From contig JAMFSA010000248.1 of NCBI GenBank assembly GCA_026225055.1, positions 127,332 through 191,331 of the forward strand: DNA of 64,000 bases. Direction: 5' to 3'. The position numbers and the translations under genes are program-made. This document shows positions 1 through 64,000 of this stretch, piece after piece. The notes under the pieces were generated by a model. It searched no databases. It worked only from the letters and a program-made list of their open reading frames with translations, and was not told the origin of the DNA. The DNA comes from Mucilaginibacter xinganensis. GTDB taxonomy: Bacteria; Bacteroidota; Bacteroidia; Sphingobacteriales; Sphingobacteriaceae. How positions within the stretch are numbered: position 1 is the first letter of the stretch; every line of letters begins with the position of its first letter.

Positions 1-1
1 G

Positions 2-2134
2 ATCTTTCGCTCATTTGTAAATGTGAACCCTCTCGCCTGTGCAAAAACGATTACCAATGCATTTGGTCACTTAAGTAAAGAGACCATTATTGGGATGTAT
101 AAAGGACGAAGAAATCTCGTGTGGGCATTAGAACAATTATGTTATAGAGAGGATACTTTTGATTCTTCAATAAAAATTATGGCCGCTTTCGCAGTTGCTG
201 AAAATGAAAATATTGCAAATAATGCCACTCAGCAATTCCTCCAACTGTTTCATATTTTTCTTCCCGGTACAACTGTGAATCTGCAAAAACGGTGGGATAT
301 TATTGAGTATTGCCTGCAAAAAGATGACGATTATAAACAATTAGCTATACAGGCGGCTATGCGCGCACTGAAAACTGAAAGTTTCCGCAGGATGGGAGGT
401 CCGGAAGATGAACAACAGCCAGGGGATTACCGTCCTGCCCCAAATGAAATAATGGAATATTGGTCTAAGGCCATTTCATTATTGGAAGAGTACCTGGTAT
501 ACCCTCAATATACCACGATGATAACCGAACATCTGATAAACTCGTTATATGGTTTATCAAGCCAGTTTGCAGGAAATCTCATTATTCCAGTTATTGAACG
601 ATTATTAGAGAAAAAAGCAGTTGACTGGCTGACGATTAGGAACAAGGTCAAACAAATACTGCGGTCGGGTAACATTTTTGATCAGGGTACTATTGATGCA
701 CTCAATCGGTTACTTGACCAAATTACTCCCGATGACTTTATAGGTAAACTAAAGATGATTGTTGTTCGTCCATCTACAGAGGACTATTTCGCTAAAGATG
801 AAGAACAGGACGGGAAATTATTATCAAAAAAAATAAATGAATTAGCAGCCGAATTTTTAAAGGCTCCTGAGCAATGGGAAGCTTATCTTGCCCCGGTAGT
901 TACTGGTCAGGTCAGTGAAGGTATCAATTTTGGCAAAGAATTGGGAAGCCTGATTAAGGACCAGGCTGAAATGAGGCGGCTCATTCAACTTTTATTGACG
1001 TTAATTCTTAATACAGACCCTGCCAACCGTAATATTGGCGTACTAGTAGGATTTTTACGTACATTGAAATCTAAAGAGGTTCTTCTTGAGACCTTTGATA
1101 CCGTTTTAAACACACCGAATCTTCAGTTCCTGGCCTTTAATATAGCGTCAGGAACCGAATTGCCTTTCGATTATATTGGTCTGATAATAAACTTGATTGA
1201 AATCGGATCTTTCGATGTCAAAATGCTGTCGGTGTTTAACTTTGGATGGGGGCTTAAACATCTTGGCCACGAAGAAGCCCGTGCAATCTTAGAGCGGATA
1301 AGCAAAATAAATAAGGAGGGCGAGGCACTTGCATTTTCAATCGCATATTCTTGGAGTTATAATGACGATAAAATATGGGATGTAAACAAAGATTTTTTGA
1401 GACATTTACTAATTCAGGATGGTGAATTACTTCTGAATGCATTTAGCAGAACTCAGGATCAGTATTATTGGTCGGAATCAGTTCGGAAATTACTCAGGGA
1501 AAACCACGACGACGAACTTGCGGAACTGATTATTAATTTAATTATCGCCAAAAGTAACGATTGGGATTCCTTTGCAGGACGGTCCGATTTTTATAATATT
1601 TTAGACGTAATTCAAGAACGATATTTTGATCAGCTCTGGTCTGCATTGGAGACCGTGTTTTTAGACTTAGAAGAGTATAGCGCTGCCTTGTTTCATTTTA
1701 AAGACCTTCTTGGTGCCAAGCATGATTACTACGCTAAGACGGAGGGCATACTTTTCAAAGGTGAACCCAAAAAGTTTAATACCATTTTTGAATGGTCAAA
1801 AAGTCACCAAAATAAAAGCCTTTATTGGATAGCAGAAATGCTTCCCGTATTTAATAATGACCAGACTGCAACCAGTAAATGGCATCCGTACGCTTTAAAA
1901 TTTATTAATGAACTTGGAAATATAAAAGAAGTGTTGAGTGGAATAAGCGCTAAGATTGGAACTTATTCTTGGGTTGGATCTGTACTTGACCGTTATGACC
2001 TTGTAAAAGCTATGTTCACGGAACTTATTGACCATCCTATTTTAGAAGTTAGGGAATGGGCAGAAGGACATTTGAAAAACACTGAGTCGATGATTGCGTG
2101 GGAAAAGAACCATGAAAGTGAAATGGGGTTCTAA
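2..2134 (+). CDS. Helical-repeat protein, 5'-truncated by window edge
   Basis: The ORF track starts this protein at a GTG (23), but the frame stays open from base 2 to the left edge with no stop, so I read it as the C-terminal part of a longer gene. The visible 700-odd residues are almost entirely amphipathic helices with no catalytic motif. The early stretch with GRR, then NNAT, then FLPGT is a pattern I associate with helical-repeat (HEAT/TPR-like) sensor regions of large STAND or SIR2-type defence proteins; this is family memory, not a search. The next gene follows after 62 bp on the same strand, and the whole neighbourhood is defence-like. The effector or ATPase domain, if any, would lie left of the window. 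The coding status is sure, the function is not. Confidence 0.7.
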   Translation: MFRSFVNVNPLACAKTITNAFGHLSKETIIGMYKGRRNLVWALEQLCYREDTFDSSIKIMAAFAVAENENIANNATQQFLQLFHIFLPGTTVNLQKRWDIIEYCLQKDDDYKQLAIQAAMRALKTESFRRMGGPEDEQQPGDYRPAPNEIMEYWSKAISLLEEYLVYPQYTTMITEHLINSLYGLSSQFAGNLIIPVIERLLEKKAVDWLTIRNKVKQILRSGNIFDQGTIDALNRLLDQITPDDFIGKLKMIVVRPSTEDYFAKDEEQDGKLLSKKINELAAEFLKAPEQWEAYLAPVVTGQVSEGINFGKELGSLIKDQAEMRRLIQLLLTLILNTDPANRNIGVLVGFLRTLKSKEVLLETFDTVLNTPNLQFLAFNIASGTELPFDYIGLIINLIEIGSFDVKMLSVFNFGWGLKHLGHEEARAILERISKINKEGEALAFSIAYSWSYNDDKIWDVNKDFLRHLLIQDGELLLNAFSRTQDQYYWSESVRKLLRENHDDELAELIINLIIAKSNDWDSFAGRSDFYNILDVIQERYFDQLWSALETVFLDLEEYSAALFHFKDLLGAKHDYYAKTEGILFKGEPKKFNTIFEWSKSHQNKSLYWIAEMLPVFNNDQTATSKWHPYALKFINELGNIKEVLSGISAKIGTYSWVGSVLDRYDLVKAMFTELIDHPILEVREWAEGHLKNTESMIAWEKNHESEMGF

Positions 2135-2196
2135 CCGCCACATGTGGAACCAATAGTTTTAATAGTACTCAAATCTTTCAGTTATATTATTGAATC

Positions 2197-3606
2197 ATGT
2201 CTGTATCCTTAGTTTCAAGCCTTCGGGACCTGCTTTTGAAGATTAAAAATAATCCAAAAGAAAGTTTTGCCTTTAGTAAAATCTATGCGGATGAATTGTT
2301 GCTTCGAAAAATGAAAGATTATGTGGTCCAAATATCGAAAGGGAATAAACATGAGCGGCAAATCATTCAAAACGAAATACTCAATAACGGCATCGAAGAA
2401 ATCGTCAAACCAATTCTGCTTAAGTTAGACTCTATAGGTTATACATATCCTCAAAATAACAGTATAATAGAATCGTCTCTGTTTTATGCGATAAGCTTTA
2501 TTATTAACAATTATCCGATGCATATTTGTTGGCATCCCTTTAGATCCGGTATTGAGTATCCTTCCAAGGAAGTCGAACAGATCGATCATTTGATCAATTT
2601 GACTTCGACTGATTATTTTAGTCCATATACCGAACTTAAATATGCAATCGAGAATTGTCTGTTAACCTGGAACTGCAAGGTTTGGAATGTTACGCCAATA
2701 GGAGATTTGTTTTTGAGTTTATCACCCACAACGGCAACTGTCTTTTTGTTAAAGTTGGAGATTTACCTTAACCAACCAGGAACAGAAAATGCTTTTGACT
2801 TTAATCCTTATCACATGAGTCACAAGTTTTTGCAAAAACTTTATGAAGCGCAAAAAGTATATGTTGACTTAGGAGATGCCCGGTATACGCTTCTTGAAGA
2901 CGATCCTAACATGACTTATTTAAGCAGAATTCAAGACTTTGATTTAGTCTATACAAATGATCTTACATTATCTAGACGAAGTCAGGACGAAATTGAAGGA
3001 ATTCAAATGATATATATAGGAGATGATTTTTTTGAAACGCTCCTTACGGATTTTGGTCGTGAAGTAATTGGGCAAGCCATAAATTCCGAAAATAAGTTCT
3101 TAGGAACGCTGATTGAAAATCTTATTAAAATCGAGATTTCCGGGGCTAAGTATTTTGAATTTCACGATAAAAAGGACAATGACGAATTGTTAAATCTCGC
3201 TGCTAATAATAAGGAAATTTTGAACGGGCAATATTCCGTAATCAAAGACATCGTTCAGCATATAAATGCCGGAAAACCTGATATCCATTTACTAAGGAGC
3301 CTTTATCCCTCCATTGAAAGTATTCTTAAAAAAATATTAACCCAGGAAAAATTAATGGATTCTTCTGAACAAAAATTAACACTCTTTACAATCATAGCAA
3401 GATTTCGTTCAGTTTTAGATAAAAAACCTATTCTTAGAAAAGAAACACTGGACTATTTATCGAGCATGGATCGAAATAATATTCTCCACGGTAGCATTAC
3501 CCCAACTGACCAACTCATTTTGTGGTATCTCAATTTGACACTCAATTTCCTTTCGATGGTCTTAAAAGATTATGAAAACCACCGATTAGCCAAAAAGAAA
3601 TTATAG
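2197..3606 (+). CDS. Unknown protein with C-terminal HEPN-like R-x4-H motif
   Basis: A 469-residue soluble protein that I do not recognise as a whole. It has no signal peptide or membrane segment and is mixed alpha/beta through the middle. Near the C-terminus residues 426-432 read RNNILHG, followed by a long hydrophobic helix. R-x4-6-H followed by a helix is the hallmark of HEPN ribonucleases and Abi-type C-terminal domains, so an RNA-cleaving or nucleotide-modifying toxin role is possible. The following PLD-like gene starts only 3 bp after this stop, so the two are almost certainly cotranscribed and perhaps translationally coupled. The upstream helical-repeat gene ends 62 bp earlier. The functional call rests on one short motif and is an inference. 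Confidence 0.6.
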   Translation: MSVSLVSSLRDLLLKIKNNPKESFAFSKIYADELLLRKMKDYVVQISKGNKHERQIIQNEILNNGIEEIVKPILLKLDSIGYTYPQNNSIIESSLFYAISFIINNYPMHICWHPFRSGIEYPSKEVEQIDHLINLTSTDYFSPYTELKYAIENCLLTWNCKVWNVTPIGDLFLSLSPTTATVFLLKLEIYLNQPGTENAFDFNPYHMSHKFLQKLYEAQKVYVDLGDARYTLLEDDPNMTYLSRIQDFDLVYTNDLTLSRRSQDEIEGIQMIYIGDDFFETLLTDFGREVIGQAINSENKFLGTLIENLIKIEISGAKYFEFHDKKDNDELLNLAANNKEILNGQYSVIKDIVQHINAGKPDIHLLRSLYPSIESILKKILTQEKLMDSSEQKLTLFTIIARFRSVLDKKPILRKETLDYLSSMDRNNILHGSITPTDQLILWYLNLTLNFLSMVLKDYENHRLAKKKL

Positions 3607-3609
3607 ATA

Positions 3610-4590
3610 ATGAAATACGAAATATATTTTGATAACCTGCAAGGAGTTATTCACGATGAGGTGGCGAAGGCTAATGAAACAGTGAAAATAGCGATGGCAT
3701 GGCTAAACTTTACACTCTATGGAAAACTTTTTGAAAATTTGCTGGAGAATAAGGTTGCGCTTTCTATTATTCTCGATGATAACTGGGTAAACCAATTATT
3801 TAAAGAAAAAATCGAGATGTTGAAAGGAAGGGGTGCTGATATAAATTTTTTAAAAATGCCGACGAGTATTGACGATTATGGAAAGAAAAAAACCAACATC
3901 ATGCATCATAAATTTGCGATAATCGACGATAGAATAATCTTAAATGGATCATTTAATTGGTCTGAAAATGCCGGTCTGAATTTTGAAAATTTATCAGTCA
4001 TTTCCGGTCATGATTATGCGGTGCAACGATTTAATGACGAATTTGATTTTTTGAAACGTATGGATGAGGGCAAAATCAAGGATTTACAAATTTTGGAAGA
4101 CTGCCCTGCTGATGACTGCGACGGTAAATTGTTTAATCTTTTGCTTTATGACCCTACAAATGTAGACAATTATGAGATGTATGGAAATGTATATGAAGTC
4201 TGTTCAAATTGTCCTTATGATCATTATGAACTATTAGAAAGTGGCGTATCGGATCGTTTTTTTAATAATGTCGAGGAACATAAGGGATCTCAATATGATG
4301 AACTTTTTGATAAGATTAATTCAATGGAAAAGGAAATAAGTGAGGAGGAAAAGAAAAATCTAATCAATGAAATTGACAATTACATTGCCCGTGAATATAT
4401 TTTCTATTTAAATCGCTACGGCTATAGAAAAACTGAAAACCATACGGTGCATGCGATTGGTAAATTAAAGCAGGAAAAAATGTTGAACAAACATGAAGAT
4501 CCGGACTGGATTGCCGAAATTTATTGGAAGGAAAAATTTGCATCAAAATTTATTGATGATGATTACGACTTTGCATTCGATATGCGTTAG
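3610..4590 (+). CDS. Phospholipase D-like (single HKD) nuclease with Cys4 zinc site
   Basis: A 326-residue protein with one HKD motif: H99-x-K101-x4-D106, then GS at 113-114 and N116, the usual PLD-superfamily layout. A single HKD suggests a homodimeric nuclease of the Nuc/BfiI type rather than a two-domain phospholipase. C165, C170, C198 and C201 (C-x4-C and C-x2-C) probably bind zinc, and the C-terminal third is charged and helical. There is no signal peptide, so it acts in the cytoplasm. It starts 3 bp after the HEPN-motif gene and ends convergently 96 bp from the large NTPase gene. PLD nucleases are common effectors in anti-phage modules. The family is clear; the target (DNA, RNA or lipid) is not. 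Confidence 0.8.
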   Translation: MKYEIYFDNLQGVIHDEVAKANETVKIAMAWLNFTLYGKLFENLLENKVALSIILDDNWVNQLFKEKIEMLKGRGADINFLKMPTSIDDYGKKKTNIMHHKFAIIDDRIILNGSFNWSENAGLNFENLSVISGHDYAVQRFNDEFDFLKRMDEGKIKDLQILEDCPADDCDGKLFNLLLYDPTNVDNYEMYGNVYEVCSNCPYDHYELLESGVSDRFFNNVEEHKGSQYDELFDKINSMEKEISEEEKKNLINEIDNYIAREYIFYLNRYGYRKTENHTVHAIGKLKQEKMLNKHEDPDWIAEIYWKEKFASKFIDDDYDFAFDMR

Positions 4591-4686
4591 TTCCTGCATA
4601 TAGATTTAGATGAGAAACTCAATTTCAAGTTACCACACAATTTAATTCCAAGCTTTTCGCTCTAATAGTCTCAACATATTTATATA

Positions 4687-7600
4687 TTAATAGATGATTT
4701 TTTCAAGTAACTTATCGGTGTTGGACTTAAACCTACTATCACGGAGTGTAGTATCGAAAAGCGTTAGCAATTTCTCCTGGTCTTTTTGATGTTTCAGGTT
4801 TCGTTCGGGGCGAAGGGAATTGTAAATACCAATAATCAGATTGACCGAATCTTCTTCATAATTATAGTGATGCTGATTGAATTCATCTGCGGGAATTTGG
4901 TTAACGTGATGAACGACAAATTCAAAAAGTTGCAGGCATTCTTCTGGATAGGAATGACAATGAGTAAGTAAGAACTGAAGAAAATATTCACCTCCGGTAA
5001 TCGCGTCGTTATTGACGTATTTTTTCAGAAAGGGATAAAGCTCTTCAAAGGTGATATGCTCGGCATGAAGAAAACCGGTATGAAACGCACTTTCGATCTC
5101 TTTATCTCTGATTATCACCAATTCCTCTAAAAGTGCTATTGATTTTGAATATGAAGTTTCATTCATATGGATGTATTTCAGCGCATTTCCGACAATTGTA
5201 GGCCTGATCTTAGGAAACTTTACCATAAAGGAATAGAGTAAATCCTTCGCGTTTTCATAGTTATTGTAATAGGCACCGAAGGAAATATTGCCAAAACTCT
5301 CGGCCGTCTTTTCATTTAATTCCGAAGCTAAAACCCGTCTAAGGTAAGGCAAAAGTCGTATGAAGTCATAATGGACAAGGTAAGAGAGCGACCATGCAGT
5401 TTCGATCTGCCACGTGTGTTGTTCGTTATTCAATATTTTTATAAACAGACCAAATGCTCGATCCCTGTTTAAGTTCATGAGATAGGCCAGCCGGTATAGT
5501 ATCGCAGCAATGACAGATAAAGTGTCATTGTCAGCAATTCTGATCAAAGCATCAAATACCCTATCCTCCAAATCTTTTTCCTGAATCAAACACAAGGCAT
5601 GAGCGGCAGCGCCTCTTACTGAGCCTATGCCTTTTGCTATAAGTTGTTCCCCGTCAGCGTTAGCCAAATTGTTATTTTCTTCCGGATCAGGATCATTCTC
5701 CGCTTTGTAAAAAACATAATCGATCAGTTTTTCGTCATTGATATCGTTTCTAATCAGGTAGTCGGCGATCCTTAGACTGGATAATATAAAATAGCCGGTC
5801 AGGTTTTGAGTGATCAATAGCTTAAATAAAGACAACACTTTTACAGGATCATGATTGCTTTCCATCAGGCCCGTTAATCCACTTATATGATAGTCGATTT
5901 TTATTGACCAGTCATCAAAAAGCGAATCCAGTATAGGTATAAATTTTTTCGGAAATTTCTTAACGCTATTCTTAAAGGCCTGTGCATGTTCAGAAAGTCC
6001 GCCCTTGAGAAAGTCGTCCCCCCAGGCATTCATCCCGCGCTCTTGATCAAACTTTTGGAAAGACTTCATCCAGGCATTATAATTCATTTTCTCATAGGCA
6101 TCACTCGATAGCGGTGGGTGAACCATGCCGCCCCTTCCATGATCCGTTTGTATGATAGTGATATTCGGATACCTCCTTTGATATTCGTTAAATTTCCGCT
6201 TGAGCTTTGGGAAACTATTAATCAAATTGTTTGGCAGGCATAAAAGGTATCGATATTTGTTTTGACCAAACCGGGTAGACAAAACTTTCTTATCATCCCT
6301 TGTAAATATAAAATAGTCACTTTCTGGAATGAGATTAATCATCTTTAGCAATTCATTTACTTGTTGCTTTTTGAAGATCGGCAGGCTAGCTTTTAAAAGG
6401 CTCCTTAAAGCGTCGGATAATACGTCGAAGCTGTTTAATGCGCCGATAGCGTTTAGATACATAAACGTCTGAAATACAAACTCTCGATGCTGTTTTTCAT
6501 TGCCCGAATAACTATGAATAATTGCGCGCTGTACCGATAGATAGTTGGATCTTAAATGCTGTGTTAGAAAAGACTGATAAAATTCACTATTTGCTTTGGC
6601 GGACTCTTGTAAAAAAACGAGCATTTGTTGAAATAGGAACGGATCTCCGTGAAGATGTTCTAAATCGAAGTTGATATCGTAAATGATATAATCCTGTATC
6701 AACGGCTTATTGGGGTCGTCATATTTGAGTTCGTCGATCCTGTCAGTAAAATATTGAAACAGGTATTGAAAAGTAAGTTCCGGGATAGTTTCGAAAAGCT
6801 TTTCCAGTAGAGTTTCTTTTCGGTGCTGATCATTACTAATATTCGAAGAGGCATCAACCAGCCAGGCTTTTGTTCTTTCAAATACGTAGTTGGGGTTTAC
6901 CGGCAATAGGTGTTCAAAAATCCCGCTATACCTGAATTCACTTAAGTTAATTTCCCCGCAACTTTCCAATACCGCAATTGCGCCGTCAACACCCCAATCG
7001 TTAAGATGATAAAGCAAGTTTAAGACGACCGTTTTGTTTTCCAGTCTTTTTAAATACGGTAATACCAGCTCCGGTGATACAGAGATATTCTTTTGCAACA
7101 TCGCTAAAGCTAAATTATTTAAAGGTTTAGCCATTGCAATTTCGTCGGATTTGGAGGTTAAGAAGGGAAGCTTTTTTAGCAGATGTTTAAGTGGCCTTGT
7201 CAAACCGGAAACCTTTTCAGGAAACAGCATTTCATCAATAAGGCCGCATTGTATAAAATAACTGATCCATCCGCCGGATACCTGCTCACAAAATGGTATA
7301 AAAAAGATTTTATCCTTTTTTATAATCTTATGTAACAATTCTTTTTCTTTTACGGTTGGGATCTCTACGGCGGCTACCGTTGAAAGAACGAGGTGGTGTA
7401 CATGAAAACGTATTGTTCGGTTATTTAACAATCTGCTCACTTGTTTAAGATAACTTTCCGGGTCGACTTCTCTTAAATAATTCAGGATCATTTTAAGCGC
7501 CGCCCTGGCCAAAATAGACTGATTTTGCTTTTTAAGATAACGGAACAGAGAAGACCGCGATTCTACAAATTGCCTTGCAAAGACATAATCATAAAATGAT

Positions 7601-9288
7601 TGGTGAAAAAACTGAAGTCCGGTATTATCGAATGTGATCAACTGTTCGCTCTTCAAGTATTTTAATTCATTGGCATAGGTATCAAACGATTTTTCACTCA
7701 CTGCAATTTGCTGGCGACGATACATTTCAGCAGCAATAAGAAACAAGGCATCTTTAACACGCCCCGTGTCTAATTGGTGAAGTTCCCTGATACTGTCTAT
7801 TTTCGCATTCCATAGTTCGCTGTAAAGCCCCTGGATAGAGTTAACACCCGCAAAATCGCCAACATCCTTATAAATCCGTGAAAATACATTCAGGTTGTTA
7901 GGCACTCTCAGCAGCTCCAACAACTGACTACTCATGCTCTTGTCGGAAAGCCCGATCTTGACCAATTGTTTTTTGACATCATCTACGGCCAGTGTCTTGA
8001 CTTCTATGGTCTTGATATCCTTATAAGGCCGAAGCGCAGGATCATATAACAGATCGAAATACCGAACGGAGATTATGACGCGGACTATCGGATCATTTTT
8101 GTAACCCTCGATTAAGCCGACATAGGTATCCAGAAAACTCCGGTTGGACGATAGTGATTGGGATAAAGCATCAATCTGGTCAATAATGATAACTAGTGTT
8201 TCAAAATGCTGTTTACATTGATCAATAAACTCCCGGATAGGAACTGAAATGTTTATTTTTTCCTGGAGTTCTTTAAAATTACTAACATATAATTTATCCG
8301 CCTTTAAAGCCAGGCAGGGGATGTTATTCTTATTCAGCTGTTCATAAAGATCCTTCATAATAACTGTTTTGCCATAACCCGCACCTCCGGCCAATAAACA
8401 GATATTTTTAAAATAGCCTGCTACTTCGCAGGACGTTGTTACCCAATTGTACAGCAATTTTGTTTCTGCACGTTCCATATGGGAATCAGGGATTTCACTG
8501 ATGGTGTTTTGCTGGCTGCTGATGGTAGCCGAACCTGTCTTTAATTCCTGCTTGAGCTCTTTTTCTGAAAGCGCGTTGCTTTGTCCCGAACTGATTGATG
8601 CTAACCCTTTCTGCAATACGCTATTGTCTGTAACCGATCTTACCGCAAAAAACAAAGAAGCCAGGCCGCCATTGTAGGGTTTGGTCAGTAAGACATCTAA
8701 ATCTTGGGGAAGAATTTGTTTTACGCTGATCCTAGTCAGCACTTCCAGCACTTCTGCCTTTACGTTGCCTAACCCCAATTCTCTTAATGTTGCGCTTTTT
8801 AAATTTTCACCAATCCACTTATCCAGGTGAGCCTCTGTAAGAATATTTCGGTTAAAATCTTTGATAAATGTAGTACAGTTGGACACAAACCCTTTGGAAA
8901 CCGCGATATAATAAGTAAAGTCATTTAGATCAGCTATGAGCGTATGATCCAACAAATAGTACATTGCAAATTTTGTTATCTCCTGGCCAAAGTCTGCTTT
9001 AGCATAGTTCTCTCCATATTTTTTGCATTGAATAAGCCCGAAATTTTTGCCGTCTTTTATTAAACAACAATCGCTTCCATAGTCACGGACACCATTCATT
9101 AAACTGATCTCTGTATACGGCTTAAAAGCATGCTGATCGATTGCACTTTGATAAAGGGAATAAACCAATTCTTCAAACCGCCGGTCATTGGCCAATTGGT
9201 TATAAGGAAATGGCATCATTTCATACGGAACTGGTTTCAGGTCTCCGTGATCGATAATTTGAGGGTTCTCGTAAGTGAATAGTTGCAT
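4687..9288 (-). CDS. Avs/STAND-like NTPase with N-terminal PDDEXK nuclease
   Basis: A 1533-residue protein in three parts. Residues about 35-110 look like a restriction-endonuclease-type PD-(D/E)xK domain: FEELVYSLY, then D73 in a GSD context, then QCKK at 87-90. Residues about 290-480 are a P-loop NTPase with Walker A GGAGYGKT (K307) and a Walker B hydrophobic strand ending in DQID (D370/D373). The remaining roughly 1000 residues are helical repeats of the sensor type. Nuclease, STAND-like ATPase and long repeat region together is the layout of Avs antiviral proteins, which bind a phage protein and activate the effector. Subfamily (Avs1-4 or another STAND clade) cannot be set by eye. It is divergent from the DUF1016 gene and convergent with the PLD gene, so it probably works alone. 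Confidence 0.75.
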   Translation of the reverse strand: MQLFTYENPQIIDHGDLKPVPYEMMPFPYNQLANDRRFEELVYSLYQSAIDQHAFKPYTEISLMNGVRDYGSDCCLIKDGKNFGLIQCKKYGENYAKADFGQEITKFAMYYLLDHTLIADLNDFTYYIAVSKGFVSNCTTFIKDFNRNILTEAHLDKWIGENLKSATLRELGLGNVKAEVLEVLTRISVKQILPQDLDVLLTKPYNGGLASLFFAVRSVTDNSVLQKGLASISSGQSNALSEKELKQELKTGSATISSQQNTISEIPDSHMERAETKLLYNWVTTSCEVAGYFKNICLLAGGAGYGKTVIMKDLYEQLNKNNIPCLALKADKLYVSNFKELQEKINISVPIREFIDQCKQHFETLVIIIDQIDALSQSLSSNRSFLDTYVGLIEGYKNDPIVRVIISVRYFDLLYDPALRPYKDIKTIEVKTLAVDDVKKQLVKIGLSDKSMSSQLLELLRVPNNLNVFSRIYKDVGDFAGVNSIQGLYSELWNAKIDSIRELHQLDTGRVKDALFLIAAEMYRRQQIAVSEKSFDTYANELKYLKSEQLITFDNTGLQFFHQSFYDYVFARQFVESRSSLFRYLKKQNQSILARAALKMILNYLREVDPESYLKQVSRLLNNRTIRFHVHHLVLSTVAAVEIPTVKEKELLHKIIKKDKIFFIPFCEQVSGGWISYFIQCGLIDEMLFPEKVSGLTRPLKHLLKKLPFLTSKSDEIAMAKPLNNLALAMLQKNISVSPELVLPYLKRLENKTVVLNLLYHLNDWGVDGAIAVLESCGEINLSEFRYSGIFEHLLPVNPNYVFERTKAWLVDASSNISNDQHRKETLLEKLFETIPELTFQYLFQYFTDRIDELKYDDPNKPLIQDYIIYDINFDLEHLHGDPFLFQQMLVFLQESAKANSEFYQSFLTQHLRSNYLSVQRAIIHSYSGNEKQHREFVFQTFMYLNAIGALNSFDVLSDALRSLLKASLPIFKKQQVNELLKMINLIPESDYFIFTRDDKKVLSTRFGQNKYRYLLCLPNNLINSFPKLKRKFNEYQRRYPNITIIQTDHGRGGMVHPPLSSDAYEKMNYNAWMKSFQKFDQERGMNAWGDDFLKGGLSEHAQAFKNSVKKFPKKFIPILDSLFDDWSIKIDYHISGLTGLMESNHDPVKVLSLFKLLITQNLTGYFILSSLRIADYLIRNDINDEKLIDYVFYKAENDPDPEENNNLANADGEQLIAKGIGSVRGAAAHALCLIQEKDLEDRVFDALIRIADNDTLSVIAAILYRLAYLMNLNRDRAFGLFIKILNNEQHTWQIETAWSLSYLVHYDFIRLLPYLRRVLASELNEKTAESFGNISFGAYYNNYENAKDLLYSFMVKFPKIRPTIVGNALKYIHMNETSYSKSIALLEELVIIRDKEIESAFHTGFLHAEHITFEELYPFLKKYVNNDAITGGEYFLQFLLTHCHSYPEECLQLFEFVVHHVNQIPADEFNQHHYNYEEDSVNLIIGIYNSLRPERNLKHQKDQEKLLTLFDTTLRDSRFKSNTDKLLEKIIY

Positions 9289-9397
9289 AATATTTAGCCA
9301 AGATAAAAAGTATTTCCCGACTCTTTAATTGCTTGTGTAATGTACGGCACGATCAACAGTATATATAAAGCATTAGATAAATTCTTAATTTTGGTCA

Positions 9398-10990
9398 ATG
9401 GAGTCATATTCAAATTATCAAGCTTTTTTTTTACGGCTTAAGGCACAAATTCAGACGGCACGGGTAAAAGCTGTTTTGTCCGCCAATAAACAGATGCTGG
9501 AACTTTATTGGTGGATAGGCAATGCCATCAGGACCCAGCAAGCGGCAGAGGGGTGGGGTACAAAAGTTATTCAGAAACTATCCTTTGATCTAAAAGCAGA
9601 ATTTCCTGACTTGAAAGGTATTTCAGAGCGGAATTTGAAATATATGCGCGCTTTTGCTAGTGCTTACCCATCTTTTGTGCAAGATACACTTGCACAAAGT
9701 GTGGATAGTTCAGCGGTTGTAAGCAACACTGAATTTGTGCAAGTACCGCTTGCACAAATCACCTGGTATCACCACATTACCTTACTCGATAAGGTCAAGG
9801 AAGAAAAGCATCGGTACTTCTATATTGAAAAGATCATTGAAAATGGGTGGAGCAGGGATGTAATGGTAAACCAGATCGATTCCGGCCTACATTTAAGGCA
9901 GGGCAAACTCCAGCATAATTTTCCGAGTACTTTGCCTGCCTCCAAAAGTGATCTGGCACGGGAATTATTTAAAGACCCGTATAGGTTTGATTTTTTTCAA
10001 CTTACGCAGGAAGCCAGTGAGCGTGATCTGGAAGATGCCCTGGTTAGCCATATCTACAAATTCTTACTAGAAATGGGCAAAGGCTTTGCTTTTATGGGCA
10101 AGCAAGTACATTTGGAAAAAGGAGGGCAAGATTATTATTTAGACCTGCTTTTTTACCATACTAAATTGCATTGTCACGTTATCTTGGAATTGAAAATAGG
10201 TGACTTTAAACCTGAATATGCAGGAAAAATGAATTTCTATCTTTCCGCCTTCGATGAAGACTATCGCACGGCGGAAGATGGCCCCACTATAGGCATCATC
10301 CTATGCAAAAACAAAAATAAGGTTACCGCCGAATACGCGTTAAGGGATGTAAACAAACCAATGGGCATTGCTGAATATCAATTTACAGCCGCTATTCCGG
10401 CAGACTTGAAAGGCGAGTTACCAAGCATCGAAGACTTGGAAGTAGAACTGGAAAAGGAGTTGAAAATACCCAAAACTCTTATAGATGAAAAACTGGACAA
10501 ACTTAATAATCTTGTAAACCATATCGGGCAACAAGAGATCAAAGAAAAGCTAAGCGTTGACAGAACAAGGGTGATCTTTAATGAGGTGATCTTCGAATTA
10601 AAAAACAAAGTCGAGATCTTATTGGACCCCATTTTTAAAATGTTCAGTGAAAATATTATATCCTATTCTATAAATGGACGTTCTTCTTTTCTAGGCTCCA
10701 CAGATTTGGAAGCAGATTTACTTACCGGACATAATATCCATGAATTGGGTCTAAACATAGAATTAAATGGCTTTAAAAAAGCAGGCTTAAAATCTTTTAA
10801 TTCTTACAGCGACCTCAAATTCTTTTTAGAAAAATATAAGTATCAGGTTGGGCCAAGTCGCCAGACAATTTGGCAAGAACATCTTTATGACAAAGAATGG
10901 ACGACTGAAAACCTGCAAATTTTAGCCCAAAAATGGACCGAATCGATCATTGAAGAAGTCCACGGTTCAATAGAAAGAATAAGTATATGA
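9398..10990 (+). CDS. DUF1016 (YhcG-type) PDDEXK nuclease with C-terminal extension
   Basis: A 530-residue protein. Residues about 1-140 match the YhcG/DUF1016 N-terminal domain (ELYWWIGNAI, then SERNLKYMRAF, then ITWYHH). Residues about 190-350 match its C-terminal PDDEXK nuclease domain, with D249 in YYLDLLFY and E264-L-K266 as the active-site elements. DUF1016 proteins normally end near residue 350-360 with the LPSIEDLE-type tail seen here. This one continues for about 170 more residues of mixed helical sequence that I do not recognise, in the same frame. Between the domains is a duplicated peptide (FVQDTLAQ/FVQVPLAQ) encoded by two DNA palindromes. The stop overlaps the start of the SIR2-like stub (ATGA). 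Proteins of this family occur with restriction-modification and other defence genes. Confidence 0.85.
   Translation: MESYSNYQAFFLRLKAQIQTARVKAVLSANKQMLELYWWIGNAIRTQQAAEGWGTKVIQKLSFDLKAEFPDLKGISERNLKYMRAFASAYPSFVQDTLAQSVDSSAVVSNTEFVQVPLAQITWYHHITLLDKVKEEKHRYFYIEKIIENGWSRDVMVNQIDSGLHLRQGKLQHNFPSTLPASKSDLARELFKDPYRFDFFQLTQEASERDLEDALVSHIYKFLLEMGKGFAFMGKQVHLEKGGQDYYLDLLFYHTKLHCHVILELKIGDFKPEYAGKMNFYLSAFDEDYRTAEDGPTIGIILCKNKNKVTAEYALRDVNKPMGIAEYQFTAAIPADLKGELPSIEDLEVELEKELKIPKTLIDEKLDKLNNLVNHIGQQEIKEKLSVDRTRVIFNEVIFELKNKVEILLDPIFKMFSENIISYSINGRSSFLGSTDLEADLLTGHNIHELGLNIELNGFKKAGLKSFNSYSDLKFFLEKYKYQVGPSRQTIWQEHLYDKEWTTENLQILAQKWTESIIEEVHGSIERISI
9674..9759. repeat. Two perfect inverted repeats inside DUF1016 gene
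   Basis: TTTGTGCAAG-ATACA-CTTGCACAAA lies at 9674-9698 and ATTTGTGCAAG-TACCG-CTTGCACAAAT at 9733-9759. Both have arms of 10-11 bp without mismatch and 5-nt loops. The units are about 60 bp (20 codons) apart, in the same frame, and encode the repeated peptide between the two DUF1016 domains. Each could form a strong hairpin in DNA or mRNA. Confidence 0.85.
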
Positions 10991-11085
10991 ACAAAAAAAG
11001 AGTTGTTTTCTTATTTGGAGCAGGAGCAACATTGGGATGGGGTTCACCACTTACATCCGAGCTTACTACCTTGATGTGGCTATAA
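10987..11085 (+). pseudogene. Truncated SIR2-like gene (N-terminal 32 codons)
   Basis: The start codon overlaps the DUF1016 stop as ATGA, a typical coupled arrangement. The 32-codon reading frame encodes VVFLFGAGATLGWGSP before a TAA. GAGA(S/T)-x-GxxxP following a hydrophobic strand is the nucleotide-binding start of SIR2-like NADase domains found in phage-defence proteins. A SIR2 domain needs over 200 residues, so the gene is broken. The 320 bp downstream show no continuation that I could recognise in any frame, so the break looks like a deletion or replacement rather than a point mutation. The domain call rests on one short but characteristic motif. Confidence 0.6.
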
Positions 11086-11407
11086 CCTTTAGTTAATTAC
11101 TCATATATCCACAGGCTTTTTAATCAGAGTAGAGAATGCCTTTTTTTTACAAAAAGGTTACTGATGGACAGTAAACGACCAAGAGATTGGCCTATACAAA
11201 ACGCGTCCTACAATGCTTTTAGGTTGGTCAACCATCCTGAAACAAGTGTTAAAAATCTGTTCTGCTTTTTAATATAAGATTGGTAACGAAACGAATCATT
11301 GGTAATTTACGTCAGTTTTAGCTTTTCTGTCCCACGAATTCCATATTCATCACATTTTTAAAAAGCGTAATTTCCCACCTTGTATCATTGTAATAAATAA
11401 ACAGACA
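11086..11407. other. Gap after truncated SIR2-like gene
   Basis: About 320 bp with no supported gene. A 37-codon ATG frame near 11165-11278 has no recognisable content. This stretch contains the putative deletion junction and the leader of the LytS-type kinase gene. I see no clear terminator. Confidence 0.5.
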
Positions 11408-12961
11408 ATGAAAATAAAAATAAGAAAATACGAACAATTGCTCGTCGCCTTGTTGGCCTTAATAGCAATCATTAATTATGTTTTGCAGCGCTTAAATCTG
11501 GCTCCGATTTATGTTACCGGGTTTGAACAGTATAACAAAATTCACCACAACCTTCCTTTTAATTATTTTATTAATATGTTGTTGCCGCGTACCGGCATCG
11601 TGTTATTATTAATGGTTGTTTATTTCTGGGTTAATCTTTTTACTATACCGCAATTACGAACTAGCTATAGGTCATTCTTTATTTATCCCTGGGTTTTACT
11701 TCAAATACTGCTTCTAAGCTACCTGCTTGCCATCGGTGTAAACATTGCAAGCTATTATGCACATCCGGCATGGAATAACTATGGAGAATTTTCGTTATTC
11801 GCTTCATTTGGATATAATGAAAAACCATTAACTAATTTATGGGTGGGGTTCGATAATGCGCTGATCTTATTATTCGGCTATGGAATTTACGCTGGTATCC
11901 GCGAATATATTGTATATCGCTTCGAAAGCTCCGGTCCAAGAAGTAATTACAGGATACTGATCGCCAATCAAATTGCTGCTTCCTTATGTATTTTCTTGCT
12001 GCTGCCTAACCTGATATCCGCTTTCCATATTGTTAACGATACTGGCATCTATCAGGCTTATTTTGTTTTTATACCGTCAGTTATATTTGTCTATTTCAGT
12101 AATACCTATTGGCTTTTTCCCCGCTTTGCAAATACGCCCGACATTTCTTTTCAACTGATTTGGCGTCTTGCATTTTCTACCTTGCTTTATTCATTTCCTT
12201 TTGCGTTATTTTTAAACAAAGCAGGCGTAATGCCAAACATGTGGCTAATTAGCTGCATAATTCAGTTCATTGTTGTTACACCAGTGACCTGGATACTTTA
12301 CCAGCAGCGAAAGGATAAGATAAGGGAATTGAGAGGTGCCGAAATTGCATTATCCAAATCGACCGCCGATTTGAAGTTCTTGCGTTCGCAGATTAATCCA
12401 CACTTTTTGTTTAATGTCCTTAATACAATATATGCTATGGCACTTGTAGATGGCTCCAAAAGAACAGCTAACGCTGTGCAAATGCTAGGCGATATGATGC
12501 GATTTATGCTGGACGACAACCACCTCGATTTTATTCCTTTAGATAGTGAATTGAATTATCTAAGAAATTACATTGCATTGCAAAAATTACGCATCCAGAA
12601 TTCAGACCAGATTAATATAAGTGAGGATATAACTGTTGAAGATTGTAGCCTTGAAGTTATCCCGATGTTGCTGATTCCTATAGTAGAGAATGCTTTTAAG
12701 CATGGGATAAACTTGAATGAAAAATCCTGGATCAAAATAAATCTAACATGCAGCCACAATAATATCCATCTCGAAGTAAGGAACAGTTTACACCTGAAAG
12801 AAACTAACGATCCTGAAAAGAAGCATACCGGTATCGGTTTGTTAAATGTTAAGGAACGGCTCTTGCTGTTTTACGAAGGTAGGCACGAGCTCAGTTATGG
12901 TGCAACAGAGAATGAGTTTATTGCCGAACTCATTATTAAACCCGAAACCCATAAGTTATGA
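11408..12961 (+). CDS. LytS/AlgZ-type membrane histidine kinase
   Basis: A 517-residue sensor with about eight hydrophobic segments between residues 8 and 300, then a cytoplasmic kinase. The His_kinase (LytS family) phosphoacceptor motif INPHFLFN is present with H332, followed by the long helix of the dimerisation region. An HATPase_c-like domain covers about 395-510 (IVENAFKHG as the N-box, then GIGLLNVKERL). The signal sensed is unknown, as there is no recognisable periplasmic domain. The stop overlaps the start of the LytTR response regulator (ATGA), so the two form a cognate pair in one operon. Such pairs are abundant in Bacteroidota. Confidence 0.9.
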   Translation: MKIKIRKYEQLLVALLALIAIINYVLQRLNLAPIYVTGFEQYNKIHHNLPFNYFINMLLPRTGIVLLLMVVYFWVNLFTIPQLRTSYRSFFIYPWVLLQILLLSYLLAIGVNIASYYAHPAWNNYGEFSLFASFGYNEKPLTNLWVGFDNALILLFGYGIYAGIREYIVYRFESSGPRSNYRILIANQIAASLCIFLLLPNLISAFHIVNDTGIYQAYFVFIPSVIFVYFSNTYWLFPRFANTPDISFQLIWRLAFSTLLYSFPFALFLNKAGVMPNMWLISCIIQFIVVTPVTWILYQQRKDKIRELRGAEIALSKSTADLKFLRSQINPHFLFNVLNTIYAMALVDGSKRTANAVQMLGDMMRFMLDDNHLDFIPLDSELNYLRNYIALQKLRIQNSDQINISEDITVEDCSLEVIPMLLIPIVENAFKHGINLNEKSWIKINLTCSHNNIHLEVRNSLHLKETNDPEKKHTGIGLLNVKERLLLFYEGRHELSYGATENEFIAELIIKPETHKL

Positions 12962-13668
12962 ACAAGCTGCGAGCGATTGCCATAGACGATGAACCCTTCG
13001 CATTAGAGGTCGTCAAAAACTTACTGGAGGAGGTGCCATTTGTGGAATTAGTTGAATCTTTCACCAAAGCGATTGACACCATTACATTCCTTCAGGAAAA
13101 TACAATCGATATCATCTTTTTAGATATTAAGATGCCCGGCCTGTCCGGAATTGAATTTATAAGATCACTTTCGAATCCGCCAATGGTAATATTTACTACT
13201 GCTTATAACGAGCACGCGGTACAGAGCTTTGAATTGGATGCTATTGATTATTTACTGAAACCGTTTTCTTTTTCACGACTGTTAAAAGCATGCAATAAGG
13301 CTATGGCGCTATACCAATTGAAAGTCAATTCCGGCCAGGCGGTTACTGAACCGTTACCAGCGATATTTATAAAGAGCGGCTATGAACAAGTAAAAATAGA
13401 TCTCGCCAATTTGCTCTATGTAGAAAGTGTCGGCAACTATATTCGGTTCCATTTAACGACTCAAACTATTGTTTCCCGCCTCACTATGGCTGAAGCAGAA
13501 GACTTACTACCGTTAAAAGCCTTTGTTAGGGTTCACCGATCATTCATTGTCGCTAAAACAAAAATAACCAGGATTGATAAACGATGCGTTTGGCTAACAG
13601 AGCGGGGAGTTCCTATTGGCGTTTCTTATGCGCCAGAAATAGAAGGTCTGCTAAAAAATAAAACATAG
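12958..13668 (+). CDS. LytTR-family response regulator
   Basis: A 236-residue protein. The receiver domain is at about 3-120 with acidic pocket D10/D11, phosphoacceptor D56 (FLDIKMPG), a conserved T in the IFTTAY strand and K in LLKPF. A LytTR DNA-binding domain occupies about 138-232 (FIKSGYEQVKI, then YVESVGNYIRF, then FVRVHRSFIV). It is the output partner of the overlapping LytS-type kinase. LytTR proteins bind paired direct repeats upstream of targets; I could not assign a target here. Confidence 0.92.
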   Translation: MNKLRAIAIDDEPFALEVVKNLLEEVPFVELVESFTKAIDTITFLQENTIDIIFLDIKMPGLSGIEFIRSLSNPPMVIFTTAYNEHAVQSFELDAIDYLLKPFSFSRLLKACNKAMALYQLKVNSGQAVTEPLPAIFIKSGYEQVKIDLANLLYVESVGNYIRFHLTTQTIVSRLTMAEAEDLLPLKAFVRVHRSFIVAKTKITRIDKRCVWLTERGVPIGVSYAPEIEGLLKNKT

Positions 13669-13879
13669 TAAAGGCGAAAAAAATTGGAGACTATATACGT
13701 GTTAGACCACGCCTCTTTCTATTTTTTGGAAAGACTTGTAGCATATCGAATAAGAAAAAGCGAAGCTAAGGAGCAAATGAAGCCAATAGCACCCATCCAA
13801 AACTTATTAGTATTGTACGACAATATCATTGCTGTAAAAGTCGCTGCTATAAAAACATACATTATTAAGTAATTACTCT

Positions 13880-13993
13880 TCATTTCTCGATTTGTGTTTT
13901 AGGGTTGCGATATATATATTTTGCGGTAAAAAATCCTGCTCCGAAAGCAAACAGAGAACCTACGAAATACATGAAAAAATATTGAACGTTCAT
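13880..13993 (-). CDS. Small single-span membrane protein (37 aa)
   Basis: Too short for the ORF track. It reads MNVQYFFMYFVGSLFAFGAGFFTAKYIYRN followed by a short polar tail and TGA. There is one clear transmembrane helix (about residues 5-24) followed by a positively charged segment, so the C-terminus is probably cytoplasmic. The start lies 4 bp after the stop of the 43-residue lysine-rich ORF on the same strand, which suggests an operon running from the lone receiver gene. The function is unknown. Its coding nature is inferred from tight spacing and a sensible membrane profile. Confidence 0.5.
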   Translation of the reverse strand: MNVQYFFMYFVGSLFAFGAGFFTAKYIYRNPKTQIEK

Positions 13994-13997
13994 AATG

Positions 13998-14129
13998 CTA
14001 TTTTTTAGACTTTGGTTTATTATCTTTCTTTTTAGGCGGTTTACTACCCGTAGCCTTAGGCGATACCGATGCCTTATTTATATTATGAAAGATGGTTGAT
14101 GCCTCTTTGGGAGTTTTCTCTTTTGCCAT
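13998..14129 (-). CDS. Small lysine-rich protein (43 aa)
   Basis: Not in the ORF track. It begins MAKEKTPKEASTIFHNINKAS and ends in a Lys/Pro/Ser-rich tail (KPPKKKDNKPKSKK). The basic, low-complexity tail suggests nucleic-acid binding or a disordered linker; no enzyme motif is present. It sits 12 bp downstream of the 64-residue ORF and 4 bp upstream of the 37-residue membrane ORF, all on the minus strand. I recall similar short proteins in Sphingobacteriaceae but cannot verify it here. Confidence 0.5.
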   Translation of the reverse strand: MAKEKTPKEASTIFHNINKASVSPKATGSKPPKKKDNKPKSKK

Positions 14130-14141
14130 AGTCTAAGGTAA

Positions 14142-14336
14142 TTATTTTTTTTCTAATTGGGCAATCAGGTCGTTTTTGATGTGTTCGGGGAGATAATTTT
14201 TGAATTGCAAGGGCTGTCCATCATGCGATGGTATTTCGATATAATCTAAGATCATAGTTTTGGTATCAATAAAAAAATCGTGATGTTTGGCTTGTACGAA
14301 TAATACCGCCCTTTCTAAATCGTCCCAGTATTTCAT
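14142..14336 (-). CDS. Small hypothetical protein (64 aa)
   Basis: A 64-residue soluble protein starting MKYWDDLERAVLFVQAKHHDFF. Its start codon overlaps the stop of the upstream receiver gene (ATGA type), which strongly supports coding and cotranscription. It contains no signal peptide, membrane segment or known motif and is predicted mixed alpha/beta. Coupling suggests it works with, or is regulated alongside, the receiver protein. Confidence 0.65.
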   Translation of the reverse strand: MKYWDDLERAVLFVQAKHHDFFIDTKTMILDYIEIPSHDGQPLQFKNYLPEHIKNDLIAQLEKK

Positions 14337-14686
14337 AAAGCCATTTCTTTAACTATTTTTTCCAAACCAAATAAATCAAAAGGCTTTGTTATAAAAGCAT
14401 CGGCGCAACTATCGGCGGCTAACGTTTCAAGGTTCATTGCTGCGGAAAATAAAATAACAGGGATGTGTTTTGTTTCGGGGTGTTGTTTAATGGCTAAACA
14501 AAGGTCTTTTCCTAACTCGCTACCTAAATGGTGGTCTAATATGATAATGTTTGGGTTTAACTCTATTATTTCAGCTAAAGGTATCGACCTTATATGTTTG
14601 TATACCTCAAACTCTTGACCTTCAAATAAATAAGCTATTATATCAATTATATCTATGTCATCTTCTATAATCAATAGCTTTTTCAT
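14333..14686 (-). CDS. Stand-alone response regulator receiver protein
   Basis: A 117-residue protein that is only a CheY-like receiver: acidic pocket E8/D9/D10, phosphoacceptor D51 (IILDHHLG), S81 and K101 (ITKPF). No output domain follows, so it must act by binding a partner, as CheY- or Spo0F-type proteins do. No cognate kinase is adjacent on this strand. The next three genes downstream encode 64-, 43- and 37-residue proteins in a compact operon. Confidence 0.88.
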   Translation of the reverse strand: MKKLLIIEDDIDIIDIIAYLFEGQEFEVYKHIRSIPLAEIIELNPNIIILDHHLGSELGKDLCLAIKQHPETKHIPVILFSAAMNLETLAADSCADAFITKPFDLFGLEKIVKEMAL

Positions 14687-14772
14687 TAAGGAGGGATTTA
14701 GTTATCGAACCTACATTATATAAACCGCATAACTGCTACATAAAAATAATATCTCGTAGCTTTGTTGCACAA

Positions 14773-14860
14773 GAAAGCCCCGATAACCTATTACTGCTCG
14801 TGAGACACCACTCATGAGATGGTTGGTTAACGAGGTTTGGACTGGATGTATTTTCAGTCC
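14773..14860. repeat. Nested inverted repeats (structured patch)
   Basis: CCCCGATAACC (14778-14788) pairs imperfectly with GGTTAACGAGG (14825-14835). Within it CTCGTGAG (14797-14804) pairs with CTCATGAG (14811-14818). Immediately after, GGACTG (14839-14844) pairs with CAGTCC (14855-14860). The nesting suggests a folded RNA or cruciform element. Identity unknown. Confidence 0.5.
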
Positions 14861-15417
14861 TCAATCTTCAATGCTGGTTCGTTCTGTTTGCTTAGTGATT
14901 GTTTCGCTGGGTGGGCATTCGTGGACGGTTGACGAGGCTGTTCCGTGCGCTTTGGAACACCGAGTTGTGTAGACAATTAGAAAAATCGGAATTGTTGGTT
15001 GCTCAACAGTTCAATAAGGGATGTTTTGTTCAACATGCCGCACATCTTATCGCTTTAACAAAACGCCTGTTTATTCTGATTCACAATTCCATTAAAAAAT
15101 TTAATAATCTGGATATATCAGCTGGGCTAGGATATTTAAATTATAGAAATACTACGATATATCCGGTATTTTTGTTATTTTGAGTAGCTGATCATCGGAT
15201 CAGTTACTTTGTTTAGCGACGAACAAAATGTTTGCCATATCTACTTGACATATAGCTAAAAAAAAGAATTTCAGGAGACTCATAATCTTTTATTATAGTT
15301 CAGCAAGTTTTCTTGTAAAACTTCTCGAAAATTTAGTCGCAATGTGTATTCAATAGTGGTTAATTTCACGGGATGGAAAAAAATTGTTATTTTTGATCAG
15401 TCGACATTATAGTCCTC

Positions 15418-15439
15418 TTGTTTTACAATTGTTTTACAA
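15418..15439. repeat. Tandem 11-bp repeat TTGTTTTACAA
   Basis: Two abutting copies of TTGTTTTACAA lie at 15418-15428 and 15429-15439. An inverted partial copy (CTTGTAAAAC) lies at 15312-15321. They are within about 150 bp of the tRNA-His remnant, where arm-type recombinase sites would be expected. That role is an inference. Confidence 0.7.
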
Positions 15440-15466
15440 GATGATTTGGTCGACAGTCAAGTTTCT

Positions 15467-15544
15467 GTAATTGAGGACTTTATATAGGTGTACCGTTAGT
15501 TTGTGGTACCGAGGGTCGTGGGTTCGAGCCCCATCATTTACCCA
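15467..15544 (+). other. tRNA-His 3'-half remnant, probable att site
   Basis: From 15501 the sequence reads as a tRNA 3' half: anticodon loop TTGTGGT with GTG (His), variable loop GGGTC, T-arm GTGGG-TTCGAGC-CCCAT, acceptor strand CATTTAC and discriminator C, as in tRNA-His. Upstream, GTAATTG can pair with the acceptor strand with one mismatch and the anticodon stem has one mismatch, but no D-arm can be drawn, so I do not call a functional tRNA. A tRNA 3' end with its own terminator but no proper 5' half is what remains at one end of an element integrated into a tRNA gene. Confidence 0.6.
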
Positions 15545-15545
15545 G

Positions 15546-15580
15546 AATGCCTCTCATGAAAATGAGGGGCATTTTTTATT
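15546..15580 (+). terminator. Intrinsic terminator after tRNA-His remnant
   Basis: AATGCCTCTCAT and ATGAGGGGCATT pair over 12 bp (one G-T) around a GAAA-type loop, followed by a T-run. It directly follows the tRNA 3' end, as expected for the original tRNA gene's terminator. Confidence 0.85.
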
Positions 15581-15646
15581 TAGTTTAACTTAAGTTAAAA
15601 CTAAATAAATTAATTAGATTGATTTTTATTTGCAAAAATCGCTACC

Positions 15647-16234
15647 ATGAACGAACACCACGAGGCTTTGAAGCTTCACCTGAAGGATTTTGCCGGTCTT
15701 ACCGAAAAGGATATGAATAACGCTATCACTTATTGGAGGACGAGGAAAATACCGAAGGGAGATTTCTTCAATATGCAAAATGTTGTATGTAATGATCTTG
15801 GGCTTGTAGTAAAAGGGATCTTCAGAATCTATTATAACGACCCGGAAACAGATGAACAAAAGAATATATTTTTCATATCCGAAAATCAATTTATTGTTTC
15901 ATTTCGCAGTTTTATTACCCGTTATCCCTGTTATTATTACATTGAAGCCATGGAAGATGCCGAGATCGTATACATCAATTATAAGGACCTGAACGCTCTG
16001 TATGATACCCACCCCAATTGGAGTAAATTCGGCAGGCTTTTGGCCGAACTGTTTTTTAACTATTCCCAGGCCCGCACGGAGGAGTTTCTTTTTAACTCAC
16101 ATGAGGAGCGCTATATCAAATTGACCGAAGAACATCCTAATATCATTAATCGCATCCCGGCATACCATATTTCATCCTATCTGGGTATCACTAATCCTTC
16201 GTTAAGCAGGATCAGAAAGAGGATCAATCTTTAA
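15647..16234 (+). CDS. Crp/Fnr-family transcriptional regulator
   Basis: A 195-residue protein of the cyclic-nucleotide-binding-like regulator type common in Bacteroidota. The N-terminal beta-rich sensor (about 20-120) is followed by a long helix and a C-terminal helix-turn-helix (about 155-190), with YLGITNPSLSRIRK as the recognition region. The first base of the start codon lies about 65 bp beyond the tRNA-type terminator, so it has its own promoter in that gap. It converges on the DUF308-like membrane gene and shares a hairpin terminator with it. The ligand is unknown. Confidence 0.85.
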   Translation: MNEHHEALKLHLKDFAGLTEKDMNNAITYWRTRKIPKGDFFNMQNVVCNDLGLVVKGIFRIYYNDPETDEQKNIFFISENQFIVSFRSFITRYPCYYYIEAMEDAEIVYINYKDLNALYDTHPNWSKFGRLLAELFFNYSQARTEEFLFNSHEERYIKLTEEHPNIINRIPAYHISSYLGITNPSLSRIRKRINL

Positions 16235-16268
16235 ACCGCCGGCAGTTTTATACGAATGCCGACGGTTT
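16233..16268. terminator. Bidirectional hairpin between convergent genes
   Basis: AAACCGCCGGCA and TGCCGACGGTTT pair over 12 positions with one mismatch and a 12-nt loop. It lies between the convergent regulator and membrane-protein genes, with A/T-rich flanks on both sides. Confidence 0.7.
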
Positions 16269-16278
16269 GATTAATCGG

Positions 16279-16869
16279 TTAGGCTTTTATTGCATTGCCT
16301 TTAATAACTTTTGAAAGTCTGATGGCTGACAACAGAAAATAGAAACCACCGAAAGCCGCGTAACCGGCAAGGCTGGCAATCCCCATAGTTGGTGAATGGG
16401 CAAGCAGGATAAAAGATGTACCGCCAATCATAGACTGACCGCCACTGATGATCATGGGCCACTGGCCACCAAGCGCTTTCCGGCGCTTTAAACCCAGTAT
16501 CAATTGAATAAGCCCGGTAAGAATCGCCCACGCGCCAAATACCATTAACGCTTCCGGAATGCCGGTTTTAAGTGCAAGTATTACAGCAATAGTAGTTACA
16601 CTACCTATAACGATGTTTACCAACTGCGGTGTTTTTGATACGGTGGCGGGGTTAGCTTTGATATCGAAATAAGTAGCAATTACATCCCATACCGGGTAAA
16701 TAATTAAAAGTGTGTTGGCCAGACCTACATTTGTTTTCGCAAATAGCGTTACAAGGATGAACCATAGAAATGAGAATCCTGTACGTGTGAAATATAAATT
16801 TCGAAGCGATTTTGCAGTTTCAACAGTCTCAATGGATGTTGCTGCATTTGATTTATTAACTGAAGTCAT
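16279..16869 (-). CDS. DUF308/HdeD-like membrane protein
   Basis: A 196-residue integral membrane protein with about six hydrophobic segments from residue 28 to 185 and a short polar N-terminus. The paired-helix layout with small residues (AWAILTGLIQLILGLKRRK) resembles the HdeD/DUF308 family, linked in enterobacteria to acid stress but uncharacterised in Bacteroidota. It is monocistronic or the last gene, converging on the Crp/Fnr-like gene. The upstream membrane-protein gene ends 90 bp away on the same strand. Confidence 0.75.
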   Translation of the reverse strand: MTSVNKSNAATSIETVETAKSLRNLYFTRTGFSFLWFILVTLFAKTNVGLANTLLIIYPVWDVIATYFDIKANPATVSKTPQLVNIVIGSVTTIAVILALKTGIPEALMVFGAWAILTGLIQLILGLKRRKALGGQWPMIISGGQSMIGGTSFILLAHSPTMGIASLAGYAAFGGFYFLLSAIRLSKVIKGNAIKA

Positions 16870-16959
16870 GATTTTTGATTTTGTTTATACCGTCAAAAAT
16901 CTTCATTATTCAGTAAGCAGTTTTTCACTTAAGTTAAAATGGCGCAACAATATTAATAG

Positions 16960-18114
16960 TTACCCTAATATCTTCCCGATAAGATTAATAAAAAGGTCTT
17001 TTAACGGCACTTGTTGAGCTACTACCGGCAAAAAGGGAAGTATAACGGCAGCTGTAAAAGCTATTAATGAGGTTTTGTCTACCAGTACCACCTTCATATC
17101 CTGGGCCTTTTCAAAACTCCCAAGCAAGTCAACATGCCACGAGGTATCCGGATTTTCTTCCTCAGTTTTATAAAAAGCTTTAAGCTCATCTTCATATTTT
17201 CTGGTCATGGGCCACGATTGCAAACTGTACTGCATAAAATATCTCCGTTTTACTTTTACCAGCAGTGGGATAAGCAATAGCAAGGGCAATATAAACAGGA
17301 GCAAAACAAACACGAGCACAGAACCAATGGCAATTTTATAATCTGTAACGGATATACCCGAAAAGATGATCAGATTATTAGTAACCCCCGCAGTAAGTAC
17401 CGAAAACGCTAGCGCAACAGGGAAAAAACTAAGCTGTGTGTATTGTAAAAATCCGAGCCCGCCAACGCCATCCGGATGCAGTGCAGAAAGGTGAAGATCC
17501 ATTGTCGAAAGCTTTCTTAAAAATACAATCCATAAAATAATGGTATAAAGCCAGCGATAAAGTAATAGCTGAAGTATAGGCAAACTTAAAAGCAGGTACC
17601 ACCACCCGGCAGCTGTAATATGGTTATTTACCATGTGCCATGGCGCATACGTATCGGCATTATTAATTCTGTTGTTTTCCTGGATGAAAAAGGAGCAATA
17701 AACCAATACTATAATGATATAATCAATGATCCTTGAACTTTTCCATTTTTCAATCCGCTCCAATACTTGTTCAAATTTCTGTTTATTATCATTGTCGACT
17801 ATTTTTGATTCATAAAAGAAGCTGATGGCGTGGTTAAAGGAATTATTTACGGCGCGCCTCGCAAATATGAGAATAGGTATTACCAGCAAAAGCCGAACGT
17901 GTGTTGAAATATCCCGCACAAAAAGGAGATAAAATTGACCTTGCCCGAGTTTAATAAATGATAACACAGCCAGTGGCAGCCAGCAGAGCATGATCAATCC
18001 CAAAACAAAAAATATCTGTTGTCGTAAGGTCTTAGACTCGAAGTGAGGGCGGTCAAAAAATTTCCAGAATATTCCACCTGAAGCGAAAGCGTAATCTTTT
18101 ATAGTGATATTCAT
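16960..18114 (-). CDS. Polytopic membrane protein of unknown function
   Basis: A 384-residue protein with seven or eight hydrophobic segments (about 34-54, 74-90, 133-150, 170-200, 228-250, 265-290 and 350-370). A cytosolic-looking loop of about 60 residues (FYKTEEENPDTSWHV region) precedes the last segment. I see no transporter signature, redox cysteines or catalytic motif. Similar proteins are annotated only as hypothetical membrane proteins. It lies upstream of the DUF308-like gene on the same strand and may be cotranscribed. Confidence 0.75.
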   Translation of the reverse strand: MNITIKDYAFASGGIFWKFFDRPHFESKTLRQQIFFVLGLIMLCWLPLAVLSFIKLGQGQFYLLFVRDISTHVRLLLVIPILIFARRAVNNSFNHAISFFYESKIVDNDNKQKFEQVLERIEKWKSSRIIDYIIIVLVYCSFFIQENNRINNADTYAPWHMVNNHITAAGWWYLLLSLPILQLLLYRWLYTIILWIVFLRKLSTMDLHLSALHPDGVGGLGFLQYTQLSFFPVALAFSVLTAGVTNNLIIFSGISVTDYKIAIGSVLVFVLLLFILPLLLLIPLLVKVKRRYFMQYSLQSWPMTRKYEDELKAFYKTEEENPDTSWHVDLLGSFEKAQDMKVVLVDKTSLIAFTAAVILPFLPVVAQQVPLKDLFINLIGKILG

Positions 18115-18318
18115 TTGCCTGGGGTTACTTATTTCCGGAGTTGATCAATATTTAATCAATTTAAGGAGCTTTCCCCTGTAATGAGCTTTTTACAAGTTGA
18201 TGTTGGTTTCAGATTTTAAAATGAAACTTATTAGTGAAAAGGAAGAATAAATAAGTGATGAAAGGATGTTTGACTAAAGGTTATAATCTGATAGCAACAT
18301 AAAATAAATAACTATCTA

Positions 18319-18822
18319 CTATTTGGTAGTAACAGTACTCATTTTGGCAAATTCCACATCATTAGGCTCCCATAATTCTATCTTGTTGCCTTCGGGATCC
18401 ATGATGTGTACAAAATTACCGTAGCTTGTTTTTTGTATGCTGTCAACCTGTAATATACCTGCTGTTTTCATGTTGGCTAAAAGCTGATCTAATCCTACCA
18501 CACGGTAATCGATCATAAATTGTTTTTCGGAGGGCTGAAAGTACTTGGTGGTTTCCTTAAACGGTGCCCATATGGTAAATCCCTTTTTTGTACTGTCCAT
18601 TCCCTGGTGCCATTCAAAGTTTGAACCGAATCCGCCTATGGTAATGCCCAGGTTTTTGCTATACCAGGCTTTAAGCGCCGCAGGGTCTTTGGCCTTAAAA
18701 AAGATACCGCCAATACCCGTTACCCGCGGACCGCTATTGACGGGATTAGTTAAACGACTGAATCCATAACCCAACAAGAATGCCGCACAAAGCAGGCAGA
18801 TTAAAGTAAACTTTTTCATCAT
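18319..18822 (-). CDS. Exported VOC (glyoxalase-like) protein
   Basis: A 167-residue protein with an N-terminal hydrophobic anchor or signal (about 5-24) and then a vicinal-oxygen-chelate fold: GIGGIFFKAKDPAALKAWY at the start and FVHIMDPEGNKIELWEP at the end, the usual paired beta-alpha-beta modules of one VOC domain. E148 (in KIELW) is a usual metal-ligand position. Most VOC proteins are cytoplasmic, so the leader is slightly unusual. The substrate is unknown. Confidence 0.85.
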   Translation of the reverse strand: MMKKFTLICLLCAAFLLGYGFSRLTNPVNSGPRVTGIGGIFFKAKDPAALKAWYSKNLGITIGGFGSNFEWHQGMDSTKKGFTIWAPFKETTKYFQPSEKQFMIDYRVVGLDQLLANMKTAGILQVDSIQKTSYGNFVHIMDPEGNKIELWEPNDVEFAKMSTVTTK

Positions 18823-18885
18823 ATGCGTTTTAGATTAAAGATAGGAAATGTTTGACCATCAATAGTGAATAAATATTATACTCAC

Positions 18886-19647
18886 TTAACGCTCACCTAC
18901 AACCCCATAAATAGCCTTACCCCAAAAAACACCCAGATCAGCGGCTCCATCTTTAGTAGGGTGCAGGTAAAATGTACCCTGATGTCCATCCTCAGGCCTT
19001 AGTTTCGTTAAATAATTATTCTTAAAATAGCCGAATGCTGCTGAATCGCCTAAAAATACCTGGTGATTTTGATAGCTGTTTACTAATGTTTTTATAGGCG
19101 TGAAATAACTTTGCAGCCTGTCCAATCCTTCCTGTAAATACTGCGCACCGTTATAGGTGTTGGGGCTGTACCACAATGGCAAGTTGATCACAACCTTGCA
19201 TTGTGGAAAATCACTCAGCAGTTTATCTACAATGCTTTTCATGTTTTTATAATAATCTTCGGGCGATACCGGCGATCCGTTCGGGCCTTTTACAGCACTG
19301 TCATTTGTACCCAGCATAATTGAGAAGATCAAAATTCCCGGTTTGGCAGAAAAACTGTTAGCCGCCTTTTCTGCAGCATTAAAAGTATCGCCACCCGGCA
19401 AAAAATCCACGGTAGTATAACCGCTATGCCCCTGGTTAGAAAATTCAACCACATCTATTCCCTTCTGTTTTTTTAAATAAGCGCTTGCTATTGCAGGCGG
19501 GGCTTGGATAGCCGGGCTATCGAGCCAGGCACCAAAAGTAATGCTGTCGCCTATATAAACCACCTTTACAACACGTTTTTGCGCCAAAAGCGAGAAATAG
19601 GAAAAGAATAATAACAAACTAAGCGAAAGGCGCAGTGTAATTTTCAT
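18886..19647 (-). CDS. Secreted SGNH/GDSL hydrolase
   Basis: I start this at the internal ATG (19647) rather than the ORF-track start because MKITLRLSLSLLLFFSYFSLLAQ is then a proper signal peptide. About 253 residues follow. Block I is VVYIGDSITFG with the nucleophile Ser, block III contains GTND, and the C-terminal DGxHxT motif reads LHPTKDG, giving the Asp/His pair. It is probably an acetyl or sugar-ester esterase. It lies divergently from the DUF2461 gene and only 1 kb before the polysaccharide locus, so a deacetylase role on plant glycans is plausible. Confidence 0.85.
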   Translation of the reverse strand: MKITLRLSLSLLLFFSYFSLLAQKRVVKVVYIGDSITFGAWLDSPAIQAPPAIASAYLKKQKGIDVVEFSNQGHSGYTTVDFLPGGDTFNAAEKAANSFSAKPGILIFSIMLGTNDSAVKGPNGSPVSPEDYYKNMKSIVDKLLSDFPQCKVVINLPLWYSPNTYNGAQYLQEGLDRLQSYFTPIKTLVNSYQNHQVFLGDSAAFGYFKNNYLTKLRPEDGHQGTFYLHPTKDGAADLGVFWGKAIYGVVGER

Positions 19648-19713
19648 TTTCGAATTTAGATAATTACCATCAACGGTACAATTCATAAAGGTTTAAACCA
19701 TTAGTTTTGTTAT

Positions 19714-20394
19714 ATGAATATCCCGGTATTACCTCCATCATGCTTTGAATTTATGCGCGAGTTGAAAAATAATAACAACCGCGAGTGGTTTGCCCTGCAT
19801 AAGGACGCTTATCAGCATGAGCTTGGTTTTATAGAAAGCTTTGCAGATGCCCTATTGCAGGAATTGAATATACATGATGTAATTGAAACACCCAACGGCA
19901 AAAAAAGCCTGCGCCGCATTTATAAGGATACCCGTTTTGCAAAAGAAAAGATCCCCTTCAAAACATGCTGGAGCGGTGGGTTCCGCCGGGCCGGCAAATA
20001 TCGCCGGGGTGGTTATTACTTTCGTTTTGAACCGGGCAATAGTGTGATAGTGGGCGGCTTCCGTGGCCCCAACCCTGAAGATCTGAAATTGATCAGGGAT
20101 GAAATTGCTTTTGATTCCGCGCCGCTGCGGAATATTCTGAATAGCAAAGCTTTTGTAGATACCTTCGGCACATTACGGGGTGAACAACTAAAAACCACAC
20201 CAAAAGGCTATGATGGCAATAGCGAAGGGATAGACCTGCTGCGTTATAAGCAATTCCTGCTGATCCGGCGGTTTACGGATGAAGAAGTGTTGCATGGAAA
20301 TTTTATAAAAGAGGCAGGTGCAACCTTCCGGAATATGCGGCCTTTTTTTGATTACATGAGCGAGGTACTCACCACAGATATAAACGGACAATAA
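19714..20394 (+). CDS. DUF2461 family protein
   Basis: A 226-residue cytoplasmic protein of the TIGR02453/DUF2461 family, recognised by the N-terminal FMRELKNNNNREWFALHK and the central RRIYKDTRFAKEKIPFKT block, followed by GGYYFRFEPGNSVIVGGF. The length is normal for the family. The biochemical role is not established. It is divergent from the SGNH hydrolase gene. Confidence 0.92.
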   Translation: MNIPVLPPSCFEFMRELKNNNNREWFALHKDAYQHELGFIESFADALLQELNIHDVIETPNGKKSLRRIYKDTRFAKEKIPFKTCWSGGFRRAGKYRRGGYYFRFEPGNSVIVGGFRGPNPEDLKLIRDEIAFDSAPLRNILNSKAFVDTFGTLRGEQLKTTPKGYDGNSEGIDLLRYKQFLLIRRFTDEEVLHGNFIKEAGATFRNMRPFFDYMSEVLTTDINGQ

Positions 20395-20727
20395 GTCCGT
20401 TCGCATTCAATTACACTTCTCTTAATATTGCCGGGCTGTCTTTAGTTTGGCTTGTTTTTCTGTTGTTTTTAATGTGTAAGTTGCTTAAAATCAGTTATAA
20501 GTGTATTCTTATTTTTTGCAGCTATCTCATTAGGTGCGCTACATCTGTGTAAACATTTGTTGTATTGATAGATACAAAAGTGTACATCATTTAATGGGAT
20601 GTATGATACCTTCACCATTATATAAACCGATCTATTTTACAACCCAAACCAATTCATATACCAGTTAACAGGTCATATTACCGTTGGCAGCGGATTTAAT
20701 TATCGCTTGTTTTTCAGAAGATACCTT
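20395..20727. promoter_or_regulatory. Leader of the GH74-GH31-GH29 operon
   Basis: A 330-bp non-coding stretch upstream of the first hydrolase operon. It contains an inverted repeat TTGTAT-TGATAG-ATACAA (20560-20577) that could be an operator. I could not place a convincing TTTG/TAnnTTTG promoter pair. Confidence 0.4.
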
Positions 20728-22992
20728 ATGAAAAGAAAACTATTATTTGTGTTATTTATAGCAGCTGTTGGTTTAAAAACCACAGTAAAGGCGCAGGTGT
20801 TAAGCCAATCCTATCAATGGAAGAGTGTACAGATGCGGGGCGGCGGATTTGTCGACGGCGTTATCTATCATCCTACCGAAAAGAACCTGTTGTACTGTCG
20901 TACCGATATGGGCGGTGCCTACAAATGGAACGAGGCTATTAAAGCCTGGGAGCCTATATTGGATTGGGTATCTTATAATGACCGTAACCTGATGGGGGTT
21001 GAAAGCATTGCCCTGGATGTTAATGACCCCAACCGTGTATATATGGCTTGCGGTACTTATACAGCTATTCGTGTTCCCAATGCTATACTGCGGTCGAACG
21101 ACAGGGGAAAAACGTTTAAACGTACCGATGTGCCCTTCAGGATGGGCGGCAATGAGAACGGCAGGGGCAACGGCGAACGTATGGCCGTAGACCCTAACAA
21201 TGGTAATATTATTTACATGGCAACCCGTTTAGATGGCCTATGGAAGAGCGAGGATGCCGCCGTTACATGGAACCGCGTAACCAGTTTCCCCGAAGTAAAA
21301 ATTCCCGTTGCTGATACCATCATTATCCCCAAAGCCAGGTATCACCCAAGGCCAAACGGGATGATATTCGTCGTGTTCGATCCTAAAAGCAAAGCTGATA
21401 ATAAGAGCTCCAATATATACGTAGGCATCTCACAAAAAGGAAAAGAAAATTTATTCCGCAGTACCGATGGTGGCACGACATGGGCAGCTATTCCCAACGA
21501 GCCTATCGACCTGATGCCAACACACGCTATATTATCAGCAGATGGTTCATTATATATAACCTATGGCACTAACCCCGGGCCCGATGTAATGACGGATGGT
21601 GCCGTATATAAATATAATACCGTTAGCGGTGCATGGACAAACATCACCCCACTAAAACCCCAGCCCGAAAATCAACAAGGATTTGGCTATGCCGCTGTGG
21701 CTGTTGACGCGCAGCACCCGCAAATGGTTATTGTAAGCACCTTTCACCGTTATGGCAAAACCGGGGGCGACGATATTTTCAGGAGCCTGGATGCCGGCGC
21801 TACGTGGAAACCCGTATTTACAGGTGGCGGCAATGGTAAATACGATTATACGGATGCGCCTTATGTATCGCACACGCCTATACATTGGTTGTTTGATTTG
21901 GAGATTGATCCTTTCAACGCAGATCATGCCATATTTACTACCGGTTATGGTTTACATGAGACTTTTGACCTAACCGATGTTGATAAGAACAAACCCACCA
22001 CCTGGGGTACAAAAAACAAAGGCATTGAGGAAACCGTAGCGCTGGAACTATTAAGCCCGCCAAAAGGTGTTCCGCTAATATCTGCCATAGGCGATTATGG
22101 TGGTTTTGTACACAATAACCTGGATGAGCCTGCTCCCGAAGGCAATTTCATAAACCCGCATTTCGCTAATACGGATGGCGTGACCTGTGGTGCTCAAAAC
22201 AGTAATACAGTAGTTAGGGTTGGCGTAGCATCATCACAAGTTGGCGGCGGCAATATCGGCTATTCACTGGATGGCGGCAAAACATGGCAGCCAACAACAG
22301 GCACACCTCAGCCGGAGAGTAAAGATGGTTTTATTTGTGTGTCCGCATCAGGCAATACCTGGATCTGGACACCACAGCGCAGCGCACCATATGTAACCAC
22401 CGATAAAGGCGCTACCTGGAAACAAATCCCCGGCCTGCCCAATAATACCCGTGTAATTGCCGACCCGCTAAACGATGCCAAATTTTACGCGATGGATCTG
22501 TTTAATGGGAAATTATACACCAGCACTGATAACGGAAACACTTTTACCGAACAGGATTTTCATCTGCCCAATGGTTTGCCCGACCGTGCATCAAATCGTG
22601 GTGATATTCGTGGCGGACAAGATCGTTTATATGCTGCGCCGGGTAAAGAAGGTGATCTGTGGATAGCGGATTTTGACGGATTATATCATGCCAAAAAAGG
22701 TTCGGCAGACTTTGAAAAAATAGATGGCGTTACCGAAATACATGGTTTTGGATTTGGCAAAGCTGCTCCAAAAAGCAATTATTCTGCATTGTATCTGGCT
22801 GGTACCGTAAATGGGGTGGATGGTATATTCCGCTCTGATGACAAAGGCAAGAACTGGGTACGCATTAATGATGATGCCCACCGCTGGAGCCTGATACTAC
22901 AAGTTACCGGCGACCCTAAAAAATATGGGCGGGTGTATGTAGGCACTCATGGTCGCGGTACTTTATATGGCGATATCAGCCAATCAAAATAA
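20728..22992 (+). CDS. GH74 xyloglucan-specific endoglucanase
   Basis: A 754-residue secreted enzyme; the start is moved to 20728 so that MKRKLLFVLFIAAVGLKTTVKAQ is the signal peptide. The protein is a tandem seven-bladed beta-propeller with several BNR/Asp-box-like repeats (SxDxGxTW types: SLDAGATWK, TDNGNTF, SDDKGKNWV). The family's two catalytic aspartates are visible as D60 in RTDMGGAYKW and D456 in AIGDYGGF. GH74 enzymes cut the xyloglucan backbone. It is the first gene of an operon with GH31 (27 bp gap) and GH29 (8 bp gap), which points to fucosylated xyloglucan. I expect a periplasmic or outer-surface location. Confidence 0.93.
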   Translation: MKRKLLFVLFIAAVGLKTTVKAQVLSQSYQWKSVQMRGGGFVDGVIYHPTEKNLLYCRTDMGGAYKWNEAIKAWEPILDWVSYNDRNLMGVESIALDVNDPNRVYMACGTYTAIRVPNAILRSNDRGKTFKRTDVPFRMGGNENGRGNGERMAVDPNNGNIIYMATRLDGLWKSEDAAVTWNRVTSFPEVKIPVADTIIIPKARYHPRPNGMIFVVFDPKSKADNKSSNIYVGISQKGKENLFRSTDGGTTWAAIPNEPIDLMPTHAILSADGSLYITYGTNPGPDVMTDGAVYKYNTVSGAWTNITPLKPQPENQQGFGYAAVAVDAQHPQMVIVSTFHRYGKTGGDDIFRSLDAGATWKPVFTGGGNGKYDYTDAPYVSHTPIHWLFDLEIDPFNADHAIFTTGYGLHETFDLTDVDKNKPTTWGTKNKGIEETVALELLSPPKGVPLISAIGDYGGFVHNNLDEPAPEGNFINPHFANTDGVTCGAQNSNTVVRVGVASSQVGGGNIGYSLDGGKTWQPTTGTPQPESKDGFICVSASGNTWIWTPQRSAPYVTTDKGATWKQIPGLPNNTRVIADPLNDAKFYAMDLFNGKLYTSTDNGNTFTEQDFHLPNGLPDRASNRGDIRGGQDRLYAAPGKEGDLWIADFDGLYHAKKGSADFEKIDGVTEIHGFGFGKAAPKSNYSALYLAGTVNGVDGIFRSDDKGKNWVRINDDAHRWSLILQVTGDPKKYGRVYVGTHGRGTLYGDISQSK

Positions 22993-23019
22993 ATATTCAA
23001 CCAAAATATATAAACGTTT

Positions 23020-25428
23020 ATGTTATTTAAAAATTTACATTCAGGCCTTTGCAAAGTAGGGATATCTTTATTGCTTCTTTCGTGTATGGCGGGCACAAAT
23101 GCAAACGCCGCTGTCCAAAGTTTCAGTAAGGAAACCGATGGTGTTAACTTTAAGCTGGATAAAGGAGCTTTAAAAATAAAAGTTTGCAGCGCCGATATCA
23201 TCGAGGTAAAGTACACCACGCTCAACTCTTTCCTTAATAAAGAATCATTGGTAGTTACTAATAAATGGGCCCAGCCAGCCGCGTTTACCGTAGCGGATAA
23301 TGGCAGTAGTGTAGTAATAACTACCGCCAAACTAAAGGTTGCTGTAGATAAGGCTACCAACGCCATCAGCTATTTAACAAAAGCCGGACAAGTAATAACT
23401 GCCGAAGATAAAGCAGACAACAAAAGTATGCAGGCCGCAACCATCGCAGGCATCAATACCTATAATTGTTCAACGCAGTTTGTTTCTCCTGCGGATGAAG
23501 GTTTGTTTGGCTTGGGCTGTCATCCCCTTGATTCATTGTCCATCAATTACAAAGGCCGTAACCAGGAAATGCTGATCAAGTATATGACCGGTGCTATCCC
23601 GGTGCTGCTATCAACCAAAGGATTTGGATTGATGTGGGATAATTACTCAGCCTCAAACTTTTATGGTGCCGAAGCGGGTAACACTAAATTCAAATATATA
23701 TCTGAGAGTGGTAAGCAGGTTGATTATTACTTTTTCTACGGCCCGAGTTTCGATCATATTATCGACTTATACCGTGTAACAACAGGTAAAGCTCCAATGT
23801 TCCCTAAATGGGCCTTTGGTTTATTCCAGTCGCAGGATAGGTATATGAGCCAGGATGAGATCATCTCCGTTAAAAATAATTACCGCAATAATCATATCCC
23901 GGTTGACGCTATCGTTCAGGATTGGTTTTATTGGGATCCGTTCCCAATCGGCTCACATATTATGAATCCGACCAGATATCCTAACCCTAAAGCGATGGTC
24001 GACGAATTGCATAAATCGCATATGCATGCCATGATCTCCATCTGGCCGGTATTGGGCAAAGGAACACCTAACTATGCCGCGTTAGAGAAAATTGGCGGTT
24101 TAACTGATATTACCTGGTTGAATTTTATGACGCACACATATGATAATTACTACGATTCTCATAACCCTGCCGCCCGCAAGTTATACTGGCAGGAGGCAAG
24201 GGATAGCCTTATAAAACGTTACGGTTGGGATGCCTGGTGGGTTGACCAATGTGAGCCTGATAACACCGATCTGCTGGATGCCCGCCGCCAAAGCAACTTC
24301 TATACAGGCAAAGGGATAGATTACTTTAATACCTACTCGCTGGAACATTCGACAGGTATATACGAAGGCTGGCGCAAGGACATCCCGGGTAAACGTGCTT
24401 TCTTTCTGATCCGTCAATCATTTGCGGGTGAGCAACGTAACGCCGCAACCTTATGGTCATCTGATATTACCTGTACCTTCGCATCGTACAAAAGGCAGGT
24501 GCCACAGGGTATAAATGCCTGCGCATCGGGTATACCATACTGGACATCTGATATCGGCGGCTACCACCTGCATTGGGAATCCCCGGATTGGTCGAAACCG
24601 GAATACCGCGAGCTGTTTACCCGTTGGTTTCAGTTTGGGGCATTCTGCCCTGTGTTCAGGATCCATGGTAAGGGCGAACGTGCCATCTTCTCAAAAAACT
24701 GGGATGAAAAAACACGTGGCATCCTGTTAAAATATGATAAACTGCGTTACCGCCTGTTGCCATATATCTATTCATTATCAGCCAAAGTAACCCAGGATAA
24801 TTACACCATTATGCGTTCACTGGCTTTTGATTTCAGAACTGATACCAATGTGTACAGTATCCCTGATCAGTATATGTTCGGCCCGGCATTTATGGTAAAC
24901 CCGGTTACCGAGCAATTGTATAGCGGCGCTAATGCATCCGCAGGCAAAACTACCCGTAGCGTTTACTTGCCGGCAGCTGCAAAATGGTACGATTTCTATA
25001 CCGGTCAGGTTTACAATGGCGGGCAAACCATAGCCGCCGCCGCGCCAATTGAAACCATACCGTTGTATGTTAAGGCAGGGTCAATTATCCCGATGGGCCC
25101 GGTAATGGAATATGCTACTGAAAAACCAGCGGATAAAATCGAACTAAGGATCTATCGCGGAGCAAATGGCAGTTTTGACTATTATGAGGATGAAAACGAC
25201 AATTATAATTACGAGCACGGTAATTACGCCACTTTTAAGCTAAATTGGAACGATAAACAACAGCAGCTTAGCATATCGGCTACAAAAGGCAGTTTTTCAG
25301 GAATGTTGAAGCAGCATACTTTTAATATAGTAATGGTGAATGGCACGCATGGCTCGGATTCATCAGTTGCCGATAAAATTGATAAAACTGTTGTTTATAC
25401 TGGTAAACCAATTTCAGTTAAACTATAA
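23020..25428 (+). CDS. GH31 alpha-glycosidase, probable alpha-xylosidase (paralogue 1)
   Basis: An 802-residue secreted GH31 enzyme with a signal peptide (about 1-30, ending ANA), an N-terminal beta-sandwich, a (beta/alpha)8 barrel (about 250-600) and C-terminal beta domains. The nucleophile region is GWDAWWVDQCEPDN (D409) and the acid/base lies in TLWSSDI (D482). No PA14 insertion is visible. In a locus with GH74 the expected substrate is alpha-1,6-xylose on xyloglucan oligosaccharides. A second, closely similar copy lies 7.5 kb downstream. Alpha-glucosidase activity cannot be excluded from sequence alone. Confidence 0.9.
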   Translation: MLFKNLHSGLCKVGISLLLLSCMAGTNANAAVQSFSKETDGVNFKLDKGALKIKVCSADIIEVKYTTLNSFLNKESLVVTNKWAQPAAFTVADNGSSVVITTAKLKVAVDKATNAISYLTKAGQVITAEDKADNKSMQAATIAGINTYNCSTQFVSPADEGLFGLGCHPLDSLSINYKGRNQEMLIKYMTGAIPVLLSTKGFGLMWDNYSASNFYGAEAGNTKFKYISESGKQVDYYFFYGPSFDHIIDLYRVTTGKAPMFPKWAFGLFQSQDRYMSQDEIISVKNNYRNNHIPVDAIVQDWFYWDPFPIGSHIMNPTRYPNPKAMVDELHKSHMHAMISIWPVLGKGTPNYAALEKIGGLTDITWLNFMTHTYDNYYDSHNPAARKLYWQEARDSLIKRYGWDAWWVDQCEPDNTDLLDARRQSNFYTGKGIDYFNTYSLEHSTGIYEGWRKDIPGKRAFFLIRQSFAGEQRNAATLWSSDITCTFASYKRQVPQGINACASGIPYWTSDIGGYHLHWESPDWSKPEYRELFTRWFQFGAFCPVFRIHGKGERAIFSKNWDEKTRGILLKYDKLRYRLLPYIYSLSAKVTQDNYTIMRSLAFDFRTDTNVYSIPDQYMFGPAFMVNPVTEQLYSGANASAGKTTRSVYLPAAAKWYDFYTGQVYNGGQTIAAAAPIETIPLYVKAGSIIPMGPVMEYATEKPADKIELRIYRGANGSFDYYEDENDNYNYEHGNYATFKLNWNDKQQQLSISATKGSFSGMLKQHTFNIVMVNGTHGSDSSVADKIDKTVVYTGKPISVKL

Positions 25429-25436
25429 TACCTATT

Positions 25437-27080
25437 ATGAGAAGAAGGACTTTAATAAAATCAGCGCTTACCGTTGTGCCGGGGTTAGCTATTACCAAAG
25501 CGCTGGGTGCTGAACACTTGTTGAAGAATATTTCACTTGATGAAACTACAGAACCGGGCCCGTTTAGCCCTAACTGGGATTCGTTACAGAACTATAAAGT
25601 GCCTGAGTGGTATCGTGATGCCAAATTTGGGATCTGGGCGCATTGGGGCCCGCAATGCCAACCCGAGCATGGCGATTGGTATGCGCGTATGATGTATATT
25701 GAGGGGAGCGATGATTATAAATTTCATGTGGAAAAATATGGCCATCCCTCAAAATTCGGTTTTAAAGATGTGATAAATGAGTGGAAGGCTGAGAACTGGG
25801 ATCCGGAGCATTTGGTTAATCTATATAAGAATGCCGGGGCTAAATATTTCTTCGCGTTAGCAAATCACCACGATAATTTTGATAATTACAACAGCAAATA
25901 CCATAACTGGAACTCGACCAAATTAGGCCCTAAAAAAGATTTGATTGGTGGATGGGCCAAGGCAGCTAAAAACAACGGGTTAAAGTTTGGCGTAAGTGTG
26001 CATGCCGCCCATGCCTGGATGTTTTATCAAACTGCGCAGGGAGCTGATAAAGCTGGTCCGTTGGCGGGTGTGCCTTATGATGGTAATATTACTAAAGACA
26101 TGGGCAAGGGCAAGTGGTGGGATGGCTACGATCCGCAGGCGCTATATTCGCAAAGGCACAAGGTTGGTCAGGACGGCGGCGAGCAGTGGGATTGGACGCA
26201 CGGTGCAAACATCCCCGATAAAAAGTATTGCGACGATTTCTTTAACCGTACCATAGACCTGGTTAACAGTTATGACCCCGATTTGGTTTATTTTGATGAT
26301 ACCGTACTGCCATTATATAATGTAAGTGATGTAGGCCTACGTATTGCCGCGCATATATATAACCGGAATATTAAAAAGAATAAGGGCAGCCTTGATGCTA
26401 TAATAACCGGCAAAATATTAAACGAGCAGCAGCGCAAATGCATGGTTTGGGATATTGAGCGGGGCCAAAGCAATCAGATAGAGCCTTTGCCATGGCAAAC
26501 AGATACCTGCATAGGCAACTGGCATTATGATAGGAAGCTGTATGAAGACAAAGGCTACAAAAGCGCCAAAGCGGTTATCCATACTTTAATTGATGTGGTA
26601 AGCAAGAATGGTAATCTGCTGCTGAATATTCCCGTTAGGGGAGATGGCACCATTGACGATGAGGAACAAGCCATTGTTGAAGGCATAACTGCCTGGAACA
26701 AAGCAAATGGCGAAGCCATATTTGGCACCCGGCCATGGAAAATATTTGGCGAGGGCCCGGCAAGTGAACCAACAGCTTCTGTAGCAACTCAAAATTTTAA
26801 CGAGGGTAAAGGCAAGCCATTTTCGGGTAGCGATATCAGGTTTACAACAAAGGGTAATATATTATATGCTATAGCTTTGGGTTTACCCGATGGTGGTAAA
26901 GCTGTTATAAAAGTATTAGGATTGAACAGTCAATATTATACCGGTAAAATAGCCGCTATTAAACTTGTTAGTACTGGACAGGGTCTGGTCTTTGATCGTA
27001 CTAATGACGCTTTAATCATTAATTTACCCGATAATGCCGCAGAACAGATTGCTTACAGCTTTAAGATCCTGCCTGCATAA
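25437..27080 (+). CDS. GH29 alpha-L-fucosidase
   Basis: A 547-residue exported enzyme with an RRR-containing, twin-arginine-like leader (MRRRTLIKSALTVVPGLA). The barrel starts with KFGIWAHWGPQCQPEHGDWYARMMY, typical of GH29, and continues with FALANHHDNFD. The nucleophile is probably D287 in LVYFDDTVLP. A C-terminal beta domain follows about residue 430. It would remove terminal fucose from xyloglucan side chains. It is the last gene of the GH74-GH31-GH29 operon and is followed by a hairpin. Confidence 0.92.
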   Translation: MRRRTLIKSALTVVPGLAITKALGAEHLLKNISLDETTEPGPFSPNWDSLQNYKVPEWYRDAKFGIWAHWGPQCQPEHGDWYARMMYIEGSDDYKFHVEKYGHPSKFGFKDVINEWKAENWDPEHLVNLYKNAGAKYFFALANHHDNFDNYNSKYHNWNSTKLGPKKDLIGGWAKAAKNNGLKFGVSVHAAHAWMFYQTAQGADKAGPLAGVPYDGNITKDMGKGKWWDGYDPQALYSQRHKVGQDGGEQWDWTHGANIPDKKYCDDFFNRTIDLVNSYDPDLVYFDDTVLPLYNVSDVGLRIAAHIYNRNIKKNKGSLDAIITGKILNEQQRKCMVWDIERGQSNQIEPLPWQTDTCIGNWHYDRKLYEDKGYKSAKAVIHTLIDVVSKNGNLLLNIPVRGDGTIDDEEQAIVEGITAWNKANGEAIFGTRPWKIFGEGPASEPTASVATQNFNEGKGKPFSGSDIRFTTKGNILYAIALGLPDGGKAVIKVLGLNSQYYTGKIAAIKLVSTGQGLVFDRTNDALIINLPDNAAEQIAYSFKILPA

Positions 27081-27082
27081 AT

Positions 27083-27109
27083 AACCTGCATTAGCATATT
27101 TTGCAGGTT
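27083..27109 (+). terminator. Hairpin after GH29 gene
   Basis: AACCTGCA and TGCAGGTT pair (8 bp, 11-nt loop) immediately after the operon's last stop codon, with only a short T-run. Probable terminator, moderate strength. Confidence 0.5.
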
Positions 27110-27401
27110 TATGGCGAAATTTTCAATATTATTTGGTAAAATAATACTACTCTTATTTGCCAAACCGTCCTAATTTTACTCCCATTAACCAATGCTGCCG
27201 GGCTTTTTATTTAGTCCGGCATACTATTTAACCTGATTAACATTAACCAACTATTGATTAAACATAGTTTGTATAATGAAATTTTACCTTTTTTAATATA
27301 ATATCCTCAGATATAATGCTGAATTATATATATTGGTAAAGTTTTACGGCTGGCCGTTAAGTGCCTGTAAACCGAAATACAAACCTAAAAATACACAAAA
27401 C

Positions 27402-28715
27402 ATGAAATACCCAAAAGCCTCATTAATGCTGTTGCTATCAGTCTTATTCCTCACCAATTGTGGGAAGAAAGCAGCCATAAATGATGCGGAAATTTTGCAT
27501 GCAAATGAGGAGGAACTTACAAAGGTTATTATTTACGATGTATTTACCCCTCCAGTGGCAAGTCGTATTTATGGCTATGCCAACCTGGCCTCTTATGAAG
27601 CAATGCGCTATGCCGATCCAAAGTATAACTCCTTAATTACCCAGATAAAAGGTTTTGACAAACCGCCCGTACCTGAAAAAGGAAAAACATACAATTTTAC
27701 CCTGGCAGCTACTAAAGCATTTTTTACAGTAGCCCATAAAATAACCTTTTCGGTTGATACCCTGCAGGAGTACGAGGACAAGATCTACCCCATGTTTAAG
27801 CAAACTATGGATGATTCTACGTATGCGCGTTCAATGGCGTTTGGCGAAAAGATAGGCAAGCTGATCATAAAAAGGGCAATGGTTGATAATTACCCGCAAA
27901 CCCGAGGTAAACCTAAATACCTGGGCAATAACGGCCATGCCATGTGGCGCCCAACACCTCCCGATTATTTTGATGGCGTGGAATATTGCTGGGGAACCAT
28001 GGAACCATTTGTGATTACCTCATCCAGGCAATTTCCTTTGCCTGCGCCACCGGCTTATAGCGTCGATACAAACAGCGTTTATGTAAAGCAAGTGCAACAG
28101 GTTTATCGCTTAAATAAAAGCCTTACCAGCGAACAGAAAGTTATTGCCCGCTTTTGGGATGATAACCCATTTGTGGTACAGCACAGTGGGCACATGATGT
28201 TTGCTGATAAAAAGATAACCCCCGGCGGCCACTGGATAGGGATCACATCAATTGCCTGCAAGCAAACCCATGCCAATGCTGTAAAGGTGGCACAAGCTTA
28301 TGCGCTTACCTCTATAGCTTTGTTCGATTCATTTATCGGTAGCTGGGAAGCTAAATACGAGTACTCGTATATCAGGCCGGTATCTCAAATAAATGAAACT
28401 GTAGACCGTGAGTGGTTGCCGCTATTGCAAACGCCGCCATTCCCCGAATATCCTGCCGGTCATGCCGATATCAGCGCTGCATCGGCAACAGTGTTAACTT
28501 ATTTGTTTGGCGATAATTTCAAGTTTCAAGATACCACAGAGATGCGGTACATTGGCCTGCAGCGCCATTTCGATTCATTTAATAAAGCTGCTGATGAAAC
28601 AGCCATCAGCAGGAACTATGGCGGTATCCACTTCCTTAACAGTGTGCAAAAAGGGAGCTTCCAGGGGCATGAGATCGGCGAGTTTATTATTCAGAAACTT
28701 AGATTAAAAAACTAA
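27402..28715 (+). CDS. PAP2/vanadium haloperoxidase-like lipoprotein
   Basis: I start at the internal ATG (27402), giving a lipoprotein leader with lipobox LTNC. The 437-residue protein is all-alpha and carries the acid phosphatase/haloperoxidase signature: an RPVSQIN segment, EYPAGHADISAAS (PxGHx with active His) and a later RNYGGIHF (R-x5-H type). These residues bind phosphate or vanadate in the PAP2 superfamily. The substrate is unknown; a sugar or lipid phosphatase or an oxidative halogenation role are both possible. It heads a three-gene operon inserted between the two GH31 paralogues. Confidence 0.85.
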   Translation: MKYPKASLMLLLSVLFLTNCGKKAAINDAEILHANEEELTKVIIYDVFTPPVASRIYGYANLASYEAMRYADPKYNSLITQIKGFDKPPVPEKGKTYNFTLAATKAFFTVAHKITFSVDTLQEYEDKIYPMFKQTMDDSTYARSMAFGEKIGKLIIKRAMVDNYPQTRGKPKYLGNNGHAMWRPTPPDYFDGVEYCWGTMEPFVITSSRQFPLPAPPAYSVDTNSVYVKQVQQVYRLNKSLTSEQKVIARFWDDNPFVVQHSGHMMFADKKITPGGHWIGITSIACKQTHANAVKVAQAYALTSIALFDSFIGSWEAKYEYSYIRPVSQINETVDREWLPLLQTPPFPEYPAGHADISAASATVLTYLFGDNFKFQDTTEMRYIGLQRHFDSFNKAADETAISRNYGGIHFLNSVQKGSFQGHEIGEFIIQKLRLKN

Positions 28716-28722
28716 TACAATT

Positions 28723-29526
28723 ATGTTAGCAGTAGACAATAAAGTGTATTACACACTTAGGGTTGCATCGGCCATGTGCTTCATAGGCCACGGTGCGTTT
28801 GGTATCATTACTAAGCAAATCTGGTGTAATTACTTTGCCGTGTTTGGTATAGGGCATAATATGGCCTACCACCTGATGCCTGTTTTGGGTTCGGTTGATA
28901 TATTGTTCGGCATAACATTATTAGCATATCCAACCCGTGCAGTTCTATTATGGCTGGTAGCATGGGGTATTATTACAGCATCATTACGCCCATTATCAGG
29001 CGAGCCATTTGCTGAGTTTATTGAACGCGCAGGCAATTTTGGAGCCCCATTAACCTTATTGTTGGTATGTGGTGTTAGTGGTAAAAGCTTTAAAGAATGG
29101 TTTACCAGTATTAAGCCAGGTGTAATAACTAATGAAAAAAACCTGGCAACAGCTACTATGTGTTTAAGGGTGGTAGTATTTCTTTTGTTAACCGGTCACG
29201 GATGGCTAAATCTGTTAGACAAGAAAGGTATAATGGGACAATATACATCACTCGGCTTCTCAAACCCTGCAAAGATTGCGCTGGTTGTAGGAGTTTTTGA
29301 GATTGTTTCGGCCTTTTTAATATTGATCAAGCCGATCCGTGGCATATTGATCGTATTACTTGTTTGGAAAGTAGGCACCGAGCTATTCTATCCGCATTGG
29401 GAAGTATTTGAATGGATTGAACGAGGTGGAAGTTATGGCTCAATATTAGCCTTACTATTATTATTGCCGCAATCATCGCGTACAACAAGTGATCTGCCAT
29501 TAAACAACCATGTACCCGCCGTTTAA
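28723..29526 (+). CDS. DoxX-like polytopic membrane protein
   Basis: A 267-residue membrane protein with about eight hydrophobic segments arranged as two similar halves: RVASAMCFIGHGAFG near residue 12 and RVVVFLLLTGHGWLN near residue 148. The internal duplication with a conserved GHG in each half recalls DoxX/DUF-type quinone-associated membrane proteins. It starts 7 bp after the PAP2-like gene and its stop is one base before the start of the next lipoprotein gene, so all three are one operon. The function is unknown. Confidence 0.7.
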   Translation: MLAVDNKVYYTLRVASAMCFIGHGAFGIITKQIWCNYFAVFGIGHNMAYHLMPVLGSVDILFGITLLAYPTRAVLLWLVAWGIITASLRPLSGEPFAEFIERAGNFGAPLTLLLVCGVSGKSFKEWFTSIKPGVITNEKNLATATMCLRVVVFLLLTGHGWLNLLDKKGIMGQYTSLGFSNPAKIALVVGVFEIVSAFLILIKPIRGILIVLLVWKVGTELFYPHWEVFEWIERGGSYGSILALLLLLPQSSRTTSDLPLNNHVPAV

Positions 29527-29527
29527 A

Positions 29528-30343
29528 ATGAAGTATCTAAAAAATATTAGTTTATTACTTATAGCAGGAAGCTTTGCTGCCTGCAACTCTGGCGTGCAGG
29601 GCAATAAGCAAACGGTAGATACAAAAGATACGTTAGCTTATACTTATAAAACGTTTAAGCAACGCGATGCAGATTGCGGAAACAATCCGGATAGTACCTG
29701 TACCATAGTGAAAGTCAGCTATCCTGATTTTGAAGGCAAAACAACGTTGAACGATTCGGTTAAGCGTAATTTTATCAGGCTATTCGCGACAGCTTCGGGT
29801 AAAGTAGATACAGCATATAGTCAGCTTGCTGATAATTTTATAGGCGTTTATAAAGCTTTTAAAAAGGAGCAGCCAAAATCAACACTGATCTATCTGCTCG
29901 ACGGGCATGCCAAAGTATTGAAACAGGACTCGGCTGTAGTAACAGTTGAGGTTTCGGGTTATTCGTATCACGGCGGTCCGCATGGTATCGATCTTACATC
30001 ATACGTTAACTGGGATATAAAGGCGAACAAAAGCATAGCGCTCAACGATATTTTCGTTACCGGTTATCAGGATAAATTAAACCAGGTTGCCGAACAAATA
30101 TTCCGTAAAAATGAGAAGTTACAGGACACCGCAAAATTAAATAACGGGCGCACCTATTTTTTTAAGGATAATAAATTCAGTTTGTCAGATAATTACTTGA
30201 TTACCCCAGAAGGTATACAGTTTTTGTATAACGTATATACCATTAAGCCCTATGCCGCCGGTAAAACAGATTTGTTAGTGCCGTATGCGCAAATAAAAGC
30301 ATTGCTATTGCCCAATTCAGTAATTAAAAATTACTTAAAATAG
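29528..30343 (+). CDS. DUF4163/DUF3298 (RsiV/PdaC-like) lipoprotein
   Basis: I start at 29528 so that MKYLKNISLLLIAGSFAAC is a lipoprotein signal with a cysteine at the cleavage site. The mature part shows the DUF4163 then DUF3298 order seen in RsiV- and PdaC-type proteins: SGYSYHGGPHGIDLTSYVNWDIKANKSIALNDIF is the diagnostic stretch, and FYLTPEG-like ITPEGIQFLYN follows. The role is probably envelope-related; RsiV relatives bind lysozyme, but that cannot be assumed here. It is the last gene of the PAP2/DoxX operon, followed by a strong hairpin. Confidence 0.82.
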   Translation: MKYLKNISLLLIAGSFAACNSGVQGNKQTVDTKDTLAYTYKTFKQRDADCGNNPDSTCTIVKVSYPDFEGKTTLNDSVKRNFIRLFATASGKVDTAYSQLADNFIGVYKAFKKEQPKSTLIYLLDGHAKVLKQDSAVVTVEVSGYSYHGGPHGIDLTSYVNWDIKANKSIALNDIFVTGYQDKLNQVAEQIFRKNEKLQDTAKLNNGRTYFFKDNKFSLSDNYLITPEGIQFLYNVYTIKPYAAGKTDLLVPYAQIKALLLPNSVIKNYLK

Positions 30344-30374
30344 CCAACCGATTAGTTTCGGGGCATTCTATTCA

Positions 30375-30407
30375 ATTATAGCCATTGATATTCTTAATGG
30401 CTATAAT
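30375..30407 (+). terminator. Strong hairpin after DUF3298 gene
   Basis: ATTATAGCCATT and AATGGCTATAAT pair perfectly over 12 bp around a 9-nt loop and are followed by TTTCTTCTCC. It separates this operon from the second GH31 gene. Confidence 0.7.
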
Positions 30408-30524
30408 TTCTTCTCCTTAACATTTATTATACTAAGTATTAACTTTTGTGGCATTTGGTTAAAACCATTAACAATAGTTTTACGGCATAAATGCTGAAAC
30501 CCAATTAATACTAAATCATAATTA

Positions 30525-32918
30525 ATGTTCACGAAAAATTTACGATTGCTCAGGCGAAATGCTTGTTATGTTACTATTGCACTTATTAGTGTTTTTAGTG
30601 TGAGTACAACTAATGCAGCAGTCAAATCCTACACAAAAGACGCTGATGGTGTTACTTTCTCCCTTGATAAGGGCGAAATGAAAGTTAAAGTTTGTACCGA
30701 TGATATCATCGAAGTAAAGTACACCATGTTCAATGATTTCTCTCAAAAGGAATCGCTGGTTGTAAATAATAAATGGCTCACAAAAACAGGGTTTACGGTA
30801 ACTGAGGGCAACGGCGTCATTACCATCACCACAGCGAAACTTAAACTGGTTATTGATAAAGCCACCAACGCTATTACTTATCTTGATAAAAAAGGCAACG
30901 TAATAACCTCCGAAGATAAAACAGATAACAAAAGAATGCAGGCTGCTACTATAGCTGGCATCAATACCTACAATTGCACTTCGCAGTTCAACTCACCTGC
31001 TGATGAAGCGTTGTTTGGCTTAGGCTGTCATCCTGAAGATACGTTATCTATCAATTACAAGGGCCGCGACCAGCAAATGCTTATTAAATATATGACAGGC
31101 GCTATCCCCGTTTTGTTATCAACCAAAGGTTATGGCTTACTATGGGATAACTATTCCGCATCAAACTTTTACGGTGCCGAGGCTAATAACACAAAGTTTA
31201 AATATGTATCAGAAAGCGGCAGGCAGGTTGATTATTATTTCTTCTATGGCCCCGATTTCGACCGAATCATTAATTCATATCGCATAGCTACGGGCAAAGC
31301 ACCGATGTTTGCTAAATGGGTGTTCGGATTGTTCCAATCGCAGGACAGATATAAAAGTCAGGATGAGATACTAAGCGTTAAGGACAATTACCGTAAAAAT
31401 AATATCCCTGTTGATGCTATAGTGCAGGATTGGTACTGGTGGGCACCGCTTCCTATTGGCTCGCATATCATGAACCACGATAGGTACCCAGATCCTAAAG
31501 CCATGATCGACGAATTGCATAAGGCAAACGTACATGCCATGATATCCATATGGCCTGTATTCGGCAGTGGAACAAAGGATTTTGACGCGATGAAAAGCAA
31601 AGGCTATTTAACCAGCATCACCTGGGATAATTTTGTTACCCATACCTGGGATACTTATTATGATGCGCACAACCCTAAAGCCCGTGCCCTGTATTGGGCG
31701 CAGGCCCGTGATAGTGTTGTGAAACGCTACGGCTGGGACGGCTGGTGGGTTGACCAATGCGAACCTGATAACGGCGCTTTGCTGGATGAACGCCGCAAAG
31801 CAGATTTCTCCGTAGGTAAGGGTATCGATTATTTCAACACCTATTCGCTGGAGCACTCAAAAGGTATTTACCAGGGCTGGCGCAAGGATATTCCTAACAA
31901 AAGAGCATTCTTTTTGATCAGACAGTCGTTTGCCGGTGAGCAGCGCAACGCGGCCACACTATGGTCGTCGGATGTTACAACCACATTCAATGCTTTAAGG
32001 AATCAGATTCCGCAAGGTATCAATGCCTGCGTATCGGGCATACCTTACTGGACATCTGATATCGGCGGCTATATCTCAAGAACTTCACCGGATGGCATCC
32101 CTGATTGGTCGCAGCCCGAGATGCGCGAACTGTTTACCCGCTGGTTCCAGTTCGGTACATTTAGTCCTATTATGCGTATTCACGGTAAGGGCGAGAGGGC
32201 ATTGTTCTCCAATAATTGGGACGATAACACCAAAGCTATCCTGCTTAAGTACGATAAATTACGCTACCGCCTGTTGCCATACACATACTCATTGGCGGGC
32301 CGCGTCACTAATGACAATTATACCATTATGCGTTCGCTGGCATTTGATTTCCGTGGCGATAAAAATGTATATAGCATTCCAGATCAGTATATGTTTGGCC
32401 CGGCGTTTTTAGTTAACCCTGTAACCGCGCAAGGTAAAACAAGCCGTAACGTATACCTGCCTGCATCAACCAAATGGTTCGACTTTTATACCGGCAAACA
32501 ATACGATGGCGGCCAAAGCATAGAGTCAGCAGCGCCTATAGATATTATTCCGTTGTATATTAAAGCCGGCTCAATAGTACCAATGGGCCCTGTTATGCAA
32601 TACGCTACTGAAAAACCGGCCAGCAATATCGAATTAAGAATATATCCTGGTGCCAGTGGCCAGTTTACTTATTATGAAGATGAGAACGATAGCTACAACT
32701 ACGAAAAAGGCGCTTCAGCAACTTTTAAATTTATCTGGAACGATAAAACACGCCAGCTGACTATCTCTGATACTAAAGGTAGTTTTAATGGGATGATCAA
32801 AAAACACACGTTTAATGTAGTGTTGGTTAACGAAGATCATGGTTCTGGTACAGATGCAATAGCTAAAGCGGACAAAGTGGTAAGTTATACAGGTAAAACT
32901 ATAATAGTGAAAATATAA
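30525..32918 (+). CDS. GH31 alpha-glycosidase, probable alpha-xylosidase (paralogue 2)
   Basis: A 797-residue secreted GH31 enzyme that aligns almost without gaps with paralogue 1 at 23020. Long blocks are identical (for example LFTRWFQFG and HGKGERA). The nucleophile is D410 in WWVDQCEPDN and the acid/base D483 in TLWSSDV. The main differences are near the active-site rim: WFYWDPFP in copy 1 becomes WYWWAPLP here, and a longer loop ISRTSPDGIPDW replaces HLHWESPDW. The copies may therefore differ in side-chain preference. Its own 180-bp leader contains a TTAACATTT motif. Confidence 0.9.
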   Translation: MFTKNLRLLRRNACYVTIALISVFSVSTTNAAVKSYTKDADGVTFSLDKGEMKVKVCTDDIIEVKYTMFNDFSQKESLVVNNKWLTKTGFTVTEGNGVITITTAKLKLVIDKATNAITYLDKKGNVITSEDKTDNKRMQAATIAGINTYNCTSQFNSPADEALFGLGCHPEDTLSINYKGRDQQMLIKYMTGAIPVLLSTKGYGLLWDNYSASNFYGAEANNTKFKYVSESGRQVDYYFFYGPDFDRIINSYRIATGKAPMFAKWVFGLFQSQDRYKSQDEILSVKDNYRKNNIPVDAIVQDWYWWAPLPIGSHIMNHDRYPDPKAMIDELHKANVHAMISIWPVFGSGTKDFDAMKSKGYLTSITWDNFVTHTWDTYYDAHNPKARALYWAQARDSVVKRYGWDGWWVDQCEPDNGALLDERRKADFSVGKGIDYFNTYSLEHSKGIYQGWRKDIPNKRAFFLIRQSFAGEQRNAATLWSSDVTTTFNALRNQIPQGINACVSGIPYWTSDIGGYISRTSPDGIPDWSQPEMRELFTRWFQFGTFSPIMRIHGKGERALFSNNWDDNTKAILLKYDKLRYRLLPYTYSLAGRVTNDNYTIMRSLAFDFRGDKNVYSIPDQYMFGPAFLVNPVTAQGKTSRNVYLPASTKWFDFYTGKQYDGGQSIESAAPIDIIPLYIKAGSIVPMGPVMQYATEKPASNIELRIYPGASGQFTYYEDENDSYNYEKGASATFKFIWNDKTRQLTISDTKGSFNGMIKKHTFNVVLVNEDHGSGTDAIAKADKVVSYTGKTIIVKI

Positions 32919-32975
32919 TTACGGTTAACTGTAATTTTTGAGAAGCCCCTTAATTCTCTGATCATATATACAAAC

Positions 32976-33010
32976 AATACCGTTGCATTTGCAGCGGTAT
33001 TTGTATTTTA
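32976..33010 (+). terminator. Intrinsic terminator after second GH31 gene
   Basis: AATACCGTTGCA and TGCAGCGGTATT pair (one G-T) and are followed by a T-rich run. It isolates the GH31 gene from the downstream sensor gene. Confidence 0.75.
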
Positions 33011-33215
33011 AAAGGGATCGTTTTAGTCCTCTTAAAACATTATACTAATATTTCATTTGCTGATATTATTTTATCAAGTCCCTGTGTAAATGTGTAAATA
33101 AAGGCTAAAAAGGCACTTTTGTGCAAAAAATAGTGTCATATAAACCTTTATTTTGCCTATCTTAGTAGTATGTACCCGCGGCTCTTTTGGGGTGCTTTTA
33201 CCAATTGTTTAAACC

Positions 33216-36200
33216 ATGCTGAAAATTTACATATCAATTGTATTGTGTTTTGTTATGTCGCAGTGTGTAGTTGCGCAAAATAATCAATACCAGTTTTCGC
33301 AGTTAGATATTACAAATGGCTTATCCAATAACCGTGTAATTTGTATCTATAAAGATGCTGAAGGTTTTATGTGGTTTGGTACTACCGCCGGATTAAACAG
33401 GTATGATGGTTACGAGTTTAAAGTATTTAAGCATGATGCAAACAATGCCAATTCGCTCATTAATAATTATGTTGATCATATTTATGAGGGCCCGAATAAA
33501 AAGATGTGGGTATACACCAATAACGGCATCAGTATTTATGACCCTAACACCGAAAAATTCTCAAACAATGTTGCTGATGAACTGCTAAAATATAATATAA
33601 AGGCTGATGAAGTTGTATCCTTAAAAAAGGATAATACAGGTAACTTTTGGTTTATAAGCAAAAACGAAGGCGTTTATCGTTATAACCCCAACACTAAAAC
33701 TACTGTTACCTATAATGCTGCTGCACAATCTAAAATTGTTCTCTATTCAAATAGTGTTGATGAAGTAGTTGAAACAAAAGATGGCTATGTTTGGCTGATT
33801 TATAACGATGGCGTAATTGATAAATTGGATACCCGTGCAAACAAAGTTGTATTACGAACATATAGCTTATGCAAGGCAAATAACAACAAGCTGCAGCCAT
33901 ATTCTGCAATGGTTGATAACGACCAGAACCTGTGGATCTATGTTTCAGAAAGCTCAATCGGCCTTTATTATTACAATACCAAAGCCAACGGGTTGCAGCA
34001 TTTTGTTAAGGGGGGCGACATAGTCAACCTTAACTCAAATGTTATTAATAACGTAGTACAGGGTGATGATAATAACATTTGGATAGGTACCGACCATGGC
34101 GGTATCAACATGGTTAATTTAAAGGCTCACAAAATTAATTATATATTAAACCGTGATGATGACCCAAAATCATTAAAAGGAAATGCGGTGGTATTGTATA
34201 AAGATAATATAGGCATTATATGGGCAGGTACGTTTAAACAAGGCATCAGCTACTACCACAAAGGCATTATACAGTTCCCGCTTGTGCGCCATTACCTTAT
34301 GGACAGCTCAAGTTTACCTTATGAAGATGTTGATTGTTTTGCAGAGGATGCGAACGGCAATTTGTGGATAGGTACCAATGGGGGAGGCCTGGTGTTTTTT
34401 GATGAAAAAACTAAAAAGTACACCCAGTATAAACACGATCCGGCAAACCCCAATAGTCTGTCAAATGATATAATTATTAGTTTATATATCGATCATAACC
34501 ATAAGCTATGGATAGGTACCTATTTTGGTGGTTTGGAGCGTTTAGATGGCGATAAATTTGTTCATTACCGCCATAAGGATAATATTCCGGGTAGTTTATC
34601 GGATGACCGTGTATACACCATCATCGAAGATTCATCAAACAAGTTGTGGGTAGGCACTTTTACGGGTGGCTTAAATGTTTATGATAGCAAAGCAGACGAT
34701 TTTAATCATCCCCGCTTTTCAACCTTATCAAACTATACTTCAGTTTTGTATGAAGACAAACAGAAAAATATCTGGATAGGGCGGGATAAAGGCGTGGATG
34801 TAATTAATGAATACGGCAGATGGAGCAAACACTATTTTAACAAGCCCGGCAACCCTAATAGCCTCGTATCAGATGATGTTAATAGTATAATGCAGGATCA
34901 CAGGGGATTGATCTGGATCGGGACTAAAGAGGGCTTAAGCATATTAAATCCCAGTACCGGTAAATTTATCAATGTTGAAGAAAAACAGGGCTTGCCCAGT
35001 AATAACATATGGAATGTGCTTGAAGATAACAGCGGCCGCATTTGGGTAAGCAGTGCCAATGGCGTTGCAAGTATAAAGCTGATACCAACAGGCGACAGTT
35101 ATACTTATGAAATTCATAAATATAATGAGTTTGATGGTTTACAGGGTAATGAGTTTAACGCTAATGCAGCGCTGAAACTGAGGAATGGTAATATTATATT
35201 TGGTGGTGCCCACGGCTTTAATTTGTTTAATCCCGAAAGTATAAGCTCGCCTGATATAAAACCGCAATTGTTATTTACCGATTTTCAGCTATTTAATAAA
35301 ACGATAAATGCCGGCGATACCATTAACGGTAAAGTGGTTTTAACCTCATCTATTACAAAAACGCAATCGTTGGTTTTAAATCATAACCAAAACGTTTTCA
35401 GCATTTCATTTGCGGCCTGCGATTATTTTAATCCCGATAAAATAAAATACCAGTATCAGTTAGAGAATTTTGATAAAGACTGGCTCACATCGCCATCCGG
35501 TTCACGTAAAGTAACCTACACCAACTTAGATGCCGGCGATTATGTGTTTAAAGTAAAAGCCAGAAATATTAACAACCCCAAGGATGTAAGCATAATTACG
35601 CTCAATATTACCATACTTCCACCATTCTGGAAATCTACTCTGGCTTATATATTCTATTTTGTATTGATTGTAAGCATATTGTTCTATATCCGGCATAGGG
35701 GGATACTCAAATTAAGAAGAGAGTTTGAAGCAACACAAGGTAAACTGGAAGAAGAGCGTAAGATCACTGCCGAGCGCGCGGAAGCGCACCGCATGCATGA
35801 GCTAGACCTGATGAAGATCAAGTTCTTTACCAATGTAAGTCATGAGTTCAGAACACCTTTATCATTGATCATATCGCCCATTGATACATTGATTAAAAAC
35901 AGCGACAGAACAGAGCAAAAGAACCAGTTGCTCATGATCAAGCGTAATGGCAGGCGTTTGCTCAATCTTGTAAATCAGTTACTTGATTTCAGAAAAATGG
36001 AATTCAAGGAACTGAGGCTTGATCTGCAAAAAGGCGATATCGTTAAATTTATAAAAGAGGTTGCTGCATCATTTACCGATCTGGCTGATCAAAATCACAT
36101 AGGTTATTTGTTTGATAGCGAGGTTAGTTCGCTATGCGCGAAGTTCGATCATGATAAAATAGAACGGATCCTGTTTAACCTGCTTTCCAATTCATTTAAG

Positions 36201-37373
36201 TTTACGCCGTCGGGCGGTCATATCAGTGTTTTGTTAAGGGTGATAAATACCGATGTTGTTGATCCGCTTAGACAATTGCTGGAGATAAAAGTTGTTGATA
36301 CCGGTATCGGCATATCAAAAGAGAAACAGGAAAAGATATTTGAACGGTTCTTCCAGGTGAATTTGCCTGAAGGTTTGCTGAATCAGGGTAGTGGTATAGG
36401 CCTGTCTATAAGCCACGAGTTTGTGAAAATGCACTCAGGTGAAATATATGTAGAAAGCGAACCCGGCAATGGAAGTACATTTAGTATACAACTGCCATTA
36501 AATATTGAGGAAGAGAATATTACACTCGAAACACCGGTTATTCAAAAAACCGATGATGTTGTAAAGCAGGTAAAACCCACCTGGGAATCAGAAAAGAAAC
36601 CTGTTGTGCTGCTAATTGAGGATAATGATGATCTGCGTTTCTATCTGAAAGATAATTTAAAGCATACTTTTAATATTCTTGAGGCTGCCGATGGCAAAGA
36701 AGGTTGGCAAAAAGCACTTGCTTTACATCCAAACCTGATAGTAAGTGATGTAAGCATGCCCGAAATGAATGGCCTCGATCTTTGTAAGAAAATAAGGAAC
36801 GATAGCCGTACCGCCCACATACCAATCATCCTGTTAACAGCATTAACTGAGGAAGAAGACCAGCTGATAGGCTTAACAAATGGCGCTAACGACTATATAG
36901 GCAAGCCATTTAATTTTGAGATCTTATTGTCAAAGATCAACGGTTTGCTATCCATGCAACAAACTTTTAAAAAGACCTACCAAAAACAAATGGACATCCA
37001 GGTTCAAAACCTGGATATTGTATCGGAAGATGAAAAGTTTTTGAAGAACGTTTTTGATTGCATCGAAAAAAATATCACTAATTATAATTTCTCGGTAGAG
37101 GAGCTGAGCAGGCAGATGTCGTTAAGCCGTGTATCGCTTTATAAAAGATTGCTGGCACTTACGGGGAAAACACCGGTTGATTGTATAAGAACTGTGCGCC
37201 TTAAAAGAGCAGTACAGCTCTTAGAGAAAAGCCAGTTAAGTATCGCTAACATAGCTTATGAAGTAGGCTTTAATAACCCAACTTATTTTTCAAAAGTGTT
37301 TAAGGACGAATATGGCGCAGTACCATCAGAGTATGTGCTTGCAATCCGTAAAAAAGAGATAGAAACAACCTGA
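33216..37373 (+). CDS. Hybrid two-component system regulator (HTCS)
   Basis: A 1385-residue one-protein sensor-regulator. After a signal peptide (about 1-20, ending VVAQ) come two seven-bladed propellers of Reg_prop repeats (many IWIGTxxGG motifs), a Y_Y_Y domain (about 700-790), one membrane span (about 802-825), a HisKA domain with H876 (FFTNVSHEFRTP), HATPase (NLLSNSFKFTPSGG), a receiver with D1178 (IVSDVSMPEMNG) and a C-terminal AraC-type DNA-binding domain (about 1270-1375). HTCS proteins sense oligosaccharides in the periplasm and activate their locus, so this is the likely master regulator of the hydrolase genes around it. Confidence 0.96.
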   Translation: MLKIYISIVLCFVMSQCVVAQNNQYQFSQLDITNGLSNNRVICIYKDAEGFMWFGTTAGLNRYDGYEFKVFKHDANNANSLINNYVDHIYEGPNKKMWVYTNNGISIYDPNTEKFSNNVADELLKYNIKADEVVSLKKDNTGNFWFISKNEGVYRYNPNTKTTVTYNAAAQSKIVLYSNSVDEVVETKDGYVWLIYNDGVIDKLDTRANKVVLRTYSLCKANNNKLQPYSAMVDNDQNLWIYVSESSIGLYYYNTKANGLQHFVKGGDIVNLNSNVINNVVQGDDNNIWIGTDHGGINMVNLKAHKINYILNRDDDPKSLKGNAVVLYKDNIGIIWAGTFKQGISYYHKGIIQFPLVRHYLMDSSSLPYEDVDCFAEDANGNLWIGTNGGGLVFFDEKTKKYTQYKHDPANPNSLSNDIIISLYIDHNHKLWIGTYFGGLERLDGDKFVHYRHKDNIPGSLSDDRVYTIIEDSSNKLWVGTFTGGLNVYDSKADDFNHPRFSTLSNYTSVLYEDKQKNIWIGRDKGVDVINEYGRWSKHYFNKPGNPNSLVSDDVNSIMQDHRGLIWIGTKEGLSILNPSTGKFINVEEKQGLPSNNIWNVLEDNSGRIWVSSANGVASIKLIPTGDSYTYEIHKYNEFDGLQGNEFNANAALKLRNGNIIFGGAHGFNLFNPESISSPDIKPQLLFTDFQLFNKTINAGDTINGKVVLTSSITKTQSLVLNHNQNVFSISFAACDYFNPDKIKYQYQLENFDKDWLTSPSGSRKVTYTNLDAGDYVFKVKARNINNPKDVSIITLNITILPPFWKSTLAYIFYFVLIVSILFYIRHRGILKLRREFEATQGKLEEERKITAERAEAHRMHELDLMKIKFFTNVSHEFRTPLSLIISPIDTLIKNSDRTEQKNQLLMIKRNGRRLLNLVNQLLDFRKMEFKELRLDLQKGDIVKFIKEVAASFTDLADQNHIGYLFDSEVSSLCAKFDHDKIERILFNLLSNSFKFTPSGGHISVLLRVINTDVVDPLRQLLEIKVVDTGIGISKEKQEKIFERFFQVNLPEGLLNQGSGIGLSISHEFVKMHSGEIYVESEPGNGSTFSIQLPLNIEEENITLETPVIQKTDDVVKQVKPTWESEKKPVVLLIEDNDDLRFYLKDNLKHTFNILEAADGKEGWQKALALHPNLIVSDVSMPEMNGLDLCKKIRNDSRTAHIPIILLTALTEEEDQLIGLTNGANDYIGKPFNFEILLSKINGLLSMQQTFKKTYQKQMDIQVQNLDIVSEDEKFLKNVFDCIEKNITNYNFSVEELSRQMSLSRVSLYKRLLALTGKTPVDCIRTVRLKRAVQLLEKSQLSIANIAYEVGFNNPTYFSKVFKDEYGAVPSEYVLAIRKKEIETT

Positions 37374-37452
37374 TCATTGTCCTCGTGTCAATACTGTTGA
37401 CTTAACACTATTCCGTATTAACATTTTTTATATTGAAACGCTATTTTTTAGC

Positions 37453-37531
37453 ATTGACTTAAAAAGCTAAAAAAATATTTTTGACGTAGCGTCTGAAATC
37501 CATTGTGTTTTGATAAATAAGTGTATTTTTG
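37453..37531 (+). promoter_or_regulatory. Candidate Bacteroidota promoter(s) of GH27 operon
   Basis: Two exact TAnnTTTG -7 elements, both in a TATTTTTGAC decamer, lie at 37476-37483 and 37524-37531. ATTG lies 19 bp before the first and 18 bp before the second, close to the TTTG -33 element. The second would give a leader of about 20 nt before the ATG at 37557. Confidence 0.5.
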
Positions 37532-37556
37532 ACAATAAACCATTTATAAAACCAAT

Positions 37557-38918
37557 ATGAAGTATATCTGCTCACTAGCTATTTTGCTTTTTGTTAGCTG
37601 GTACAATCCCTCTATCGCGCAAAATGTTGCACCAACACCTCCTATGGGCTGGAATAGTTATAACTGTTTTGGCTCAGCTGTACATGAGAATGAAGTAAAG
37701 GCTAATGCCGATTACGTGGCGCAAAATCTTAAACAATACGGCTGGCAGTATATTGTAGTTGATTTTTTATGGTCGTATGATAATCCTCCAGGTAGCAACG
37801 TAGGCAACCCTTTTCAGAAAAATTTACAGGACGGCTCCTATATTCCCTGGCTTACCATGGATGAGTATGGCAGGTTAACACCGCAGCCAACAAAATTTCC
37901 ATCGGCATTTGGTGGCAAGGGCTTTGCGCCGTTGGCAGCTTATGTACATTCATTAGGTTTAAAGTTTGGTATCCACGTAATGCGGGGGATTCCGCGCCAG
38001 GCAGTGTGGGCCAAATCGCCGGTAAAAGGCACCAATGGTATAACTGCCGATATGATAGCAGATACCAGTTCAACCTGCCCGTGGATGAACCATATGTATG
38101 GTATTGATATGAAGAAACCCGGGGCGCAGGAATATCTGAACTCAATATTAGAGTTATATGCCTCATGGGGCGTTGATTTTATTAAGGTTGATGATATAGC
38201 AAGGCCTTATCGCGAAGCAGAAATTGAAGGGTACCATAAAGCGATACAAAACAGTGGCAGGCCGATAGTATTAAGCCTGTCGCCAGGTGCCACCGCTTTA
38301 AGTGAAGCGGATCATGCTACAAAAAATGCCAATATGTGGCGTATGGCTGATGATTTTTGGGATAACTGGAAAGAGATAATCGGGATGGTGGGCTATGCCG
38401 AGCAATGGCAGGGTAAAGATGGCCCCGGTCACTGGCCCGATTGCGATATGATACAGATAGGCAAGCTATCAAAGCGTGGCCCGGTTGGTGAGGAACGTTA
38501 CAGCAGGTTTACACCCGATGAGGAGTATACCCACATGACCTTCTGGAGCATTTTCCGGTCGCCATTAATGCTGGGCGGCAACCTGCCCGAGAACAGGCCA
38601 TTTGAACTGCAACTATTCAATAACAGCGAAGTTATTGCCGTAAACCAGCAAGGCGAAAACCCGCGTGAGCTTTACCGTAAAGATGACAGTATGGTATGGT
38701 ATTCGCATGTGCCAAACAGCAAGGATCTGTACGTAGCCCTGTTTAATCTTGGCGAAGCCACTGGCGATGTAAGCGTAGATTTTGCATCGTTAGGACTAAA
38801 AGGCAAGGTGAAAGTAAGGGATCTCTGGAAAAAACAGGATATAGGTTCGTTTAGCAAAAGTTATCATCAACAGGTGAATAAACATGGCGCGGCTTTGTTT
38901 AAACTATCTGTAAAATAA
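37557..38918 (+). CDS. GH27 alpha-galactosidase
   Basis: A 453-residue secreted enzyme with signal peptide MKYICSLAILLFVSWYNPSIAQ. The catalytic barrel begins PPMGWNSYNCFG, the GH27 hallmark. The nucleophile is in DFIKVDD (D212) and the acid/base in RMADD (D265 or D266). A C-terminal beta-sandwich follows about residue 350. It would release terminal galactose from xyloglucan side chains, or from galactomannan given a nearby GH26. It heads an operon with an SGNH esterase (8 bp) and GH43 (14 bp). Confidence 0.93.
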   Translation: MKYICSLAILLFVSWYNPSIAQNVAPTPPMGWNSYNCFGSAVHENEVKANADYVAQNLKQYGWQYIVVDFLWSYDNPPGSNVGNPFQKNLQDGSYIPWLTMDEYGRLTPQPTKFPSAFGGKGFAPLAAYVHSLGLKFGIHVMRGIPRQAVWAKSPVKGTNGITADMIADTSSTCPWMNHMYGIDMKKPGAQEYLNSILELYASWGVDFIKVDDIARPYREAEIEGYHKAIQNSGRPIVLSLSPGATALSEADHATKNANMWRMADDFWDNWKEIIGMVGYAEQWQGKDGPGHWPDCDMIQIGKLSKRGPVGEERYSRFTPDEEYTHMTFWSIFRSPLMLGGNLPENRPFELQLFNNSEVIAVNQQGENPRELYRKDDSMVWYSHVPNSKDLYVALFNLGEATGDVSVDFASLGLKGKVKVRDLWKKQDIGSFSKSYHQQVNKHGAALFKLSVK

Positions 38919-38926
38919 AAACTAAT

Positions 38927-39697
38927 ATGCCATCGTCAAAAGTATCATCAAGAAGAAAATTCTTACAACAGGCATCATTTTTGGGTGCTGCAGCAGTTGC
39001 TGCACCATCAATGCTAACGGCATCGCCATTATCAACCAATGAGAAAGTTGCCGATGGTTATACATTTCTGTTCCAGGGCGATTCCATCACTGATGGTAAC
39101 CGAAGCAGGAATATGGATTGGAACCATGTTTTAGGGCATGGTTATGCCTATCTCATCGCGGCACGATTGTGGTATGATCTGCCGGCAAAAGGATATCATT
39201 TTTTTAACAGGGGGATAAGCGGTAATAAGGTTACAGACCTTGCCCAACGCTGGCAGGATGATGCCATCGCTATAAAACCTGATCTGCTAAGTATATTGGT
39301 TGGTGTGAATGATGTAAACGCCGCTATCTCCGGTGATAAAAACTTTACCGTAGCAAGCTACGAGAACGATTATCGTGCATTACTAACACAAACCAAAAAG
39401 CAGTTACCCTCAACCGAAATTGTTATTTGCGAGCCATTTATACTTCCGGTAGGCAGGGTTAAGGATAACTGGGATAAATGGCAGCAGGAAATAATTGGTA
39501 GACAGCAGGTAGCCAAAAAGCTTGCCGATGAATTTAATCTTATATACGTCCCCTTACAGGAAACCTTTAACCAGGCACTTAAAAAGGCACCTGCCGATTA
39601 CTGGATCTGGGATGGCGTACACCCGATGCCCGGCGGTCACGAATTAATGGCCAGGCAATGGATAAAACAGGTAAATAAAAAGATCAGGATCAGTTAA
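38927..39697 (+). CDS. Exported SGNH/GDSL esterase
   Basis: A 256-residue protein with a twin-arginine-like leader (SSRRKFLQQASFLGAAAVA). SGNH blocks are all visible: FQGDSITDGNR (Ser), GISGN (Gly/Asn region), VGVNDV (Asn) and DGVHPMPGGH (Asp-His). Placed between GH27 and GH43 in one operon, it is probably an acetyl esterase clearing O-acetyl groups from xyloglucan or xylan side chains. The substrate is inferred from context only. Confidence 0.9.
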   Translation: MPSSKVSSRRKFLQQASFLGAAAVAAPSMLTASPLSTNEKVADGYTFLFQGDSITDGNRSRNMDWNHVLGHGYAYLIAARLWYDLPAKGYHFFNRGISGNKVTDLAQRWQDDAIAIKPDLLSILVGVNDVNAAISGDKNFTVASYENDYRALLTQTKKQLPSTEIVICEPFILPVGRVKDNWDKWQQEIIGRQQVAKKLADEFNLIYVPLQETFNQALKKAPADYWIWDGVHPMPGGHELMARQWIKQVNKKIRIS

Positions 39698-39711
39698 CGG
39701 GTTTTAATTAT

Positions 39712-40683
39712 ATGACCAAGAATAAAAGCTTATTTTCTTATTTAATATTATTACTTGTAGCCACTGCATTTAACTGCTCAGCGCAAGGTGATTTTATTAA
39801 AAACCCTATTGTTAATGGTTATTATGCCGATCCTACCATAATTAAGGACAAAGGCATCTATTATATTTATGCTACCATTGATCCATGGGGAGCCGAAGAA
39901 TTGGGTGTTTTAGAAACTAAAGATTTTAAAACCTTCACTCGCAGGCATATTAATTGGCCAACCAAAAAACAATGTACCAGCCCAACATCAGGAGATGCTA
40001 TGGTTTGGGCGCCTTCTATCCGCAAGGTAAACGGTAAGTTTTACATGTACGTTGCTGTTGGCAGCGAGGTTTGGGCAGGGGTGAGTGATCATCCGCTTGG
40101 TCCCTGGAAAAATGCAAAACCCGATAATACGCCATTAGTAACCAAGAATGATTTCCCGCAGGTACATAATATCGACCCCGATTGTTTTATTGATGACGAT
40201 GGTCAGGCTTATTTATATTGGGGATCGGGTTATAACTGGGTAAACGGGCATTGTATGGCAGTTAAGCTAAAAAAGGATATGGTAACTTTTGATGGCAAGC
40301 CAATAGATATTACGCCACCACATTATTTTGAGGCGCCACACCTGGTAAAACGCAAAGGTTTATATTATTTAATGTATTCATACGGTAAGGCTATTGATGG
40401 TACCTATCAAATACGCTACTCAATTGGTAATTCACCTTTAGGCCCGTGGAAAGAAGGAGAAAATGACCCGATACTTTCCACTTCGGCTGATAGCACAACC
40501 TTCGGCCCCGGCCACCATACCGTTTTTAATGAGAATGGCCAATACTACATTTTATATCATCGTATCCATCCTCAGAAAGAGGCATATGTATTAAGGGAAC
40601 TTTGTATTGATAGTTTGAAATTCGATGGTAAAGGCAATATCCTCAGGATCACTCCAACAGGTGTAGCAAACTTCACTAAATAG
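39712..40683 (+). CDS. GH43 arabinofuranosidase/xylosidase-family enzyme
   Basis: A 323-residue secreted five-bladed propeller with signal peptide ending NCSAQ. The catalytic triad of the family is visible: D40 in GYYADPTI (base), D155 in NIDPDCF (pKa modulator) and E207 in YFEAPHL (acid). There is no accessory binding domain. Within the GH27-esterase-GH43 operon it probably removes arabinose or xylose side residues. GH43 subfamily, and so exact specificity, cannot be read by eye. Confidence 0.92.
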   Translation: MTKNKSLFSYLILLLVATAFNCSAQGDFIKNPIVNGYYADPTIIKDKGIYYIYATIDPWGAEELGVLETKDFKTFTRRHINWPTKKQCTSPTSGDAMVWAPSIRKVNGKFYMYVAVGSEVWAGVSDHPLGPWKNAKPDNTPLVTKNDFPQVHNIDPDCFIDDDGQAYLYWGSGYNWVNGHCMAVKLKKDMVTFDGKPIDITPPHYFEAPHLVKRKGLYYLMYSYGKAIDGTYQIRYSIGNSPLGPWKEGENDPILSTSADSTTFGPGHHTVFNENGQYYILYHRIHPQKEAYVLRELCIDSLKFDGKGNILRITPTGVANFTK

Positions 40684-40737
40684 CCGTTTTATTTTGATTG
40701 GCATATCAGCCTTTACGGTTGTTATTTGAATAGCAGG

Positions 40738-40806
40738 TTAACATTTATAATATAAACGTTATCAATACTACTATTCCATCCTTTTTCAGAAGTATAGTTT
40801 TACAGC
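40738..40806 (+). promoter_or_regulatory. Shared leader motifs upstream of GH3 gene
   Basis: TTAACATTT (40738-40746) and AGTTTTACAGC (40796-40806) lie 163 and 103 bp before the GH3 start. Both motifs recur upstream of other transcription units in this locus. A regulator-binding or promoter role is inferred. Confidence 0.35.
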
Positions 40807-40908
40807 ACTAATTATAAACCACTATCGGAATTAATTTCTATGGTGGCTTTGTAATACCACAACCTCTAACAAACAATCAATAACCAAAATTATAATAGAT
40901 CACATTTT

Positions 40909-43068
40909 ATGAAGTATGCAATAGCCAGCGTTATAGCCCTTTTCCTTTTTGTTAATGTTTCGGCACAAAATAATAATGAAGCAGCGCTGCAGGTTAAAAT
41001 AAACGGTATTATTAAAAAAATGACGCTTGAGGAAAAGGTGGCTATGCTGCACGGTAGCGCTACTTTTTATTCAGCAGGTGTTCCGCGTTTAGGTATTCCT
41101 GAAGTAAGTTATGATGATGGCCCATTAGGCGTACGCCGCGAGGAAGAACGCTTTGGCTGGAATTCCGCCAACTGGACAACCGATTCTGCAACATTTCTCC
41201 CCAACGGCTCAGCAATTGCCGCTACCTGGAACCCTGAAATGGCACATAAATATGGTGTTGTAATGGGCGAAGAGGCCAATGCGCGCAAAAAGATAGTAAT
41301 GCTTGCACCTGCATTTAACATTTGCCGCATCCCGCTTTGCGGCCGTACTTATGAGTATTATTCAGAAGATCCTTATCTGAATGGTCAACTGGCTATACAG
41401 GCTGTAAAAGGCATTCAAAGTCAGCATGTGGCAGCCTGTGTAAAACACTTTGCCGCCAATAATCAGGAAGTTAACCGCAGCTCGATCAACGAAATAATTG
41501 ACGAAAGAGCATTGCGCGAAATTTATCTGCCTGCATTTAAAGTTGCCATACAACAAGGTAACGCTTACACTATTATGTCGGCCTATAATAAAATAAATGG
41601 CTATTGGTGTTCTGAAAATGATTTCCTGCTGGATAAAGTACTAAAAACCGAATGGGGCTTTAAAGGCGTAGTTATATCCGACTGGGGCGGCACTCACCAT
41701 ACCGTAGCAGCAGCAAATGCGGGCCTGGATGTTGAAATGGGATCAAGCGGGCCTAATGATCAATGGTACTTTGCAAAGCCTTTGATCGCAGCGGTTAAAA
41801 TAGGCCAGGTTTCAGAAAAAACTATTGATGCCAAAGTAAGGCGGATCCTGTGGATGATCTACCATACCTCCATGAGTACAAATCACCCCAAAGGTTCTAT
41901 CGCTACGCCTGAACATGGTAAAGCGGCATATGATATCGCCTCAGAATCAATTGTATTATTAAAAAATGACGATCATTTACTGCCTTTAAATGCTGATAAG
42001 GTTAAAAGTATAGCAGTGATCGGTGACAACGCTACACGCACTTTTGCTACAGGCGGCTTTGGCGCAAGTGTAAAGGTTAAATATGAGATAAACGCGCTAA
42101 CTGGTATCAGATCACGGTTTGGAAAAATTGCCGATATTAAATTTGCACAAGGTTATAAAGCCAATTATTTAGCAAACAATACTGCCGAGCAAAACGCAGG
42201 ATATGATAAACCTGACCAAACTTTAATTGATCAGGCTGTGGCCTTAGCAAAAACAACAGATGTAGCCATAGTATGTATCGGCTCAAACCGTGAGTATGAG
42301 AGCGAAAACCACGACCGTAAAAATCTGTCTTTGCCCTTTGGCGAACAAGCGCTGGTTAACGCGGTTACTGCTGCTAATTCTAAAACCATCGTTGTGATAA
42401 TGGCAGGTGCACCTTATGATCTAAACGAGATCAAAAAAACAAATAATACCATAGTTTGGTCATGGTTTAACGGTACCGAGGCAGGTAATGCTTTGGCTGA
42501 TGTATTAAAAGGCGTTGTAAATCCATCCGGTAAAATGCCATTCACCTTCCCTGTATCATTAAGTGATTCACCGGCTATCGCTTTGGACACTTACCCGGGT
42601 AAAGATACCACCACTACTTATAAAGAGGGGATATTGGTAGGATACCGCTGGTATGATACCAAAAAGATCGACCCATTATATTGTTTTGGTTACGGACTGT
42701 CATACACCAGTTTTACTTATACCGGTTTATCAACCGATAAAAAGAACTATACCCCTGCAGATAAAATTGTGGCGACAGTAAAGGTTAAAAACTCAGGAAG
42801 TGTGGCCGGTAAAGAAATTGTGCAGCTCTATGTTAGCAAAGTAAACTCATCGGTGCCAAGGGCTGATAAGGAACTAAAGGCATTTAAGAAAATAATGATA
42901 ACTCCGGGTAACATATCGTCAGTTTCGGTTAACATAAATGTAAGCGACCTGGCTTATTGGAGTGATAAATTGAGCAAGTGGGTAGTTGAACCTGGTGAAT
43001 ACAAACTCATGGCAGCTTCATCATCAAAGGATATAAGGCAAATAGCCTCATTTAACGTAAGTAAATAG
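40909..43068 (+). CDS. GH3 beta-glucosidase-family enzyme
   Basis: A 719-residue secreted enzyme with signal peptide MKYAIASVIALFLFVNVSAQ. The N-terminal barrel has KHFAANNQE and the nucleophile D258 in VVISDWGG. The alpha/beta sandwich (about 340-540) has the probable acid/base Glu in REYESENHDR. A C-terminal fibronectin-III-like domain (about 610-715) completes the normal three-domain form. It would cleave glucose (or xylose) from the non-reducing end of oligosaccharides in the periplasm. It is monocistronic, with about 220-bp leaders on both sides. Confidence 0.94.
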   Translation: MKYAIASVIALFLFVNVSAQNNNEAALQVKINGIIKKMTLEEKVAMLHGSATFYSAGVPRLGIPEVSYDDGPLGVRREEERFGWNSANWTTDSATFLPNGSAIAATWNPEMAHKYGVVMGEEANARKKIVMLAPAFNICRIPLCGRTYEYYSEDPYLNGQLAIQAVKGIQSQHVAACVKHFAANNQEVNRSSINEIIDERALREIYLPAFKVAIQQGNAYTIMSAYNKINGYWCSENDFLLDKVLKTEWGFKGVVISDWGGTHHTVAAANAGLDVEMGSSGPNDQWYFAKPLIAAVKIGQVSEKTIDAKVRRILWMIYHTSMSTNHPKGSIATPEHGKAAYDIASESIVLLKNDDHLLPLNADKVKSIAVIGDNATRTFATGGFGASVKVKYEINALTGIRSRFGKIADIKFAQGYKANYLANNTAEQNAGYDKPDQTLIDQAVALAKTTDVAIVCIGSNREYESENHDRKNLSLPFGEQALVNAVTAANSKTIVVIMAGAPYDLNEIKKTNNTIVWSWFNGTEAGNALADVLKGVVNPSGKMPFTFPVSLSDSPAIALDTYPGKDTTTTYKEGILVGYRWYDTKKIDPLYCFGYGLSYTSFTYTGLSTDKKNYTPADKIVATVKVKNSGSVAGKEIVQLYVSKVNSSVPRADKELKAFKKIMITPGNISSVSVNINVSDLAYWSDKLSKWVVEPGEYKLMAASSSKDIRQIASFNVSK

Positions 43069-43285
43069 ATAAAATGGCCCAGGTTAACATTTTTGCGATA
43101 TAATGAAACATTCGTTATGATGCAGGTTAATCAAAGCATCTACCTTTAGTTTAATATTATAAGCCAATTATAAACAATAAACCAAACATGCCATACTCAA
43201 TCTTTATAACTGTAACCCGGTAAGCCATTTTTCAATGTTGCTTATTAGTACAGGTATAAATTGTGGTTGCTGTTGAATACATAAC

Positions 43286-44374
43286 ATGGGATATTTAAGT
43301 TTCAAAAAGCAAGACGTATACTGCCCGAAAAACAAAGGGTTAGCGTTTACTGAAAATATCGGTATAAATCATACTGTATATTTCATCAGGATAAACGCCC
43401 TGCTTGCACTATTAGTATTCCTTTCAATCAATTTATCTGCTCAATCATTTGCTCCTGTAAATAAGAACGCTACACCCGAGGCTAAGAACCTTTTAAAATA
43501 CCTGTACAGTATTAGCGGGAAATCAATTTTATCAGGCGAGCATGGTGGGGGTAACCGGTTTTTAGATAGCACCAAATCTATATCAGGTAAATATCCTGCT
43601 GTATGGGGTAGTGATTTTATTTGGTCGGGTGCTGATGGTGGCGGCCAGAAAGTTGTAAACGAAGCTATTGCGAACTACAAAAAAGGATATATCATCGCGC
43701 TAATGTATCACCAGGGAAGGCCAATGGATAACCCACCATATGGTTTTAAAGAAAGTGTGCAGGCAAAAGTAACTGACGAGGAATGGACCCAGATTACAAC
43801 ACCCAATACCGAACTCAATAAAAAATGGCTTGCCCAGGTTGATACCATAGCACACTATTTAAAAGAATTGCAGGATGCACATGTGCCTGTGCTTTGGCGT
43901 CCATACCACGAGATGAACGGCGTATGGTTTTGGTGGGGCAACAGGCCAGGTAAAAACGGCGTGCAAAAATTATGGACAATGATGTATGATAGGTTTGTTA
44001 ACTATCATCATTTAAATAACCTGTTATGGGTATGGGGCGCTAATGGCCCAAGAGATATCCCACAGGATGAAGCTTATTCATATAAAGGTTTTTATCCAGG
44101 CGCAAAATATGTGGATGTTTTGGGCACTGATATCTATCACTCGGATTACGAACAGAAAGATTATAACGAGTTACTGGAACTGGCTAATGGAAAAGTAATG
44201 GCACTAACCGAAGTAGGAGAGTTGCCGAAACCTGAAATATTAGCCGCGCAGCCACGATGGGCGTGGTTTATGGTATGGACGGATTTTATCTGGAAGTATA
44301 ATACCCGGGCGCAGGTTAACGCCATATACTCGAGGCCGGAAACCATATCATTGGGTGATCAAAAATGGTATTAA
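43286..44374 (+). CDS. GH26 endo-beta-mannanase-family enzyme
   Basis: A 362-residue protein. The acid/base is E209 in WRPYHEMNG and the nucleophile E309 in ALTEVGE, both GH26 signatures. A hydrophobic signal (INALLALLVFLSINLSAQ) begins only around residue 35, so the annotated N-terminus is longer than usual. A later non-ATG start would make a more typical signal peptide, but no ATG is available. Beta-mannanase is the usual activity, consistent with mannan accompanying xyloglucan in plant walls. It is monocistronic and followed by a long gap before susC. Confidence 0.9.
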   Translation: MGYLSFKKQDVYCPKNKGLAFTENIGINHTVYFIRINALLALLVFLSINLSAQSFAPVNKNATPEAKNLLKYLYSISGKSILSGEHGGGNRFLDSTKSISGKYPAVWGSDFIWSGADGGGQKVVNEAIANYKKGYIIALMYHQGRPMDNPPYGFKESVQAKVTDEEWTQITTPNTELNKKWLAQVDTIAHYLKELQDAHVPVLWRPYHEMNGVWFWWGNRPGKNGVQKLWTMMYDRFVNYHHLNNLLWVWGANGPRDIPQDEAYSYKGFYPGAKYVDVLGTDIYHSDYEQKDYNELLELANGKVMALTEVGELPKPEILAAQPRWAWFMVWTDFIWKYNTRAQVNAIYSRPETISLGDQKWY

Positions 44375-44864
44375 AAGCAGGTTATTTAACAAGCTTTTTA
44401 AATAAAAACGGAATTATTTATACAGATCTGAGTAGATAGAAACTCTGATAAGCGGAATAAATTAATACAATAAAATGATAAAATAGTATCATTTTTTAAA
44501 GGAATATTTTATCTGATATTACTACCCTGATGATTAAGCGATGTGCGTGTAAAAAACAGATGGAATTATATATATAATCATATAAGTAAAACATATCAAT
44601 AGCCTGAAAATCGATCTGAATAATAGCAATTAATTTACATGTATTAGATAGGTTTTTAGAGTAAAGAATGTAAAAATAGTATTACAAATAGCCTGTGCAA
44701 TGATGTAATTTTATTAATCAATTATAACGTGCTAAACCGAGTTTTAAATAAGAATATTTTTCTGAAATTGGTTTGCACACATTGGTTTTTTTAACTGATA
44801 AATAATAATATAAATAAACCCCATTAACCTAATAATACATATCTGAATTTTAAATCCTAAATGA
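44375..44864. promoter_or_regulatory. Long AT-rich leader of susC/susD operon
   Basis: A 490-bp non-coding stretch with no recognisable gene. It contains the palindrome ATTATATATATAAT and a TATTTTTC (-7-like) near 44754. As the leader of the transporter operon it is the expected place for HTCS binding, but I found no certain site. Confidence 0.4.
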
Positions 44865-47800
44865 ATGAAAATGAAGAAAAATTTACTTTTAAGCAAACTA
44901 AATAGCAGCAAAAAATCAGTACTGATTTTGCTGCTTGCTATTTGCACATGCTACTCGTCATTTGCCCAAACCCGGCAAATAACAGGTACGGTAACATCAT
45001 CAAACGATGGTAACCCTGTACCGGGTGCAAGTGTTAAAATTAAAGGAACCTCAAACGGAATTGTTACTGACGTGAACGGCGCCTTTAAATTATCAGTAGC
45101 TCCTGGTGCTACACTTGTTATCAGCTTTATTGGCTATGATACAGAGGAAGTACCTGTGGGTAGCAGAAATGTTTACACTGTTAGGCTGTCGCCTAATACA
45201 AATACTTTAGCAGAGGTTGCTGTAGTATCTATTGGTTACGGTACTACCAAGAAAAAGGACCTGACAGGTGCAGTTAGTTCGGTAACTGCGGCAACAATTG
45301 CTAAGAATCCTGTTACCACTGTAGACCAGGCATTACAAGGCCGTGCAGCAGGTGTGCAGGTTACCAACAACGATGCTTCCCCAGGTGGCAACGTTAGTGT
45401 GGTAATACGTGGTATTGGTAGTTTGGCAAGTAACGGTAATGGGCCGTTATATGTTATTGATGGTTATCCATTGGATAATGGTGGCATTAATAACATTAAC
45501 CCGAATGATATCGCTTCTATAGACGTATTAAAAGATGCATCTGCTACCGCTATTTACGGTATCCGTGCTGCTAATGGCGTTGTTATTATCACTACTAAAA
45601 AAGGTAAAAAAGGTGGTGCCCAGGTATCATTGGATGCTTATGTAGGTTTTCAAAGCAAACCTAAAGAATACAGTGTATTAAACGCGCAGCAATTTGCAAC
45701 CTTATATAATACTGTTGCGGCAGATAAAACACAAAGCGTTCAATTGCCGGCATTCGCGCCATATGCAGATCCTTCATCATTGCATAATATAGATTGGCAA
45801 AATGAAGTTTACCGTACAGGTATAACTCAAAATTACAGTCTTGCCATCCGTGGGGGCGGTGATAAGGTTCAGGCAGCTACATCAATCGGGTATTATGATC
45901 AGAAAGGTATCGTATTAGGCTCATACTTTAAAAGGGTTACATTTGGTAACAATACCGATTACCAGCCTACTAATTGGTTAAAATCATCAACCAGTGTTAA
46001 ATACACTTACCAGGATTCACAAAATCTGTTTGGCAGTAATTTACAAAGTGGCGGTGGTTTAGTTCAATTAACGGAATTACCTCCAACGCTTGATGGTGGT
46101 AACAAGGCTACTTACTTGCCATATGATGGCAATGGTAATTACGGTTTTTATAATCCTAAATTTACTGAGATATCAAGTTATACCAATCCGCTTTATAGCA
46201 TTGGTAACAACCGTAGCTATGGCTTAAGTAACTTTATATTAGCTAATACTTCATTAGAAGCAACTATTATAGATGGGCTTAAAGTTAAATCAAACGTAGG
46301 TATAAACCTAAGTGATTACTCAGGATCTTATTACTCACCTGAAGATGACCGTGAAAACAATCAATATCCGGGTTCTCAGGTAACAAATGCTTTTTATAGC
46401 CAGCATATTAACCAAACTTTTAACTGGTTATGGGAAAATACAATTAGCTATGATAAAACATTTGGAAAGAGCACTATTAATTTACTTGGCGGTGCATCTG
46501 AGCAGAAAACCTTCTGGAGCGGAATGGGCGGCCAGGGTATTCCGCCAAACGGTGTGATACGTGATTTAGCACAAGTTTCAAATCTTAAGCTGGATACAAA
46601 TATCCCTGCGGGTTCAAATAGTGGTAATGGTTCAAATGTTAAAGCCTTACAATCTTATTTTGGTAGGGCAACTTACAATTATGATGACAAGTACCTTATT
46701 ACAGGTACTATAAGAAGGGATGGGTCGTCAGATTTTGCTCCCGGCCACCAATTTGGTACTTTCCCTTCAGGTGCTGTGGCATGGCGAGCTAAAGAAGAAT
46801 CTTTCCTGAAAAATGTTGACTGGTTATCTGAATTAAAATTTAGAGGCAGCTATGGTTTGGTAGGTAATCAGGGCGCTATCTACCCATTCCAGTACGAAGA
46901 GTTATTTTCAACAGGTTACGCAGCTTCTGTTAATGGCGGCGGTGTGGACAACCTTGGCTATCCGTTCAATAAATTATATCAAAATGGTTATGCTACTACT
47001 CAGCCAGAAAATGATAATTTAAGGTGGGAAACTGATTATACGACCGATATTGGTGCTGATATGGCATTTTTGCACGGCGATCTTACACTTACTGTTGATT
47101 GGTTCAACAGGAGATCAAAAGACTTCTTATTAAATATCGCGTTCCCTGCGCAAACCGGTTTTCTTGATGAAACCAGAAATATAGGTAGTATAGATAACAA
47201 AGGCCTTGAGTTTGCAGCTAATTACAACCATAAAGTAAATAGTGACTTTAGTTATGGTGTAACTTTAACGCTTACAACTATTGATAATAAATTAACCAGT
47301 TTAACCTCAGGTACTAATTTTATACAAAACTTTGGTGGTCTAACCGTACCTGCTGATGGCTGGGCAACTTTTTCCGAAACGCATATCGGCCAACCGGTAG
47401 GTGAGTTTTATGGCTATAAATCACTGGGTATTATCCAGAGCCAACCCCAACTTGATGCATTAAATGCATCGGCTGTTGCAAAACATGGTGCAGGTAGTGT
47501 TTATCAAAAAACAACTACCCAGCCGGGTGACCGTTACTTTGCCGATACTAATGGCGATGGTATAGTTGATGCGAATGACCAGGTTAGCCTTGGCAGTCCG
47601 ATTCCTAAATTCTATGGTGGGTTTGATCTTACCGCTTCTTACAAAAACTTCGACTTTAACGCGTATTTCTATGGCGTATATGGTAACAAAATATTTAATT
47701 TCCAGGAAAGCGTTTTGGAAAGCTTACAGAACAGAAGCTTTGTGGGAGTTGAGAACGTTGGTACCGATTACTACAACAATTATTGGACACCTACCAGGCC

Positions 47801-48125
47801 TTCAAATGTTTATGCCAGGGCAAGTGCTAATGACGATGTTGAAGGTAATAACGTTGCATCAAGCGCATACATTCAAAACGGTAGTTTCTTAAAATTAAAA
47901 ACTTTTACAGTAGGTTACACTTTACCGTCAGAGCTTTTGAAAAATTTGGCTATCTCAAAGGTTAGGTTGTATTTCACAACACAAAATCTGTTTACTATCA
48001 CTGGCTATAAGGGTCTGGATCCGGAAGTGGGTATGCAAGGTGGTAATGCAACCCAAAACGGTATAGACACCGGTACTTATCCATCATCAAGATTCTACAC
48101 GCTTGGTGTGGCCGTAACATTTTAG
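44865..48125 (+). CDS. SusC/RagA-family TonB-dependent transporter
   Basis: A 1086-residue outer-membrane protein. Signal peptide (ends SSFAQ), then a carboxypeptidase-regulatory-like beta domain (about 38-115, ITGTVTSSNDGNPVPGASV), then a plug domain (about 125-250) with VDQALQGRAAGVQV and IDVLKDASATAIYGIRAANGVVIITTKKG, the SusC hallmark. The rest is a 22-strand barrel ending in an aromatic residue (VAVTF), as outer-membrane barrels do. It imports oligosaccharides with the SusD encoded 25 bp downstream. It is the only SusC in the window. Confidence 0.97.
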   Translation: MKMKKNLLLSKLNSSKKSVLILLLAICTCYSSFAQTRQITGTVTSSNDGNPVPGASVKIKGTSNGIVTDVNGAFKLSVAPGATLVISFIGYDTEEVPVGSRNVYTVRLSPNTNTLAEVAVVSIGYGTTKKKDLTGAVSSVTAATIAKNPVTTVDQALQGRAAGVQVTNNDASPGGNVSVVIRGIGSLASNGNGPLYVIDGYPLDNGGINNINPNDIASIDVLKDASATAIYGIRAANGVVIITTKKGKKGGAQVSLDAYVGFQSKPKEYSVLNAQQFATLYNTVAADKTQSVQLPAFAPYADPSSLHNIDWQNEVYRTGITQNYSLAIRGGGDKVQAATSIGYYDQKGIVLGSYFKRVTFGNNTDYQPTNWLKSSTSVKYTYQDSQNLFGSNLQSGGGLVQLTELPPTLDGGNKATYLPYDGNGNYGFYNPKFTEISSYTNPLYSIGNNRSYGLSNFILANTSLEATIIDGLKVKSNVGINLSDYSGSYYSPEDDRENNQYPGSQVTNAFYSQHINQTFNWLWENTISYDKTFGKSTINLLGGASEQKTFWSGMGGQGIPPNGVIRDLAQVSNLKLDTNIPAGSNSGNGSNVKALQSYFGRATYNYDDKYLITGTIRRDGSSDFAPGHQFGTFPSGAVAWRAKEESFLKNVDWLSELKFRGSYGLVGNQGAIYPFQYEELFSTGYAASVNGGGVDNLGYPFNKLYQNGYATTQPENDNLRWETDYTTDIGADMAFLHGDLTLTVDWFNRRSKDFLLNIAFPAQTGFLDETRNIGSIDNKGLEFAANYNHKVNSDFSYGVTLTLTTIDNKLTSLTSGTNFIQNFGGLTVPADGWATFSETHIGQPVGEFYGYKSLGIIQSQPQLDALNASAVAKHGAGSVYQKTTTQPGDRYFADTNGDGIVDANDQVSLGSPIPKFYGGFDLTASYKNFDFNAYFYGVYGNKIFNFQESVLESLQNRSFVGVENVGTDYYNNYWTPTRPSNVYARASANDDVEGNNVASSAYIQNGSFLKLKTFTVGYTLPSELLKNLAISKVRLYFTTQNLFTITGYKGLDPEVGMQGGNATQNGIDTGTYPSSRFYTLGVAVTF

Positions 48126-48150
48126 TAAAAACATCATAAATATTAAAGAT

Positions 48151-49950
48151 ATGAAAATGAAAAAGAAATATATTTTGCTCATAGTGCTGTTTGCCATGCT
48201 GGCAACAGTTCCAATGGCTTGTAAAAAGAACTTTTTAACCCAAACTAATACCTTTTCATCAACAGAGGCGGCTACTTTTAATAAGCCTCAGGATGTTATA
48301 GCGGTTGTAAATAGTATATATGATACTTACCAGAACAGCGATTTCCTGAAAAAATCGATGTGGTATTATGCCAACTTTCTTGCTCATGATTGGTATAATA
48401 ACGGTAATGATATTGTGTGGAACAATTACACAATTCCATCTACTTTTGGAGCATTATCTACTTTCTGGAATGACTCTTATGTAGGTATATCGAGAGCAAA
48501 TTATGCCCTGCCAATTATAGCTGATGCAAAGGCAAAAGGTATAATTACCTCTGATTTGGCCGACCGCTTAACCGGCGAAGCTCTATTTTTACGTGGCATG
48601 ACCTATTATTACCTTACCGGTACTTTTGGCGGCGTTCCTTTAGAATTAAAAACAGGCGGCGATGGTTTAACACCAAGAAGCACCCAGGCTCAATGTTTTG
48701 CACAGATAATAAGTGATATGAAACAGGCAGAAACCCTGTTACTATCAAAAACTACACTTGCTGCAGGTGATTTGGGTCGTGCTACTAAAGGCGCTGCTTA
48801 CGCTTATGAAGGTTCTGCACAAATGTGGTTAGGTAATTACACTGCTGCTTTAGCTGCTTTTAACAATCCTGAATTAACAAACAATTATCATTTAATTCCT
48901 CAGTTCATTAATGTTCATGAGTTCAACAACCAGAATAATGATGAGTCTTTGTTCGAAGTTCAGTTTGATCTTCCTGCAGGTGGCACCCAGGATTGGGCTG
49001 GCAGCTGGCAGCCTCCGGGTGGTGAGCTGGGCTGGATAGATAGCTTTGGCTGGCCTTCTGAAATAACCGGACAAGGTTATGATTACGGAAGCCCTGCATT
49101 AGAATACTCTTATCAAACGGGTGATCTCCGTAAATATGCTACCATTTTAGGTCCTGGCGATTCAATCATCAGCCCCGGAATTATTGCCCAATGGGGTGGT
49201 ATAAAAGGCTATCCTTATGTAACAGGTGGTTATGCATCTTACCTTGCAGCCCCAACTACTGATGTTACAGATAAAAACAGGTATACAGATGGTCATGGTA
49301 ACATTATAAATACCAATGGAACTGCAACCTATCCATGGTATGGTACTGACGGTACACCACGTTCAGGTTATACTGATGCTAAAAAATGGAGAGATCCAAA
49401 CCTTACAGGTGGTTCAGGACCGCAAAAACTTTTCGGTAGTCAAAACCAGATACTGATGCGCTATGCAGAAGTATTACTTTCAAGGGCTGAATGTAAAATA
49501 CGGACAGGTGATGTGGCGGGTGGTTTAGCCGACTTAAATTTAGTTAGAACCAGGGCATTCGGCGGAACGCCACCAGCTGTTTGGCAGGATGGGCAACAGG
49601 TTGATGGTAGCCAGGCGCCGGCTTTAACCGACCCAATGCAAAAAGTGTTGAGCGAATATAGGCACGAACTTACAGCAGAATATTCGTTGATGTACCTTTT
49701 ACGCAGAGCTGGTACAGATGCTACAACAGGCAAACCATATGATGAAGAATTTATTCACAACGTAAATCACGTTGCCGGTGCTGGTCCTGACAATAACACA
49801 AGCCCGATTATTTATCCGTATGGCCCGACATCCGACGGTAAAACACACGGCGTTACTTATAACGATTTACCTGCAGGGCGTGATATATTACCAATTCCAC
49901 AAGCTGCAATTGGTCTTAATCCAAACTTAAAACAAAACCCTGGTTATTAA
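48151..49950 (+). CDS. SusD/RagB-family glycan-binding lipoprotein
   Basis: A 599-residue lipoprotein with lipobox VPMAC. It is helical with TPR-like pairs around TGEALFLRGMTYYYLTGTFGGVPL, the most conserved SusD segment, and ends in the typical DILPIPQAAIGLNPNLKQNPGY. It forms the lid over the SusC barrel and captures oligosaccharides at the cell surface. It is cotranscribed with susC and closed by a strong terminator. Confidence 0.97.
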   Translation: MKMKKKYILLIVLFAMLATVPMACKKNFLTQTNTFSSTEAATFNKPQDVIAVVNSIYDTYQNSDFLKKSMWYYANFLAHDWYNNGNDIVWNNYTIPSTFGALSTFWNDSYVGISRANYALPIIADAKAKGIITSDLADRLTGEALFLRGMTYYYLTGTFGGVPLELKTGGDGLTPRSTQAQCFAQIISDMKQAETLLLSKTTLAAGDLGRATKGAAYAYEGSAQMWLGNYTAALAAFNNPELTNNYHLIPQFINVHEFNNQNNDESLFEVQFDLPAGGTQDWAGSWQPPGGELGWIDSFGWPSEITGQGYDYGSPALEYSYQTGDLRKYATILGPGDSIISPGIIAQWGGIKGYPYVTGGYASYLAAPTTDVTDKNRYTDGHGNIINTNGTATYPWYGTDGTPRSGYTDAKKWRDPNLTGGSGPQKLFGSQNQILMRYAEVLLSRAECKIRTGDVAGGLADLNLVRTRAFGGTPPAVWQDGQQVDGSQAPALTDPMQKVLSEYRHELTAEYSLMYLLRRAGTDATTGKPYDEEFIHNVNHVAGAGPDNNTSPIIYPYGPTSDGKTHGVTYNDLPAGRDILPIPQAAIGLNPNLKQNPGY

Positions 49951-49975
49951 TACCGGAGTATTGGTATAATACGAA

Positions 49976-50007
49976 AGCCGCCTCAAAATTTGAGGCGGCT
50001 TTTTTTG
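49976..50007 (+). terminator. Intrinsic terminator after susD
   Basis: AGCCGCCTCA and TGAGGCGGCT pair perfectly over at least 10 bp with an AAATT-type loop and are followed by seven T. Confidence 0.92.
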
Positions 50008-50311
50008 TACCTACAAATTGCTTTGTATTTTAATAATTTATTTTCTTGTCACTTACGCTCAAGACGTTGTCATGCTGAGTTTTAAAATCCGTGGCCTCTG
50101 AAGGTGAAATGACACATTTTTTCAATTCTGTCATGGGTAATATTAGTAAAAGCATGCGGGTAGGGCTTTACATTTAACTTCAATTAGCGCTCTGTATGAT
50201 ATCTGGCTGCTTATTGTAAAGGAGAAACATGCTACTTGTCTCTTAATAAACTCAAGGTTATTATGTCTGATTGGAGACTACAAGTATATACTAAAACCTT
50301 ATCAGCGACAG
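50008..50311. other. Gap between susD terminator and cytochrome gene
   Basis: About 300 bp between convergent genes. I see no reading frame with recognisable content, no RNA gene and no further hairpin of note. Confidence 0.6.
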
Positions 50312-51529
50312 CTACTTTGCCAGCATCATTAATATCTTTTTTGTTTCCCCGGGATAAATAGCGATATGATGACTGCGTATCAATATATCGGCATTAGTAG
50401 TTTTATTGATGTTTGAAGTAAGTATCACCTTGGTTAACAAAGCGGGCATGTGGCATTGTATACAGTTAGAACTGATAAGTTTCGCATTCAGCGAATTATA
50501 GATCTTGCAATAATTATGAGTAGTAACACTATGACAGTCAAGGCATTTTTGTGTGAACAAAGCCATGTTACCACGTTGGTTTTGATGCACATTATGACAA
50601 GTTCCGCAATCCATTTTGCTGTTGATGAAACATTTGCTGCTTTCCAACAATTGTACCTGGTTGCCATGTACATCAAGGTGGCTGGTATCTACAGCCCGCG
50701 CAAACTCAGGTAGTTTATAATTTGCAAGTGTATCGCCCGGTTTAAAAAAGAAGGTAGATCGCAACATCTGACTTTTATTACCCGAATGGCACTCGGCGCA
50801 CACATCTATTTTGCGTGCACGGGGTAGGGAACTAAAACTGGCTATATACTTCGCGATTTTAACATCAGGATTATTGGTTTGAAAATCAACATGCTGAGCG
50901 CCTGGGCCGTGGCATCTTTCACAATCTATACGATAAACCAATGAGCTTTTATCAAACTGTTCAGTATTATCTAATTTTTGCGCGTCATTTGGTTGCTCTG
51001 CTATAAATGAAGCATGGCATTCCATACAGCGCGATGTAATTATCCGGGTATAATCTGCAACACCGGGAGCGTACCCAGGGCTCATTAACCACTTATCCTG
51101 TTTGGTGAAATAGGAAATAGGGAGTTGGTTTAACCCGTTATTTTTCCAAAAAAGATAACTTTCGCCTTTTACGCCACCTAAAACTATATCGAAACGGTGG
51201 CGTTCCACTAATTTCCCGTTTAAATAATAGCTCTGGTACATGCCGCTATCCAGCTTTTCCATTACTACTTTTTGGGAGTCGCTCACTTTGAATGTGTTGA
51301 AATTTTTGGCGAAGCTGCCATGTACATTGTTAATGTCGGCCGGCATCGAAGCTACGTAGTGGGCGGTGTGTAAATATGATTTATAAATATCGCTGTGGCA
51401 TTTTATACAGGTTGATGATCCTGCATAGGAGTCACCCCGTGGGTCGGTAGGTTTAGTGTTTCTAAATGCGAGATAAATAATAACAAATAAGGCAATTAAT
51501 ATAATTGATATAAATACAATTTTCTTCAT
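50312..51529 (-). CDS. Seven-haem cytochrome c, membrane-anchored
   Basis: A 405-residue protein with an N-terminal hydrophobic anchor (about 4-24) and seven CXXCH haem-binding motifs: CIKCH, CMECH, CERCH, CAECH, CGTCH, CLDCH and CIQCH. Other conserved histidines (HTAHY, HGPGAQH, HNVHQ) are candidate distal ligands. The layout resembles cytochrome c554/c3-type multihaem proteins, acting in the periplasm as electron carriers. No partner oxidoreductase lies nearby. It sits between SusD (convergent) and an FG-GAP/UnbV lipoprotein (divergent), an unusual place for a cytochrome within a glycan locus. Confidence 0.9.
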   Translation of the reverse strand: MKKIVFISIILIALFVIIYLAFRNTKPTDPRGDSYAGSSTCIKCHSDIYKSYLHTAHYVASMPADINNVHGSFAKNFNTFKVSDSQKVVMEKLDSGMYQSYYLNGKLVERHRFDIVLGGVKGESYLFWKNNGLNQLPISYFTKQDKWLMSPGYAPGVADYTRIITSRCMECHASFIAEQPNDAQKLDNTEQFDKSSLVYRIDCERCHGPGAQHVDFQTNNPDVKIAKYIASFSSLPRARKIDVCAECHSGNKSQMLRSTFFFKPGDTLANYKLPEFARAVDTSHLDVHGNQVQLLESSKCFINSKMDCGTCHNVHQNQRGNMALFTQKCLDCHSVTTHNYCKIYNSLNAKLISSNCIQCHMPALLTKVILTSNINKTTNADILIRSHHIAIYPGETKKILMMLAK

Positions 51530-51961
51530 TAGGATATAGACAGGTTATAAGAGAAAATCTGCTTTCAGAACTGGCAATTTTCAAGTATTGTGTTGTAAAT
51601 ATAATTAATAATTCCTTCTTTTTTAAGCAAACAATTTAGTATTATTGTTATAGATCATACACCAGTTAACCATTTAAAATAAATATTTAATATATTGATT
51701 ATAAGTTACTTAATTAAAATAGTAGTAATAAGATAAAAGATCGACAGGGTGCATGGCAATTCTTTCGTATGTCGAAAAATGGCATTGTATCATTGAGCTA
51801 ATTTTTAACAGCCGTTATTTATTTTTATTGTCTAAATAATGGTATAAAAAATCTTATTATTTGTTGGTATTTTTAATTTAGATTAACTATATAATTTATA
51901 TTCTATTTATTATTAAGGTTTATTTGGGGTTGTGAAGTATTATAATAACCTAATAATAACA
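51530..51961. promoter_or_regulatory. Divergent AT-rich intergenic region
   Basis: About 430 bp of very AT-rich sequence between the divergent cytochrome and FG-GAP genes, so it should hold both promoters. TATTTTTA (a near -7 element) lies about 95 bp before the FG-GAP start. No gene seen. Confidence 0.4.
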
Positions 51962-54900
51962 ATGAATAAACTTATTTCCGGCGGCCTTCTCTTGTGCGCG
52001 GTATGTATCTTTTCATGCAAGAAAAAGCCAACCTTATTCCAATCAATTTCATCATCACATTCAGGTATTCATTTTGCAAATACAATTACTGAAAGCGATT
52101 CAATAAATCCCTTGGATATTGTAAATATTTATAATGGCGGCGGGGTTGGCGTAGGTGATTTTAATAACGATGGATTGCAGGATCTGTATTTCGTAGGTAA
52201 TATGGTATCCAGTAAGTTATACATCAATAAAGGCGATTTTAAGTTTGAAGATGTAACCGACAAAGCCGGTATAAGCGGCATGGGCCGCTGGGGGCGTGGC
52301 GTGTCTGTTATCGACATTAACAACGACGGCCTGATGGATATTTACGTTTGTAATACTATATCGCCCGACTCCAATAAACGCCGTAACTTGTTATACATTA
52401 ACCAGGGTATCGACAAAGATGGTGTGCCTCATTTTAAAGAAATGGCAAAGGAATACGGTTTGGATGCAACCATACAATCAACCATGGCCACGTTTTTTGA
52501 TTACGATAATGATGGTTATTTGGATATGTACCTTGTTGATAACGAGGCGAATGATAGCTATTACCCCAATGTTTTTGGGCGTAAAGGCAACAGGGGGAAG
52601 CCCGGCAGCATGGGCAGGTTATACCATAGTGTTTGGGATCCTCAGTTAAAGCATCTTGTTTTTCATGATGTTTCGGTACAGGCCGGTATTAATATTGGCG
52701 GTTTCGGGCATGCCGCAACTGTGGTGGATATTAACCGTGATGGCTGGAAAGATATTTATGTAAGCAATGATTTCATAGGGTCGAATATCCTCTATATAAA
52801 TAACCACGACGGCACTTTTACCGACCGCTCAAAAGAGTATTTTAAGCACACATCATTTAATGCTATGGGGCAGGATATAGTGGATATCAATAACGATGGC
52901 CTCGCCGATGTTTTTGAACTGGATATGAACCCCGAGGATAATTACCGTAAAAAAATGATGCTGATGGCAAGCAGTTATCAAACTATACAAAATTTCGAGC
53001 AGTTTGGCTATCAGTATCAGTATGTAAGGAACACTTTGCAGCTTAATCAGGGCCCAAAAGTTTTAGAGAATAATAAAATTGGCGACCCCGCTTTCAGTGA
53101 GATTGGTTTTATGAGCGGTGTTGCCCAAACAGATTGGAGCTGGACACCAGTTATCACAGATTTTAACAATGATGGCTATCGAGATATTATTGTTACCAAT
53201 GGCTTCCCGAAAGATATTACAGATCACGATTTTATGACTTACCGCCAAAACGCCTTTGCTATTGGTGCCAAGCAAAAAATTTTGGATCAGATTCCATCGG
53301 TAAAGATCCATAACTATGCGTTTAAAAATAATGGCGACCTTACTTTTAAGGATGAAACGGATGATTGGGGGCTAAGTCTGCCTACATTTTCAAATGCTGC
53401 AGTTTATGTTGATTTGAACAACGACGGCGCAATGGATATGGTGGTAAATAACACAAATGACGAGGCGCTCATCTACAAAAATACCTCACGCGAAAAAGAT
53501 CCGGCGGGGACACATTATTTACAGATAAAATTTAAAGGGGATAACCGCAATGTGAACGGTTTAGGCGCTTGGGCCGATATTTATTATGATCATGGTAAGC
53601 ACCAGGTTTCTGAAAATAACCCATACAGGGGATACCTCTCAACCAACCAAAATATAGCTCATTTTGGCTTAGGTAAAACACAAGTGCTCGATTCGGTGGT
53701 TATTCGCTGGGCAAACAACAAAAAACAAGTTTTACAACAGGTTAAAACCAATCAGGTAATTACTGCAAACATTGCCAATGCAACAGTTCCGTACTCGTGG
53801 ACTCAGCCCAAAACTGCTGATAAAGCGTTATTTACAGATGTAAGCAATGATAAGGATATCCACTACACGCACCGCGAACTGGACTTTGACGACTTTGAGA
53901 TCCAGAAACTCATTCCGCACAAACTTTCTGGTTATACGCCGGGTCTGGCTGTAGGCGATGTTGATGGAAATGGATTAGATGATATTATTATCGGGGGCAA
54001 CTCAATGATGCCTGCGCAGGTGTTTTTACAACAGGCAAACGGCAAGTTTATACGTCGCGATTTGTTGCAAAACCAGTCGGCCTATGCGGTTAATAACAAT
54101 GTTAAGGACGAAGGCATACTGCTTTTTGATGCCAATGGTGATGGTAAACTGGACCTGTATATAGCCAGCGGTGGCTATGCAACTGCTCATGATAATGATG
54201 TTTACCAGGATAGGTTATATTTAAACGACGGCAAGGGCAACTTTACTTTAGCGCCTAATGCTTTACCTATAAACCACACCAGTAAATTGTGTGTACGGGC
54301 ATTTGATTATAACAAGGATGGTAAACCCGATCTGTTCATTTCGGGTAGGGTTGATCCATGGAGTTATCCTAAGCCGGTATCAAGCGTAATATTGCGTAAC
54401 GATAGTAAAAATGGCGTGGTTAAGTTTACCGATGTAACAGACCAGGTAGCGCCAGGCTTAAAAAACGTAGGCTTAGTATGTGATGCCTTGTTTACCGATT
54501 ATGATAATGATGGCTGGCCCGATCTGATACTGGCAGGCGAATGGATGCCGGTGACTTTCTTTAAAAATGATCATGGTGTATTCAAAAATGTGACAAGCAC
54601 AACAGGCATAGGCAAACGCACAGGGTGGTGGAACAGTATAGTAGCCGGAGATTTCAGGCACACAGGCCGGATGGATTATATTGTGGGTAACGTTGGGTTA
54701 AATACTTTTTACAAGGCGACCGAGCAATACCCGGTTTATATAACTGCTAAAGATTTCGATAAGAATGGTAGTTATAATGCCATAACTTCTATCTTTTTGC
54801 CTGATCAGAATGGCGATAAAAAAGAGTTTCCAGCTATAAGCAGGGACGACATCTTAAAAGAGTTGATCAGCGTGAAAAAGAAATACACCAATTACAAATC

Positions 54901-55546
54901 GTACGCGACCGCTACAATGGATGAGGTTTTCCCGGCTGAGAGGAGAGCAGGCGCTTTAAGATTAATGTCGAATACATCAGCATCCTGCTTTTTGCGTAAT
55001 GATGGAAATGGGAAATTCACCATTATTCCATTACCTATGCAGGCGCAGGTATCAACCTTAAACGGTATGGTGGTTGATGATTTTGACGGCGACGGTAACC
55101 TCGACGTTATAATAAATGGCAACGATTACGGTAACGAGGTTTTTGATGGCAGGTACGATGCGCTTAACGGTTTAATGCTTAAAGGCGACGGAAAAGGCAA
55201 TTTTTCACCTCAAAGCATCCTACAAAGCGGAATTTATATCCCGCATGATGGCAAAGCTCTTGTAAAACTGCAAACCAGCGACGGTAAATACATGCTCGCT
55301 GCTAGCCAAAACCGCGATTCGCTGAAAGTATTTGTGCTCAACAGGCCTGTAAATAATATCAAGCTTCAGCCGGACGATCAAAGTGCCATTATCACCTATA
55401 AAAATGGCGCAAAACAAAAACAGGAGTTTTATTATGGATCTTCATTCCTGTCGCAATCAGGCAGGTTCTTAACCGTAAATAAGGATGTAACAAATGTCCA
55501 GATAACAAACAATAAAGGACAAACCAGAGCAATCCCGATTAAATAA
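51962..55546 (+). CDS. FG-GAP/VCBS repeat and ASPIC/UnbV lipoprotein
   Basis: I start at 51962, giving a lipoprotein signal with lipobox IFSC. The 1194-residue protein contains two sets of FG-GAP/VCBS repeats with calcium-binding loops (DFNNDGLQD, DINNDGLMD, DYDNDGYLD; later DANGDGKLD, DYNKDGKPD, DYDNDGWPD, DFDGDGNLD). Between them is an ASPIC/UnbV domain (about 530-590, LGAWADIYY then IAHFGLGKTQVLDSVVIRW). It is probably a calcium-stabilised surface propeller. Such CRTAC1-like proteins are often found beside SusC/SusD genes in Bacteroidota, but their role is not settled. Confidence 0.9.
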   Translation: MNKLISGGLLLCAVCIFSCKKKPTLFQSISSSHSGIHFANTITESDSINPLDIVNIYNGGGVGVGDFNNDGLQDLYFVGNMVSSKLYINKGDFKFEDVTDKAGISGMGRWGRGVSVIDINNDGLMDIYVCNTISPDSNKRRNLLYINQGIDKDGVPHFKEMAKEYGLDATIQSTMATFFDYDNDGYLDMYLVDNEANDSYYPNVFGRKGNRGKPGSMGRLYHSVWDPQLKHLVFHDVSVQAGINIGGFGHAATVVDINRDGWKDIYVSNDFIGSNILYINNHDGTFTDRSKEYFKHTSFNAMGQDIVDINNDGLADVFELDMNPEDNYRKKMMLMASSYQTIQNFEQFGYQYQYVRNTLQLNQGPKVLENNKIGDPAFSEIGFMSGVAQTDWSWTPVITDFNNDGYRDIIVTNGFPKDITDHDFMTYRQNAFAIGAKQKILDQIPSVKIHNYAFKNNGDLTFKDETDDWGLSLPTFSNAAVYVDLNNDGAMDMVVNNTNDEALIYKNTSREKDPAGTHYLQIKFKGDNRNVNGLGAWADIYYDHGKHQVSENNPYRGYLSTNQNIAHFGLGKTQVLDSVVIRWANNKKQVLQQVKTNQVITANIANATVPYSWTQPKTADKALFTDVSNDKDIHYTHRELDFDDFEIQKLIPHKLSGYTPGLAVGDVDGNGLDDIIIGGNSMMPAQVFLQQANGKFIRRDLLQNQSAYAVNNNVKDEGILLFDANGDGKLDLYIASGGYATAHDNDVYQDRLYLNDGKGNFTLAPNALPINHTSKLCVRAFDYNKDGKPDLFISGRVDPWSYPKPVSSVILRNDSKNGVVKFTDVTDQVAPGLKNVGLVCDALFTDYDNDGWPDLILAGEWMPVTFFKNDHGVFKNVTSTTGIGKRTGWWNSIVAGDFRHTGRMDYIVGNVGLNTFYKATEQYPVYITAKDFDKNGSYNAITSIFLPDQNGDKKEFPAISRDDILKELISVKKKYTNYKSYATATMDEVFPAERRAGALRLMSNTSASCFLRNDGNGKFTIIPLPMQAQVSTLNGMVVDDFDGDGNLDVIINGNDYGNEVFDGRYDALNGLMLKGDGKGNFSPQSILQSGIYIPHDGKALVKLQTSDGKYMLAASQNRDSLKVFVLNRPVNNIKLQPDDQSAIITYKNGAKQKQEFYYGSSFLSQSGRFLTVNKDVTNVQITNNKGQTRAIPIK

Positions 55547-55570
55547 AAAATGCCCGTAAGGGCATTTTTT
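55545..55570. terminator. Bidirectional terminator between convergent genes
   Basis: AAAAAATGCCC-GTAA-GGGCATTTTTT is a perfect hairpin with A- and T-runs on opposite sides, starting in the FG-GAP gene's stop region and serving the convergent epimerase-family gene as well. Confidence 0.93.
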
Positions 55571-55607
55571 GTAACCAACTGATTTATTTATTATTCACAC
55601 TTATTAT

Positions 55608-57218
55608 TTAAATTGAAACAGGCTTGCTAAATGCAGATTCATTGCCATGTATATCAACAGCTTTTATCTTCAGGCTTTTGCCCTTAAAATTTGCGGGTAC
55701 AGTAAACGTTGTTAAAGGAGTATACCAAACGCGTTTGCCATTCAGGTACAGGTCATAGCCAATAAAAGATTTACTGCCTTTTACTTCAGTCCATTTTAAG
55801 AGTGATGATTTATTACTGCGTATTAAAGTAACATATGCAGGTATTGCCGGTGATGAATTATCAGGCGTAAGGCTTTGTATGCAATTCATAAATGCCCTGT
55901 AAGTATGATAGGTGCCTTTCCAGATCTGTCCTTTCAGCGCAATTTTGTATTGTGGCTGCTTATCTATACCGCCCTGGTACCAGTCGCCGTGTACGCTATC
56001 AATTAAATAGGTTTGTACATAGCTCCATAGCTGTTTAAAGGTCTTGAAGTATTGATGTTTATCATTGGGGTAATATTTATCCATTAATAAAAGGGTGTTC
56101 AACCCCTCAGCCTGCGCCCACCAGTTTTTGGTATCAGCAATAACAGTCAAACCTGGTTTATCTTTGAAATAATAACCCTCATCATAAAAACCGCCCACAC
56201 GTTTATCGTAACCATTATCTAGCGCGTGGTCAAGCATTTTTTTGCCGATCCTTAACGTTAGTGTATCATTTTTTATGCCTAAGGTGCGTGATGCTTCCAG
56301 CATCAGATAAGCAGTTTCCACATCGTGCCCAAATGATACATGATTTAATCCACGGTGCTTTAATATTACCGCTTCTGATGAATCCCTATACGATACCGGC
56401 GACCAATCATCATGAAAAAACAAATTCAAATAACCCTTAGGTGTAACTATTTTATCACGGATCAGCAGCAGCATCTCGTTTAAACGGGTCTTTAATAAAT
56501 CATTGGGCCAAACGGTATATAACTCGTTAAATGCTTCCAGCAAATGGATGGATGTATTCTGATCCTTATAGCCAAGCTCGGCCGTAGTAGGGGTGCTGGC
56601 ATCACGTTTTATGGGTGTGCCATTCCTTTCCATATGCTGAAAGTATCCTTTATAAAGCGGGTCGTGACTATGTTTTTCGAGCCACATAAAATCAGCTATC
56701 GCAAGGTTTAGCGCGCTGGTATCACCACTTACCTGGTAATAGGCTGATAGCGCGTAAATAGCAAACGAATTACCATACGCTTCCTTAGGAGCGAAACCAC
56801 CTTTTTTAACATTACCTTTTTTATCAATAAAAGTATAAAACCCGCCGTATTGCTTATCCCACATTACATTCTTTAAAAATTGAAAGCCGTGAGCGGCTGC
56901 AGCTTTATAATAAGTTACTGTCGGAAACATTTCCGCAGCTTTGGAGGTGCTCCAAACGTGGCGGGCCTGTGTAACAATCATTTTATCCTGGTTGCCAACC
57001 GGCTTGAAATCGTAGCTAAAAGAACTTAAAAAACCACCATCTGCAGTATCAACAGATGCCGGGTACCATGGCTTAAGCAATTTGTTAACCATGGAGTATT
57101 TCATTTGCACGGCTATCTGCTTTTTTTCGGAGGCTTTATCCTGACTAAAAGCATGTAAACTAAAAGCTATTGAACATACAGCAAATGCTTTGGCTGCAAA
57201 AGGTATTGACGATGACAT
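55608..57218 (-). CDS. Exported AGE-family (N-acylglucosamine 2-epimerase-like) protein
   Basis: A 536-residue protein. After a signal peptide (MSSSIPFAAKAFAVCSIAFSLHAFSQ) comes an (alpha/alpha)6 barrel of the AGE type with RHVWSTS near residue 87, GGFYTFIDKKG, and LNHVSFGHDVETAYLML, which carry the family's conserved Arg/His residues. The last 90 residues (about 445-536) look like a fibronectin/Ig-like beta domain. AGE enzymes interconvert gluco/manno sugars (for example cellobiose 2-epimerase) and are normally cytoplasmic, so export and the extra domain are unusual. A mannan- or cellobiose-related role would fit the locus, but hydrolase or lyase-like activity on the same fold is possible. 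Confidence 0.82.
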   Translation of the reverse strand: MSSSIPFAAKAFAVCSIAFSLHAFSQDKASEKKQIAVQMKYSMVNKLLKPWYPASVDTADGGFLSSFSYDFKPVGNQDKMIVTQARHVWSTSKAAEMFPTVTYYKAAAAHGFQFLKNVMWDKQYGGFYTFIDKKGNVKKGGFAPKEAYGNSFAIYALSAYYQVSGDTSALNLAIADFMWLEKHSHDPLYKGYFQHMERNGTPIKRDASTPTTAELGYKDQNTSIHLLEAFNELYTVWPNDLLKTRLNEMLLLIRDKIVTPKGYLNLFFHDDWSPVSYRDSSEAVILKHRGLNHVSFGHDVETAYLMLEASRTLGIKNDTLTLRIGKKMLDHALDNGYDKRVGGFYDEGYYFKDKPGLTVIADTKNWWAQAEGLNTLLLMDKYYPNDKHQYFKTFKQLWSYVQTYLIDSVHGDWYQGGIDKQPQYKIALKGQIWKGTYHTYRAFMNCIQSLTPDNSSPAIPAYVTLIRSNKSSLLKWTEVKGSKSFIGYDLYLNGKRVWYTPLTTFTVPANFKGKSLKIKAVDIHGNESAFSKPVSI

Positions 57219-57529
57219 ATCGGTAAATGGATTGGTGCTTCTAATTTAAGTCTATTGATGATAATGGCGTTATTTAGCGCGTTTTGAGCAAAATTTTGAT
57301 AAGAAAATATCAACATTCATTTTGCAATCAGGTTTTTTGACTTTTCCTAAAAACTACATTACAATAAAACATTTGGTAAAAAAGTATTACTGTAGCTTAC
57401 CCACACTCGGTAAGTTTGTTTAGTGAGTGTACGTGGTACACCGCCGCTAATTATAATCGATATAATTTCCTTTACGTGGTATGATTAACTTATTTCCTAA
57501 GGTTATGTCTTATCAATTTTTTAAACTTT
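57219..57529. promoter_or_regulatory. Divergent intergenic region before GH9 gene
   Basis: About 310 bp between the divergent epimerase-family and GH9 genes. No gene or strong hairpin was seen. It must hold both promoters; none could be placed with confidence. Confidence 0.4.
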
Positions 57530-60034
57530 ATGAAGTACAAACACCTGTTAAAACTTGTCGGCATTTGTGTTGCGGTTTCAATTAATACGGCTGTATACGC
57601 CCAGAATACGAAGAAATCCACCGGGATGATACTCAATAGCCAGGAGTACCTGGAGTACCAGGGCGTAAACGTAATGCTTGCGCATGATTTTTATCCCGAG
57701 GGCCATCAGGGTGGGGTAGGCGTGATACAAAACGGACAAAGGGTTGGTACTAACGGCGATTTGCGTTTGGAACCTACGCCGGGGCAATGGTCGCCGATAC
57801 CAAAAGTGGGCAAGCGGGTGGTTGATACCAAAACAGGCGAAATAAGCGTGAGGATGGAATATCCAAACGAGGCCATCGACCGCAAGGGGTTTAACCCGGT
57901 TATTTACCCTGACTTGAAATTTGCCTACAATATCCGTGTGGTACCGGTTGGTAAATCATTCAAAATAATTGTGGATCTGGATAAACCCTTGCCCGATAAT
58001 TGGATAGGAAAGGTTGGTTTCAATTTTGAGCTTTTCCCGGGGATACTGTTTGGCAAATCCTATTATATGGATCAGCAATTTGGTGTGTTCCCGCAACAGG
58101 GTAACGACCAGGTATATAAGGACAGCGACGGTGATTTCCAGGTAACACCAATGGCATCGGGCAAAACGCTGACCATCGTACCTGAATCAGACAAGCAACG
58201 CATGACCATCCAAAACCTGAGCGGTGGTAACCTGGAACTGATTGACGGCAGGAGCAAATATAATAACGGTTGGTTCGTGGTACGATCATTAGTTGCGAAG
58301 GGAGCAACAAAAAATGCCATAGAATGGCTGGTTACGCCGCATGCTATTGAGGGTTGGCAGTCGGATCCTGTGATACAGGTATCAGAAGTTGGCTATCATC
58401 CTGATCAGAAAAAGATAGCCGTTATTGAACTGGATAAGCACGATACCAAAAAGCTTTCTGCATCCCTGTTAAGGATTAATGAAAACGGTGGTTTTGAAAC
58501 AGTTCTTTCGACCGGGACAAAGGATTGGGGCGATTTTTTGCGTTACCATTACCTGCAGTTTGATTTCAGCGCGATAAAAAAGCCAGGCATGTATGTAGTA
58601 AGCTATGGCAGTTTTAAAACCCATCCATTCCAGATCAGTAAGGATGTGTACAGCAATAATGTGTGGCAACCCACGCTCGAATATTTTTTGCCCGTGCAAA
58701 TGTGCCACATGAAGGTGAAAGATAACTACCGCATCTGGCATGGCTTCTGCCATATGGATGATGCCCGAATGGCGCCAACAGACTCCGATCATTTTGACGG
58801 CTATATACAGGGACATTCTACCTTAACTAAATATGCGCCGGGGCAAACCGTGCCGGGTTTAAATAAAGGCGGCTGGCACGATGCGGGTGACTTTGATCTC
58901 AGGATAGAGTCACAGGCGGAAACTGTGCATGGTTTAACGCTGGCTTATGAGCAGTTCAACGTGAAATATGATAACACCACCATCGATCAAACTACGCAAA
59001 CCGTTGATATCCAAAAGCCGGATGGTAAACCTGACGTACTACAGCAAATAGAGCATGGCTTACTATCAATTGTAGGCGGCTATGAATCAATGGGCCGGTT
59101 TTACAGGGGTATGATTGAGCCGACCTTGCCGCAGTACACCATTTTGGGTGATGCTGCTAATATAACGGATAACAAGCCTTATGTAGCACCTGCAAACGGG
59201 ACACCACCACCGGCAGTAGGTTTGCCTAATTCACCCGATGACCGTTGGGTATTTACTGAAGATAACCCCGAACGCAGCCTGGAAACTGCTGCTGCTTTAG
59301 CCGCTGCTAACCGTGTAATGAAAGGCTTTAATGATACCCTGGCCAGCCAATGCCTGCAAATTGCTGAGGAAGTATGGAAGAACACCAAAGAGAAACGTGA
59401 ATTAAGTCGCGTGCCATTAGCAGTTGAGCTACTGGTAACCACAGGTAAAAAGGAATATGCCGATTTTTTGGTGGCGCACACTCAAATCATCGCGCAGCAT
59501 ATAAATAATACTGGTTGGTTGGTAGGGCGCACACTTTCGCTTATTAACGATCAGGCTTATCATGATGCCATTACCCAGGCGGTAACAAAATTATACGCGC
59601 AGGTTAAGCTGGATGGTACCAAAACGCCTTACAGCGTGCCTTATGAGCCGGATATTTGGGGCGCAGGCTGGGGGATCCAGAATTTTGGCTACAAACAATA
59701 TTTCCTTTATAAATACTTCCCATCCATTTTTCCGGATGATTATATGTTAGCCTCTATAAACTTTGTTTTGGGCTGCCATCCGGGTTCAAACACAGCTTCG
59801 TTTGTTTCGGGGGTAGGATCAAAATCGATGACAACTGCTTACGGCTTTAACCGTGCCGACTGGTCGTATATCCCCGGAGGGATAACCTCAGGTACGGCAT
59901 TGATCCGTCCTGATTTTCCCGAACTGCTTAACTGGCCCTTTTTATGGCAGCAGGGTGAATATGTTTTAGGCGGAGGCACTACCGACTATTTATTTTTAAT
60001 ATTAGCAGCCAACGATATCTTAAATAAAAAGTAA
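57530..60034 (+). CDS. GH9 endoglucanase-family enzyme
   Basis: An 834-residue secreted enzyme. Signal peptide (ends AVYAQ), then an N-terminal beta-rich part of about 280 residues that I do not recognise, an Ig-like CelD_N domain (about 285-380, IQVSEVGYHPDQKKIAVIEL), then a GH9 (alpha/alpha)6 barrel. The catalytic base pair is in GGWHDAGD (D451/D454) and the acid is probably E810 in WQQGEYVLGG. It would cut beta-1,4-glucan, which may include the xyloglucan backbone. It is followed 44 bp later by a sugar isomerase-like gene. Confidence 0.9.
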   Translation: MKYKHLLKLVGICVAVSINTAVYAQNTKKSTGMILNSQEYLEYQGVNVMLAHDFYPEGHQGGVGVIQNGQRVGTNGDLRLEPTPGQWSPIPKVGKRVVDTKTGEISVRMEYPNEAIDRKGFNPVIYPDLKFAYNIRVVPVGKSFKIIVDLDKPLPDNWIGKVGFNFELFPGILFGKSYYMDQQFGVFPQQGNDQVYKDSDGDFQVTPMASGKTLTIVPESDKQRMTIQNLSGGNLELIDGRSKYNNGWFVVRSLVAKGATKNAIEWLVTPHAIEGWQSDPVIQVSEVGYHPDQKKIAVIELDKHDTKKLSASLLRINENGGFETVLSTGTKDWGDFLRYHYLQFDFSAIKKPGMYVVSYGSFKTHPFQISKDVYSNNVWQPTLEYFLPVQMCHMKVKDNYRIWHGFCHMDDARMAPTDSDHFDGYIQGHSTLTKYAPGQTVPGLNKGGWHDAGDFDLRIESQAETVHGLTLAYEQFNVKYDNTTIDQTTQTVDIQKPDGKPDVLQQIEHGLLSIVGGYESMGRFYRGMIEPTLPQYTILGDAANITDNKPYVAPANGTPPPAVGLPNSPDDRWVFTEDNPERSLETAAALAAANRVMKGFNDTLASQCLQIAEEVWKNTKEKRELSRVPLAVELLVTTGKKEYADFLVAHTQIIAQHINNTGWLVGRTLSLINDQAYHDAITQAVTKLYAQVKLDGTKTPYSVPYEPDIWGAGWGIQNFGYKQYFLYKYFPSIFPDDYMLASINFVLGCHPGSNTASFVSGVGSKSMTTAYGFNRADWSYIPGGITSGTALIRPDFPELLNWPFLWQQGEYVLGGGTTDYLFLILAANDILNKK

Positions 60035-60078
60035 GTTTACTACATTGCACATACCAATTACGCTATAAACCATTCTAC

Positions 60079-60963
60079 ATGACTAACAGAAGAACATTTA
60101 TAAAAACTTCAGCTTTACTTTCCGCCGGGATTTTAGCTGCTCCCAACTTATTTGCTTACGATAAGAAATATATTGGCCTGCAACTATACACCGTGCGCGA
60201 TTACATGGCAAAAGACCCCGCGGCTGCTTTAGCACAAGTAGCACAAATAGGTTATACATCTGTTGAAGGTGCTACGTACACCGGTAACGAACAGTTTTAT
60301 GGCATGGATGCCAAAGCATTCGGCAGCCTGTTAAAACAAAATGGCCTGATTATGCCAAGCAGTCACTATCGTTTAGGCGAGGAACTGGTGAACGGCTCTT
60401 CACAAAAAGGCACTATATTGAATGACTGGGACAAAGCGGTGGATGATGCGGCCAGTATAGGTTTAAAATACATGGTATGCGCCTACCTGGCCGATACAGA
60501 ACGCGGATCCTTAGATCATTATAAAAAGGTAGCTGAAAATCTCACCAAAGCTGGTGAAACCTGTAAAAAAGCAGGTATACAGCTTTGCTACCACAACCAC
60601 GATTTTGAATTTATACAACAGGACGGTAAATATCCATACGAAACCATATTAGCCAATGCGGATAAAGATCTGGTGAAGATGGAAATGGATATGTACTGGA
60701 TCACCAAAGCTAATCAGGATCCTACAAAACTGATCGATGAAAATCCGGGCCGTTTCCCATTATGGCACTTAAAGGATATGAACAATACCACCGACCGTGC
60801 ATTTACTGAGGTTGGTAATGGCATTATTGATTTTAAAAAGATATTTAAGAGCGCCAATAAAGCCGGACTAAAATACTTCTTTGTAGAGCAGGATAAATGC
60901 CCCGGCGATCCTTACGATAGTATTAAAAAGAGTATTTCATACATAAAAAGTAACCTGGTTTAA
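60079..60963 (+). CDS. Exported sugar phosphate isomerase/epimerase-like TIM barrel
   Basis: A 294-residue protein with a twin-arginine-like leader (TNRRTFIKTSALLSAGILAAP). The xylose isomerase-like TIM barrel (AP-endonuclease 2 superfamily) begins IGLQLYTVRDYM; LCYHNHDFEF and VKMEMDMYW carry probable metal ligands, with WHLKDM and FFVEQDKCPGDP near the end. Such proteins are widespread in Bacteroidota sugar loci, but their substrates are mostly unknown. It is cotranscribed with GH9 and closed by a strong bidirectional hairpin. Confidence 0.88.
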   Translation: MTNRRTFIKTSALLSAGILAAPNLFAYDKKYIGLQLYTVRDYMAKDPAAALAQVAQIGYTSVEGATYTGNEQFYGMDAKAFGSLLKQNGLIMPSSHYRLGEELVNGSSQKGTILNDWDKAVDDAASIGLKYMVCAYLADTERGSLDHYKKVAENLTKAGETCKKAGIQLCYHNHDFEFIQQDGKYPYETILANADKDLVKMEMDMYWITKANQDPTKLIDENPGRFPLWHLKDMNNTTDRAFTEVGNGIIDFKKIFKSANKAGLKYFFVEQDKCPGDPYDSIKKSISYIKSNLV

Positions 60964-60980
60964 TTAACCAGGTTACTTTT
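60946..60980. terminator. Bidirectional hairpin over isomerase stop codon
   Basis: AAAAGTAACCTGGTT and AACCAGGTTACTTTT pair perfectly over 15 bp. The TAA stop lies in the loop. It serves both the isomerase-like gene and the convergent AhpD-like gene. Confidence 0.9.
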
Positions 60981-60997
60981 AAGCTTATATAGTATTG

Positions 60998-61537
60998 TTA
61001 AAATTTGCCGTATCCTACATGGGCCATTCTTTCACCCATTTCGGCATAGGCTTCATTTGGGCCGGGAGCCCATGTTCCTAAACCATCTACATAACGGTTG
61101 TACATACAAAATGCCGCTGCAATTAACACGGTGTCGTGTATCTCAATATCGGTAGCGCCTTCTGCACGAGCAGCTTCAATATCTGCTTCGGTAACATTTT
61201 TGCCATTGCCCTGCACTTGGTGGGCTATATGTAATAAGGCCCTTAATTTATCTGATACAGGTGTATTGGGCAACCCCGCTTTAATATCATCAATTAATGC
61301 CAGTCCGCTGTTTAAATGCGCTGCTGCGGCTGCCGCATGAGAGGTGTGGCAAAAGTGGCACTTGTTCCAATAGGATACCGATGCCGCTATGATCTCCCGT
61401 TCGCCGCTGGTAAGCGACGAAGGGCCTCTTAATAATATTTCCGCCAAATCGGTAAGGACTTTGCCGGTTTCGGGCCTGTAATTTAGTAAACCCACAATGC
61501 CGGGTAACTCTTCGTTCAATAATTTAATGTGTGCCAT
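60998..61537 (-). CDS. AhpD/carboxymuconolactone decarboxylase-like protein 1
   Basis: A 179-residue cytoplasmic all-helical protein of the CMD/AhpD superfamily (peroxidase-related). The active-site CxxC is in KCHFCHTSH, followed by a helix. AhpD-type proteins use CxxC with a nearby His/Glu relay for thiol-dependent peroxide reduction. The upstream paralogue lies 20 bp away on the same strand and shares long identical blocks (EGATDIEIHDTVLIAAAFCM), so the pair is a tandem duplication in one operon. Confidence 0.85.
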   Translation of the reverse strand: MAHIKLLNEELPGIVGLLNYRPETGKVLTDLAEILLRGPSSLTSGEREIIAASVSYWNKCHFCHTSHAAAAAAHLNSGLALIDDIKAGLPNTPVSDKLRALLHIAHQVQGNGKNVTEADIEAARAEGATDIEIHDTVLIAAAFCMYNRYVDGLGTWAPGPNEAYAEMGERMAHVGYGKF

Positions 61538-61557
61538 TTTAAATTCTTACAATTGGT

Positions 61558-62130
61558 TTATACGGTTTGTTCAGTTCTGTCTACTTTAAAGGGTTTGGTG
61601 AGGTAGCCTTCGCGGGCGCGTTGTTCGCCCATTTTATCATATAGTTCCTCGTCATCTGGCTGCCAGGTGTCAAGGCCGTCAACATAACGGTTAAACATGC
61701 AGAACGCCGCTGCAATTAATACGGTATCGTGTATCTCTATATCCGTAGCGCCTTCAGAACGGGCAAATGCAACATCGGCATCGCTAACGTTTTTACCGCC
61801 GCTTTGCACTTTGGCTGCTATTTTTAAAAGGGCCTTTAGCCTGGCGCTGATAGGTGCACTTTCCGGATCGTTACGAACCTGTTTTACCAGCTCTCCATCA
61901 TCACCTAACTGGTGTTTGGCAATAGCGCCATGTATAGTAGTGCAATATTTGCAATTGTTTAAACCCGATACATAAGTAGCGATCAGTTCACGGTCGCCCG
62001 CGCTTAATGTTGGGTGTGGGTCGTGTAGCAGGGTTTGAACTAAAGCGTTTAATGGTCCTGCGGTTTCGGGGCGGAACATAAATAAGCTCCTTATTCCCGG
62101 GAATTCATGTGGTAAATTAACGTGTGGCAT
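61558..62130 (-). CDS. AhpD/carboxymuconolactone decarboxylase-like protein 2
   Basis: A 190-residue paralogue of the downstream gene. The CxxC is in NCKYCTTIH, so the redox cysteines are kept while the two residues between them differ (KY here, HF in the other copy). There is no signal peptide. It is the first gene of the two-gene minus-strand operon, divergent from the AraC-type regulator with about 410 bp between. The substrate is unknown; peroxide or alkylhydroperoxide detoxification is the family expectation. Confidence 0.85.
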   Translation of the reverse strand: MPHVNLPHEFPGIRSLFMFRPETAGPLNALVQTLLHDPHPTLSAGDRELIATYVSGLNNCKYCTTIHGAIAKHQLGDDGELVKQVRNDPESAPISARLKALLKIAAKVQSGGKNVSDADVAFARSEGATDIEIHDTVLIAAAFCMFNRYVDGLDTWQPDDEELYDKMGEQRAREGYLTKPFKVDRTEQTV

Positions 62131-62542
62131 ATCAATTTAGATTTAGTGGCAGGCGGCAAGTTTTAAGCCGCTCTTAATACTTGTTGTTTATAACAATTGG
62201 TGTATGTCTAAACTAAGTAAATCATTTTAAATACGATAATACTATTTAAACAAATACTTGCTTGTATTTTACCTGATGATGATAGTATAACAGGTTCATT
62301 TTTAAGGGTATGTGATAGAATGTAATTATTGGAGATTTTTATATCGTTAACTAATTGATATCCAATTATTTATTTAGGATTAACATTTTTGCCACAGAAC
62401 TTAACATTTATGCTATCTGCTGATAGCGCACTTGTCTACATTTATCAATGTAATTATTGCTTATAAACCGGCATTAATTAAACTGATTATTCAGCAACCA
62501 ATTTTCGCGCTAAAAACTACTAACAATTAAAATCATTTGGGT
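62131..62542. promoter_or_regulatory. Divergent region between AhpD-like and AraC-type genes
   Basis: About 410 bp with no gene. TTAACATTT occurs twice, at 62380-62388 and 62401-62409, 21 bp apart and about 134 bp before the AraC-type start. Two turns of the helix between copies suits a dimeric regulator, but this is an inference. Confidence 0.45.
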
Positions 62543-63418
62543 ATGAACCGGAATATAATGAAAGAGATAACGCCATTAACTGATAATGATTGTTTTACCA
62601 TATTTTCGCGCACCAAAAAGGTCTTCGATTTTCCGCTGCATTATCATGATGAATTTGAGCTCAACCTTATTATAAATGGTAAAGGCGTAAAACGAGTAAT
62701 GGGAAATAGCGAGGCAGTGATTGATGACATGGAGCTGGTTTTAGTTGCCCCAAGCCTGTACCATGGCTGGTTTACGCATGAATGTAAGGAAGAAAATATA
62801 ACAGAGGTTACCATACAATTTCATAAAGATCTGTTTGATGAAAGATTGCTGAACAGGAACCAGTTGAGCCTTATCAAAACAATGTTTGAGAATGCGCAGT
62901 GCGGCATACTCTTTTCACAGGAAACCATTGTTAATGTAGCTGACCGGATACTCAACCTGAAAAAGATAAGTGGTTTTGATTCAGCACTCGAATTGATGTC
63001 GCTCCTATATGATCTGTCTATAGCCAAAAACAGCAAAATGCTTTCTGATCCTGGTCATTTATGTAAGGAATATAACTATAAGAATGAGAAGGTGGAGAAG
63101 GTGTTTGAATACCTGAACAAGAACTTCAGCAAACAGATTGCGCTTACCGAGATGGCCAGGATAGTTGATATGTCGGAAGCTGCTTTTGCCCGATTTATAA
63201 AAAAACGCACCGGGATGTCATTTGTAAACATCCTGAACGAGATCAGGGTAGGGCATGCCTCCAAAATATTGATAGACTCGACCGATACCATTTCCGAAAT
63301 CGCCTACCAGTGCGGTTTCAATAACTTATCCTATTTCAACCGCATCTTTAAAGAAAAAAAGATCGTCGGCCCAAAAGAATACAGAAGGACTTACGCGGGT
63401 GCCGAGATGTTTGTATAG
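62543..63418 (+). CDS. AraC-family transcriptional regulator
   Basis: I prefer the ATG at 62543 over the TTG of the ORF track. The 291-residue protein has an N-terminal cupin sugar-binding half (FPLHYHDEFELNLIINGKGVKRVMG, typical of AraC-type cupins) and two C-terminal helix-turn-helix motifs (about 190-285, ALTEMARIVDMSEAAFARFIKKRTG and ISEIAYQCGFNNLSYFNRIFKE). It lies 290 bp upstream of araB in the same direction, so it is probably the local regulator of the pentose genes. Confidence 0.92.
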   Translation: MNRNIMKEITPLTDNDCFTIFSRTKKVFDFPLHYHDEFELNLIINGKGVKRVMGNSEAVIDDMELVLVAPSLYHGWFTHECKEENITEVTIQFHKDLFDERLLNRNQLSLIKTMFENAQCGILFSQETIVNVADRILNLKKISGFDSALELMSLLYDLSIAKNSKMLSDPGHLCKEYNYKNEKVEKVFEYLNKNFSKQIALTEMARIVDMSEAAFARFIKKRTGMSFVNILNEIRVGHASKILIDSTDTISEIAYQCGFNNLSYFNRIFKEKKIVGPKEYRRTYAGAEMFV

Positions 63419-63705
63419 AAGATGCTTTTCCCGTCAATTTCATTATTTATAGATGTCATTTAGCAGCTAAAGCGGTATTCTATGCGGTATCGTTTACCCT
63501 ATTGAAATTTATAAGTATATAAACGACACTAATACCTTCCGCCCCTGTGTCAATCCACCGCACCCATGCGCTTATAGTATATTATCAAGTTATAGTAACA
63601 TTTTAGCTATACATGCTTGAGTATTCAATAATTGAAAATATTTTTATAGAAATATTTCGTTTATTAAAAAAATTAGTGTTAATTCGACACGTATTATAAA
63701 CCAAT
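63419..63705. promoter_or_regulatory. Leader of araB
   Basis: About 290 bp, AT-rich toward the araB start, with no gene or clear hairpin. Its position between an AraC-type regulator and a ribulokinase gene makes it the likely site of arabinose-responsive control. Confidence 0.4.
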
Positions 63706-64000
63706 ATGAGTAAAGATAAATTTGTTGTAGGAGTGGACTACGGGTCCGATTCTGTCCGCTCTGTAATTATTAACGCCCTTAACGGCGAAGAAATAGCATC
63801 ATCAGTATATTATTACCCGCGCTGGCAAAAAGGATTGTATTGTGATCCGGCGAATAACCAGTTCAGGCAGCATCCTTTAGATTATATTGAAGGGCTGGAG
63901 ATCACCATAAAAGATTGTATTAAAATAGCAGGCGGCGAAAGCGTTGCCCGGAACATCAAAGGATTATCCGTTGATACTACCGGTTCAACACCTGTCGCGG
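63706..64000 (+). CDS. araB: Ribulokinase, 3'-truncated by window edge
   Basis: The visible 98 codons encode MSKDKFVVGVDYGSDSVRSVIIN, the phosphate-binding start of FGGY-family kinases in the form typical of ribulokinase (DYGSDSVRS), followed by GLSVDTTGSTP, the second conserved ATPase block. It phosphorylates L-ribulose in the arabinose pathway, which fits a locus that releases arabinose from plant glycans. The ATG at 63706 is the only sensible start. The frame runs off the right edge. Confidence 0.88.
   Translation, partial: MSKDKFVVGVDYGSDSVRSVIINALNGEEIASSVYYYPRWQKGLYCDPANNQFRQHPLDYIEGLEITIKDCIKIAGGESVARNIKGLSVDTTGSTPVA

Follow-up and report, generated by a model that had tools for sequence, protein, structure and literature searches.

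Several mobile elements of the Bacteroidetes are known to target tRNA genes (NBU1, NBU2 and CTnPi3; PMC5704250, PMC4755523). NBU1 inserts in the 3′ end of tRNA-Leu and NBU2 in that of tRNA-Ser, both being mobilizable elements of Bacteroides (PMC5704250), and CTnPi2-b and CTnPi3 of Prevotella intermedia are conjugative transposons that also lie in tRNA genes, in another genus than the one studied here (PMC4755523). The NBU1 integrase belongs to the IntCTnDOT subgroup, in which the first catalytic arginine may be missing while another arginine downstream is conserved (PMC8138268). CTnDOT itself is site-selective with little homology between its sites, and CTnDOT-like ICEs have been reported in Mucilaginibacter with attL and attR left undefined (PMC6316836).

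Here we analyse a tRNA-His locus in a 6.64-Mb draft genome of Mucilaginibacter (G000). The window, which is the whole 64,000-nucleotide stretch under study, is C136:127332-191331 of a 191,331-bp contig (C136). We conclude that positions 15499-15543 of the window are almost certainly the attR of a 142.7-kb ICE (C136:83-142829) inserted in the tRNA-His of the chromosome. This conclusion is drawn from sequence, namely from the two ends and their repeat, the arm-like repeats, unoccupied sites in relatives, further elements that share these ends, and conjugation genes. None of the papers searched describes a tRNA-His site in this group.

Results

The initial annotation had noticed a tRNA-His 3′ end without a D-arm, followed by a terminator, and read it as the scar of an integration. 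We found that all 45 bases of this tail (GTTTGTGGTACCGAGGGTCGTGGGTTCGAGCCCCATCATTTACCC) are identical to positions 32-76 of an intact tRNA-His(GTG) at C136:52-127. The acceptor 5′ strand, the D-arm and most of the 5′ anticodon strand are absent from the window copy, and the sequence to its left is not tRNA. The chance expectation for an exact 45-bp repeat in the contig is about 1e-16 pairs. A functional tRNA-His in the window was ruled out, since ARAGORN predicted no tRNA there and an Rfam search of the window gave no match at the gathering threshold. The features at this end are as follows.

15419..15428 (C136:142750), + strand: putative arm-type site 1 of the integrase (TGTTTTACAA); distance to the core 80 bp in G000, G044 and G034
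15430..15439 (C136:142761), + strand: putative integrase arm-type site 2 (TGTTTTACAA), 11 bp after site 1
15499..15543, + strand: attR core, the displaced 3′ part of tRNA-His (anticodon loop, T-arm, acceptor 3′ strand), 45/45 identical to C136:83-127
15547..15579, + strand: native tRNA-His terminator (hairpin), stranded on the far side of the element

The hairpin at 15547-15579 is taken to be the tRNA gene's own terminator because a matching hairpin directly follows the intact tRNA-His in G134, G098, G126 and G085. It is thus displaced by 142.7 kb, and the terminator that now stands behind the restored tRNA was supplied by the element.

The initial annotation had predicted, to the left, an intact tRNA-His whose 3′ end is identical and which has an integrase beside it; both are present. 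The intact gene (C136:52-127, anticodon GTG) lies on the same contig, 142,747 bp left of the tail, and is followed by a hairpin terminator and, 173 bp after the tRNA, by a tyrosine-integrase gene (C136:301-1545). A search of the genome found no second full tRNA-His gene. The sequence left of the tRNA is on a separate contig, C239, whose link to C136 is a 114-bp overlap only, and the estimated contamination of the assembly is 5.2%.

The integrase is full length (414 aa) and matches the Pfam phage-integrase SAM-like core-binding domain (E 3e-10); the match to Arm-DNA-bind_5, the arm-binding domain expected at the N-terminus in the IntCTnDOT subgroup along with subterminal arm sites, is weak (E 0.076). 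A comparison with PDB sequences gave no match. The AlphaFold model of an 84%-identical relative (L112; mean pLDDT 84, pTM 0.50) resembles the structures of XerH and lambda Int. An alignment of 12 integrase sequences retained R359, H360, H383 and Y394, which by motif agree with the second arginine, both histidines and the tyrosine expected at the active site. Box I is an invariant GMN without arginine, and R291 and R298 downstream of it are invariant. The absence of the first catalytic arginine is shared with the CTnDOT integrase (PMC8138268).

Both ends of the element are flanked on the inside by a repeated 10-mer, TGTTTTACAA. It occurs four times in the contig (C136:266, 277, 142750 and 142761) and not at all on the other strand, against about 0.8 copies expected, and all four copies adjoin the two element ends. 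They form pairs with an 11-bp period; the left pair lies 138-139 bp inward of its core and the right pair 80 bp. The four sites recur in G044 with the spacing seen in C136, plus one unrelated interior copy on the other strand. G034 has the left pair as in C136, and its right pair consists of one exact copy and one with a variant last base. We regard these pairs as putative arm sites of the integrase.

Related elements with the same ends were found in these two genomes. G044 carries an 84%-identical integrase at tRNA-His and the 45-bp tail 89,346 bp away, and G034 a 76%-identical integrase with the tail 72,281 bp from tRNA-His. In both, the integrase is related and the ends and arm-site spacing are as in C136. 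Among 150 genomes of the genus, all seven full-length integrases at least 76% identical (G000 included) start 161-173 bp after tRNA-His, as does an integrase pseudogene in G062; truncated copies in G041 and G099 are remnants away from a tRNA. Integrases of 39-51% identity (L113-L122) lie, wherever a tRNA could be identified, behind tRNA-Met, -Ser, -Lys or -Val. The target tRNA seems to follow the integrase clade. The exact 45-bp site at tRNA-His differs from the site-selective insertion of CTnDOT, where the sites have little homology (PMC6316836), and the identity of the repeat and the position of all seven close integrases do not fit insertion in that style.

The CTnDOT core, GTANNTTTGC, a consensus for which the literature searched gave no confirmation, resembles the attR of G044 (GTAAGTTTGT) and is not used as evidence.

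The chromosomal surroundings of the tRNA were compared across the genus. A glyoxalase-like gene lies downstream of tRNA-His, in conserved orientation, in 17 genomes, at a gap of 0.3-197 kb. The gap is 293 bp in G119, 437 in G098, 844 in G121, 1,215 in G126, 1,328 in G131 and 1,580 in G134; the larger gaps run from 5.9 to 197 kb, with 145.5 kb in G000. Island-free relatives, which the initial annotation had proposed for comparison, therefore exist: G119, G098, G126 and G134 have empty sites, the last three with the native terminator. G121 and G131 have a short extra tail within the gap and are not strictly empty. Homologs of the right flank lie downstream of tRNA-His in G026 (32.7 kb) and G099 (197 kb), a C239 homolog lies upstream of it in G026, and the upstream region is common to G026 and G099. 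In both genomes, by this comparison, tRNA-His connects the left flank (C239) with the right flank. Two genes outside the element are as follows.

15647..16234, + strand: cNMP-binding regulator, first gene outside the element (Pfam cNMP_binding); no copy close to the locus in G026 or G099
18319..18822, - strand: glyoxalase-like gene, conserved right-hand chromosomal neighbour of tRNA-His (Pfam Glyoxalase_6, just below curated cut-off)

Between tail and glyoxalase-like gene lie roughly 2.8 kb (15544-18318) with the gene of the cNMP-binding regulator and two others; at the DNA level this stretch has no counterpart at the locus in either G026 or G099.

The element contains a transfer region at C136:83.5-100 kb, with a relaxase (PF03432, E 1.6e-19), a VirD4-type coupling protein (PF10412/PF12696), a VirB4-type TraG (TIGR03783, above cut-off), TraJ, TraK, TraM and TraN. 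TraK (TIGR03781), TraM (TIGR03779) and TraN (TIGR03780) score above the curated NCBIfam cut-off, and TraJ (E 3e-20), MobB and MobC below it. A recombinase gene located at one end, att sites in direct repeat, a relaxase, a coupling protein and a VirB4 ATPase are the sequence features of an ICE, and TraJ/K/M/N-type mating-pore proteins, TraJ being below cut-off, are those of MPF type B. Since all of these transfer functions lie inside, we assign the element to the ICEs of Bacteroidetes (MPF-B) type. CTnDOT and CTnDOT-like ICEs, which are MPF-B, likewise carry TraG/J/K/M/N family genes and a MobB/MobC-like relaxase and coupling protein. NBU1 and NBU2 share with the C136 element a tyrosine integrase and insertion at the 3′ end of a tRNA gene, but they are mobilized by helper ICEs, whereas the C136 element has its own T4SS genes and targets tRNA-His.

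Most of the transfer region is common to G044 and G099, in the same order and at roughly 40-80% protein identity. G034 retains only its coupling-protein end, so the G034 element may be only mobilizable and not self-transmissible. Next to the transfer region lies a class I/II aminotransferase gene (C136:77671-78927; L009:17671-18927), which is 86% and 76% identical to the copies in the G044 and G099 elements, above most of the transfer genes.

The right part of the ICE falls in the window and holds these features.

1..15498 (C136:127332-142829), no strand: cargo in the right part of the ICE, whose limits are the 45-bp repeats; the remainder extends left to C136:83
1..2134, + strand: 3′ part of a PD-Lambda-4_A-like defence gene (whole gene C136:125653-129465, 1270 aa; PADLOC PD-Lambda-4_A, E 3e-47)
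2197..3606, + strand: 469-aa neighbour of the PD-Lambda-4_A-like gene; neither PADLOC nor Pfam gave a match
3610..4590, + strand: PLD-domain protein (Pfam PLDc_2, E 2.5e-15)
4687..9288, - strand: 1533-aa AAA NTPase, defence candidate (Pfam AAA, E 1.5e-6; PADLOC PDC-M54A, E 1e-14)
9398..10990, + strand: DUF1016/YhcG nuclease, PADLOC candidate PDC-S02 (Pfam YhcG_C, E 6e-62; PDC-S02, E 1e-143)
11408..13668, + strand: pair of histidine kinase and LytTR response regulator (Pfam His_kinase, Response_reg, LytTR)
14333..14686, - strand: single-domain response regulator, last sizeable gene of the element (Pfam Response_reg)

The defence genes had been suggested to belong to a mobile island, and indeed the defence-like genes at 1-11 kb of the window all lie within C136:83-142829. 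The PADLOC-matched genes are candidates for an anti-phage block of the element. Elsewhere the element has a GmrSD pair (C136:65-69 kb) and a caspase-domain gene (53-54 kb). The cargo of the right part differs among the elements compared. GC content was uninformative as an island signal (42.3% inside vs 40.7% outside).

Other insertions were observed at the same tRNA. In G099 the gene of a large serine recombinase (C1:1273457-1274983; L055:18257-19783), with Resolvase, Recombinase and zinc-ribbon domains, abuts the tRNA-His 3′ end, and pieces of a serine-recombinase gene follow the attR in G034 and a further tail on contig C191 of G000. From these positions the two recombinase types seem to share the site. 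The C191 tail is the third tRNA-His tail of G000 (39 bp exact), and is followed by the serine-recombinase fragment and by a copy of the integrase with an internal deletion; these features lie at C191:117707-117751 and 116384-116916 (L003, L014). We considered C191 as part of the C136 insertion, and this was ruled out, as C136 is continuous across the element; the C191 tail (C191:117707) therefore lies elsewhere or belongs to another strain. Comparison of a 20-kb piece of C191 gave no match in G026 and barely any in G099. In G044 a second, imperfect tRNA-His tail lies about 1 kb past the attR tail (G044:C7:142550-143576), followed by a native-type terminator, and is probably the leftover of an earlier insertion. 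Insertions thus seem to accumulate at tRNA-His.

Discussion

The reading of the tail as an integration scar held up: the 45-bp repeat, the integrase at its other copy, the related elements and the empty sites all bear it out, the window has no functional tRNA (ARAGORN, Rfam), and a second copy of the 3′ sequence exists upstream. That the tail might instead be a decayed tRNA pseudogene, or a duplicated fragment unlinked to integration, would account for a truncated tRNA without function, yet it is refuted by the exact identity over 45 bp, the integrase at the other copy, the native terminator adjoining the tail, the identical ends in two other genomes and the empty sites; we give it practically no credence. 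A tyrosine integrase beside a tRNA is characteristic of prophages as well, and a prophage or satellite rather than a conjugative element would fit that part of the data. We consider this highly improbable given the transfer genes, on which the distinction rests: VirB4/TraG, TraK, TraM and TraN score above curated cut-offs and are accompanied by a relaxase and a coupling protein.

A more serious alternative, though still an unlikely one, is that the island has lost a former mobility or is composite: several elements would have accreted at tRNA-His, the ends being those of the last arrival and part of the content being older. At 142.7 kb the island is large beside the 89 and 72 kb of its relatives, and about 55 kb of metabolic-type genes on its left have few close counterparts in G044 or G034. 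It also holds two diverged PRTRC-like modules (C136:57275-62242 and 120587-125274, thus at 57-62 kb and 120-125 kb), each with ssb-like, PRTRC E, ThiF-family and macro-domain-like genes; their presence may hint that two elements have fused. The tandem remnants at the site in G044 and G034 and the serine-recombinase element in G099 are in line with accretion. Against this, no internal tRNA tail with at least 16 exact bases splits the island in C136, the arm-like repeats lie at the outer ends only, the integrase is full length and the transfer region is continuous.

Our preferred reading remains a single ICE bounded by the 45-bp repeats. In this model the tyrosine integrase most likely recombined the attP of the circular element with tRNA-His at or next to the anticodon loop. 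The element would bring an identical tRNA 3′ half with its own terminator, leaving the gene intact on the left (attL), and the original 3′ half with the native terminator would be pushed to the far right (attR). The repeat begins two bases ahead of the anticodon loop, as would fit a crossover within that loop, flanked by the inverted repeat of the anticodon stem, a position that we infer. With positions 32-76 and a terminator of its own, the element restores the tRNA gene, and this restoration would be essential since the genome search found no second full tRNA-His gene. In this reading the element would be able to excise and to transfer itself, and it probably moves between soil bacteria.

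More tentatively, and with somewhat less than even confidence, we propose that an IntDOT-like clade without the first catalytic arginine is strictly specific for tRNA-His, that sister clades took tRNA-Met, -Ser, -Lys and -Val, and that a large serine recombinase unrelated to them targets this 3′ end of tRNA-His as well, with elements of both types stacking there.

What is new is an exactly delimited tRNA-His hotspot and its empty sites. A large conjugative element of the Bacteroidetes thus has precisely placed ends, putative sites for integrase binding and naturally unoccupied target sites, in a genus for which a published study could not place attL and attR (PMC6316836). The defence-like cluster of the window is cargo of this element and not a fixed chromosomal trait, and the tRNA-His locus can be used as a marker for finding and delimiting such elements across the genus.
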